Positions 1 to 42,551 of a stretch of 42,551 nt of DNA are shown here, one piece after another. Where the stretch lies: contig JAFLCC010000023.1 in assembly GCA_017302835.1 (NCBI GenBank), positions 1-42,551 on the forward strand, written 5' to 3'. This stretch comes from Deltaproteobacteria bacterium. Lineage in GTDB: Bacteria > Bdellovibrionota > Bdellovibrionia > Bdellovibrionales > Bdellovibrionaceae. Position 1 is the stretch's first letter, and the number at the start of each line of letters is the position of its first letter. The position numbers and the translations under genes are program-made. The notes under the pieces are model-generated. The model was not told the origin of the DNA and ran no database searches. It saw only the letters and a list, made by a program, of their open reading frames with translations.

Positions 1-125
1 TTAAACTTGAAAAAGTAGACATGATTCAACAACTAGAACTTGACTTGTATGCAGCTTAGAAAATAAAAATAAAAAATCATTCTGGAGTATTTCTAAAAAG
101 TTTCTACCAGAAACGGGACGCCATC
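1..125 (+). repeat. 125-bp repeat, left copy (inverted partner at right end)
   Basis: Bases 1-125 are the exact reverse complement of 42426-42550, and the match stops abruptly at 125/126. In the frame used by the following toxin gene the last part reads ...LPETGRH, so the repeat can code for a shared region just before a toxin tail. That frame is closed by TGA at 41-43. Another frame reads from base 3 to a TAG at 57-59. The repeat is therefore either decayed coding sequence or spans a gene boundary. Because ordinary chromosomal genes fill the window, a repeated sequence at which an assembly stopped is more likely than a true linear-replicon terminus. Confidence 0.9.
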
Positions 126-160
126 AAGGGGAAGTCTTAGGAAAATATGCATTCGATGTT

Positions 161-1018
161 TTGACTACGGTTGGTACATTTGGGGGCGGAGCTACAGTCA
201 CACTCACAGCCAAGGGAACAAAAGTCGCCGATGTCATTTCCGATGTGGGGCGACTCAGTAGATTGGTTCCCAAAAGCGCGCAGGCTCAGCTTGGGGAATC
301 TTTAAAACCCATTGTTTCTATTATTAGGCAGTCGTCCCCCGGTTTCAAATCGGGATTAAATGCCATTTCTAAATCCGATGGGAATTTAGGTAAAGAGTAT
401 GCCAAAGCCTATGTGAAATATTCTAAGGGCGGCCATACTCAACAAGCTAAATACATTGAAAAGCTAGTGGGTGCGCCCAAGCATACGCCCACGCCAGAGT
501 TGCTCAACACAGCTGTAAGTAAGCATTTGGATATTTCTCAAAGAATCGATTCCGTAGTTCCCAAAAAATTTGAAGATCAAGTGACTCGAGGAATTCGCAA
601 ACAAATAGATTTGGGTGGCGGTAAGAAAATTAACACAAAGTCTGAGGATGTTTTCTCTATTCATCCCTCACAAAAAACAGCAGATCATCGGTACTCCATT
701 GGTGGGCCAGAGGGGAACTCTGCTTTGTATGCCACCATAGGAAAGGATTCTAAAACTTTAGACTTAATTAAAAGCGAGACTAAGGTGGGCTCGTTGAATG
801 AACTACATTTAGAGACTCGGGTGATTCCTTTGGAACGAGTTCTAGATTTAACGGATTCTGAAGTGTTACGAAAACTAAATATAAACGCGGGTGATCTGAT
901 CGAAGACTCTTATTTGCAGACCCAAGTGATTGGCGATGTGGCGCGCTCGAAAGGATTTCAGGGTATAATCTTTCCATCGGCGCAAGGGTCTGGAATAAAT
1001 TTGATGTGGTTTAATTGA
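161..1018 (+). CDS. RES-domain toxin, C-terminal part of a polymorphic toxin (5' partial)
   Basis: The C-terminal half looks like a RES domain (NAD+ phosphorylase/ADP-ribosyl toxin family). It has an Arg in HRYSIGG, a Glu about 30 residues later in LIKSE, and a Ser in the terminal stretch GFQGIIFPSAQGSG, the R-E-S order of the family. The first 130 residues have no recognised domain and begin with a hydrophobic Gly/Ala/Thr-rich segment, typical of the region before a toxin tail. The frame is open upstream to base 44 without ATG or GTG; TTG at 161 is only the first possible start and has no ribosome binding site. The gene is probably the 3' end of a longer toxin gene that begins outside the window or was truncated. 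RES toxins deplete NAD+ in target cells; activity here is inferred. The next gene is a candidate immunity gene. Confidence 0.7.
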   Translation: MTTVGTFGGGATVTLTAKGTKVADVISDVGRLSRLVPKSAQAQLGESLKPIVSIIRQSSPGFKSGLNAISKSDGNLGKEYAKAYVKYSKGGHTQQAKYIEKLVGAPKHTPTPELLNTAVSKHLDISQRIDSVVPKKFEDQVTRGIRKQIDLGGGKKINTKSEDVFSIHPSQKTADHRYSIGGPEGNSALYATIGKDSKTLDLIKSETKVGSLNELHLETRVIPLERVLDLTDSEVLRKLNINAGDLIEDSYLQTQVIGDVARSKGFQGIIFPSAQGSGINLMWFN

Positions 1019-1125
1019 ATTTGAAATAGACTAATATGGAAAAGTCGAGGACGGACTAAAAATAGCATGGAATAATATTCGTAATTTGGAGAGATCGAAA
1101 CGCAATAGAATTTAAATTCTACTTT

Positions 1126-1641
1126 ATGGAAACTAATATGATTAAAAACAATTCGGATTTCAGAATAAAATTTCAAGATTACATGAAACTAGAGGCATTA
1201 GATAAGCCCCAAGAATTAATGACTGATATATTTGATTACATAGCCGGAAAAACAAGAAACGTAGAGAGTTTGTTCAAAGAGGATTTAAGCAAAGAAGTTA
1301 ATTTTGAAAGTGTGCTATTTCTCAGAAAATTGTCACGATTCATTGCCTTTGATAAAGCCCTGAGTCCCAAATACGCCGAAAATGTGAAAGAATTTTTTGC
1401 TTATTCTGAAAATGTTTTCTATTTAGCTATAGATTTTAAGTTATCACTGAGCTACTTGAAGGGTCTAGAGACCCAGGCCTGGCAGTCGTTAAAAGAAGCT
1501 TGGGACAATCCTCCCATGAATCGCTCTCAATTTTATTATCGCAATCAAGAATTAATTGAATCCATTAAGGCCCTCACCCGTGAACTCTACGACGATCCCG
1601 TTCTGGGCCCTAAGTTGCTAGCTAAGTACGAGACTTTGTAA
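1126..1641 (+). CDS. Hypothetical protein, candidate immunity protein for the RES toxin
   Basis: A 171-residue, charged, mostly helical protein with no signal peptide or membrane segment and no family that I recognise. It lies 107 bases after the RES toxin on the same strand, where polymorphic toxin loci usually carry the immunity gene. Function is inferred only from position. ATG at 1126 and ATG at 1138 are both possible starts, and neither has a clear ribosome binding site. The 240 bases that follow (1642-1881) hold no gene that I can support. Confidence 0.6.
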   Translation: METNMIKNNSDFRIKFQDYMKLEALDKPQELMTDIFDYIAGKTRNVESLFKEDLSKEVNFESVLFLRKLSRFIAFDKALSPKYAENVKEFFAYSENVFYLAIDFKLSLSYLKGLETQAWQSLKEAWDNPPMNRSQFYYRNQELIESIKALTRELYDDPVLGPKLLAKYETL

Positions 1642-1881
1642 CTCCTCCGCCCCTCCGCCACTGTTTTGTTCTTTGATTTGCTGAGCTCCCGTCTGTGAGC
1701 TTGCACTACGAAGCGGGATGATGTCGGGTACCGGTCACACACAAAAATTTCGCCAAGGATCATTATTCAAAACTTACTGGAAGCATGCTTTAAACTATGG
1801 TTGGTGGCCTTTTATAAGCTATTAGGAAATATGTGTACACGTTGAAGTACTCATGTTATATTGGTTATTAAGGAGGTTTTT

Positions 1882-2136
1882 ATGGAATCAACGTCTCCAA
1901 GAACATTTAGGGCTAACTTAAAAGAATATATGGATATGGCTGATGAAAAGCCCATACGTATTCAAAAGCGTGAAGGTAATGCCTGCGTTTTAATGTCTGA
2001 GGAATACTACGAAGGGTTATTGAATGAGATTTCTTCGCTACAAAAAAGCTTGCTCTCTGCCAACCAAGCTTTAAGAGGTGAAATCATCGAATATAAAATT
2101 GGCGATAAAGATCGTTTGAAAAGATTTAAAAAATGA
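1882..2136 (+). CDS. Phd/YefM-type antitoxin
   Basis: An 84-residue protein. The N-terminal part (STSPRTFRANLKEYMD, then PIRIQKREGNACVLMSEEYYE) follows the Phd/YefM pattern of a short DNA-binding dimer domain. The charged C-terminal tail would bind and block the toxin. ATG at 1882 is chosen because AAGGAGG lies at 1870-1876; an earlier in-frame TTG at 1861 has no such support. The stop overlaps the next gene's start (ATGA), the usual coupling of antitoxin and toxin. Family members repress their own operon, but I could not define an operator with confidence. Confidence 0.85.
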   Translation: MESTSPRTFRANLKEYMDMADEKPIRIQKREGNACVLMSEEYYEGLLNEISSLQKSLLSANQALRGEIIEYKIGDKDRLKRFKK

Positions 2137-2492
2137 AGATTGTTAAGACCCAGCAATTTGAAGATGATCGACTCCACATTGAAGATCATATTTATAATTC
2201 AAATGAGTATGATATTAAATTTGTCGATAAATTTATAGATGAGCTAGACGCTGCTGTTCAGTGGGTTCATTCAAATGCAACGACTCCGAAAGAAGATGAA
2301 ATGGGTGACCGGTCATGGCCGTTTTATCGAGATCATCGTGGTTGGTTTCGATATCGGTTAAAATATTTGTGTATCGAAAATTCAATACCGCGATCTATTT
2401 TATTAAAGAGAATTATTGATAAAAAGGAACAAAACCTTGATATCTATCCCAGTCATAAACTGGATACCTATTCTGCGGATGACGATGAATAA
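2133..2492 (+). CDS. Probable RelE/ParE-superfamily toxin
   Basis: A 119-residue protein overlapping the antitoxin by 4 bases. The layout fits a ParE/RelE-like fold: an N-terminal helix pair (FEDDRLHIEDHIYN, then FVDKFIDELDAAVQWV), a middle strand with Arg (HRGWFRYRLKYL), then SILLKRIIDKKE. It is longer than most ParE proteins because of an acidic tail (YSADDDE). The family call rests mainly on gene order and weak motif similarity, so the molecular target (ribosome or gyrase) cannot be given. Confidence 0.65.
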   Translation: MKIVKTQQFEDDRLHIEDHIYNSNEYDIKFVDKFIDELDAAVQWVHSNATTPKEDEMGDRSWPFYRDHRGWFRYRLKYLCIENSIPRSILLKRIIDKKEQNLDIYPSHKLDTYSADDDE

Positions 2493-2520
2493 CACGAAAA
2501 AAATGACATCTTGTTTACGA

Positions 2521-2536
2521 GATTAAGTGTTTAATC
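2521..2536 (+). terminator. Weak stem-loop after the toxin-antitoxin pair
   Basis: GATTAA and TTAATC form a 6-bp stem around GTGT, followed by CTTTG. It is AT-rich and lacks a long T run, so termination is only a possibility. Confidence 0.25.
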
Positions 2537-2603
2537 TTTGAATCTCAATACTTAAGTCTTGGTGTTGTGTAAATATTTGTAGCGAAAATCCGATAATCAC
2601 AAT

Positions 2604-4154
2604 GTGATTTTAATAGCCTTAATTATATTTTTTTCTAGTTATGCTGAAGCGATTGACGGCAATAGTTGTGATGCCCGCTCGCCCGTTCACTATTTTTCAA
2701 ATTCGATGGAAGATATTATTAAATCCTATGAGTCTTTAACTTTTAAAACGGATCCAAAAAAGTTTTGTGATAATGGAATGCTCAGAAGATTTTTGGAAGC
2801 CAATACAAAAAATAAAGATGAAATTGCAAATATGTCGGACGCACAAGTAATTCAAAAAGCCAACGAGCTGGCAAATAAAGACGGTGGCGGTGGAGGCTTC
2901 ATGTCCTTGCCGATTCAGAAGTACGCTGAAGAAGTTGTAAAAGGTGGAATACTTCTTGTAAATAATAATGGAGTTTTTTCGAATTTTGACTCAAATAAAA
3001 AAACGCTAAATCAGATTATTGATGAAGCTCAAATTACAATAAATTCAGATCCCTGCATTCATCCTAAACATGATGGTGCAAATTTAAAACTTTTCGTCGA
3101 TAAATCAGGTGTGAAGCCTTATGATGATAATTTTATTATCTCTGCTGCAGAAAAGATGGGACCAACTGTTTTATGCGCAGAGCTTGTGTCTATACTTAAA
3201 TCAACGTCTTGCGGAAGGTCATTTAATAATGTAGTTGATAGCCTGAAGCAAAGAGGTTCACCGCCGCTCACCTCCATGCCTAAGCTTCTTGATAGTATAG
3301 TAAACTCTGGAAAATTTGATAGTGGTTTGAAAGTAGCAGCTAACAAATTGATTGCAAAAATTAAAAATCCAAATCAGATCCAGTCCGACATCTTCACAGA
3401 TTTAAAAGAATCATTTATTCAGTCAGGTAGTAACCCCAGTGATGCTGAAGATATGGCATTTAAAACACTCGGAATGATAGGAACTGCTGGTGCAGCGCTC
3501 AATATAAGATTGAATAAAATTGAATTTCAAGGAAATCGGTGGCCAACCGTGACGGCTCTTTCGACTATTTCCGCACTTATTCCTTTATTAGATTTTTATT
3601 CATCAAAAAATGGAGGAAAAATTTACAGTTTCCCAAATAATGTTGAAGTTAAATGTAATACATCAAAGTCATACCACTTTTGGATGGCTGCATACTTAGC
3701 TAGAGTAGAAGTTCAAAGTGGACAAGCTCCGGAGATAGCAGCTGCAGCCGCGTTTTCTTCTAGCAAAATTTATCATGTAGTTGGAAATTTAACTAACCGT
3801 TGGGGTGCTGGGGCATTTTTCTCACACAGACCTTTTTCTCCGGCAACAAACATTGTGCGAGCCGACCTGTCCTATGCAAGTGCTGGAGCTATTTTTGGAG
3901 CGGGTGCACAACAAGGTATTGATATCGACGAGGGTATTACTATGTTAATGAATAAAAGCTCAATTTTGCCAAGGCTAACAAAAGAAGAAATCTTAAATGA
4001 GGTTAAGCCAACTAATTTTTTTGGATATGGCCGTTTTAAAAAAATCTTTGCCCCAAATGAGGTGTTTCAGTCTCAAATAGCAAACAAAACCTTTAAAAAA
4101 ATAGAAAAGTTTGATCAACTCCGGCCAGATGAAAAACTTTCTATTTGTAAATGA
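2604..4154 (+). CDS. Secreted protein of unknown function, 516 aa
   Basis: The protein starts with a short signal peptide (ILIALIIFFSSYAEA, cleavage after AEA). The mature part has paired cysteines, a Gly run (DGGGGGF) near residue 95, and a C-terminal Gly/Ala-rich region (ASAGAIFGAGAQQG). No domain is recognised. It starts at GTG 2604; the frame is closed by a TAG at 2580, so no longer start exists. A weak ribosome binding site makes the exact start uncertain. It stands alone between the toxin-antitoxin pair and an IS110 relic, in accessory territory. Confidence 0.7.
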   Translation: MILIALIIFFSSYAEAIDGNSCDARSPVHYFSNSMEDIIKSYESLTFKTDPKKFCDNGMLRRFLEANTKNKDEIANMSDAQVIQKANELANKDGGGGGFMSLPIQKYAEEVVKGGILLVNNNGVFSNFDSNKKTLNQIIDEAQITINSDPCIHPKHDGANLKLFVDKSGVKPYDDNFIISAAEKMGPTVLCAELVSILKSTSCGRSFNNVVDSLKQRGSPPLTSMPKLLDSIVNSGKFDSGLKVAANKLIAKIKNPNQIQSDIFTDLKESFIQSGSNPSDAEDMAFKTLGMIGTAGAALNIRLNKIEFQGNRWPTVTALSTISALIPLLDFYSSKNGGKIYSFPNNVEVKCNTSKSYHFWMAAYLARVEVQSGQAPEIAAAAAFSSSKIYHVVGNLTNRWGAGAFFSHRPFSPATNIVRADLSYASAGAIFGAGAQQGIDIDEGITMLMNKSSILPRLTKEEILNEVKPTNFFGYGRFKKIFAPNEVFQSQIANKTFKKIEKFDQLRPDEKLSICK

Positions 4155-4190
4155 CTAATCTTATCTATGATTTCAATATTCTGGTGTTAG

Positions 4191-4398
4191 TCAATGCCCA
4201 TGGAGCTTCGCCCAACCATCAAGAGTGTAATTGGTCTTAGCATCATATATTTATTTTCTTTATCTGAACTTCTTTTAAAAAGGAATCGTTTTTTAAATGA
4301 TAACAAGGTTTAAAAGACCCTATTTTAAACAAAGTAGAGTTCCATTAAAGCATTAAAAACCCACGTTGCTGGCATTGATGTCCATAAAGATATTCTGG
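4191..4398 (+). pseudogene. IS110 remnant (5' non-coding end plus first codons of the transposase)
   Basis: This stretch matches the reverse complement of 37036-37455, the left part of the IS110 copy further right. Matching pieces include the outer segment starting TCAATGCCCATG, the piece ending GATAACAAGG, and the start of the transposase (ALKTHVAGIDVHKDILA) with ATG changed to ATT. Two internal blocks present in the other copy are missing, and homology stops after the 18th codon or so. It is therefore a decayed partial copy with no coding capacity. Confidence 0.85.
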
Positions 4399-4912
4399 CT
4401 AGAGGATAGGAACTTCAAAGCCCGAATTGTTCCATCCCAGCATTTAGTTTTCATTAGTTGTTGTTAAAATTTTGTGATTGGAACGGGTCTTTGGCAATGA
4501 ATTTCGCTTAATTTTGAAATTTGCGACGTGCTTTTGATATATGGAGGGTGTTTTTCAGGATTTTGAATACACCAATCCATTGCAGATAAATTTCTTAGTC
4601 TGCCGATTGATTGAATTTGTCGTAATCAACAACCCACGAACGCTTTAACAACTTAGTACACCCACTAGAGGTTCGATCAAAACCTCATGAAATATATTTG
4701 TCCGCGCGGTCCTGACGATGAGCACACCGCCCGTAAGTCCACTCATCACACGAGGTAATTTGTCGAATTTTAGGCATGACAGGGCCTCCCACCGTTATCC
4801 ACGGCATGGGAACAATTTTTTAGAAAATCAAATTTTGAAAATATCGAGTTTGACTCGGCTTATCCACCGATCTGGGTTTTTTCTCTTGCGGACCAAAACT
4901 CCAAATGAAATT
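4399..4912. other. Non-coding stretch without recognised features
   Basis: About 510 bases between the IS110 relic and tRNA-Gly. Open frames here are short or run through the tRNA and look spurious. I see no promoter, repeat or RNA that I can name. Confidence 0.5.
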
Positions 4913-4988
4913 TGGAGCGGGAGACGGGACTCAAACCCGCGACCTATGCCTTGGCAAGGCATCGCTCTATCAACTGAGCTACTCCCGC
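4913..4988 (-). tRNA. tRNA-Gly(GCC)
   Basis: On the minus strand the sequence starts GCGGGAGTAGCTCAGTTG and ends with the matching acceptor CTCCCGC, discriminator T and an encoded CCA. The anticodon is GCC (complement at 4953-4955) in a 7-base loop closed by a stem of the GCC anticodon arm. The T arm has GGTTTGAGTCC. All four arms pair. Confidence 0.97.
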
Positions 4989-5034
4989 AAATCGATTATT
5001 CGAGAGAAATTAATATTGAATCATTTTCAAGTCA

Positions 5035-5238
5035 ATGCAAAACTATCTTCGAATGATGGAAAATGATCACTCTGCACCTCTATTTGTGAAGGCTTTTAAA
5101 AAATGGACTTTGATTTCTGTTTTTGGTTTGGCTGCATATTTTTTTGGCTACCTTTTAAGTTTGTCAGAGAATCAGCCGTATAAACTAGAAAAAATAAAAA
5201 GCCAGTCTATTGCTTTTCTTAGTTCAAATTCACAATGA
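5035..5238 (+). CDS. Possible small single-pass membrane protein
   Basis: The 67-residue frame holds one clear hydrophobic helix (LISVFGLAAYFFGYLL) flanked by Lys. ATGs at 5035, 5053 and 5056 are all possible starts, and none has a good ribosome binding site. It lies between the tRNA and the nuclease gene. The membrane segment is the only support for it being a gene. Confidence 0.4.
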   Translation: MQNYLRMMENDHSAPLFVKAFKKWTLISVFGLAAYFFGYLLSLSENQPYKLEKIKSQSIAFLSSNSQ

Positions 5239-5360
5239 ATTTGAAATTGGAAACAGTGCGCGATAATGAAATAAAAAAATAAAAATAACATTACTGGCTA
5301 GAAATAATTAATTTATTTTAACACTTGCCAATTATCGAGACTTTAAGGAATTGTTTATTT

Positions 5361-6263
5361 ATGAAAAAAAATATATTTGGTATTTTAATATTTATCCTAA
5401 GTCATCATTGTTTCGGTTGGGGGCCCATTGGCCATAGAACAGCAGGATTAATTGCTGACGCCAATTTAACTCCAAAGGCCAAAGCTTCGGTTAGTTATTT
5501 GCTTAAGAATCAAGGCTTGGCGGATGTGGCAAATTGGGCTGATGTCATCAAGTCGGGCAGTTCCTATCAACAAACATTGCGGTATCATTATGAAGGTGTT
5601 CCTGTAGGGATGAATTACTTGGAGTACCTACAAAATACAAAAGCAGATGAAAGAGATAAAGGGGGCACCGTTCTAGCAATGCTTGTTGCCAGAGACACGC
5701 TGAGAAGTCCTAGTGCTAGTTTGCAAGATAAAGCAGACGCTCTTAAATTTCTTTCGCATTTTGTCGCTGATATTCATCAGCCACTCCACACGGGAAGGCC
5801 GGGGGATCGTGGGGGTAATGATATCAAATTGAATTGGTTCGGGGAACCATCAAATCTTCACCGAGTGTGGGATTCTGGAATGATCTTAACAGGTCACAAA
5901 AATATTATAAATGCAGGTATGTCTTTTGAACAATCCTGTCTTGTTTATGCTCAGTTTTTAACAAAGGTAAGCGGTAGACAGATTCGGTTTGTACGTAGTG
6001 ATTTTGACAACTGGGTTTACGAGTCCTTAAGTTTGAGAGATTCTGCCGTTTATGATCAAAGTTATTTAAATCAACAAGCAGCTTATCAAGGGAAACTACT
6101 TCAATATTTGGACAACCGAGTCTTAGTTTCGGGTTTAAGATTAGCCGATGTGGTGAATCAAATTTTTGAAGCCCAACCTGTGCCACCTGAAGAGGTAACT
6201 TTCAGAAAGGAAATAGAGGCTATTGTTGGCAACCTCTATCGATTTATCAGTTTACGTCCCTAG
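5361..6263 (+). CDS. Secreted S1/P1-family nuclease
   Basis: A 300-residue zinc-dependent single-strand/RNA nuclease family member. The signal peptide (MKKNIFGILIFILSHHCFG) would be cut so that Trp20 becomes the mature N-terminus; in S1/P1 enzymes this Trp binds zinc through its free amino group. Further ligand-type residues are visible: GHR (His25), the NWADVI Asp, RYHYEG, and the cluster HFVADIHQPLH followed by GGND and NLHRVWD. ATG 5361 is chosen for AAGGAATTG upstream and because it gives a proper signal peptide; a longer frame to 5325 would bury it. It probably degrades nucleic acids in the periplasm or outside the cell, which fits a predator or scavenger. Confidence 0.92.
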   Translation: MKKNIFGILIFILSHHCFGWGPIGHRTAGLIADANLTPKAKASVSYLLKNQGLADVANWADVIKSGSSYQQTLRYHYEGVPVGMNYLEYLQNTKADERDKGGTVLAMLVARDTLRSPSASLQDKADALKFLSHFVADIHQPLHTGRPGDRGGNDIKLNWFGEPSNLHRVWDSGMILTGHKNIINAGMSFEQSCLVYAQFLTKVSGRQIRFVRSDFDNWVYESLSLRDSAVYDQSYLNQQAAYQGKLLQYLDNRVLVSGLRLADVVNQIFEAQPVPPEEVTFRKEIEAIVGNLYRFISLRP

Positions 6264-6287
6264 GCTAGGTTTACTTAAGGGACTTTT
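6256..6287 (+). terminator. Possible terminator between convergent genes
   Basis: GTCCCT (6256-6261) pairs with AGGGAC (6278-6283), followed by TTTTG. The stem starts inside the last codons of the nuclease gene. It is short but lies in the 44-base gap between convergent genes. Confidence 0.35.
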
Positions 6288-6307
6288 GTTCCAAAAGGGC
6301 AAAGGTC

Positions 6308-8653
6308 CTAGGGGGCTTTTGATAACTGTGCTTTCTTTTCTTTAATTGTTTTAATGTATTGAGCTTCGAGTGTCGTCATCACAACTGAATTAAAAATTCC
6401 ATCTACTGTTGTTGTTCTTTGGAGAACGTTGGCTGACTTTCTTATTCCCATAATAAAGGGTCCTAGCACTTCTACCTTGCCAATTTGCTGAATCAGCTTG
6501 TAGGCGATATTTGAACTTTCTAAATTTGGAAAAATTAAAATATTAGCGCCACCTTTGATGTTGCAAAAAGGAAATATTTTATCGACGATAAGAGGGTTGA
6601 CGGCGGCATCGGCTTGAATATCCCCGTCGACTTCAAGATCAGGTCGTTTAATTCTGACGATATCGGCGGCCTTCTTCATTTTTTCTGGAGTGCCAGGAGC
6701 GGCAGTGAAGTTGGAATAGGATAACATGGCAATTTTTGGTTTTTTCCCAAAATATTCTACGATCCGACTACATTGCGTAGCAATTTTAGCCAGGGACTCG
6801 CTAGAGGGATTATGATTGACAGTGGTATCAGCAAGCAGAATAAAATTTTTCTCAGTTAAAATGAGGTTGCAGCCTGCAGCTATTTCTTCATGGCCTGCAC
6901 TGATGATTTGCAGGATCGGACGAACCGCATCGGCATAGTTTTGGGTTGATCCTGTGACCATCCCGTCGGCATCGTTGAGCAAGACCATCATAGATGCAAA
7001 ATAATTTGGATCAACCATGAGGCGCTCTGCTTCTTTTAAGTTAACGCCTTTTCTTTGTCTTAGTTTATAGAGTTCCTCCACATAGGTTTTAAATTTTGGG
7101 TGCTGGGAAGGTTGGATGATAGGAATATTTTCTAAGGCGGTTAACTCCAAGTCTCTGATTTTTTCTTTAACTCGATCCGGGTATCCTAATAAGATAGGCT
7201 CGCAAATTCGTTCTTCGACGAGGGCTCTAAGAGCTTTGAGAACGCGCTCTGAAGTGCCTTCGGGAAAAACAATGCGACAGAGTTTGCCACCATGAGCCTC
7301 CGTATTTTGATGGACCCGATTGATGGAGCTTCGAATAAAAGATTTAGATGGCCCTTGGAAGGATTCCAATTTATTGTGATATTTTTCCCAATCGGTAATT
7401 TTAATTCTAGCGACTCCAGAATCCATCGCTGCCTTAGCCACAGCAGGAGCGACTCTAAGGAGGACTCGAGTGTCGAAGGGTTTTGGAATTAAATAATCTC
7501 GACCAAATTTAAAACTTTTTCCGCCATAGGTGGTGGAAACATTATCAGGAACAGGCTCACGAGCGAGTCCTGCCAGTGCTTTTACCGCCGCCAATTTCAT
7601 TTCTTCATTGATTTGTGTAGATCGTGTGTCTAAGGCCCCCCTAAAAATTGAGGGGAATCCCAAAACGTTATTAACTTGGTTGGGAAAGTCTGATCTGCCG
7701 GTGGCCACGATAGCATCAGGACGCACTTGTTTCGCCTTCAACGGATCAATTTCAGGGTCAGGATTGGCCATGGCAAAAAGAATAGGATCTTTATTCATTT
7801 TCATGATCATTTCAGGAGCCAGGGCCCCGGCGGCAGATAGCCCAACAAAGACATCAGCACCTTCGAGGGCTTGGGTTAAGTTCCGCTTTTCTGTCTCAAT
7901 AGCAAAAGCTTCTTTAAATTTATTCATTCCTTCTTTGCGGCCTTTATAAATAACACCATTGGAGTCACACATCGTTATATGTTCTTTCTTAACTCCCAAG
8001 GAAATAAAAATATTAGAGCATGCCACAGCGCTGGCTCCGGCTCCGTTAACGACAAGACGAATCTCTTTTAATTCTTTGCCGATAATGAAACAGGCATTTA
8101 GAAGAGCGGCGCCGCTGACGATGGCGGTGCCATGTTGATCATCGTGGAAAACGGGGATATTCATTTCTTTTTTTAGAGTTTCTTCAATTTCAAAACACTC
8201 TGGAGCTTTGATATCTTCAAGATTAATCCCACCAAAGGTAGGTTCCAAAGTTTTAATGGCTTGGATAAATTGCTTTGGATCCGTGGCATTGACTTCGATA
8301 TCAAAAACGTCGATTCCAGCAAATTGTTTAAACAAAATTCCTTTTCCTTCCATGACCGGCTTGGAGGCCAAAGGGCCAATATTTCCTAAACCCAGAACGG
8401 CAGTTCCATTGGAGATCACAGCAACAAGATTCCCTTTGGCGGTGTAATCATAAACTTTATCTGGATTTTTAGCGATAGCTATGCAAGGAGCGGCCACGCC
8501 TGGAGAGTAGGCCAAGGAGAGATCTTTTTCGGTAGTGCAAGGTTTGCTAGAAATGACTTCGATTTTTCCAGGTTTGTTTTGTGAGTGATATTCAAGAGCT
8601 TCTTTTTCAAGGAGAAGGGCTTTCGAGTTTTGGATATCATGTTCATTCGTCAT
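6308..8653 (-). CDS. maeB: NADP-dependent malic enzyme with phosphotransacetylase-like domain
   Basis: This 781-residue protein oxidatively decarboxylates malate to pyruvate, making NADPH. The N-terminal malic domain shows YSPGVAAPCIAIA near residue 50, LGLGNIGPLASKPVMEGK, DIEVNA, DDQHGTAIVSGA and the nucleotide-binding VNGAGASAVAC. From about residue 440 the rest is a phosphate acetyl/butyryltransferase-like domain (RIVFPEGTSERVLKA, MVTGSTQNYADAVRP). The length matches the hybrid MaeB class (E. coli about 760 aa). In that class the C-terminal domain is usually regulatory, binding acetyl-CoA, rather than catalytic. AAAGGA precedes the ATG. It links the TCA cycle to the acetyl-CoA pool fed by the neighbouring beta-oxidation operon. 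Confidence 0.96.
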   Translation of the reverse strand: MTNEHDIQNSKALLLEKEALEYHSQNKPGKIEVISSKPCTTEKDLSLAYSPGVAAPCIAIAKNPDKVYDYTAKGNLVAVISNGTAVLGLGNIGPLASKPVMEGKGILFKQFAGIDVFDIEVNATDPKQFIQAIKTLEPTFGGINLEDIKAPECFEIEETLKKEMNIPVFHDDQHGTAIVSGAALLNACFIIGKELKEIRLVVNGAGASAVACSNIFISLGVKKEHITMCDSNGVIYKGRKEGMNKFKEAFAIETEKRNLTQALEGADVFVGLSAAGALAPEMIMKMNKDPILFAMANPDPEIDPLKAKQVRPDAIVATGRSDFPNQVNNVLGFPSIFRGALDTRSTQINEEMKLAAVKALAGLAREPVPDNVSTTYGGKSFKFGRDYLIPKPFDTRVLLRVAPAVAKAAMDSGVARIKITDWEKYHNKLESFQGPSKSFIRSSINRVHQNTEAHGGKLCRIVFPEGTSERVLKALRALVEERICEPILLGYPDRVKEKIRDLELTALENIPIIQPSQHPKFKTYVEELYKLRQRKGVNLKEAERLMVDPNYFASMMVLLNDADGMVTGSTQNYADAVRPILQIISAGHEEIAAGCNLILTEKNFILLADTTVNHNPSSESLAKIATQCSRIVEYFGKKPKIAMLSYSNFTAAPGTPEKMKKAADIVRIKRPDLEVDGDIQADAAVNPLIVDKIFPFCNIKGGANILIFPNLESSNIAYKLIQQIGKVEVLGPFIMGIRKSANVLQRTTTVDGIFNSVVMTTLEAQYIKTIKEKKAQLSKAP

Positions 8654-8919
8654 TGGGTTCCTTTAAAAAACTTGTAGTTTTTAGGTTTTCTGATTTTCAA
8701 TATTTGATTTTCTATTTTCTATTTCAACAGGTATTGATTCTTATTTAACAAGATCTAAAAGAAAATAAAAAACATTAATAAAAACAGAGCGTTATTTTAA
8801 CTCTTCCTTAATCTAGACGGGCCCAGAGTTGAAAGATACCTAAATAAAAAGATTGTATTACTTAAAGCTCTTTGGATATCATCTTAGGTGTTAAGTTTTT
8901 ATATTTCAAGGAGCGAAAT
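8654..8919. other. Divergent intergenic region maeB / thiolase
   Basis: This AT-rich 266-base gap must hold the promoters of both divergent units. I see no convincing -35/-10 pair or operator. Confidence 0.4.
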
Positions 8920-10281
8920 ATGTCTAATTCTCATCAAAAATCATCTCAAAAGTCATCGAGAGACGTTGTAATCGTTGAGGGGCTGCGAACTCCTTTTGTT
9001 AAATCTGGCGATAAATTATCCTCTGTTCACCCTGCTGATTTAGGACGAGTCGTCCTTAAGGAGGTTATCGCTCGCACTAACTTGAACGTAAATGAAGTGG
9101 ATGAGGTGATTATTGGAAACACAGGAAATCCTGTGGATAGTGTGAATATTGCTCGCGTGGTGGCTCTCAGTGCTGGGATTTCACAAAAAACTTCAGCCTA
9201 TACTGTCCATCGAAATTGCGCTTCCGCTTTAGAAAGCATATCCAATGGTTTTGAAAAAATTAGATCGGGCACGATGGATGTCGTGGTTGCCGGTGGGACT
9301 GAAAATATGTCACAAATGCCAACCTTATTACCAGGTAAGATTCAAAAAATATTTAATGAATTATTTAAGGCGAGGGGGCCCAAACAAGCTCTGCCCCTGC
9401 TGTGGAAATTATTGAGAGCGGATTTAAAACAAATCAAAGCCTTGCTCACAGGAAACATGAAAGATGAGTATTTCCCCGTCATCTCTGTCATGCAAGGTCT
9501 GACCGATCCTTTTGTGGGCATCAACATGGGACAGACGGCCGAAATTTTAGCAAAAGAATGGGGGCTGTCACGAAGAACCCAAGACGAGTTTGCACTCAGA
9601 TCCCATCAATTGGCAGCAGGAGCTAAGGACAAATTTAAAGAAGAGATAGCGGCGCTGTCATTGCCTCCAGATTTTAAAGAAACTATTGTCGAGGACATTG
9701 GCCCGCGAGCCAACCAAACACTTGAAGCGCTTCAGAAATTAAAACCATTTTTTGATAAAGAAACGGGGACGATCACAGCTGGCAATTCTTGTCCCATTAC
9801 CGATGGGGCGGCGATGGTCTTGCTCATGTCTCGAGCTAAAGCGGAAAGCCTAGGGTATAAACCCGTGGCTCAAATTCGATCCTATGGCTTTGCGGGTCTT
9901 GAACCTGAACGGATGGGTCTTGGTCCCGTGTACTCTTCCCCCCTTGCATTGAAGCGGGCAGGTTTGACGATGAAGGATATGGGGCTTGTTGAGCTGAATG
10001 AGGCCTTTGCTGCGCAAGTCCTGTCCTGTCAAAAGGCCTTTGATTCGGATGAGTTTGCAAAAAACAAATTAGGCCTTTCGGGCAAAGTGGGTGAGATACG
10101 TAACGAGATTTTAAATGTGAATGGCGGCGCCATTGCCCTTGGTCATCCTGTAGGGGCTACGGGAACAAGGTTGGTTGTGACCTTGATGCGAGAAATGAAA
10201 CGTCGACAGGTTCAGTTTGGTTTAGCGACCTTGTGCATAGGCGGAGGTCAGGGCGGTTCCATGATTTTGGAACTTGAGTGA
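8920..10281 (+). CDS. fadI: Acetyl-CoA acyltransferase (thiolase), beta-oxidation beta subunit
   Basis: A 453-residue thiolase that cleaves 3-ketoacyl-CoA to acetyl-CoA. The nucleophilic cysteine is Cys100 in VHRNCASALESI. The C-terminal catalytic motifs NGGAIALGHPVGATGTR and LCIGGGQGGSMI supply the His and the second Cys. The internal insertion (KARGPKQALPLLWKLL and following) fits the long, FadI/HADHB-like type rather than short biosynthetic thiolases. ATG 8920 follows CAAGGAGCG; an upstream in-frame ATG at 8872 lacks a site. The partner subunit is the next gene, 69 bases downstream. Confidence 0.93.
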   Translation: MSNSHQKSSQKSSRDVVIVEGLRTPFVKSGDKLSSVHPADLGRVVLKEVIARTNLNVNEVDEVIIGNTGNPVDSVNIARVVALSAGISQKTSAYTVHRNCASALESISNGFEKIRSGTMDVVVAGGTENMSQMPTLLPGKIQKIFNELFKARGPKQALPLLWKLLRADLKQIKALLTGNMKDEYFPVISVMQGLTDPFVGINMGQTAEILAKEWGLSRRTQDEFALRSHQLAAGAKDKFKEEIAALSLPPDFKETIVEDIGPRANQTLEALQKLKPFFDKETGTITAGNSCPITDGAAMVLLMSRAKAESLGYKPVAQIRSYGFAGLEPERMGLGPVYSSPLALKRAGLTMKDMGLVELNEAFAAQVLSCQKAFDSDEFAKNKLGLSGKVGEIRNEILNVNGGAIALGHPVGATGTRLVVTLMREMKRRQVQFGLATLCIGGGQGGSMILELE

Positions 10282-10287
10282 CATATA

Positions 10288-10313
10288 ACAAATTATTACA
10301 AATTATTACAAAT
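10288..10313 (+). repeat. 10-bp tandem repeat in the fad operon spacer
   Basis: ACAAATTATT is present twice, followed by a partial third copy (ACAAAT), in the spacer between the two fad genes. It may vary by slippage; no function is apparent. Confidence 0.8.
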
Positions 10314-10350
10314 CAAAAAATGGCAAATCTAAGTAAGGACGAGTAAAGAT

Positions 10351-12516
10351 ATGAGCATTCAAGAAAGTATCAAGGTAAAGTTTCAGGAAGATATCGCTTT
10401 TATTGAGATCGATTTAATTGGTGAAAAAGTTAACAAGCTGTCAACAGCGGTGATGAAAAGATTTTTGGAGGCCTTAGGCGAAGTCAAAACGTCAAAGGCG
10501 AAAGTGCTAGTTATTAAATCTTTAAAGCCTAAAATATTTATTGCCGGCGCGGATATTGAAGAAATTAAAAATCTATCGACTAAAGATGATTTTGATAAGG
10601 CCGTTAAGGGGGGCCAAGATATTTTTAATTTCCTTGAAGATCTTCCGCAAATCACCATTGCCTCCGTCCATGGGGCTTGCGCTGGTGGAGGGTGCGAGTT
10701 GATTTTAGCATGTGATTATCGAATTGCGAGTGAAGATTCATCAACTAAAATTGGTTTACCTGAAACCCAACTTGGAATCATCCCTGGGTTTGGGGGCTGT
10801 GTGAGGTTGCCAAGGGTTATTGGGTTGCAAGCCGCTTTGGATATTATTTTGGCAGGCAAGCTTCTGAATGGCAAGAAAGCAAAGAAAGCAGGCCTACTGG
10901 ACAAGCTGGTGCATCCTGGGATCTTAGAAGAAGTCACTCTGAGTTGGGCTAAAGAATTGGCTGTGTCGGGTGCTAAAAGAAAAAAACAGTTCTGCCCGAG
11001 TGGACTCGTCAATATTTTACTTGAAAGTGGTCTAGGGCGTGGGATGGTGTTCAGTAAAGCTAAGAGTGAAGTGTTAAAGAAAACATTTGGCCATTACCCA
11101 GCACCCATAGCTGCCATAGAGGTCATTCAGAAAACCTATGGGATGGAAGATCGACAAAAGGCTTTAGATATAGAGAGATCTTATTTTTGTGAAATGGGTA
11201 TCACCGACATTTCAAAAAATTTGATCCATGTTTTTTATTTAACCGAGATGGTGAAAAAACAAACCGGGTTGAGTCCATCAGAAGTTGAATCCAAAACCAC
11301 AGCCAAAGCCAAAGAAGTCAAGGCCGTCGGTGTTTTGGGGGCTGGAACCATGGGTGGGGGCATTGCCTACATTGGTGCGGATAAAGGAATTCAGATGCGT
11401 ATTAAAGATTTGAATTATGAAGCCCTGGGAAAGGCCTATAAACATGCCTCCGATCTCTGGTCGAAATTAGTGAAAAAGAAAGTGATTGATAAATACCAGT
11501 ATAAACAAAAAATGGATTTTGTTTCTGGAGGAGTTGATTACAGTGGTTTTAAAACTCTTGATGTTGTTATTGAGGCCATCGTTGAAGACATGAATATCAA
11601 AAAAAAGGTCATTGCTGAGACCGCTAAGCAAATGAGACCCGATGCGATCATTGTGACAAATACTTCTTCTTTGAGTGTGAATGAAATGGCCGAGGGGCAC
11701 CCTCAGCCAGAGTTTTTTGCAGGTATGCATTTTTTTAATCCTGTCGATAAAATGCCCTTGGTCGAAGTGATTCGAGGAATGAAAACAAGTGACGAAACCG
11801 TCGTAACCATTTTTGAACTATCAAAGAAAATGGGAAAAATGCCGGTTGTCGTAAAAGATGGCCCAGGTTTTTTAGTCAATCGGCTATTGATACCTTATTT
11901 GAATGAAGCCACCTTTTTATTTCAAGAAGGAATGGATATTCAAACCCTAGATACTTACTTTGTAAAAGAATTTGGTATGCCCATGGGGCCACTGGCCTTG
12001 ATGGATGAGGTGGGACTTGATGTGGGAATTAAAGTTGTAAAGATTTTTAAAAAAGCTTTTGGAGATCGTATCGAGGTTCCCGAGGTCATGGAAAAAATTG
12101 AAAAGGCAGGACGGCTGGGAAAGAAAAATGGAAAAGGTTTTTATAAATATGCTGCTGATGGAAAACGACTCGAACCAGATGAGACTATTTATGCAGAACT
12201 TGGTTTGCCTTCACCAAAAAATCCATACTCCTCAAAAGAGTGTTTGGAGCGCGGAATTTTTTCAATGATCAATGAGTGTGCCATGGCATTAAAAGAAGAT
12301 CGAATTGTTGAAACAGCGAATGAAGTTGATTTGGCTATGATTATGGGAACGGGGTTTCCGCCCTTTCGAGGTGGTCTGTGCCGTTATTCAGATAGCCTAG
12401 GAAGTCAATACATCTCAAACAGTCTAGAAGCCTATGCGGTCCAAAGAAACGCCAAAAGATTAAAGCCCCTTAAAGCTCTTGATCAGATGGCGAAGACAAA
12501 CAGAAAATTTTACTAG
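10351..12516 (+). CDS. fadJ: Enoyl-CoA hydratase / 3-hydroxyacyl-CoA dehydrogenase, beta-oxidation alpha subunit
   Basis: A 721-residue bifunctional enzyme. Residues about 10-190 form the crotonase domain: IAGADIEEI and HGACAGGGCELILACDY make the oxyanion hole, and GLPETQLGIIPGFGG carries the second glutamate. Residues from about 325 are the 3-hydroxyacyl-CoA dehydrogenase: the Rossmann motif VGVLGAGTMGGGIA, then NTSSLSVNEMA, GMHFFNPVDKMPLVE and VVKDGPGFLVNRLL. The C-terminal dehydrogenase domain ends near residue 710. It forms the alpha subunit of the trifunctional complex with the thiolase just upstream, converting enoyl-CoA to 3-ketoacyl-CoA. AAGGACGAG precedes the ATG. FadB and FadJ cannot be told apart with certainty by eye; gene order (thiolase first) favours fadIJ. 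Confidence 0.93.
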   Translation: MSIQESIKVKFQEDIAFIEIDLIGEKVNKLSTAVMKRFLEALGEVKTSKAKVLVIKSLKPKIFIAGADIEEIKNLSTKDDFDKAVKGGQDIFNFLEDLPQITIASVHGACAGGGCELILACDYRIASEDSSTKIGLPETQLGIIPGFGGCVRLPRVIGLQAALDIILAGKLLNGKKAKKAGLLDKLVHPGILEEVTLSWAKELAVSGAKRKKQFCPSGLVNILLESGLGRGMVFSKAKSEVLKKTFGHYPAPIAAIEVIQKTYGMEDRQKALDIERSYFCEMGITDISKNLIHVFYLTEMVKKQTGLSPSEVESKTTAKAKEVKAVGVLGAGTMGGGIAYIGADKGIQMRIKDLNYEALGKAYKHASDLWSKLVKKKVIDKYQYKQKMDFVSGGVDYSGFKTLDVVIEAIVEDMNIKKKVIAETAKQMRPDAIIVTNTSSLSVNEMAEGHPQPEFFAGMHFFNPVDKMPLVEVIRGMKTSDETVVTIFELSKKMGKMPVVVKDGPGFLVNRLLIPYLNEATFLFQEGMDIQTLDTYFVKEFGMPMGPLALMDEVGLDVGIKVVKIFKKAFGDRIEVPEVMEKIEKAGRLGKKNGKGFYKYAADGKRLEPDETIYAELGLPSPKNPYSSKECLERGIFSMINECAMALKEDRIVETANEVDLAMIMGTGFPPFRGGLCRYSDSLGSQYISNSLEAYAVQRNAKRLKPLKALDQMAKTNRKFY

Positions 12517-12753
12517 GATCCAGACAGACTTGAATTGCCTTGCTTACCGACGTCGTAAATATTCGTTCGGTGAAATATTTTGATACATCTGTCTATAAAC
12601 AAGCTGACAATGTATCAAATGGCATCGGTCAAAAATTACCGAAATGAAGCAGATAAAAACAAATAAATTCTCAATTCAAAACAGATCAACAAAAAAACTA
12701 CAAAAATCAAAAAAACACTTAACTTTTTCTAAAAAACAACCGAGTCGTTCTGT

Positions 12754-13068
12754 ATGAAGAAAATGATAGTTATCGCAAATCTCCTTCTAGTAATTGCAAG
12801 CAGTTTTCTTTTAACTTCTTGTTTTATGAGTGCTAGCATCACGGATTTAAATCCTCAACCTTCAGACAATACGAATGTGGTGATGAAAAACAAAATTAGA
12901 GGTGGAGAGTTTGTGGCTGGATCTGGGGAGTATGAATTTACCCAATTAAGACGTTATAAAATAAAATCAGCTGCGGGAATGTATTATTCAAAGGTAGTAC
13001 AAAAAACACCAAGAGGTTATAAAATATACAATTCCTTACAGGGAAATTTGTTAACTCATCAAAATTAA
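12754..13068 (+). CDS. Small lipoprotein of unknown function
   Basis: A 104-residue protein with a lipoprotein signal: hydrophobic MIVIANLLLVIASSFLLTSC with lipobox LTSC, then a short soluble part without a recognised domain. After lipidation it would sit in the inner or outer membrane. The residue after Cys is Phe, so no Asp+2 retention signal is seen. The 237 bases before it (12517-12753) hold no gene and no strong terminator for the fad operon. Confidence 0.7.
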   Translation: MKKMIVIANLLLVIASSFLLTSCFMSASITDLNPQPSDNTNVVMKNKIRGGEFVAGSGEYEFTQLRRYKIKSAAGMYYSKVVQKTPRGYKIYNSLQGNLLTHQN

Positions 13069-13159
13069 GACTTTTCAAGCAGGTTCTTAAATCTAGCAAA
13101 TTGTTAAATCTAGACTTTGTTTTTGTTAACAAAATTTTCTTTAATCCGAGATAAGAACT

Positions 13160-14251
13160 ATGAGTACAGTTCCATTGAAATCCGCACCACCACCAGATTG
13201 GAAAAGTGAAGCTGGTCCATTGAGGAAATTTCTTAATGATATCACTGTTACTGAAATCATGATCAATAGATTTGACAGAGTTTTTGTTGAAAGAAAGGGT
13301 GTTATCGAAGAAACAGACAGTCGATTTGATAACCCCGAACATTTAACTCGGTTTGTCCTTGCTATAGCGGTAAATGTGGGTCGTGAATTAAATAGGAAAA
13401 ATCCCTTTCTCGATGCTCGATTGCCAGATGGATCGAGGGTGAATATTGTTATTCCTCCTGTTTGTTTAGAAAACCCCATGGTAACCATCAGGAAATTTTC
13501 GCCGATGATGATTAATTACAATAATTTAATGCATCAAGGGGCCTTTGACGAAAAAATTCTCTATTTTTTAAATCAAGCCGTCGTGGCTCGACAAAATATA
13601 CTTATTTGTGGAGGAACAGGTTCTGGTAAGACAACGATTCTCAATTTATTAAGCCAATTTATTCCCACCAAAGAAAGAGTTATCACTATCGAAGACACGG
13701 TAGAGTTACAAATGTCCGTTAAAAATTTAGTCAGAATGGAATGCCGGTCTTTTCTGAACGATGCTCATTTAGAAATAAAAGATTTATTAAGAAATGCCTT
13801 AAGAATGCGCCCTGACCGATTAATTATAGGGGAGGTCAGGGGGAGTGAAGCTTTTGATATGTTAATTGCGATGAATACGGGCCATGAGGGAAGTATGAGC
13901 ACGCTGCATTCGAATTCAGCCTTTGACTCCTTACGAAGAATTGAAGGTATGGTTTTGCGAGGGTCTCAGGATATTCCTATCTCGTCTATACGTGAAGATA
14001 TTTCCAAGACAATTAACATTATTATTCAAACTGAAAGATATAGTGATGGAAGTCGAAGGATTTCGGAAATCGTTGAAGTTTTAGGAAGAAACGAGAATGA
14101 GTATTTGATCGAGAAAATTTTTGAATTTAGCAGTGTTACGGGTTTCAAATCACTGGGCTATATTCCTCGATTTGTGGTCAATAATAAAAACCAAAGAATT
14201 AAATTTAACCCTGAGTTTTTTGAGCCAAATCACAAAATTAAACTCAGTTAA
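13160..14251 (+). CDS. CpaF/TadA-type secretion ATPase (orphan)
   Basis: A 363-residue type II/IV secretion ATPase. The N-terminal domain has LRKFLNDITVTEIMIN and DARLPDGSRVNIVIPP. The RecA-like domain has Walker A ICGGTGSGKTTI (about residues 149-160), the Asp box EDTVEL, Walker B RLIIGEVRGSEAFDML and the His box STLHSNSA. It is shorter than many CpaF proteins because the N-terminal extension is missing. CpaF energises Flp/Tad pilus assembly, but no other tad/cpa gene is in the window, so its partners lie elsewhere. A paralogue with a separate job is also possible. Confidence 0.9.
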   Translation: MSTVPLKSAPPPDWKSEAGPLRKFLNDITVTEIMINRFDRVFVERKGVIEETDSRFDNPEHLTRFVLAIAVNVGRELNRKNPFLDARLPDGSRVNIVIPPVCLENPMVTIRKFSPMMINYNNLMHQGAFDEKILYFLNQAVVARQNILICGGTGSGKTTILNLLSQFIPTKERVITIEDTVELQMSVKNLVRMECRSFLNDAHLEIKDLLRNALRMRPDRLIIGEVRGSEAFDMLIAMNTGHEGSMSTLHSNSAFDSLRRIEGMVLRGSQDIPISSIREDISKTINIIIQTERYSDGSRRISEIVEVLGRNENEYLIEKIFEFSSVTGFKSLGYIPRFVVNNKNQRIKFNPEFFEPNHKIKLS

Positions 14252-14276
14252 TAATGATTGCCCTGGCAACTTTAGA

Positions 14277-14423
14277 TTATCGACTAAAAGAAATCAAAGA
14301 AGCTGGGCTGACAAGCATTTGCGAACCCGGTTTTTTGGGGAGCACTTTTGTTGAAAAATAAAAACCTAAAATTAAAGCTAACATCACAAAAAACCAAGAG
14401 CTTGGCTGAAGATATCGTAACAT
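14277..14423 (-). CDS. Small membrane protein coupled to pgsA
   Basis: A 48-residue frame just after pgsA on the same strand. It starts 7 bases downstream of the pgsA stop, and AAAGGA, which lies within the last codons of pgsA, is spaced correctly for the ATG. It contains one hydrophobic helix (SSWFFVMLALILGFYF) followed by a basic stretch. The arrangement argues for translational coupling. No homologue is recognised, and the function is unknown. Confidence 0.5.
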   Translation of the reverse strand: MLRYLQPSSWFFVMLALILGFYFSTKVLPKKPGSQMLVSPASLISFSR

Positions 14424-14430
14424 AATGCTT

Positions 14431-15018
14431 TTATCCTTTGCTCTGATTTTGTTTATAGATATGATAGTACTGCAACGCACTGATAATACTTAATACCGTT
14501 GAAAACCACAAGAAAATATATCCTATCCTTCCAAGCAGCAAAAAATGATCAGGGCTAAAGTAACTTGAAAACTCATTTTTGTAACTTTTTCCTAGCATAA
14601 TAGCTGGAATAGAGGCCATCTGTACGCCTGTTTTCCATTTTCCAGAGCTTTTGGCAGCAATAACGACATTTTCAGTAGCGGCAGCCGCACGAATGCCTCC
14701 GATAAAAGTATCTCTTAGGGTCAGAATAATTACGAGGTAGGGATCAACGAAACCAACAGAGTTAAGATAAATCAGAATACTGATAACTAAAATTTTATCT
14801 GTTACTGGATCCAAAAATTTTCCAAGATTAGTAACCAAGTTCCATTTTCGAGCATAGTACCCATCAAAGTAATCAGTGATCGAAGCGGCGATAAATAGGA
14901 TGGCGGCTAAAAAACTATAATAAAAAGAGTTTAAATAAAGAAAGAAAATAATAAAAGGGAGAATATAAACACGGCTGAGAGTTAACTGAATAGGTAATTT
15001 TTTTTTCCAAGATGGCAT
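14431..15018 (-). CDS. pgsA: CDP-alcohol phosphatidyltransferase, probable phosphatidylglycerophosphate synthase
   Basis: This 195-residue integral membrane enzyme transfers a phosphatidyl group from CDP-diacylglycerol, most likely to glycerol-3-phosphate, the first step to phosphatidylglycerol. The family signature is complete: Asp49, Asp52-Gly53, Ala56-Arg57, Gly66, Asp70 and Asp74 (DYFDGYYAR, then GKFLDPVTD). Several hydrophobic helices surround it. ATG 15018 is chosen because GAGGGG lies about 9 bases before it; GTG at 15024 is too close. Substrate choice cannot be proven from the motif; PgsA is the commonest member of this length. Confidence 0.88.
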   Translation of the reverse strand: MPSWKKKLPIQLTLSRVYILPFIIFFLYLNSFYYSFLAAILFIAASITDYFDGYYARKWNLVTNLGKFLDPVTDKILVISILIYLNSVGFVDPYLVIILTLRDTFIGGIRAAAATENVVIAAKSSGKWKTGVQMASIPAIMLGKSYKNEFSSYFSPDHFLLLGRIGYIFLWFSTVLSIISALQYYHIYKQNQSKG

Positions 15019-15074
15019 TAACACATTCCCCTCCCTCTCTTAAAATCTTTAGGACAGAGCTTCCAGTTTGTCAT

Positions 15075-15105
15075 TTGAAAAAATAATTATGATAAAAAGT
15101 ATAAT
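15075..15105 (+). promoter_or_regulatory. Probable sigma70-type promoter for the ybgC-glpX unit
   Basis: TTGAAA at 15075-15080 and a consensus TATAAT at 15100-15105 with a 19-base spacer, longer than the ideal 17. The start codon at 15123 follows closely, with AAAGG between. Confidence 0.45.
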
Positions 15106-15122
15106 TGGGGTAAAGGTTTTAA

Positions 15123-15530
15123 ATGTTTCACATTCATCATAAAGTTCAGTTTTATGAAACCGATCAAATGGGAATAGTTCATCATTCTAACTATTTGCGA
15201 TTTTGCGAAGAAGCGCGAGTCGCCTGGGCCCACAACCGAGGACTCATTGATTATCAAAAACCTCAAAGCGCAGCGCATTTTGCTGTTTTAGAAACTCAAG
15301 TGAAACATTTAAAGCCTGCTTTTTTTGGTGATGATTTAAAGATTTTGGTTCAAGCTCGTGGGAGAGGGATCCGTATCGAATTTCAATACAAGATTTTAAA
15401 GGAAGAAGTGGTTGTGGTTTTAGCTCAAACAACGCATGTTCCATTAAATGCCGATTTAAAGCCAATTAAAATTTCGCAAGAGATGAAACGGATACTAGAG
15501 GGGGAAGCATGGAAAGAAATCTGGCCTTAG
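15123..15530 (+). CDS. YbgC/FadM-like acyl-CoA thioesterase (4HBT, hotdog fold)
   Basis: A 135-residue single hotdog domain. The N-terminus YETDQMGIVHHSNYLRFCEEAR is the family pattern, with the catalytic Asp in TDQMG and the HHSNY substrate loop. Members hydrolyse acyl-CoA thioesters in the cytoplasm. The last 22 bases overlap the start of glpX in another frame, which suggests joint translation. The physiological substrate is unknown. Confidence 0.87.
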   Translation: MFHIHHKVQFYETDQMGIVHHSNYLRFCEEARVAWAHNRGLIDYQKPQSAAHFAVLETQVKHLKPAFFGDDLKILVQARGRGIRIEFQYKILKEEVVVVLAQTTHVPLNADLKPIKISQEMKRILEGEAWKEIWP

Positions 15531-16456
15531 AGTTTGTGAGAGTGACCGAAGCGGCAGCACTCGCCTGCAGTGAGTGGATGGGGCGCGGTGATGAAAAGGC
15601 AGCGGATCAAGCCGCCGTCGATGCGATGAGAAGAGCCTTCGATTCCGTCAGAATAGATGGAACCGTCGTGATTGGGGAAGGAGAGCGTGATGAAGCGCCC
15701 ATGCTCTATATCGGTGAAAAAGTGGGGATCAAAGGTGAAGACTCTCCCAGAGTTGACATTGCTCTTGATCCTTTAGAGGGAACAACTATTTGTGCAAAAG
15801 GAGGCGTGGGGGCTATTTCTGTTATTGCATTGGCGGAGAAAGGAAATTTTCTTCATGCGCCTGATACTTATATGGATAAGATTGCCTGTGGTCCTTTAGG
15901 TAAAGGAAAGATAGACCTCGATTTGTCGGCTACTGAAAATATAAATATTCTAGCAGAGGCTTTAAATAAACCCGTGCATGATTTGACAGTGGTGATATTG
16001 GATCGCCCTCGTCATCAGGATTTAATCAATGAGGTAAGAAAAACCAAAGTGCGCATTCACTTGATTGGAGATGGTGATGTCTCTGCCGCCGTTGCTGCTG
16101 GCTGGGGAGATACGGGAATTGATTTATTGCTGGGAATTGGAGGCGCCCCAGAAGGTGTTATTTCTGCGGCAGCCATGCATTGCCTTGGTGGTGATTTTCA
16201 GGGTCGTTTGAAGTTTAGAAATGAAGAGGAAAAACAAAGAGCCTTAAAAATGGGTATAAAAGATTTAAACAAAAAATACAAATTAGAGGATCTTGCCAAA
16301 GGGAATGTCATGTTTAGTGCCACCGGGGTTACCGATGGCCCTCTTTTAAAGGGAGTTCGGTTGTATCCTCAAGGATTAACAAAAACTCAAAGTATGGTGA
16401 TGCGGTCCAAGTCAGGTACCATCCGAATCATTGAAACATTTCATAATAACAAGTAA
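15509..16456 (+). CDS. glpX: Fructose-1,6-bisphosphatase class II
   Basis: A 315-residue gluconeogenic phosphatase converting fructose-1,6-bisphosphate to fructose-6-phosphate. Seen motifs: EAAALACSEWMGRGDEKAAD, the metal-binding GEGERDEAPMLYIGE, DIALDPLEGTT, and GIGGAPEGVISAAA. The length fits the GlpX family. GGGGGAAGC precedes the ATG, inside the upstream thioesterase gene. With maeB and the fad operon it fits growth on fatty acids and amino acids with gluconeogenesis; that link is inference. Confidence 0.95.
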   Translation: MERNLALEFVRVTEAAALACSEWMGRGDEKAADQAAVDAMRRAFDSVRIDGTVVIGEGERDEAPMLYIGEKVGIKGEDSPRVDIALDPLEGTTICAKGGVGAISVIALAEKGNFLHAPDTYMDKIACGPLGKGKIDLDLSATENINILAEALNKPVHDLTVVILDRPRHQDLINEVRKTKVRIHLIGDGDVSAAVAAGWGDTGIDLLLGIGGAPEGVISAAAMHCLGGDFQGRLKFRNEEEKQRALKMGIKDLNKKYKLEDLAKGNVMFSATGVTDGPLLKGVRLYPQGLTKTQSMVMRSKSGTIRIIETFHNNK

Positions 16457-16494
16457 GGGTCCGTAACAAAAGAAAGTTTTGTTATCACTAAGAG

Positions 16495-16523
16495 TTGACA
16501 ATGGGGGGAAAAACTAAAATCAT
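16495..16523 (+). promoter_or_regulatory. Possible promoter for the RatA-like gene
   Basis: A consensus -35 TTGACA (16495-16500), a 17-base spacer and AATCAT as a -10 (4 of 6 matches). The predicted start would fall at or next to ATG 16530, implying a very short leader. A weak AT-rich hairpin (TAACAAAA/TTTTGTTA, near 16464-16484) lies just before it. Confidence 0.4.
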
Positions 16524-16529
16524 TCGGGT

Positions 16530-16973
16530 ATGGCAAAAGCATCCGTAACCGAAGTTTTCAAGTGTACCCCCGATGAACTGTATAAAATTGTAACAGATTA
16601 TAGTCGTTATCCAGAGTTTTTATCTGAAGTTAAAAAATGTGATGTGATCAAATCTGAAGGAAATCAAAAAATCGTTGAGTACCAAGTTATCATGATAAAA
16701 ACAGTTAATTACAAGCTCCAAATGACAGAAAATTACGTTGAAAATGGAGTGAGTCTGGTAGTTTGGGAGTTCATTGGCGGAGATGTTTTTAAGACTCTCA
16801 AAGGTTCTTGGAAAATTGAGCCTGAAGGAAGTCATTGCCGTGCCACTTATGAAGTGGAGGCGAGTTTTGGAATGTTTGTGCCAGGGCCTATCGCAAACAC
16901 CTTGGTTAATATCAGTATGCCCAATATGATATCGAGTTACCATAAAAGGATAAAACAACTTTATGGAAAGTGA
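16530..16973 (+). CDS. SRPBCC-fold protein, RatA/COQ10-like
   Basis: A 147-residue START-like protein. The pattern VTEVFKCTPDELYKIVTDYSRYPEFLSEVKKC at the start and the terminal helix after FVPGPIANTLVNISMP match the RatA/COQ10 group. That group includes quinone-binding proteins in mitochondria and proteins that affect ribosome association in E. coli. Which role applies cannot be told here. It overlaps the next gene by 11 bases. Confidence 0.8.
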   Translation: MAKASVTEVFKCTPDELYKIVTDYSRYPEFLSEVKKCDVIKSEGNQKIVEYQVIMIKTVNYKLQMTENYVENGVSLVVWEFIGGDVFKTLKGSWKIEPEGSHCRATYEVEASFGMFVPGPIANTLVNISMPNMISSYHKRIKQLYGK

Positions 16974-17337
16974 TTCTAACGAAAATAAAAAAAATGACTT
17001 TAAAAATGATTTTGAAGCTAAGTCCTTAATTGGAGAGACTTTAAAAAAAGTTTTTACTACGGGAGTCTCGGCTGCTTTTATGACGGAAGAAAGTATTCGA
17101 AGCTATCTTCAAGAGCTCAAGTTACCTAAAGAGATTTTAAATATACTTATTCAAAGTGCAAATAAATCAAAGGATGAATTGACGCAAAGGGTGTCAAAGG
17201 AAATCTCTCAGATCTTTAACAAGATAGATTGGGTTTCTGAAATGGCCAAATTTGCCGAATCTCATAAGTTTAAAATTTCTGCAGAGATCGATATTGTAAA
17301 AAAAGAAAATAAAACATCTGAAACTGAAAAATTATAG
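16963..17337 (+). CDS. Conserved-looking cytoplasmic protein of unknown function
   Basis: A 124-residue hydrophilic, helical protein without signal peptide. After an Asn/Lys/Asp-rich start it has an amphipathic core (LIGETLKKVFTTGVSAAF, then MTEESIRSYLQELKLPKE) and ends in a charged tail. The spacing resembles phasin-like or coiled-coil scaffold proteins, but I cannot assign it. It starts inside the RatA-like gene, so the two are probably co-translated. Confidence 0.65.
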   Translation: MESDSNENKKNDFKNDFEAKSLIGETLKKVFTTGVSAAFMTEESIRSYLQELKLPKEILNILIQSANKSKDELTQRVSKEISQIFNKIDWVSEMAKFAESHKFKISAEIDIVKKENKTSETEKL

Positions 17338-17355
17338 AGAATCAGGGAAGATAAT

Positions 17356-17835
17356 ATGAAAATAATGAGACTTGTATTTTTGATTGCTTTGAGCTCACAA
17401 GCTCTTTTCGGAAAAGAACTTGGAAGTCGCTTGGGAGTTGGTGTTAAAAATAATACCTCCGAAGAGGTTCCTTCAGTGGCTGTCGTTTTTTTTCCTAATA
17501 ATGATTTTGCCGTAACGGGGGGGATGGGGATCGATACCCAAAAAAATCAGTCAAAGTTTGCCTTTACAGGCGGAGTTCGAAAGATTCTTTTTAGAGAGAA
17601 TCAAATGAATTTTTATTTTGGTGGACAAATGGGTATTGTTAACTTTGAAAATGCCGGAGATAAGCAAAACGGTTTTGAGTTAAATGCTCTCTTTGGTGGT
17701 GAATTCTTTTTTACGGGACTCGAATCCTTGGGATTTAGTTTTGAAGGAGGTGCGGGGATTGCCTCCTTGAAAGAAGTCAGATTTAGAACCATTGCTGATT
17801 CTCCTTTGCGAGCCGGAATTGTTTTTTACTTTTGA
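17356..17835 (+). CDS. Probable small outer-membrane beta-barrel protein
   Basis: A 159-residue protein with a signal peptide (MRLVFLIALSSQALFG). The mature part is rich in Gly and aromatic residues in alternating strands (FYFGGQMGIV, LNALFGGEFFF, FSFEGGAGIA). It ends in GIVFYF; a C-terminal Phe is the usual BAM recognition signal. The size suggests an 8-stranded barrel. Cargo or function is unknown. Confidence 0.65.
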   Translation: MKIMRLVFLIALSSQALFGKELGSRLGVGVKNNTSEEVPSVAVVFFPNNDFAVTGGMGIDTQKNQSKFAFTGGVRKILFRENQMNFYFGGQMGIVNFENAGDKQNGFELNALFGGEFFFTGLESLGFSFEGGAGIASLKEVRFRTIADSPLRAGIVFYF

Positions 17836-17844
17836 AAGGAATTT

Positions 17845-18225
17845 ATGAAAAAAATTATCAAAACATCTGGAGCGCCAGAGCCTATTGGACCTTACAGCCA
17901 AGCCATTCAAATTGGGAATTTTTTATTTTGCAGTGGTCAAATTCCCTTGGATCCAAAAACAAATCAAGTTTTAAGTGGAGATATCTCTGCGCAAACAGAG
18001 TTGGTAATTAGAAATATTGATGCGGTATTAAAAGAAGCCGGTTGTGATTTTAAAAATGTGGTAAAAACAACTATTTTTTTAACCTCAATGAAGGATTTTC
18101 CATTAGTCAATGAGGTTTACTCTCGATTTTTTAAAGAATTCCCACCAGCTAGATCCACTGTCGAAGTCAGTGGCTTACCTAAGGGTGTGAACGTAGAGAT
18201 TGAAGTAGTGGCTTTTAAGTACTAG
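17845..18225 (+). CDS. ridA: RidA family reactive-intermediate deaminase
   Basis: A 126-residue protein of RidA/YjgF length. It shows PEPIGPYSQAIQIGNFLFCSGQIPLDP near the start and PPARSTVEVSGLPKGVNVEIEVVA at the end. The Arg in PARSTVEV and the final Glu are the substrate-contacting residues of active RidA. The family hydrolyses enamine/imine intermediates from PLP enzymes. AAAGGA lies before the ATG. Confidence 0.93.
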   Translation: MKKIIKTSGAPEPIGPYSQAIQIGNFLFCSGQIPLDPKTNQVLSGDISAQTELVIRNIDAVLKEAGCDFKNVVKTTIFLTSMKDFPLVNEVYSRFFKEFPPARSTVEVSGLPKGVNVEIEVVAFKY

Positions 18226-18239
18226 AAGTAGGGAAGCTC

Positions 18240-18803
18240 ATGCAAACAAAAAAGAATATAGTTTTAGGTTCTTTTTTGTTTTTTCTGATTCTTTTTCTGA
18301 TTCAGTTTTATTTTGAATATACTAAAGTCACGCTCTTGCTAGAACATAAGGCAGTCACACGCCTGGATGCCGATTGCGCTGTCGTCCTGACCGGTGGTCC
18401 GGGTCGGATCAGAGAAGGTATTGATCTTCTTGCCAATAAATCAGTAAAAAAACTTATTATTTCAGGTGTAAACCCCAATTCGCAGTTTAAGCAAATTTTT
18501 CCGATGTGGGCTTATTACCCAGAGATCAATGAAGCGGATGTGGTTCTTGAAAAAAGAAGTGAAACCACTTTTGGAAATGCCATTCAGAGTTTGCCTTTAG
18601 TCGAACTTTTGAAGTGCCGAGATGTGATTTTAATCACCTCGCAAATTCATATGTACCGGGCCCATCAAACTTTTAGAAAAATTTATCCAAATAATATAGA
18701 AATAAAAATAAACCCACTTTTTTTATCAAAAGATAATTATGAATTTGATGATTTAGTTCAAGAAACGCTAAAATCAATATTTTATTCTCTTTGGGTGTAT
18801 TAA
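18240..18803 (+). CDS. DUF218 (YdcF/SanA/ElyC-like) membrane-anchored protein
   Basis: A 187-residue protein with one N-terminal membrane helix (IVLGSFLFFLILFLIQFYF) and a DUF218 domain facing the periplasm. Visible motifs are DCAVVLTGGPGRIREGIDLL, KKLIISG, and the family ERRS-type motif here as EKRSETTFGNA, then VILITSQIHMYRA. Relatives (SanA, ElyC) affect envelope integrity and undecaprenyl-phosphate use; the precise reaction is not settled. Its place before the mla genes suits an envelope role. Confidence 0.85.
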   Translation: MQTKKNIVLGSFLFFLILFLIQFYFEYTKVTLLLEHKAVTRLDADCAVVLTGGPGRIREGIDLLANKSVKKLIISGVNPNSQFKQIFPMWAYYPEINEADVVLEKRSETTFGNAIQSLPLVELLKCRDVILITSQIHMYRAHQTFRKIYPNNIEIKINPLFLSKDNYEFDDLVQETLKSIFYSLWVY

Positions 18804-18872
18804 GGGCCTTAGATTAAAGAACTTAGCTAAAAGTCGTGTAATTGTTTTATCAGACTATCCGATACTTCCATC

Positions 18873-19697
18873 ATGAATATTATATGGAATACCGTAGAAG
18901 ATTTAGGCCGTTCGATTACAAGCAATTTAGAATATACGTTCAAAATATTTATGATGGTTTACTTGTCATTTCGTGCGGCCATTCTGGATCACACTCAAGG
19001 GTTGAGAACGATTATTTCAGTGTTGTCGACACAGATTTATTTTACTGGTTGGCAAGCGATGCCACTCATTACCATTTTAGCCTTAGCGACGGGAAGTATT
19101 TTAATCATTCAAGGAATGAGCAACCTAACCATTCTAGGTGGCACCGAAATGATTGGAAATTTATTGGTACTGGTTTTAGTCAGAGAAGTAGGGCCTTTGT
19201 TAACAGCATTGGTTGTCATTGCACGCAGTGGAACAGCCGTTTCAACAGAAGTTGGAAATATGAGAGCCAATAGAGAAATCGAAGCTTTGGAATCTCTAGG
19301 GATTAACCCACTTAGTTTTATAGTCTTTCCACGAATGGTTGGTGGAGTAATCAGTGTATTGTGTTTGGCTTTTTATTTTATTCTCATTGCTATTGTCGGT
19401 GGGTTTGTGATCACCCAATTCATTCATAATATTCCCTTTAGTTTCTATTCCGAAAGTGTTTTGCGTGCTTTTGCCAAGGAAGATGTTCTTATCTTTCTTT
19501 TAAAGAATAGTTTTAGTGGCATGATTATTTTTGTTGTTTCTTGTTATCAGGGGTTGAGTGTTAAAAAAAGCCCCCATGAAGTTCCTCAGGTGACCACTCA
19601 GGCGGTGGTAAAAAGTATTATCTATGTCACTGTTTTTAATATGTCAGTGACCGCACTTGTTTATTTAAATCAGTTGAAAAAAATAGGAGTCATTTAA
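18873..19697 (+). CDS. mlaE: MlaE-type ABC permease
   Basis: A 274-residue MlaE/YrbE permease with about five membrane helices. The family core is present: GSILIIQGMSNLTILGG, LVREVGPLLTALVVIARSG, and the coupling region EVGNMRANREIEALESLGINP followed by PRMVGGV. It forms the inner-membrane channel of an MCE lipid transporter. The stop overlaps the next start (TAATG). No good ribosome binding site is visible at 18873, so the start is provisional. Confidence 0.93.
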   Translation: MNIIWNTVEDLGRSITSNLEYTFKIFMMVYLSFRAAILDHTQGLRTIISVLSTQIYFTGWQAMPLITILALATGSILIIQGMSNLTILGGTEMIGNLLVLVLVREVGPLLTALVVIARSGTAVSTEVGNMRANREIEALESLGINPLSFIVFPRMVGGVISVLCLAFYFILIAIVGGFVITQFIHNIPFSFYSESVLRAFAKEDVLIFLLKNSFSGMIIFVVSCYQGLSVKKSPHEVPQVTTQAVVKSIIYVTVFNMSVTALVYLNQLKKIGVI

Positions 19698-20425
19698 TGG
19701 AAAATGGATTTATTATTCCAAAAATTAACCGCTTAAAATTTGAAGGTGTTTATTTTCAACACGATTCCCAAGATCCTATATTAAAAAATGCAGATTTTGA
19801 ATTTCCTCAAGAGGAAACCACGTTAATTAAATCGGAACAAGGGGCTGGGAAATCAACTCTGTTGCAGATACTAGCAGGATTGATTGTACCTCAATCAGGT
19901 AAGTACTTAATAAATGATCAGGATGTCTTGGAGATGACTTTTGAGGAATTTTTACCTTACCGGTTGTCCATTGGTTATACTTTTGATTACGGGGGATTAA
20001 TAAATAATCGAACTGTTTATGAAAACTTGATTTTGCCATTGGTGTATCACAAATTGATAAGCTTAGATCAAGCAGAAGAAAAGGTAAAACTTCTTATTAA
20101 GATGTTTGAATTAGAAAAGTTTAAAGATGAAAGACCCGCACATATTCCCGGAAGAATTAGGAAGATTACTTGTTTGTTGAGGGCTATGGTCATTGATCCC
20201 CAGGTGTTATTATTAGATGATCCTTCTGTAGGATTGGGACAGGAAATTAGTTTGCGATTCTTAGACTTGATTGAGTTTCATAAAAAACAAAAAAACTTAA
20301 AACATGTTTTTATAACTTCTTATGATGAAAAGTTTATGAGTCTGATGCCCCACACAACCATCCATCTAGATAATGGTTTTTTGTATTGTCATGAAAATGA
20401 GTTCAAAAAGGTAGCGACTTTATGA
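19697..20425 (+). CDS. mlaF: MlaF-like ABC ATPase with degenerate catalytic motifs
   Basis: A 242-residue ABC subunit between the permease and the MCE gene. Walker A is intact (GAGKSTLL, residues 49-56). Other motifs are changed: the Q-loop Gln is Asp97 (TFDYGG), the LSGG signature reads IPGR (150-153), the residue after Walker B is Asp175 (LLLDDP) instead of Glu, and the H-loop His is Tyr209 (TSYDEKF). ATP hydrolysis may therefore be slow or absent. It should still bind ATP and may open and close the transporter by binding alone, or pair with another ATPase. No frameshift is seen and neighbours are intact, so it is not an obvious pseudogene. Confidence 0.87.
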   Translation: MENGFIIPKINRLKFEGVYFQHDSQDPILKNADFEFPQEETTLIKSEQGAGKSTLLQILAGLIVPQSGKYLINDQDVLEMTFEEFLPYRLSIGYTFDYGGLINNRTVYENLILPLVYHKLISLDQAEEKVKLLIKMFELEKFKDERPAHIPGRIRKITCLLRAMVIDPQVLLLDDPSVGLGQEISLRFLDLIEFHKKQKNLKHVFITSYDEKFMSLMPHTTIHLDNGFLYCHENEFKKVATL

Positions 20426-21429
20426 TGCATGTAAAGTTCAATAAATTCGAAAGAGTTGCAGGTTTATTTGTTTTATTGGCTATCGTTGGGTCCATCGTCA
20501 CAGCCCTGAGTGTGGCGGTGAAGCAAGGATGGTTTGAAAATAAATTTAAATACCAAACGGTATTTAATTCTGCTGATGGGATTCACTCAGGAACCGTAGT
20601 GCAAATGGCGGGTTTAAGAGCAGGCAGTGTCGAGGAAATTGAACTTTTAGGAAATAATAAGATTAAAGTAGTTTTTTATGTGATGGGAAAGTTTCAAAAC
20701 AGAATCCGTTCCGATTCCAAAACTCAACTTGTCAGACCTTTTGTTATTGGCGATAGGGTTTTAGAAGTCAGTGTGGGTAGCGATGACGGGACATTAGTCT
20801 CTGAAGGGTCGACCATTCCTTCCGAAGAGACCCTTGATCTAATGACCTTGATGAGTGGAAAAAAATTAGGATCTTCATTAGAAAAAATTTCTGGAATGTT
20901 GGAAAATGTTCAGTATTTGATGGAGACTTTTTTAGACAAAACCCGAACTCAATCGATGGTTCGGATTTTTGATCAGCTCGATCCTTTACTTGGGAATATG
21001 AACACCATGAGTGAAGAAGTTACTAAATTAAGTAAGCATTTAACTTATGATCAGAATTTAAAGAAAACCCTGGTTCAGGCGGTCATTTTAACCAAAGAAT
21101 TTAATAGAATTTTGCCTGAACTTAATCGAAAAAATCCAGAGTTAGCCTCCAATTTGGCAGAGCTCACATCAAGCCTTACGCAAATGACTCAGGACTTCAA
21201 AACAGTCACAGGAATGCTAAAGTCCTACGGCCCAGAAATACCAACAGTCGCCAAAAGGGCCTTGGAGGCTCTGGATGAGGCTACTGTTTTGATGAAAGCC
21301 ATGCAGAAAAACTTTTTTATTAGATCTTCAGTTCAGGAAGTTAAAGAAGAGGAAGATAAGGAAATAGGACAAGGAGAAAGAAAACCAGCCAGAGAAAAAT
21401 CAAAAAAATCAAAAATTTTAATTGATTAA
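20422..21429 (+). CDS. mlaD: MCE-domain lipid transport protein
   Basis: A 335-residue protein with an N-terminal membrane helix (VAGLFVLLAIVGSIVTALSV) and one MCE domain (YQTVFNSADGIHSGTVVQMAGLRAG to about residue 125, with VRPFVIGDRVLEVSVG). The helical C-terminal part (residues 150-300) is longer than in E. coli MlaD and may form a periplasmic tunnel or tether. The tail is highly charged (EEEDKE, then KKSKKSK-like). It overlaps mlaF by 4 bases. MlaE, MlaF and this protein make an inner-membrane complex that moves phospholipids between membranes; no mlaB or mlaC is here. Confidence 0.9.
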   Translation: MMHVKFNKFERVAGLFVLLAIVGSIVTALSVAVKQGWFENKFKYQTVFNSADGIHSGTVVQMAGLRAGSVEEIELLGNNKIKVVFYVMGKFQNRIRSDSKTQLVRPFVIGDRVLEVSVGSDDGTLVSEGSTIPSEETLDLMTLMSGKKLGSSLEKISGMLENVQYLMETFLDKTRTQSMVRIFDQLDPLLGNMNTMSEEVTKLSKHLTYDQNLKKTLVQAVILTKEFNRILPELNRKNPELASNLAELTSSLTQMTQDFKTVTGMLKSYGPEIPTVAKRALEALDEATVLMKAMQKNFFIRSSVQEVKEEEDKEIGQGERKPAREKSKKSKILID

Positions 21430-21457
21430 GTGCCTAGGTAACATAAAATGGCTCTCA

Positions 21458-22753
21458 ATGCTTGTTTTTTTGTTTCAGAAATTGATACTTTCCAATCGGG
21501 CCGGAAATTTAGTAAGAAGAATTTCACGGTTATCTATGATAGGTATTGGTGTTTCTACTTTTGCTTTTTTTATCGTTTTATTTGTCATGAGTGGGATGAA
21601 TCAAACAATAGAAAAAAGAATCGTGTCCTTAGAGCCTCATTTAACCTTGATCAAAACATCGAATAAAAATATCAGCTTTTTAGAAAAACATCTAGTGTTG
21701 GAAAAATTGAATGATAAAAATATTAAAAGCTTTTCAATTTTTGAATCTCAAGATGTAATTCTTCGGAGCATGGATGGTCAGTTTCGTGGAGCCATAGCTC
21801 AAGGCTTTTCTCGTAAAAGTTTAGAAACTTTTAATCAGAATCTAGTCGAATTAGAAAATCATAAAGTAAAAAGAACTGATAAGAGCGTTAACACTACTCA
21901 TCTTGATAATTTAGATAAAAATGATCAATGGTCCTTGGTGGAAGCTCCTGGGGTGAATGAAGTCTATTTGGGAATTGATTTAGCTAGATCCATGGGTGTT
22001 TTTGAGGGGGATTTTATTATGGTGTCTCCACCAGAGAGTTTGCTTTTGGCCCCTGGTGAAGTTCCCGTATTTGAAAAAGTAAGAGTGAAAAAGACCATCT
22101 CGACAAACCTGGCAGATATTGATTCACAATATTTATTTTATCTTCGTGATTTGTCTTTAAATTCTTTAAAAACGTCTTTGAGCCGACAAGTAGGCATTGA
22201 AGTTTGGTTCCAAAATCCATTAAAAACAGATCGATTTAAAGAAGAACTTAAAGAGTTTTTATCTGCAGAAAAAGATTGGATCGTAGAAACTTGGATGGAT
22301 CGAAATTCAGCTTTATTCTATTCCCTAAAACTAGAAAAAATCATGATAGGTATTTTTTTAGGTTTAGCGGGTATTATTTCTTCTTTTTCTATTATTACAG
22401 TCTTAGCATTACTTATTTCAGAAAAGACCAGAGATATCGCCATGCTCAGAACTTTAGGTTTATCGCAAAAAAAAACAATCCAAATTTTTATCAAAATGGG
22501 AATGGTCATCTCTTCCATTGGCCTTTTTGCTGGTACTTTTTTCGGTTTGATCTTGGGACTTTATATTGAAAAATACCCTCTTAACATTTTGCCAGATATT
22601 TACTATGATTCAACCATTCCCGCTCGGGTGGAATTTGGTTTGGTTGCTACCGTTGTGGCCATCAGTATCCTTATTTCGTTTTTAGGAGCCTACATCCCCA
22701 CAAGGGCTCTGGAACAAATTACTCCTTCCCAAGCCCTCAGACAAAAAAATTGA
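21458..22753 (+). CDS. LolC/LolE-type ABC permease (FtsX/MacB fold)
   Basis: A 431-residue permease. It has an N-terminal helix (RLSMIGIGVSTFAFFIVLFVMSGM), a large periplasmic domain (about residues 45-285) and three C-terminal helices (LGLAGIISSFSIITVLALLI, VISSIGLFAGTFFGLILG, VATVVAISILISFLGAYIP) with the FtsX-core phrase REKTRDIAMLRTLG-like EKTRDIAMLRTLGLSQKK. LolCDE releases lipoproteins to the outer membrane. Here no LolD ATPase and no second permease follow, so it may be a homodimer working with an ATPase elsewhere. ATG 21458 aligns with the family N-terminus; the frame is open to TTG 21422, overlapping mlaD. Confidence 0.85.
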   Translation: MLVFLFQKLILSNRAGNLVRRISRLSMIGIGVSTFAFFIVLFVMSGMNQTIEKRIVSLEPHLTLIKTSNKNISFLEKHLVLEKLNDKNIKSFSIFESQDVILRSMDGQFRGAIAQGFSRKSLETFNQNLVELENHKVKRTDKSVNTTHLDNLDKNDQWSLVEAPGVNEVYLGIDLARSMGVFEGDFIMVSPPESLLLAPGEVPVFEKVRVKKTISTNLADIDSQYLFYLRDLSLNSLKTSLSRQVGIEVWFQNPLKTDRFKEELKEFLSAEKDWIVETWMDRNSALFYSLKLEKIMIGIFLGLAGIISSFSIITVLALLISEKTRDIAMLRTLGLSQKKTIQIFIKMGMVISSIGLFAGTFFGLILGLYIEKYPLNILPDIYYDSTIPARVEFGLVATVVAISILISFLGAYIPTRALEQITPSQALRQKN

Positions 22754-22759
22754 GCAGAG

Positions 22760-22874
22760 CGTGTTTGAAAAGTCTTAACTCTTCGTTCTCGTCGGTCGGG
22801 CTCCATGCGACTTGGCTTTGCCAAGCCTCAGTCGCCTCCCTCCTGCGGCCTCGATTTAAGACTTTTCAAACACG
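22760..22874. repeat. 115-bp palindromic element between convergent genes
   Basis: The outer 19-base arms are perfect inverted repeats (CGTGTTTGAAAAGTCTTAA at 22760-22778 and its complement at 22856-22874), extended by CAGAG/CTCTG outside. The GC-rich centre forms its own hairpin (CTTGGCTTTGCCAAG within GCGAC...GTCGC). It fills the gap between two convergent genes, so it can act as a bidirectional terminator, but it lacks a T run and looks like a REP/MITE-type repeat. Confidence 0.85.
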
Positions 22875-22892
22875 TTCTCTGAAACACCTGAG

Positions 22893-23768
22893 TTAAACGG
22901 AAACTTGAAATTCCCTTAAGGTTTCATTGAGGGATGTTTTTAAATCTGTACTTGGTTTTCTTTTTCCAATAATGAGGGCACAGGGAACGGCAAACTCTCC
23001 AGCAGGAAATTTCTTGTTGAGAGTTCCTGGAATCACCACTGAATTTTTTGGAACAATACCTTTATATTCGATGGGAGTTGATGCCGTGACATCTATAATT
23101 TTAGTACTTGAAGTGATGGTGACGCCAGCGCCAAGGACAGCACCTTCTTGGATGAGGGCACCTTCGACAATAATACATCTAGAGCCGATGAAGGCATTGT
23201 CTTCAATAATAACAGGCTGTGCCTGAAGAGGCTCGAGGACGCCCCCTAAACCAACCCCACCAGACAAGTGAACATTTTTTCCAACTTGAGCACAGGAGCC
23301 AACCGTCGCCCAGGTGTCAACCATAGTGCCACTATCCACAAAGGCACCTATGTTCACATAAGACGGCATCAGAATACAGCCACTGGCGACATAGGATCCA
23401 TACCTGGCCATGGCCGGAGGGACGACTCGTACATTTTCTTCTCCAGTCCATTTTTTTACAGGGATTTTGTCAAAAAAACGAAATTCTTCAAGCTGATATA
23501 GATGCATTTTCTGCAATCGAAAATAATAAAGAATGGCTTGTTTAATCCATTCATTGGTTTTCCAACTGGATTCAATAGGTGGGTGTTCTGATTTAGCTGT
23601 TGAATTTTCTGTGGTTAAAATTACTTTTTCTGCCACTCTGATTTTTCCATGATCTAGAAGTTGAAGGACTTCATAGATGGAAGTTCTATCCTCTTTGGAG
23701 AGATCTTCAAAGAGCATTCCTTCCTTAAGATCCGCTTGAATTTTATGAATCACTTTCTCTAATACCAT
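22893..23768 (-). CDS. dapD: 2,3,4,5-tetrahydropyridine-2,6-dicarboxylate N-succinyltransferase
   Basis: A 291-residue enzyme of the succinylase branch of lysine/meso-DAP synthesis. It uses succinyl-CoA on tetrahydrodipicolinate. The left-handed beta-helix hexapeptide repeats are obvious (VNIGAFVDSGTMVDTWATVG, then AQVGKNVHLSGGVGLGG, NAFIGSRCIIVEGA). PPAMARYGSYVASG and the C-terminal VPCALIIGKRKPST match DapD. AAGGAG sits 5 bases before the ATG, and the gene follows mpaA by 14 bases in one operon. Confidence 0.95.
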   Translation of the reverse strand: MVLEKVIHKIQADLKEGMLFEDLSKEDRTSIYEVLQLLDHGKIRVAEKVILTTENSTAKSEHPPIESSWKTNEWIKQAILYYFRLQKMHLYQLEEFRFFDKIPVKKWTGEENVRVVPPAMARYGSYVASGCILMPSYVNIGAFVDSGTMVDTWATVGSCAQVGKNVHLSGGVGLGGVLEPLQAQPVIIEDNAFIGSRCIIVEGALIQEGAVLGAGVTITSSTKIIDVTASTPIEYKGIVPKNSVVIPGTLNKKFPAGEFAVPCALIIGKRKPSTDLKTSLNETLREFQVSV

Positions 23769-23782
23769 GATGGCTCCTTCTT

Positions 23783-24451
23783 TTAGGGGCGTTTCTCTGA
23801 ACTTTTAAGAGCTTCAAGTAAGGCGGGAACATGAATGTTCATGATTTCCTTGAAGTCGATGTCACGTTGAATTTCAAAGGTTATCGTGGGTATATTTCTT
23901 TCCTTACCCGCATAGGTGCCAAGACTGCCAGGGGTTGGATAGCCAATATCGCCCTCAATAGAATAACCCGTATGTTTTTTTAAAATGCCAGCCTCGGGTT
24001 CACAACTAGGTCCGTTGACGTTGATCATGGGATTCCAAGAGTGAAGACTCAAAATTAATTTAAAGTTTTGAGTCTCAATGAGCCTCACCAGAGCTTGATT
24101 TTCTTTTTCACTAAGAGCCTTAGTTCCTGGATGATATCGAGGCGTTTTGTATTCAGGAGACCAGTCTAGCGTGGGCAGATTTCGATTTAAATCCACACCA
24201 TTTGCATTAGTTCTTTGTTTGTTAAGAATCCCTTCGATATTGAATTCAGGTATCAAAGTGATTTGCAAATTAAAGTCATATTTTTCTAAAAAACAGTGTA
24301 ACAGGCCTTGGGCGGCAATGACGCCCTCAGGCTCATCTCCATGAACGCCTCCGAGAATTAAAATTTGATTCCCTTGATTCCCGAAAGTATAGGTAAAAAT
24401 AGGTAAGTTTTTTTCAGTATGGGTTAAGGTGCTTAATTTAAATGTGTTCAT
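23783..24451 (-). CDS. mpaA: M14-family carboxypeptidase, probable murein peptide amidase MpaA
   Basis: A 222-residue zinc peptidase. Ligands and catalytic residues are visible: His and Glu in GVHGDEPEG, Asn-Arg in DLNRNLP, His in LSLHSWNP, and the catalytic Glu in TITFEIQ. The short size and lack of a signal peptide fit cytoplasmic MpaA, which splits the gamma-D-Glu-meso-DAP bond of imported murein tripeptide. AGGAC lies before the ATG. Its operon with dapD makes sense: one enzyme frees DAP from recycled or prey wall, the other makes it anew. A wider M14 peptidase role is not excluded. Confidence 0.85.
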   Translation of the reverse strand: MNTFKLSTLTHTEKNLPIFTYTFGNQGNQILILGGVHGDEPEGVIAAQGLLHCFLEKYDFNLQITLIPEFNIEGILNKQRTNANGVDLNRNLPTLDWSPEYKTPRYHPGTKALSEKENQALVRLIETQNFKLILSLHSWNPMINVNGPSCEPEAGILKKHTGYSIEGDIGYPTPGSLGTYAGKERNIPTITFEIQRDIDFKEIMNIHVPALLEALKSSEKRP

Positions 24452-24627
24452 TGAAGTCCTGTTATCAATTGAGAAAGATACTTAAAGATAGGAATTGGTA
24501 TATCCAGAAAAGGAAAAATTGGCAATGACTCATTTTATCTCCATTTGGTCCAGTGAAGTTCTGGACTTAACCTGACCTAGGGACGCCCGATAAAGCTCTT
24601 GATGTTCTAAAATGCTTAGGAGCTAGA

Positions 24628-25866
24628 ATGGATACTTATTTTCACTTTAGAGTTATCAAAATAATAGGGAGCGCTCTCTTATTTTTTTTAATTTCAAGCT
24701 GTGGATCTGACAGTGCAAAAACACCTATCGAAACTTCGAATTCGTCTACCTTAAACCCAACAAAAGGTGTCACGCAGGAAGAATCGTTTTATGTCAGGCT
24801 ATATGACGATGGAAAATACCCTTATTATATGAGTCAAAAAAATAACTACGATAAAAAGTGTGAAATTACTTTGGGTGCGTCTTCTCAAAATGTTGAATGT
24901 ATTCTCGATATCAACGAATTAGATTTGTATTTTAATGGCGTGAAATTTCAGTATAATATTCCAAGTTCTATGTGTAGCTATATGTCATACACCCCTTATT
25001 GGTACTATAATTGGGAGCCTGGTTATGGCCCATCAGCTGTTTCTATTTCTAAATCTTTAGACGTCAGTGGGAATTTATTATCCTTGAGCTGTGTGATTGA
25101 TGGGGTAGCGACATGTAATGGGACAGAAGCAAGCTATGATGCAACAAATGATAAGTTGACTTGTGTGTATGATCACACGAATGCAAGTGGACCCAATTGC
25201 TGTTTAGGGTCTTATACAAAAACCGTGGTTACGACGGTGGCGGCAGGGGCTCCTGTTACCTCCTATGGAAAAGCCAATTGGGGTGGGGAAATCAAAGGGT
25301 GCTTGGGGGGACAGGGAAAAACAAATTGGAGTTTGTACACAAAGTCAGGTTACCCCGCTTCTGAAATTTTTTATACCGTGGGTACGGGGAAAAACGATGT
25401 CTATGAAGTAACGGCGCCTATTCAGTCCTCAAACGCAGGAAGCAATTTCGGCATTGCAAATTATTTTACTTCGGGAAAACACAATCATAATGGCTATAGT
25501 TCAGGGAGTTCTACTTACCCTTATCAAATTGATCCCATTGATGACAGGAATGGAACAGCTCTGAGGTCGGGAAGTCCTTATTACCGTTGGCAATGTTTAG
25601 ATAAAGATAAAGAAGTCATCCACCAGATCATTGTCTCAGTGAGGGAGTGGAATACCTATAAGGAATTTTTAACCTATGGAACATCCAAAGGCACTTCAGG
25701 GGATCCAGACGTTGTAGGCGTTGAAGGTACAGGGTGTGATTACAACACTCAAAATGCAACGGAAACGTGCAACGACTTTACTGACTGGGATGATTACTAC
25801 ACTCTCTTTTCTGGGATTTTTTCCTCAGTCACCAAACCATCTTATTTTCCTAATGAGACATTTTGA
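24628..25866 (+). CDS. Large Cys- and aromatic-rich lipoprotein of unknown function
   Basis: A 412-residue protein with a lipoprotein signal peptide (SALLFFLISSCGSD, lipobox ISSC) and a Ser/Thr-rich linker. The rest is rich in Tyr, Trp, Gly and Cys, with many short turns (MCSYMSYTPYWYYNWEPGYG, SGPNCCLGSY) and an even set of cysteines that suggests disulfides. No domain is recognised. Gly at +2 gives no retention in the inner membrane, so an outer-membrane or surface location is likely. AGGAGCTAGA precedes the ATG. Confidence 0.78.
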   Translation: MDTYFHFRVIKIIGSALLFFLISSCGSDSAKTPIETSNSSTLNPTKGVTQEESFYVRLYDDGKYPYYMSQKNNYDKKCEITLGASSQNVECILDINELDLYFNGVKFQYNIPSSMCSYMSYTPYWYYNWEPGYGPSAVSISKSLDVSGNLLSLSCVIDGVATCNGTEASYDATNDKLTCVYDHTNASGPNCCLGSYTKTVVTTVAAGAPVTSYGKANWGGEIKGCLGGQGKTNWSLYTKSGYPASEIFYTVGTGKNDVYEVTAPIQSSNAGSNFGIANYFTSGKHNHNGYSSGSSTYPYQIDPIDDRNGTALRSGSPYYRWQCLDKDKEVIHQIIVSVREWNTYKEFLTYGTSKGTSGDPDVVGVEGTGCDYNTQNATETCNDFTDWDDYYTLFSGIFSSVTKPSYFPNETF

Positions 25867-25944
25867 GAAGTTAAAAGATATAGGTTTACTATTTAGGGAT
25901 AAATACATAGTATAAGTCCTTAACGAAATGAATTCAGTAAACCT

Positions 25945-27207
25945 ATGAAAATGCAAAATAATAAGAATTATCAACAGACTAAAGAATTTTTAATTTATAT
26001 CGAGAAACAGTTAGTATTTCAAAACTCAAAAGGCCATAAATCTTTTCAAGAACTTTTATCGAAGTATTCGGGTCCGCTGTTTATTTACGATTTAGATTTA
26101 ATAGGCGATCGAATTGATAAAATGAAGTCTGCTCTTAAAAATGTGAAACTTTTTTATGCGATGAAAGCCAACCCAAATCAACAGATTTTGAAATTACTTC
26201 TGCAGCAAGGGCTAGGGGCAGATGTAGTGAGCCTTGGGGAAATTAATCAGGCTCTTCGCGTGGGTTTTAAACCTCAGGATATTGTTTATAGTGGGGTTGG
26301 AAAAACTAAACATGAGCTCCATCAAGCTTTGGAATTGGATATTTATCAAATTAATGTTGAAAGCCTTCCGGAGTTAGAAAGAATACTTGGAATTGCGAAA
26401 CAAAATATTAACTTAAAAAATAAAAAAATAAGAGTGGCCTTTCGATTAAATCCAAATATCAGTATTGAAACTCATCCCTATATCGCCACGGGGCTGAGGG
26501 ATAATAAATTTGGAATTGATTTAGATTCGTTTGATGATCTGTTAAAGATTTGTTTGGAAAATAATCATCATTTAAGTGTCCAGGGGATTTCGTTACACTT
26601 AGGGTCTCAAATGATGGAGTTTGCTCCATTAAAAGACTCCTTAGCCAAATTAAAGAAATATTTTTTGATACTAAATCAGCATTTTCCAGAGTGTCATTGC
26701 TTTGATGTGGGTGGAGGACTGGGAGTGTTTTATCAAAAACAAGATCTCGTTCAGGAAGATCAACTCCTTCAAGAATATGCCAAGACTCTTTTTTCAGAGC
26801 TAGAAGAACTCAAAGATTTCATTCCCAACTTTGAAATTCAGTCCGAACCCGGGAGATGGTTGGTAGCCCACGGGGGAGTTCTGGTGTCTCAGGTTCAATA
26901 CGTCAAAAAAACACCTTATAAAGAATTTATTATTTTAGATACGGGGATGAATCACTTGGCTCGTCCGTCATTGTATGAAGCTTACCATGAAATTCTTCCT
27001 CATAAAATTTCATTGCCGCCGAAACAGGTTTTTAACTATGAAGTTGTTGGACCCATTTGCGAGTCTTCAGATTTTATTGGTAAAAATAGAAATCTGACAG
27101 AGGTCCAACAAGATGATTTCATGGTGATCTCTGATTGTGGGGCTTATGGGGCGAGCATGTCGAACGATTACAATTTGCAACCTCGAGCTAAGGAAATCTG
27201 CATTTGA
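25945..27207 (+). CDS. lysA: Diaminopimelate decarboxylase
   Basis: A 420-residue PLP enzyme that decarboxylates meso-DAP to L-lysine, the last step of the pathway. The PLP lysine is Lys74 in FYAMKANPN. Further motifs are LHLGSQ, the phosphate-binding DVGGGLGVFY, QSEPGRWLVAHGG, and the active-site Cys/Tyr in GPICESSDF and DCGAYGASMSNDYN. ATG 25945 and ATG 25951 are both possible starts; the ribosome binding site is weak. It ends 2 bases from the convergent murI stop, leaving no room for a terminator. Confidence 0.95.
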   Translation: MKMQNNKNYQQTKEFLIYIEKQLVFQNSKGHKSFQELLSKYSGPLFIYDLDLIGDRIDKMKSALKNVKLFYAMKANPNQQILKLLLQQGLGADVVSLGEINQALRVGFKPQDIVYSGVGKTKHELHQALELDIYQINVESLPELERILGIAKQNINLKNKKIRVAFRLNPNISIETHPYIATGLRDNKFGIDLDSFDDLLKICLENNHHLSVQGISLHLGSQMMEFAPLKDSLAKLKKYFLILNQHFPECHCFDVGGGLGVFYQKQDLVQEDQLLQEYAKTLFSELEELKDFIPNFEIQSEPGRWLVAHGGVLVSQVQYVKKTPYKEFIILDTGMNHLARPSLYEAYHEILPHKISLPPKQVFNYEVVGPICESSDFIGKNRNLTEVQQDDFMVISDCGAYGASMSNDYNLQPRAKEICI

Positions 27208-27209
27208 AG

Positions 27210-28058
27210 CTATGAACTGGAGTTATGAGATTCAATATCAACGGTTTCAAAACAAGTTGCATGACCTTGTAGGATTTTCAAAGTAAGGTCTTTAACATTT
27301 CGATAGTCATCTGTGGTCATAATTTCTATAGGAAGGTTTTGTGTCTTTTGTGAATGATGATTTTTCACTAAATTTTTCTTTTTAATCATGTCACTCAGAT
27401 AAAATGCAGAATTGATAAGATTTATTTGATAGGGATCCTGATCAGAAGCAGCGAAGTTGTTTGCAAAAAAATCAAGAATGCTCTTTTTTAGCAGGGGATA
27501 GTGGGTGCAACCCAAAATGAGAGATTCAATTTTTACTTTTTTCATTTCTGATAAGTACTTGCTGATAACCAGGTCGGTGATAGGATCTTCAAATAATCCT
27601 TCTTCGACGAGGGGAACAAAAAGCGGACAAGCCTGCGAAAAAATTTCTCCGGTGTAATGAGCCGCTTGAAGTTTCTTGGTGTAAACCTGACTTTGGATAG
27701 TTGCCTTTGTGCCAAGAATTCCTATTCTTTTATCTAATCCCAGAGAGAGTGCGGCTTTAATTCCGGGATCAATGACATTAAACACGGGAACTTCTTCAAA
27801 GAAGGGATCATTAAACTGTGTCGATGCTGAATTGCAGGCAATTACAAAAGCTTTGCATTTAAATTGGGTTAAAAATTTCAAATTTTTTAAAGTGTAGTTT
27901 CTGATGGTCTCTGAGGATTTGTTTCCATAGGGTAGTCTTGCGGTATCACCAAGATAAATCCATCGTTCACTTGGAAGATGCTCAATCAATCCTTTTAAAA
28001 CGGTAAGCCCTCCAATTCCAGAATCAAAAACCCCAATGGGACTATCTAAATAAGCCAT
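27210..28058 (-). CDS. murI: Glutamate racemase
   Basis: A 282-residue cofactor-independent racemase making D-glutamate for peptidoglycan. The two catalytic cysteines are Cys75 in VIACNSAST and the one in LILGCTHYPLL. The N-terminus GVFDSGIGGLTVLK and GDTARLPYG are diagnostic. ATG 28058 is inside the end of the upstream gene (17-base overlap); a TTG at 28073 is also open. It is the last gene of a three-gene operon. Confidence 0.95.
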   Translation of the reverse strand: MAYLDSPIGVFDSGIGGLTVLKGLIEHLPSERWIYLGDTARLPYGNKSSETIRNYTLKNLKFLTQFKCKAFVIACNSASTQFNDPFFEEVPVFNVIDPGIKAALSLGLDKRIGILGTKATIQSQVYTKKLQAAHYTGEIFSQACPLFVPLVEEGLFEDPITDLVISKYLSEMKKVKIESLILGCTHYPLLKKSILDFFANNFAASDQDPYQINLINSAFYLSDMIKKKNLVKNHHSQKTQNLPIEIMTTDDYRNVKDLTLKILQGHATCFETVDIESHNSSS

Positions 28059-29091
28059 GGGCCCTAGACTCAAACATTCCAGAGGAAGTCATTTCAATAA
28101 AGCGAGCTTTATCACAGATCTCACTCACTTGAACCGCATTGATATAGCTCATTCCAGAGCGAATCCCTCCAGAGAGTTCTAGAATCACATCATTGACATG
28201 TCCTTTAACTGAAACCAAAGTGGATTCTCCCTCTGGAGCCATGCCTTCGGGAACGCCTCCACGCCAAGAAACTTGGGCTGATTTGGAAGCCATGCCTCGG
28301 TACTGTTTTTTTCCATTTTTAATTTCTCCTGGAGTTTCAATCGTTCCAGAAAGCATGCCTCCCAACATCACAGAGCTCGCCCCAGCAGCAAAGGCTTTGA
28401 CAATATCTCCGGAGGTTTTGATGCCCCCATCAGCGATGACAGGTACTCGGTGTTCCTTTGCTACTTCAGAACACAGGGCAATGGCCGTTAACTGAGGAAC
28501 GCCCGCGCCTGTAATTATGCGAGTCGTGCACATAGAGCCTGGGCCAATGCCGACTTTAATAGCATCAGCCCCGGCTTGAATCAGATTTTCTGTCGCTTCG
28601 GGGGTGGCTACATTTCCTGCAATAATATCTATAGAAGAAAAATTATCTTTGCACCACTTCACCGTTTCAAACATTTGTATAGAGTGACCGTGGGCTATAT
28701 CGATCGTCAGAATATTCACGCCAGCTTTTATTAAAGACCGAGCGCGGTCCTGGTAGTCGTCATTCACACCAATGCTTGCAGAAATATTTGTTAGCCCCTG
28801 CGCTTTCATTTTTTCTACATGTTTGACTTGATCCTCGATGGTCATAAATCGATGTAAAATACCTACGCCCCCAAGTTGGTCCATGGCAATGGCCATTGGA
28901 GATTCGGTGACCGTATCCATATTTGCAGAGATGATGGGCATCTCCATCCATTTATTTTTTGTTAATTGAGTCCCCAAACTGGGATCTTTTCTTGATCTCA
29001 CATCTGATTTTGCAGGGACAATTAAAACATCATCAAAAGTTAAGCCGCGCCCTTTATTTTTAATATCTTTCCAGTTAAAAAATAATTCCAC
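28042..29091 (-). CDS. IMP dehydrogenase / GMP reductase family enzyme without CBS domains
   Basis: A 349-residue TIM-barrel oxidoreductase. Motifs: [47 protein letters not shown] with catalytic Cys188, [13 protein letters not shown], and [10 protein letters not shown]. Normal IMPDH (about 490 aa) carries two CBS domains after the GILHR stretch; here residues about 95-105 run straight through. Length fits GMP reductase (about 345 aa), but AHGHS and the flap region ([12 protein letters not shown]) look IMPDH-like, so the direction (IMP to XMP, or GMP to IMP) is open. GTG start with AAAGGA upstream. The operon places it between a membrane protein and murI. Confidence 0.85.
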
Positions 29092-29100
29092 AAAAATCCT

Positions 29101-29826
29101 TTAGCAATGAGTTGTGTGAGTTGTATCCAAAGTTGTTACCAAGGTTTCCTTAAAATCAGTGCGAACTTTATTTTGAAGATAAATTTCCATCAGAACCAGA
29201 AAACCAACAAGACTCAAGGTTCCTTGCAGAACAGAGCTCAAGATGGCGAGCCAGGGATTCTCACTAAAATTTCGATAAGAATCAAGCAATGAGCTCAGCA
29301 TTATTGGTAAAATTATTTGAAAAAAAAGCAAAGTCGAAAGGCTGGCCCACTTCCGAGAGAGAAAGATCCGTTCCGATTCTTTCAAAGCATCTACCAATCC
29401 CTGATCGTATTTCTTCTCCATAAGGACAATAAAAGGAACATAGGAATAACTTAAAAATTTATAGAATCCAGGAAGGATAAACAAGAAGCCCCACCAAATA
29501 GTTTTCCCCCAACTTCGAAGAGTTTCAATGATGAAAGATTCTATGTCAGAACTTTTTATCGATAAAAAGAACCACGGAGAAGGGTTCTTTAAATAAAAAA
29601 TTGTGAACAGAGAAATGAGTGCGGGAAAAACAAGAGAATTAAGGAGATTAAGGCTTCCATAAAAAAATAAATCTAGGTTGGTATTTTGGCTTTGCCTTAA
29701 AGAAAATTCTAGTTTTTGCATTAAAAACTGTTCGCATAAAGAATTAGTTACAAATAACAAGAGAAGTAAGAAAAACAAATACTTAAGTAGAAATAATTTA
29801 TTGAAAGTAGAGATTAAAATCTTCAT
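29101..29826 (-). CDS. Multi-pass membrane protein of unknown function
   Basis: A 241-residue protein with about five to six hydrophobic helices (LLKYLFFLLLLLFVTNSL, SLVFPALISLFTIFYL, TIWWGFLFILPGFYKFLSY, LLFFQIILPIMLSSLL, TLSLVGFLVLMEIYL). The phrase WGFLFILPGFYKFLSYSYVP, then LKESERIF and a helix, resembles small integral-membrane families with a glycerophosphoryl-like helical fold, but I cannot assign one. Its stop overlaps the ribosome binding site of the next gene, so the two are co-transcribed. Confidence 0.7.
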   Translation of the reverse strand: MKILISTFNKLFLLKYLFFLLLLLFVTNSLCEQFLMQKLEFSLRQSQNTNLDLFFYGSLNLLNSLVFPALISLFTIFYLKNPSPWFFLSIKSSDIESFIIETLRSWGKTIWWGFLFILPGFYKFLSYSYVPFIVLMEKKYDQGLVDALKESERIFLSRKWASLSTLLFFQIILPIMLSSLLDSYRNFSENPWLAILSSVLQGTLSLVGFLVLMEIYLQNKVRTDFKETLVTTLDTTHTTHC

Positions 29827-29959
29827 TAAGTTGTCAATGTTGCAGTTTGCTCAAAAAAAAATCAATCATAAACTTTTTATATTCAATCATCAAAAAAAAA
29901 GAAGAAATGTGGTGACAATACAGTAAAAAAATGTTTTTTTGGTGCTTCTTTTTTACTCT

Positions 29960-30051
29960 GCCCCGGTGGCGAAATTGGTAGACGCACAGGACTTAAAATC
30001 CTGAGCTTCGTTAACACGGGCGTGCCGGTTCAAGTCCGGCCCGGGGCACCA
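29960..30051 (+). tRNA. tRNA-Leu(UAA)
   Basis: Acceptor GCCCCGG pairs with CCGGGGC; discriminator A and CCA are encoded. The anticodon is TAA in ACTTAAAA. It has a class II long variable arm and a standard T arm (GGTTCAAGTCC). The 3' end is overlapped antisense by a recombinase gene, marking it as the attachment site of an integrated element. Confidence 0.97.
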
Positions 30052-31721
30052 TTTCCAACAGTACTCGAACCCACACGCCGGGTCGGTACGAATGGGATCA
30101 GTTTTCCTTCTTTTTCCTTAAAATTTAAATTTTCGTTTCCGGGTGATGAGGTTCCATCAGTTCCGGTGGCTTTGTATTGCTCTTTGGTTGGTGCGTACAT
30201 GCCGATTTTGATTTTCATCGGGTGAATCTCGATGAACTTCACTAGGTTAGTAAAGATAGGTCGTTGTTTTTCTTTTGGCGCAGCTTCTAAATTATTGAGA
30301 GTTCGCTCGATTTTGGCTTTTAAGCCGTCGTGGTCAATGTCTTGGCCGTATAAATCCATTTCTTTTGTTTTTAGTTTTTCTTTCGCTAATTTAGCTTCGG
30401 TGAGTTTTTGGTTCAGTTGTTTTATTTGCTCATAGAAAGCTTGTGCCGGGACATCTGACGGCAGTTCAGATACCCGTTGAACCAAATTGTTTATCTTTTT
30501 GGATATGTTTTGAATCTCTTGATCCAGTTGCTTTGTTCGGGTTTGAACTTCAGGCAATTCGCTTGATGTTTTTGATCGGTAGATCTCGATCCAATTTTCT
30601 ATGAGATTTGGATCGTTCAAAAGTAATCGCAGTGATTTCGTCACGATCTCCTCAAGTCGCGGGGCTCTGATATTTTTGACTTGGCATTGATGAACGGTTT
30701 CCTTAGTGAAAGGATTCTTGATCTGCGCGTGGCCGTAATAATGATGCTTTTCTTTTCGCCCAGTTCCTGACTTTCCTCCGAGGGATTTTCCACACTCGCC
30801 ACATTGAATAAGCTCAGTAAGGGGAAACGGGTATACTTTCCAAGACTCAGGCTTGTATCTATTTTTATTTTTTGCCAAACGCTCTTGGACTTTTCGAAAT
30901 ACATCTTCGTCAACAATGGCCGGCCAAACAGACTTGATTTTCTCAACAGATCCGTCTTTGTGTCGTAGTTTTTTTATTCCGATGTAAGCTTTGTTCGTTA
31001 GCAAAGACTGTAACGTATCCACCGAAAAGACCTTACCGCCACGATCAATTCCATGTTTATTCGTATATTTTTTATTGTGTATTCCAAGCTCAGTAATGGA
31101 AGCTTGAGTTTTACGAACTGTTTCCTGTTCAAGAAATATTTCAAATATTTCCCTAACTGTTTTAGCTTCCTCCTCATTTACAGCCAGTTCAGCTTTATTT
31201 TTTGGATTTCGGTCGTATCCCAGCGGAATCGTGCCGCCATTCCAAAGGCCGCGTTTACTGCGAGATAGCCAGTTTGCTGAAATTCTTTCAGAAGTTTGTT
31301 TACGTTCGTACTGAGCATAGTTGATCAAATTAAAAACCATCATCTCGCCGGATGCGGTTGTTGTGTCAAAATTCTCACGAAGCGTAACAAAGCTTGCTTT
31401 GTGATCTTTTAGTAAATCCCAGACTTCACAGAAATCTTTAATATTTCTGTTCAAACGAGAAAGCTCCGTTGCCACTATCAAATTGATTCGCCCAAGTTTA
31501 ACATCTGTGAGCATTCGTAAAAACTCAGGACGGCCTTTCATATTCTTAGCGGACTTTCCTTCGTCACAATAAATATCAACGAGTGTACCCCAATTAGATT
31601 CACGTTTGTTTTGAAATTCAATATATTCAAGTAAACGATTTTTCTGTGACACCAATGATCCATCTTGAATACGAGCCTGCTCCTCAGTCGATACCCTGAT
31701 GTAAATTCCAACACGTTTCAT
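30030..31721 (-). CDS. Large serine recombinase (site-specific integrase)
   Basis: A 563-residue recombinase. The resolvase domain (about residues 1-150) has the nucleophile Ser11 in IRVSTEEQ, then TELSRLNRN. A recombinase domain follows (LGYDRNPKN, LLTNKAYIG), then a zinc ribbon (IQCGECGKSLGG, and HQC later) and a long coiled coil (residues about 390-480). This is the layout of large serine integrases. The last 22 bases, including the stop, lie antisense in the tRNA-Leu 3' end. The ATG overlaps the stop of a 55-aa ORF. The element should be integrated at the tRNA; the other junction is not identifiable in the window. Confidence 0.92.
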   Translation of the reverse strand: MKRVGIYIRVSTEEQARIQDGSLVSQKNRLLEYIEFQNKRESNWGTLVDIYCDEGKSAKNMKGRPEFLRMLTDVKLGRINLIVATELSRLNRNIKDFCEVWDLLKDHKASFVTLRENFDTTTASGEMMVFNLINYAQYERKQTSERISANWLSRSKRGLWNGGTIPLGYDRNPKNKAELAVNEEEAKTVREIFEIFLEQETVRKTQASITELGIHNKKYTNKHGIDRGGKVFSVDTLQSLLTNKAYIGIKKLRHKDGSVEKIKSVWPAIVDEDVFRKVQERLAKNKNRYKPESWKVYPFPLTELIQCGECGKSLGGKSGTGRKEKHHYYGHAQIKNPFTKETVHQCQVKNIRAPRLEEIVTKSLRLLLNDPNLIENWIEIYRSKTSSELPEVQTRTKQLDQEIQNISKKINNLVQRVSELPSDVPAQAFYEQIKQLNQKLTEAKLAKEKLKTKEMDLYGQDIDHDGLKAKIERTLNNLEAAPKEKQRPIFTNLVKFIEIHPMKIKIGMYAPTKEQYKATGTDGTSSPGNENLNFKEKEGKLIPFVPTRRVGSSTVGNGAPGRT

Positions 31722-31885
31722 GCGGCCTCCTTGGTAACTGTTGTATCGTCGGCCTGATTTCCCAACTCGTCAATTTCAAGCAACGCCTTTACCAGTCGCA
31801 CAATCATCATTTCGTACTCAGTTTGTTTTAAATTCACTTTTACAACTTCGACTTCATAATCATCTAAGTCATATTTTTTCAGCAT
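31718..31885 (-). CDS. Small protein coupled to the recombinase
   Basis: A 55-residue acidic frame (MLKKYDLDDYEVEVVKVN and so on) whose TGA overlaps the recombinase ATG (ATGA). The frame is closed immediately upstream by TGA. The strong GGGAGGTG site a few bases earlier fits an 8-codon leader frame (MKIKNYEC) starting about 25 bases upstream, whose stop overlaps this ATG region. So leader, small ORF and recombinase appear chained by overlapping stops and starts. It could be a recombination directionality or regulatory factor; that is inference. Confidence 0.55.
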   Translation of the reverse strand: MLKKYDLDDYEVEVVKVNLKQTEYEMMIVRLVKALLEIDELGNQADDTTVTKEAA

Positions 31886-31947
31886 TCATAATTTTTTATT
31901 TTCATCACTGCACCTCCCTTGTTACCTCATATAATTTCAAGATCAGA

Positions 31948-32043
31948 GCCACGTCTCATCACCCCGGTTCCTGACCACCTCCAACCACTCGTTGGGTGGG
32001 GGTGGTCAGGAAAAAACCCGTTTTAGGGGTGGTGAGACGTGGC
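31948..32043. repeat. Triple-nested 96-base hairpin near the recombinase
   Basis: Outer arms 31948-31965 and 32026-32043 pair over 18 bases with one wobble (GCCACGTCTCATCACCCC against GGGGTGGTGAGACGTGGC). Inner arms CCTGACCACC (31970-31979) and GGTGGTCAGG (32001-32010) are perfect. The innermost CCAAC/GTTGG (31981-31985, 31991-31995) closes a 5-base loop. Such a structure may be an att-site component, an origin or a regulatory RNA fold. Confidence 0.88.
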
Positions 32044-32161
32044 GGCGCTTAACTGCTGAACTTTGTTTTGGAATAGCGTTTTTCAAAATGGTGAAATTTG
32101 AAAAATTATATTCAGATTGCAGTCTCATTATCGTCTCGTTAAATTTAACAGATGTATAAAA

Positions 32162-32193
32162 CCCAGTGGTGGCGGAGGTGCGCCAACACTGGG
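32162..32193. repeat. Strong GC-rich hairpin
   Basis: CCCAGTG pairs with CACTGGG, and inside it TGGCG pairs with CGCCA around GAGGTG. It shares the CCAGTGG/GGCGG words with the next hairpin. Confidence 0.85.
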
Positions 32194-32239
32194 CATGGAG
32201 ACTGTCATAGAAATTAAATATTTATCACTTTTTTAGAGA

Positions 32240-32279
32240 CTGGCGATCTTCCGCCACTGGTGAATAAGAAAATCGCCAG
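32240..32279. repeat. Perfect 8-bp inverted repeat
   Basis: CTGGCGAT (32240-32247) and ATCGCCAG (32272-32279) are perfect arms. The loop holds CCGCCACTGG, a near-complement of the CCAGTGGTGGCGG in the preceding hairpin, so the two hairpins can also pair with each other. Confidence 0.8.
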
Positions 32280-32376
32280 GCACTTGATTAGAATTAAAAT
32301 CAGCAAGGCTAATTTCATTGGACCTGTACGGCGCCAAAAGCGAAGAGTAAATAGGAAACTCACTGAAATTATAAAA

Positions 32377-34263
32377 TCAATTCAATCTTAAACCGACCAA
32401 ATTTAAAAGTTCCATTTTTTCCGCAATACTGACATTTCCATTCTTTTCAGCTAACGCTATTGTCGACTCAATATCAGATTTATGTTTAGCCTCGAAAATT
32501 CGATCACTTAAAATGACAGATTTCATCCAATTGTATGAGTTCCCAACCGCACCACGTGCCCCAATTCTTAAAAGGTCGTTTGGCGATAAGTTTCCAGCGT
32601 TTTTAATTTTCAGAAGCCTCTCGAGATTTTGTTGCAGCGACACCGATTTATAGGGCGCAAACATTATTATTGACCAAAACGCACTATTTTTTCCTTCTAA
32701 AAAAATTGTAACAAGACCTGTGTTTAAACGTTCATCAGCAATTTTCTTAATTAACAAAGGTCCGATTTCATTAGCGGCTTTGGTCATCGAATAGAAACCA
32801 TTGAGCCCTGTTTCAGCGAGCGGAAATTGGGCGATATATGGTGGAACCTGGGAAAGTTCTCGTAAAATTAAATCAACAAATAAGATATCAATTTGTTCTT
32901 GAAACGAGCGAAGATAGGGTCTTAGCTTAGTATAAATATCTATTATTGCAGTAATATCTAGCTCAGTTAAATTTTTCTTTTCTGGAACTAAATTCGAGTT
33001 AATCTTGGACCCGAAAAAAAGACTCCAAAATTCGATTTTCTGAAACACTGGAGGAAGGGTATATGTATTTCCTTTCGATCCAGTTACAGCATTTTGCCAA
33101 AGACCTAACAAATAATACTTTTTGCTTTTTATAATGTTCGTAACTGCAAGGTCTAAATCTTGCGTGCTTAGATTGTTACAAAGAGATAGCTTCTCCATTA
33201 TTTTTCCGGAGTGCACCTGTTGAGCACATACCCCTTCAGGAAAACTAATTTCCCTTAAAACCTCAATCGTTGGAATTGGTTGGTAGTTGAAATGTTCGAG
33301 CGACATTGCTATCTTAACAGCTCGGAGACCATCGAGCATTCCTGCGTCGTCTTTAGAAGACGCTGAAAGTACTCTATTTAAAATCGCAAGTTGTATTTCT
33401 CCAGACAGTTTCTCATAAGTGGAATTCACCGAAAGAATTTCTCGAACGTTTGCCGCGACCGCGCCAACTAGCGGACCAGCGAAACTAGTTCCACTGGAAA
33501 GCTGACCTTTTTTATCACTGCAAAGACCTTTTGGATTGTACGATAAGGTATATATTTGATCTCCTGGCGCAGAGATTTCTCCAATATTCGAATGTTCGGC
33601 AAGGCCCCCCGTAAAGCGTGTAGAAGCCACCCTTAGATATCCATCGTCAATATCGGCATTTTTAATTAGAAAGCGATCGCGGGCAGACTCATTTCCAGCT
33701 GACTTTATTATCAAACAGCCCTTACTCTCTAAAATCTTAATTGTATCCTTAAATGCGACCTCGTCTTGGGGTGTGTAAAAATTTGGATCTGATCCATGGC
33801 TTGCATTAATGATTTTGTAGCCTCGAGCGCAGGCATCTATATAAGCGTCGCGGGCAATCTTTGCATCTATACCACCTTTGGATCCAGGTATAGATACACT
33901 GTAGATACCAATTTGCCCGCCTTGATAAAGTCCAAAATAGGCGGCATAAATGGATGCCACTGAATAGCCGTGGGTAGTCTCTGCCTCGTCAGGTAAAACC
34001 AAGCCGGCACCCAGTGAATAATATTTAATTTGAGATTTTAGTTCAGGTAAATAAGTTTTTCTAACTCCAGAATCCACTATGGCGATTTGCGTTTTTTCAG
34101 CAAGCGGGTGACTTGTTCTCCAATTTCCCATTGCTTCAACCATGAGGTTTCCAGAAATAGCCTCGTTAGCCCAAAACTTGTCCTGTGTGCACGATTCATT
34201 ACCACTGGCCAAACAAATGGAAGTAGTATAAATTGCGATAACTGCAAATATGCTTTTTTTCAT
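32377..34263 (-). CDS. Secreted subtilisin-like serine protease (S8)
   Basis: A 628-residue protein with a signal peptide (MKKSIFAVIAIYTTSICLAS). The S8 triad is visible: Asp64 in IAIVDSGV, His98 in THGYSVAS and Ser260 in SSGTSFAGP, with the oxyanion Asn191 in KSAGNES. There is no clear inhibitor prodomain before the catalytic domain. The C-terminal 330 residues have no recognised domain. It lies next to the recombinase in the island, so it may be cargo. Role in prey or host protein digestion is possible but inferred. The 314 bases before the stop side hold the hairpin cluster. Confidence 0.9.
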   Translation of the reverse strand: MKKSIFAVIAIYTTSICLASGNESCTQDKFWANEAISGNLMVEAMGNWRTSHPLAEKTQIAIVDSGVRKTYLPELKSQIKYYSLGAGLVLPDEAETTHGYSVASIYAAYFGLYQGGQIGIYSVSIPGSKGGIDAKIARDAYIDACARGYKIINASHGSDPNFYTPQDEVAFKDTIKILESKGCLIIKSAGNESARDRFLIKNADIDDGYLRVASTRFTGGLAEHSNIGEISAPGDQIYTLSYNPKGLCSDKKGQLSSGTSFAGPLVGAVAANVREILSVNSTYEKLSGEIQLAILNRVLSASSKDDAGMLDGLRAVKIAMSLEHFNYQPIPTIEVLREISFPEGVCAQQVHSGKIMEKLSLCNNLSTQDLDLAVTNIIKSKKYYLLGLWQNAVTGSKGNTYTLPPVFQKIEFWSLFFGSKINSNLVPEKKNLTELDITAIIDIYTKLRPYLRSFQEQIDILFVDLILRELSQVPPYIAQFPLAETGLNGFYSMTKAANEIGPLLIKKIADERLNTGLVTIFLEGKNSAFWSIIMFAPYKSVSLQQNLERLLKIKNAGNLSPNDLLRIGARGAVGNSYNWMKSVILSDRIFEAKHKSDIESTIALAEKNGNVSIAEKMELLNLVGLRLN

Positions 34264-34407
34264 TTTTCACCGTCTTCGAGTAAGTATCTATGTATAGCAA
34301 AAAAACTAAGCCGCTACGACTGTTTTGATTTAGACGAAGTGACCATTTAGGGAAATCTACTCGGGTGCGGTCAGATTGTTTATTAGGAGCTGTTTATTCA
34401 ACCTGGG

Positions 34408-34710
34408 CTAGCTTGCCTTTAAAAAAGTAAATCCGAACTCGAACTGAGCCCCGCAAGCTGTCGCGATTTTGGATAGGAACGGAATAGACGGTGTTCTTTT
34501 ATCTGATCCACTTTCAAGGCGCGCGATAACACTTTGTGATGTCCCAACCTTTTTCGCCAACTGAGCTTGGGTTAAGTCTGCCTTTAGGCGCGCTGACCTG
34601 ACAGCGAAAGCGATAGCTGTTTTTGAGCTCTCTTCTTCGTAGTGCATACGAACAGTTGGGTCTTTCAGTAATTTTTTGAAAAAGTCTTTTCCTGATTTTG
34701 TGTTTTTCAT
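34408..34710 (-). CDS. higA: HigA-type antitoxin (XRE family)
   Basis: A 100-residue protein with a Cro/C1 helix-turn-helix (LTQAQLAKKVGTSQSVIARLESG, about residues 47-70) preceded by a helical region. It follows the toxin gene with an ATGA overlap, the toxin-first order of HigBA. It neutralises HigB and binds the operator in front of higB. Confidence 0.88.
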   Translation of the reverse strand: MKNTKSGKDFFKKLLKDPTVRMHYEEESSKTAIAFAVRSARLKADLTQAQLAKKVGTSQSVIARLESGSDKRTPSIPFLSKIATACGAQFEFGFTFLKAS

Positions 34711-35042
34711 AATCCTAAAACCTCTTTCATTCTTTTTTCAGCTAAATCCAGATCATTAAGTGGCGTCTTCTGTGTTGTCTTTTTAAAAACATGAAGCCAA
34801 ATCATCGTTTGTCCTTCAATAATTACATAGGCGATTCTAAAACCGCCTCTTGGAGCATTAAACTTTATCTCCCAAAGTTTTCCTCTGAGTGGCTTAAACT
34901 GAACCCTCGGGCAATCTAGACCGTACTTTCCAATACCTTCAAAGACATCAGCAAAACGAGCTTGATCACCTTTAGGTAAATCCGTGATAAAGTCTTCGAT
35001 GGGCGATGAGCCTCTTTTTGAGAGATAGAGTTCAATTTTCAT
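34707..35042 (-). CDS. higB: HigB-type toxin (RelE/Gp49-like)
   Basis: A 111-residue protein of the phage-derived Gp49/HigB type: IEDFITDLPKGDQARFADVF, then FKPLRGKLWEIKFNAPRGGFRIAYV and HVFKKTTQKTPLNDLDLAEKRM are the family pattern, with the basic residues used for mRNA cleavage on the ribosome. It starts at ATG 35042, 10 bases from a perfect palindrome. Activity is inferred. Confidence 0.88.
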   Translation of the reverse strand: MKIELYLSKRGSSPIEDFITDLPKGDQARFADVFEGIGKYGLDCPRVQFKPLRGKLWEIKFNAPRGGFRIAYVIIEGQTMIWLHVFKKTTQKTPLNDLDLAEKRMKEVLGL

Positions 35043-35052
35043 CAGTTTCTAT

Positions 35053-35070
35053 TATAGCCAATTGGCTATA
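35053..35070. promoter_or_regulatory. Perfect 18-bp palindrome, probable HigA operator
   Basis: TATAGCCAATTGGCTATA is a perfect palindrome 10 bases upstream of the higB start. HigBA operons are repressed by HigA at such sites. It also contains TATA-type -10 elements and covers the stop codon of the upstream small frame. Confidence 0.75.
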
Positions 35071-35317
35071 TTTTGCAAGTTTTAATATTTTGCCGAACAA
35101 ATGCCTCAGAGGCTCCAATAGCAAGGGCAACTTTTTTGGATGATCTATACTTTAAAATCAATTTTAGTAGGTCTTGAGGGACCAAAGCCTTTGGTTCGGG
35201 GACTTCCTCGAAGTCAAACTCAAATAAAACTGGCTTCGCCGCCCAAAGCGGTTCTTCTACTTCGGTCTCTCGCGCACCATTTTCGTCCGGAGACGAGGAC
35301 GATGAATCTTTACCCAT
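35066..35317 (-). CDS. Small protein with HTH-like C-terminus
   Basis: An 83-residue frame upstream of higB on the same strand. The N-terminus is Ser/Glu-rich; the C-terminus (LLKLILKYRSSKKVALAIG, then ASEAFVRQNIK) looks like a helix-turn-helix of the kind that reads a short DNA site. The stop lies in the HigA palindrome. No clear ribosome binding site. Possibly a regulator or a cut-off fragment of a larger regulator. Confidence 0.45.
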   Translation of the reverse strand: MGKDSSSSSPDENGARETEVEEPLWAAKPVLFEFDFEEVPEPKALVPQDLLKLILKYRSSKKVALAIGASEAFVRQNIKTCKI

Positions 35318-35334
35318 ACCGAATAGATGTAACT

Positions 35335-35757
35335 AGCAAGGCAGGACGAAGTCTCTGCCTGCGGTCGCATTCAGCAATGGATATGGGTCCGGCAAGGGAT
35401 TCGCTCCACCGGTAAAGCTCACAGCGGTTTTCGCCAGAGCGATTTGGGGGAGCTAAGTAGCTGTGACTGCGTAAAAGCAGGAGACCCCGAGGAACTGTGG
35501 GTTAACGCCAGAAATTTCAGCCTAAACAAAAATTAAACTGTCGACGAAGACGAGTTAGCGGAAGATATCGGTGGCCCAATCTGGTGGTGTAGTGGAAGGC
35601 AATAGTCCGAACTCTTGAGGAGATAGCGAATAGCTCAAGCGGACCCCGGTCTTGTTTAAGGCAGTAGGCGGGAATTTCAAAGATCATTGCCTAGTAAGTT
35701 ACTCCGAACGAAGGACGTAAGAATCCATTTTCAGCCGGTAGGCTGAACAAGGGGAAA
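35335..35757 (+). ncRNA. Candidate large structured RNA (family not certain)
   Basis: No plausible gene spans this stretch, yet complementary arms are dense. They are: GGCAG/CTGCC around GAC-GAA-GTC (35340-35359); GCTC/GAGC enclosing GCG-GTTTT-CGC (35417-35440); GGGG/CCCC (35446-35450 with 35485-35488) closing two small hairpins, AGCT-AAGT-AGCT and CTGC-GTAAAA-GCAG; TCACAGC (35419-35425) complementary to GCTGTGA (35460-35466), a possible pseudoknot; TCCG..CTTGAG with CTCAAG.CGGA (35606-35643); AGGCAGT/ATTGCCT (35659-35692); and TTCAGCC-GGTA-GGCTGAA (35730-35747). Loops are A-rich on the plus strand. An omega-RNA (HEARO, guide RNA of IscB-type nucleases) is my first guess, from a weak resemblance of the CCCCG..GAACTG..GCCAG stretch; an intron-like ribozyme is an alternative. 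Strand and ends are approximate. Confidence 0.55.
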
Positions 35758-35788
35758 ATAATTAAATTTTAATTTAACCTTTGTTGTT

Positions 35789-37083
35789 TTACTTTGCAGA
35801 ACTAACAGTTTGCTCCTGAATAACTCCAGTAGTATCAACTGTTAGTTTTCTTTTTACAATCATCTGATGATTTTCGTGATGAATATCCACACCCAATTTT
35901 TTTAGTTTTCTGACATAGTTTTCTATCTGTTTCTCGACGGGATCACCACGTATATATCCTAAGTCTTTGTATTGAGTATTTCCGCCAAGAACTTTATAAA
36001 TCACTCTAGCAAGTCTATTGGCAATGGCCACTTTGGCTTTGCTGGTGCCAATTCTAGATTGAAGCTTTCGGTATTTAGATCTATAAAAAGACCCTTTTTT
36101 CTGTTTAGCTCCATTGGCAGCTTGTACTAGGATTTTTTTGAAGTGGGGGTTTCCATGTCTACATTTTGCTCTTTTTTTTTACCAGCTGACTCATTATTTC
36201 CACTAGCTACACCCGCCCACGCCGCAAACTTTCTTTCATCTGCAAAGCTGCTCATATCTGCAGTTGCCTCTGCAATGATAGACATCGCAAGGATTTTATC
36301 AATACCTGGAATTTTATCTAATTCCTCTACGAGATGAGCATAGGGAAGTGTTTTTTCCGTTAACTCATTTTCCACATCAAGAATTTGGGTCTGGATATTT
36401 CGATACTGTTTCAGTAATTCATTTAAAACAAAAATATGTTCTTTAGTAAAACAATTGGTTAAGGCTCTAACCGCGTCCTCCTTTCTTTTTATTTTAGTAG
36501 TCACACTTGCTGCTAATGTTTGCGCATTAGTAACACCATCTGCAATCAGATCTAAGATCTTCTTGCCTGCTACTCCGAAGGTGTCTGATACTATCGAGCT
36601 CCATTTAATATTGCCATCTTGAAGAACTTTCTCAACTCGGTTTTTCACTCGTGAAAGATCATCAACCAAATTAGTGCGATGACGGCTCAATAGTCTTAGC
36701 CGTTGGTAAATACCATCTGGAACGAAGGAGGCTCTGATTAAACCAAATCTATGAAGTTCGGCTATCCACTGGGAATCTTTGATGTCAGTTTTCCTGCCAG
36801 GTACATTTTTAATGTGGCTTGCATTTCCAACTATCACCTTCAATCCCATTGGTTCCAAAACATTATAGATTGGCTTCCAATATTGCCCTGTAGACTCCAT
36901 TGCCACATCTTTAACTCCTCGTTGAAGAAGAATTAATCCCATAGCTTTTAAGTCATCTGTCATTGTGGAACACTCAAAATGTTCTGACTTTGGATCTTCA
37001 TTACCATCACCAATTAAAACAGTAATAGCCAGAATATCTTTATGGACATCAATGCCAGCAACGTGGGTTTTTAATGCTTTCAT
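35789..37083 (-). pseudogene. IS110 transposase, split by a -1 shift at an A9 run
   Basis: The N-terminal DEDD domain is intact: Asp12 in AGIDVHKD, Glu in AMESTGQYWKP, two Asp in KTDIKDSQWIAEL. The C-terminal Ser domain starts (FAAWAGVASGNNESAGKKK) and then stops at a TAG near 36127. Reading one base back at nine A's (36172-36180) gives AGKKKRAKCRHGNPHFKKIL and continues to IANRLARVIYKVLGGNTQYK, ending at 35789, a normal IS110 C-terminus. So the gene is whole apart from this shift. It may be inactive, a homopolymer error, or a programmed -1 frameshift at an A-AAA-AAG type site. Confidence 0.85.
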
Positions 37084-37300
37084 GGAACTCTCCTTTGTTT
37101 AAGATAGGGTCTTTTAAAGGAAGAGCATGAGCGGCACCTATAAAATTTGCCTAGCGAAGCCATAGTTTTAAAAATAATAATATCATTGCCCCATACGACG
37201 GTTCTTAAAAGCGCTCACCCGGCCACATTGAACTCCGACCTCAGTCATTACTTCGCAAAAAATAATAACTCCAGCCAAACAAACACCGACCTTGTTATCC
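37084..37300 (-). other. IS110 5' non-coding segment, likely bridge RNA region
   Basis: IS110-group elements encode the bridge RNA upstream of the transposase. The part between about 37105 and 37287 is exactly what is missing from the relic at 4191, which keeps the outer flank and the region right before the ATG. GGAGAG precedes the transposase ATG. I cannot mark the target- and donor-binding loops by eye. Confidence 0.5.
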
Positions 37301-37693
37301 TTTAAAAAACGATTCCTTTTTAAAAGAAGTTCAGATAAAAAAAATAAAAAAATGAATACATGATTAAGATTTGAAAAAATTTCAATTGAAAATAAATATA
37401 TGAAGCTAAGACCACTTACATTCTTGATGGTGGGGCGAAGCTACATGGGCATTGAATACGGGACGAACACCCGGTTCGACCGAACCCGTACTTATGACGC
37501 TATATCAAAAATACATTTTAATTCGAGATGACCATTTGCGGTTCTACGGTTCTAATTGAAAACCTCCTAAATGCGAAAGACCACGAAATCATTAATCATT
37601 TAGAACGATTTGCTAGAAGAAATTACCGCGTAATTTTTACCTTCTTGATACTTTGTTATTCCCCGTATAGTGTCCTAAAAAAAAGGAGTTCTT
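37301..37693. other. IS110 outer flank and intergenic DNA
   Basis: The part up to 37455 is shared with the relic on the left. Just outside lies GGTTCGACCGAACC near 37473, a short palindrome. No gene is supported between there and the secreted protein gene at 37694. Confidence 0.45.
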
Positions 37694-38179
37694 ATGAAAT
37701 TAATTATTGTTAGCGCTATCATGTTATCAGCAAATCTTCTTTTCGGAGCTGCGGAACCAGAATCCATTGTGAACTGTGCTGTTTACTCCAAACTAAACGA
37801 TCAAGATCCTAGACCTGTGAGTATAAAATTGAGATCTTACACTATCAATAGTAACTATGAGGTTGGTATCATTGGCGACGAAACTTGCGCAATCGCAGGA
37901 AAATTTCGTGTGGTTCTAGATCCAACTAATCATGGTATCCGCATTGTTATAGCTGACGTATCTAATTCTGCAGGTCTGGTTAATAAAGCCGCATGCCAAG
38001 ATCAAAACAATCCCCCGATGAACATGGGCATACCCTATTACACACCAATCGTTGCGGCATTGTATCAAAGATTGCCAAAGGACGTAAGTGCGCGCGCAAT
38101 TTCTACTCATGGTTTTACGGGACTGCAATACGTTTACGGACGTAATGGAAAGGGCGAGTTACAGATTTATTGCAATTAG
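37694..38179 (+). CDS. Small secreted protein of unknown function
   Basis: A 161-residue protein with a signal peptide (MKLIIVSAIMLSANLLFGAA) and four cysteines in the mature part (NCAVY, ETCAIAG, KAACQ, IYCN), which could form two disulfides. AAAAGGAG lies 7 bases before the ATG. No family is recognised. Confidence 0.75.
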   Translation: MKLIIVSAIMLSANLLFGAAEPESIVNCAVYSKLNDQDPRPVSIKLRSYTINSNYEVGIIGDETCAIAGKFRVVLDPTNHGIRIVIADVSNSAGLVNKAACQDQNNPPMNMGIPYYTPIVAALYQRLPKDVSARAISTHGFTGLQYVYGRNGKGELQIYCN

Positions 38180-38197
38180 ATAGTACTTTCATAAATA

Positions 38198-38232
38198 TGG
38201 CCCTTAGATTTTTGCTTTTCAAATGAGGGCCA
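38198..38232 (+). terminator. Stem-loop after the secreted protein gene
   Basis: TGGCCCT (38198-38204) pairs with AGGGCCA (38226-38232) across a T-rich 21-base loop, 19 bases after the stop. It lacks a downstream T run, so termination is tentative. Nothing else is recognised up to 38448. Confidence 0.35.
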
Positions 38233-38448
38233 GTTAATCAATCATTCGTAACTACTCTTTACTTCTAAAAAAGTGTTCAGATCGTATAAAATCGATCCTA
38301 AACGGCCCACTGACAAGCCGCGATTGATCGTAAAAAGAAACGAATTTAAGTCGAGATTTTTATTCACATCTTAAATCACTTTGTTTCCCAAAGCGGCTGC
38401 GCTACCATGAGTCAGTAGCCTAAATGACTTAGGACAGGAGCTCGTGTC

Positions 38449-39552
38449 GTGATTCGATGGTTAGGATTGATCTTCATTTTACCTGGTACCGCTTTAGGTA
38501 AATCGGTCGATTGCAGCGTAGAGGTCAATAAAACGAATGACCGACAAATTGACATGGTACTTCCCAGTGGCAACCAGATTTCGGTAGTTGGCCATCGCCA
38601 TGCTAAACGTCAATCAGGCGCATTCGATACCGAATCTGCATTCCCTGCAATCCTGGCTCTTTCGAAACAGGATCTTGCAAAAAATCTTACAAAGGATCCA
38701 TCGTGGCCTCAAAAAATCAAGGAGGCGATCAAAAGCGAGGCGGCCGCGATTAAACAATACAGTGACGATTACAAGAACCTTGAAACGAATCTTGAGCAAA
38801 ACCGTTATGTCGGAGTTGGCATCGAGGTTCCAATAGAAAGGCTGATTTGGAATGCCGAAAACTCCACTAAAATAATCGAAAATTCAAAATTTGCTTTTGA
38901 CATGCTAAAAGTTGAAACCAATTTAAGACAACGCTATAAACTACTTGCCCTGTCTCCACAATTTCTTCTAAAGCAACAACGACCTTCGTTATTTAAAGGG
39001 CGCCAGATTTTTACAGCAGAGCCGACTCAACCAGAAATTAATGACTATAACAAACAGTTCTGTTCAAAAATTCCAAAAGCCAACACACCTAGTGAATTCG
39101 CAAGTTTCGCTGCTTTTACCTCGAGTATACGCGCTCGGTTACCGGATAGAGAGGGTGAAGTGATATCATTTTTCGCTAATGGCGACCCCGTCGAGGATAA
39201 GTTGCTATCCGTAAACCCTATGTTACGAGCAGCTCGATTCAAACCAGCAGAGCTAGCAGCTGAACTACTTAAATCATTTCCTATTGAGATCACAGAAACC
39301 GAAAGAAAACATCTTATGACTTATTTTGAAATAAGGCTTCAGAATGCTAGCCGCTTTGAGGGGTGTTCAGCACGTGATGCTCTAATCGCAAAAAATCTTG
39401 TTCGCCAATCTGACAAAGGCTCAGTGATTAATTTTATTGGGGCAAACCACTTGCCTGCGATAAAATATTACCTAGAGGAAGAATGCAAGAAAATAGTTAG
39501 TGGAAAAGAGCCAGTAAAGAAGGATCTTCCGGTGTCGGCAGGGACACGTTAA
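38449..39552 (+). CDS. Secreted TraB/TIKI-like protein (putative)
   Basis: A 367-residue protein with a signal peptide (MIRWLGLIFILPGTALG). The arrangement resembles the TraB/GumN/TIKI superfamily of putative metallohydrolases: an early GHRHAK (residues 47-52), a Glu in GVGIEVPIE, an ARDALIAKNL motif near residue 320 like the family RN.xM box, and a final FIGANHLPAIKYYL like the GxxH box. It starts at GTG 38449 with GGACAGGAG upstream. The fit is by motif order only, so the family is tentative. Confidence 0.65.
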   Translation: MIRWLGLIFILPGTALGKSVDCSVEVNKTNDRQIDMVLPSGNQISVVGHRHAKRQSGAFDTESAFPAILALSKQDLAKNLTKDPSWPQKIKEAIKSEAAAIKQYSDDYKNLETNLEQNRYVGVGIEVPIERLIWNAENSTKIIENSKFAFDMLKVETNLRQRYKLLALSPQFLLKQQRPSLFKGRQIFTAEPTQPEINDYNKQFCSKIPKANTPSEFASFAAFTSSIRARLPDREGEVISFFANGDPVEDKLLSVNPMLRAARFKPAELAAELLKSFPIEITETERKHLMTYFEIRLQNASRFEGCSARDALIAKNLVRQSDKGSVINFIGANHLPAIKYYLEEECKKIVSGKEPVKKDLPVSAGTR

Positions 39553-39605
39553 CTTAGAACCCCTTTTGCTCACACCCGGTTAGGTTTCAGAGACAAAAAT
39601 TTGTT

Positions 39606-40257
39606 CTAAGATTTTAATGTTGGGCTCGTAGAAAATTCCATGAAAACGTTCACGGATTTTACTGGCCGCAAATCGAGGATACATTCCAGTACCATAACCA
39701 GGCCTCCTAAATAGAAGTGAGAGAATTGACTAGCTAAATTTATGATCTCTGCAATGGGATGGATTTCAGATTTTCTAAGTTGTTTAGGAAAGCCAGTTCC
39801 CTCTGATTTTTCATGGCGCTGAGCAGTAATGCTGAGAATAGCTTCGGGAAATTTTCCATAACGAGCGAGGAGTTCAGCACTTTCAACTGGATGCATCTGA
39901 TACTTTTCAAAATCTTCTTTTGAAAGAGCTTCTGGCGTCGATTTTTTTAACTGTTCATTCAAAGGCATCAAGGCAATGTCGTGAAAAAGTGCTGATGCTG
40001 ATACAATAAATAAAGTGTGTGGCGATGTCCAACTACGGCCTTTGGCGATCATTAGTGAAATGATCGCAGTAGATATATTATGGTTTGTCAAATTGGATTC
40101 TTGATCACACGCACTTTCTAAAAGTTCGACGACATGCAATTCCGGGCATCTCTTTTTCAAAACCGGCTACATCGTTAAAGCTAAGAATTCCAGCCCTCTT
40201 TTTAGATCGTTTCTCAAAAATATGAGGAACCCAAGCAGGAATTACAACGAAGCAACT
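39606..40257 (-). pseudogene. HD-GYP-domain protein, truncated and frameshifted
   Basis: The main frame (to 40160) shows HD-type motifs: NHNISTAIIS, LFHDIALMP, HPVESAELL, and QRHEKSEGTGFPKQL, close to the HD-GYP pattern of cyclic-di-GMP phosphodiesterases (here GTGFP in place of GYP). Upstream, the frame is closed by TAG, but the adjacent frame reads on (PAWVPHIFEKRSKK, then FEKEMPG) and would join as EMPELHVVELLESA if one G near 40143 were removed. That frame ends at a TGA near 40258, so the N-terminal half is missing too. It is a relic unless a sequencing error is involved. Confidence 0.75.
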
Positions 40258-40273
40258 TCAGTTATAATAAGAA

Positions 40274-40633
40274 TTATTTGGAATAAACAAGAGCCTTAAA
40301 TCCGCCCATTGAAAATCGTTTCACATCAAATGGCATTTTAATTCCATCCATTTTCATGCGAGTGTCACTATGAACTTTTGCATTCACAGAAGCTCTGTGC
40401 TTTTTAGACTTAAAGACGACGAAGGCAAGAACAACAGTCTCATCTTTTTTGAGCTTACACAACTTTGGAAAAGTCTGTCCCCAGTTTACTTTTAAATCGT
40501 CCCCTATACATTCGTAGTAATCAAGGGCTCCGTGTTCCATCCATAATTTGCATCCAAGGTTGGCCATTTTCATATATGCTTTTACGTTCTTCTTTTTGAT
40601 TGGTATTAAATAACCATCAACATATTGACTCAT
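40274..40633 (-). CDS. DUF1428 family protein (YbaA-like)
   Basis: A 119-residue cytoplasmic protein with the DUF1428 start MSQYVDGYLIPIKKKN and the later WGQTFPKL and VVFKSKKHR. ATG 40633 is chosen because GAGGAAG precedes it; an earlier ATG at 40648 would add five residues. Function is unknown. It often occurs, as here, with SRPBCC and VOC genes. Confidence 0.88.
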   Translation of the reverse strand: MSQYVDGYLIPIKKKNVKAYMKMANLGCKLWMEHGALDYYECIGDDLKVNWGQTFPKLCKLKKDETVVLAFVVFKSKKHRASVNAKVHSDTRMKMDGIKMPFDVKRFSMGGFKALVYSK

Positions 40634-40736
40634 TTTAATCTTCCTCATTTTTTAAAGTTACTATTGCATAGCCTGCATATTCTTCCACTTAAATTCCAAA
40701 AAAACTGATTGATTAAATTGGCTCATTTTGTTCTAT

Positions 40737-41270
40737 CTACTTCGCAGCTTCAGCGACAGTCTTTAGCTTAGCTAGACCCTTTTCAAATTCACCACCGACC
40801 ATTTTTTCAACGTTCATAATGATACCCATCAGACGAAACAAGAATCCATTGTGCCCATCGACGCTCCGTTTAACTTTTGTAGCGCCATCAACGGGAGTTA
40901 ACGTGACTTCTGCAAGCTGTGACATCTCCATTGGCTTCGTATAGGTCAGTTGCGTTTTTACTGATTTATTAGGAATACTTTCAATGACAACGGCATTGCC
41001 AACACCCATTTTTCCATTGCTATCCCAGCTTGATTTTGAACCAACTCCTTCTTCCGGCCCGGAGTATTGCATTTTCACTCCAGGGTCAGAATCTTGCCAA
41101 GGCATCCAGTCATTCATTTTCTTTGAGTTGTTGATATATGAGAACAAAGCCTCAGGGCTTGCTTGGATGACGATCTCACGTGAAATTGTGCATGCAGAAG
41201 GTTTCAAGGCGACGTAGATTAGAAATCCACAGAGAGCCACGACTGCAACAACTAATATTTTAATTAACAT
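40737..41270 (-). CDS. Membrane-anchored SRPBCC (polyketide cyclase-like) protein
   Basis: A 177-residue protein with one N-terminal helix (ILVVAVVALCGFLIYVAL) and a START-like domain: ISREIVIQASPEALFSYINNSKKMNDWMPW, then a ligand-pocket beta sheet and the terminal helix after MNVEKMVGGEFEKGL. The domain probably binds a hydrophobic ligand; which one is unknown. GGAGGG precedes the ATG. It lies between the VOC and DUF1428 genes in one operon. Confidence 0.85.
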   Translation of the reverse strand: MLIKILVVAVVALCGFLIYVALKPSACTISREIVIQASPEALFSYINNSKKMNDWMPWQDSDPGVKMQYSGPEEGVGSKSSWDSNGKMGVGNAVVIESIPNKSVKTQLTYTKPMEMSQLAEVTLTPVDGATKVKRSVDGHNGFLFRLMGIIMNVEKMVGGEFEKGLAKLKTVAEAAK

Positions 41271-41304
41271 TTTCCCTCCTATGGTTATAAACGAATTGAA
41301 ACTT

Positions 41305-41673
41305 TTATTTCATTGAATGAATACCGATCATGTTACCTTCAGTATCTATAGCAAGTGTGATAAATCCATACTGGCCGATAGACATTTTTGGCTTGTGAAT
41401 TTTGCCGCCTAGTTTAGGAATCATTTTTTCCTCTGTGGCGCAGTCTTCGCTACCAAAGTAAATGATCGTGCTGATTCCGTTTGGAGTGAGTCCATTCATT
41501 CTTACAAGAGAGCCTGAGCAGCCCCACTTATCTGGGTTCGATGGAAAGCCCCACATTTCACCTTCGTGAAATGGCATATGAGAGAGTTTAACTTTAAAAA
41601 GTGACTCATAAAACGCCTTAGCTCGGTTCATATCAGACACGTAAATTTCAAACCATCAAACTGGATTTTGCAT
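41305..41673 (-). pseudogene. VOC/glyoxalase-like protein with an in-frame TGA
   Basis: A small VOC-fold protein (MNRAKAFYESLFKVKL, then FPSNPDKWGCSGSLV and GQYGFITLAIDTEGNMIGIHS). The natural start is ATG 41673 with GAGGAG before it; it reads MQNPV, then TGA (41656-41658), then WFEIYVSDMNR, exactly the usual start of this family with one codon turned into a stop. A GTG at 41640 could still start a protein lacking the first strand. No selenocysteine machinery is seen. It may be inactivated or a sequencing variant. Confidence 0.8.
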
Positions 41674-41703
41674 ATAAACATCTCCTCGTGTGGATATTAG
41701 TAT

Positions 41704-41721
41704 ACATACTATTTAGTATGT
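41704..41721. promoter_or_regulatory. 18-bp palindrome, probable TetR operator
   Basis: ACATACT and AGTATGT are perfect 7-bp arms around ATTT. It lies in the gap between the divergent VOC operon and the TetR gene, where it could control both. Confidence 0.7.
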
Positions 41722-41744
41722 TGTCAACAGATCTCATTTTTGAT

Positions 41745-42389
41745 ATGCTTGAATATATGAAGGCAAAACGTCGCTCAGCAAAGAATTCTCGTAACCTTGA
41801 ACGTTCTAGAAAGGAAATTCTAGATGCGGCGTTTGTCGAGGTCTTTACCAAGGGATTTCAAGGCGTAAGTATTGACGATATCGTTGCAAAAACAAATTTA
41901 ACGAAAGGTGCGTTTTATCATCAGTTTCCAACAAAGCTCGAAATGGGTTATGCTTTGGTTGACGAAGTCATCAAACCAATGATCATCGATCGATGGATTA
42001 CACCTTTAGAAAATTACGAAAATCCTTTGGATGGAATTTTGGCTCAAATGAAGACCTTAATAGGTGATTGCGATCCAGTTCATTTGAGGCTTGGATGTCC
42101 ATTAAACAATTTGGTTCAAGAGATGTCTCCCGTTGATAGAGAATTTCACGAAAGGCTACAGCTTGCATTGAAACTGTGGATTGATGAATTGGAATCTCAA
42201 CTTAAGCGCGCTAAAAAGTCGGGGTATTTAAAGCCAGACGTCAACACAAGACATGTCGCCCACTTTGTGGTCATGGCTCACGAAGGTTTCTACGGTTTGC
42301 TAAAGGGCCTGAATGATCCGCGAGCTTTCTCAGCTCTATATTCCTGCTTAAGACGATATTTTAACACCTTACTATTCAATCAAATATAA
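41745..42389 (+). CDS. TetR/AcrR-family transcriptional regulator
   Basis: A 214-residue regulator. The N-terminal DNA-binding domain is clear: SRKEILDAAFVEVFTKGFQG, then VSIDDIVAKTNLTKGAFYHQF with the recognition helix. The C-terminal domain is a helical ligand domain (LRLGCPLNNLVQEMS) of the group linked to small-molecule sensing. ATG 41745 and ATG 41757 are both possible starts; neither has a strong site. It probably represses the divergent VOC-SRPBCC-DUF1428 operon and itself; ligand unknown. Confidence 0.92.
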   Translation: MLEYMKAKRRSAKNSRNLERSRKEILDAAFVEVFTKGFQGVSIDDIVAKTNLTKGAFYHQFPTKLEMGYALVDEVIKPMIIDRWITPLENYENPLDGILAQMKTLIGDCDPVHLRLGCPLNNLVQEMSPVDREFHERLQLALKLWIDELESQLKRAKKSGYLKPDVNTRHVAHFVVMAHEGFYGLLKGLNDPRAFSALYSCLRRYFNTLLFNQI

Positions 42390-42399
42390 AGGAGGATTA

Positions 42400-42447
42400 T
42401 TGAGTAAAAGAAATTTCACAATTTGGATGGCGTCCCGTTTCTGGTAG
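42400..42447 (+). pseudogene. Start of a gene cut off by the terminal repeat
   Basis: AAAGGAGG directly after the TetR stop is followed by TTG AGT AAA AGA (LSKRNFTIW), a convincing gene start coupled to tetR. After about nine codons it enters the 125-bp repeat and meets TAG at 42445. The downstream partner of tetR has probably been cut by the repeat. On the other strand the repeat frame ends HPNCEISFTQ and then TAA, a short tail. Confidence 0.4.
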
Positions 42448-42550
42448 AAACTTTTTAGAAATACTCCAGAATGATTTTTTATTTTTATTTTCTAAGCTGC
42501 ATACAAGTCAAGTTCTAGTTGTTGAATCATGTCTACTTTTTCAAGTTTAA
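42426..42550 (-). repeat. 125-bp repeat, right copy
   Basis: Exact reverse complement of bases 1-125. The boundary at 42425/42426 corresponds to 125/126, so both ends of the window enter the same repeat from the same side. Confidence 0.9.
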
Positions 42551-42551
42551 T

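Follow-up and report, generated by a model that had tools for sequence, protein, structure and literature searches.

What is a cluster of strong hairpins doing between an integrase gene and its neighbouring cargo? The question is raised by some 330 non-coding bases of the window, by which we mean the whole 42,551-nucleotide stretch of Bdellovibrionaceae DNA analysed here. A sequence-only reading had noticed three hairpins there and suggested an att region, a replication origin of an excised circle or an RNA regulator. We conclude that the first hairpin is very probably an oriT of the MOBC kind, situated on an apparently relaxase-less integrative element with its own serine integrase (a candidate iOriT). 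Family membership, structure, covariation, linkage to MOBC relaxases and a nic motif match all support this assignment.

Three hairpins and one widespread family

All three structures lie where they had been reported, and their non-coding placement between integrase and cargo was confirmed. On one side are the integrase gene (30030-31721, minus strand) and, directly upstream of it, a small ORF of 55 residues (31718-31885, minus strand; similar ORFs occur in loci L026 and L028), on the other a subtilase gene (32377-34263). Hairpin 1 (31948-32043, plus strand; 96 nt) consists of nested stems and far surpasses the other two in folding strength. Folded as RNA (31940-32050, plus strand) it reaches -72.5 kcal/mol against -39.0 +/- 3.9 for 200 shuffles (z -8.63), with z -8.03 on the minus strand; folded as DNA, z is -10.16 on the plus and -8.13 on the minus strand. 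On both strands, and for RNA and DNA alike, no shuffle out of 200 matches this folding. The DNA fold of the plus strand is a three-way structure in which an 18-pair outer stem (arms 31948-31965 and 32026-32043) encloses the apical stem together with a side hairpin of four pairs, AAAA-CCCG-TTTT (32013-32024), placed between apical and outer stems. The 5' arm of the apical stem, TTCCTGACCACCTCCAACCA (31968-31987), belongs to the conserved core and the 3' arm is TGGGTGGGGGTGGTCAGGAA (31993-32012); CGTTG lies at 31990-31994, and CGTWG is found in 16 of 16 aligned copies.

The other two hairpins fold less strikingly. Hairpin 2 (32162-32193, plus strand) has a z of -3.84 relative to shuffles, while hairpin 3 (32240-32279, plus strand), despite perfect 8-bp arms (CTGGCGAT/ATCGCCAG), is rated much weaker since its z is only -2.48 on the plus and -3.17 on the minus strand. 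The proposal that they could pair with each other was borne out, the hairpin 2 word CCAGTGGTGGCGG (32163-32175) being complementary to CCGCCACTGG (32251-32260) in hairpin 3. Of three close relatives examined, L026 and L027 retain both hairpins with changed base pairs (and CCGCCACTGG and AAAATCGCCAG of hairpin 3 as such), and L028 does not. The picture of one array of three equals is not supported: hairpin 1 alone is widespread, hairpins 2 and 3 being limited to two of the three relatives.

The spread of hairpin 1 was assessed in several ways. A blastn search with the region in 59 genomes, the window's own included, found the hairpin in 15; the list had 16 rows, of which one (G021) was excluded as its fold is not the hairpin. 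A further copy is present in the own genome, at C7:151169-151266 within an ICE-like element. Scanning 84,980 GTDB genomes with a core pattern gave 36 loci which, by name, comprise 32 from Bdellovibrionota groups (to which, we assume, those named Oligoflexia and Bacteriovorax belong), two named as Proteobacteria only, one Actinomycetota MAG and one Spiroplasma. On the Spiroplasma contig (L053) the core hairpin at 6926-6968 lies near a ParA-like gene, as judged by reading. The core pattern had no match in viral contigs, nor did the window DNA match phage or plasmid sequences by blastn. A covariance model matched 56 of 140 genomes of the order at E <= 0.001, a count which takes in weak matches (E > ~1e-8) as scored by the model.

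Throughout the family the outer stem varies in sequence but stays complementary, a small side hairpin is present, and the apical stem is conserved and carries TG/GTC (here and below the slash marks a nic, printed or predicted). When 16 copies were aligned, 12 columns proved invariant, including CGT.G and the TG..CA arms; this alignment excludes the gammaproteobacterial copies, among which CloDF13 and Enterobacter do not have CGTWG at that place. Open reading frames cross the hairpin in several ICEs (L030, L032-L037). A protein-coding reading was nevertheless dropped because the frame shifts among copies.

Covariation in related elements had been named as a check on the hairpins, and for hairpin 1 it is clearly visible. 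Alignment A4 contains 12 distinct sequences, reduced from 15 copies; only copies whose gap is 2 nt and whose side loop is 13-14 nt were admitted, two copies not being parsed. Within it 99.1% of cells are paired, compared with 85.8% in shuffles; both sides are altered in 21 of 39 pairs, against 10.1; and the covariation score is 0.427, against 0.156 for shuffles and at most 0.118 for slid versions, although these shuffle counts are not probabilities since the hairpin copies are related. All three pairs of helix 3, the side hairpin, are altered on both sides. Outer arms pair to 98.5% within one copy and to only 71.7% between copies. The outer stem thus retains its pairing while its sequence drifts.

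Transfer genes and a predicted nic

A gene of one of two relaxase-like families, F0 or F18, lies no more than 200 bp from the hairpin in 28 of the 36 pattern loci. A relaxase-like gene also stands beside 14 of 20 covariance-model hits, places chosen from the hit list of which two (L139 and L153) were already among the pattern loci. Three of the eight pattern loci with no near relaxase (L066, L068 and L054) end about 100 bases or less from the hairpin at a contig end, and two (L048 and L080) have an integrase only. This leaves L045, L053 and L060, three of 36, where the relaxase neighbour is absent without truncation as an explanation, as it also is at L145 among the 20 model hits. Searched with PF13814, a model that also misses F0 genes, the L045 genome shows matching genes at other places, and the genomes of L053 (Spiroplasma) and L060 gave none. 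A PF13814 search of the window's own genome likewise gave no match.

The one F18 protein scanned for it matches Replic_Relax (PF13814) at E 1e-8, and all four scanned for NF041423 (MobC, replication-relaxation family) match it, one of them at 1e-16. The F0 proteins are more distant: two members had no match in a direct Pfam search, and matches to NF041423 are weak (E about 0.001). Profile alignment nevertheless connects F0 with F18 (probability 94.6, E 7e-8), and F0 keeps an HD..E..PD..ExE..K pattern. The F0 structure is modelled confidently (mean pLDDT 88), with helices making up its N-terminal part and a mixed domain containing strands after it; Foldseek found no PDB match to it at E <= 0.001, and weak matches only, which included restriction enzymes and winged helices of the MarR type. 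One account treats PF13814 and MobC as equivalent (PMC5357655), and MOBC relaxases are described elsewhere as PD-(D/E)XK nucleases (PMC5714925, PMC12857230).

At the ICE loci, genes for a TraG/VirD4-type coupling protein and TrbI-, CagX- and VirB4-like proteins follow next to F0. Relative to F0 genes the hairpin is downstream; relative to most F18 genes it is upstream. As a family, then, the hairpin is linked to MOBC relaxases, while the element around the window copy shows none.

Plasmids provide further counterparts. A similar hairpin stands beside MOBC relaxase or coupling-protein genes in 3 of 3 Bdellovibrio, 8 of 8 enterococcal and 4 of 5 gammaproteobacterial plasmids examined. In pBdHAGR1, pBdHAGR4 and pBdHAGR5 of Bdellovibrio HAGR004 it lies just upstream of an F18-like gene; these three plasmids (L093, L094 and L095) are typed as non-mobilizable in PLSDB, yet carry both an F18-like relaxase gene and the hairpin. 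The MOBC-type plasmid pAM373 has its strongest inverted repeat between the relaxase gene and the TraG-like gene, and this repeat contains TTCCTGACCA..CGTTG..TGGTCAGGAA. In seven further enterococcal records, whose relaxases are 42-74% identical, the strongest repeat within the fetched stretch has a TGACCA..TGGTCA core; the eight examined, two of which share the same hairpin, come from 282 plasmid records with a pAM373-like relaxase. As in the window, the core-bearing hairpin of these enterococcal plasmids (pAD1 oriT2 type) lies inside an outer stem.

Among the gammaproteobacteria, plasmids of Enterobacter, Klebsiella and Acinetobacter and CloDF13 have an apical stem resembling TGACCACC, with one mismatch in Acinetobacter and in CloDF13, and the outer stem is also present in the Enterobacter plasmid and CloDF13. 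Three of these hairpins were found with the covariance model and a core search and that of CloDF13 by reading its sequence, the inverted-repeat scan having missed them through its span and scoring limits. The fifth plasmid, a Vibrio MOBC plasmid, yielded no such hairpin.

CloDF13 is the MOBC prototype of Gram-negatives. Its oriT resembles hairpin 1 in having outer stem, side hairpin and apical stem, differing in a longer apical loop that lacks CGTTG. The 3' arm of its apical stem contains GGGTGGTCGGG (9752-9762), which occurs exactly once in the plasmid and which we take to be its mapped nic; in 2001 Nunez and de la Cruz reportedly placed this at GGGTG/GTCGGG. The window counterpart, GGGTGGTCAGG at 32000-32010 on the plus strand, lies in the same arm and reads GGGTG/GTCAGG. 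By this motif comparison a plus-strand cut in hairpin 1 is predicted between 32004 and 32005. Like MOBC oriTs, hairpin 1 is thus a long inverted repeat containing the nic motif. The nic of ICEKp1, typed C1, is printed as GGTTG/GTCGCG (PMC7755788). CloDF13 also differs in carrying its own MOBC gene (PMC12857230), the window element having no relaxase gene in view.

Hairpins 2 and 3 may have a part in the same process. The words TGGCG and CGCCA occur six times in 32044-32376 (cluster at 32170-32336, strand unassigned), a number reached by none of 2000 shuffles (mean 0.46). A bind site with direct repeats has been described for TraX of pAD1 (PMC12857230), and after this example we looked for five direct repeats about 70-120 bp from the nic. 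pAM373 has five 12-bp direct repeats 69 bp beyond its predicted nic; the window has no such five-fold repeat but, instead, the inverted TGGCG/CGCCA cluster. Our guess would be that the cluster is an analogous bind site. The direct-repeat form is not taken here as defining MOBC oriTs, since in the source consulted it is described for one prototype (PMC12857230). Hairpin 2 itself is possibly a site for an accessory protein, or terminator-like on the minus strand.

A tentative splint role for the stems

The position of the predicted nic in the middle of the apical stem suggests a speculative idea, to which we give rather less than even credence: the hairpin might act as a self-splint for a relaxase that does not become covalently bound to DNA. 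On completion of transfer, both ends of the strand would re-pair through the apical and outer stems, leaving a plain nick for ligase. Such a role would explain why complementarity, rather than sequence, is conserved in the outer stem. Rejoining without a covalent intermediate has been suggested for CloDF13 (PMC9299015). When the two ends were re-annealed in silico, energies of -16.9 to -31.7 kcal/mol were obtained in 14 of 14 cases, each better than all 20 of its shuffles and than the mean of swapped ends; 12 of the 14 beat every swapped end, the exceptions being L048 and L051.

Were the splint real, it would give MOBC origins a single structural signature in at least three phyla (Bdellovibrionota, Bacillota and Pseudomonadota). 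In the titles and opening lines of abstracts surveyed, a comparison outside which stand Francia and Clewell 2002, Francia 2013 and Nunez and de la Cruz 2001, we found no description of the hairpin family, either in Bdellovibrionota or across phyla. The Bdellovibrionota are a group known for predators, and a signature of this kind would expose in them a hitchhiking layer of mobile islands. Transfer origins are generally regarded as diverse: according to one source, oriTs of unrelated elements do not show extensive sequence similarity (PMC6414798), and another notes that elements with only an oriT are hard to find as their motifs are often unknown (PMC11389934). A structured signature common to MOBC elements of several phyla would allow computational detection of such elements, and would open to testing the way in which MOBC systems rejoin DNA without a covalent intermediate.

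The window element, its possible helpers and other explanations

The integrase of the window has Resolvase, Recombinase and Zn_ribbon_recom domains and a reading frame open over 563 residues, so that the element has an integrase of its own. The 3' end of the gene lies inside a tRNA-Leu(taa) gene (29960-30051, plus strand), probably the left boundary of the element: synteny with relatives reaches the tRNA gene and stops there. The DNA beyond the tRNA-Leu gene in genome G001, used in a search for an empty site, has no match in the own genome. Among 15 ORFs from 30030 to 42389, on a contig that ends at 42551, none was seen for a relaxase, coupling protein or T4SS component, an absence judged on the contig only. 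With a serine integrase present and none of these genes on the contig, we consider the element a candidate iOriT. More generally, serine recombinase genes end in or adjoin a tRNA gene (Leu, Arg, Val, Met, Gln, Pro or Phe) in 14 of 20 loci scanned: L025, L031, L033, L034, L035, L040, L041, L057, L075, L138, L150, L152, L153 and L155, where L057 and L153 are the same place.

Seven further carriers are relaxase-less, three in the same genus (L048, identical with L026; L080, identical with L027; and L028) and four elsewhere in the order (L141, L150, L154 and L156). Relaxase-less elements have their hairpin some 220-350 bp upstream of where the integrase gene starts. Some of these carriers may be decayed, since L080 has just a fragment of the integrase gene, L156 has it split in two, and in L048 and L028 it runs off the end of the contig.

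A relaxase-less element would require a helper. Excised, the window element could have its hairpin core recognised by the MOBC relaxase (PD-(D/E)XK type) of a co-resident ICE or plasmid, which would nick the plus strand in the apical stem at GGGTG/GTCAGG. The helper's coupling protein and T4SS would then export the single strand, the paired stems of hairpin 1 would bring both strand ends together again, and the element's integrase would reinsert the transferred DNA. The window core does match that of a possible helper, being 96% identical to that of a same-genus ICE (L034); since it is also 94% identical to cores of ICEs from two other genera, genus matching is suggestive only. L150 and the same-genus ICE L149 share one and the same 41-nt core but have different outer stems, while the best-matching ICE core for L141 belongs to another genus. 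The own genome has a single F0-like relaxase and a single PF02534 coupling protein as far as found, both in the C7 ICE. The core of this ICE reads TG/GAC where the window has TG/GTC, a difference at the base pair adjoining the predicted nic, and it may therefore not be the helper; none with an identical nic motif was found in the own genome.

Known systems offer partial parallels. The MGIs of SXT/R391 ICEs are, like the window element, integrase-bearing islands with only a helper-like oriT (PMC5704250), but have tyrosine integrases and MOBH helpers in place of a serine integrase and MOBC-type oriT. Staphylococcal oriT mimics of the pWBG749 family are also relaxase-less and carry oriT copies matched to helpers (PMC8136818), but are plasmids of another host phylum and use another conjugation system. 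Streptococcal IME class 8 shares the combination of a serine integrase with a MOBC module (MobC, VirD4) (PMC5357655) but, unlike the window element, encodes its own relaxase and coupling protein.

The alternative that survives best, though we consider it improbable, is that the window element is an ICE which has lost its relaxase and whose hairpin 1 is out of use. The failure to find a helper of identical nic motif in the own genome would fit such decay, as would the IS110-type transposase gene inside the element (36127-37083) and the broken integrase genes of some relatives. On the other hand, the window integrase is open over 563 residues, same-genus copies keep their pairing through base changes and other integrase-bearing elements show the same layout.

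Control of the integrase or a transfer operon by a structured RNA (attenuator, terminator or sRNA), along the lines of the RNA regulator once suggested, appears very unlikely. Hairpin 1 does fold strongly as RNA, two U-G pairs in the apical stem favour the plus strand and many ICEs have the hairpin within a co-directed gene run. Yet no Rfam family scored above its gathering threshold in the window or four related loci, the only matches at the hairpins being chance eukaryotic ones below it; no T tract follows hairpin 1; the position relative to F0 and F18 genes varies, plasmids having other gene orders again; and the apical sequence matches a DNA nic motif.

We give as little weight to the view that a MOBC-like initiator uses the site as a rolling-circle-type origin for replicating the excised circle, with transfer secondary or the site shared. 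MOBC proteins are discussed as multifunctional initiators (PMC5714925) and a stem-loop fits strand nicking. The earlier suggestion came close in pointing to an origin-like DNA-processing site. The evidence fits a MOBC conjugative transfer origin instead, the family's neighbours being coupling protein and T4SS genes, the motif match being to transfer origins and no initiator gene being seen in the window element. Least probable is an attachment or accessory site of the serine integrase: the short distance to the integrase start in relaxase-less elements would suit it, but attachment sites of an integrated element are at its ends whereas hairpin 1 is internal, and the family also occurs on plasmids and beside conjugation genes with no such integrase adjoining (L039, L042, L043, L044, pBdHAGR1/4/5 and pAM373), which leaves the att proposal unsupported.

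The cargo of the window element has features of its own. The subtilase-family protein encoded next to hairpin 3 has 628 residues and gives weak PADLOC matches to subtilase and IetS models. Further on, a Gp49-like and an HTH gene (34408-35042) form a toxin-antitoxin-like pair, and a similar-looking Gp49-like/HTH pair, recognised by reading only, lies near the hairpin of the relaxase-less L141.
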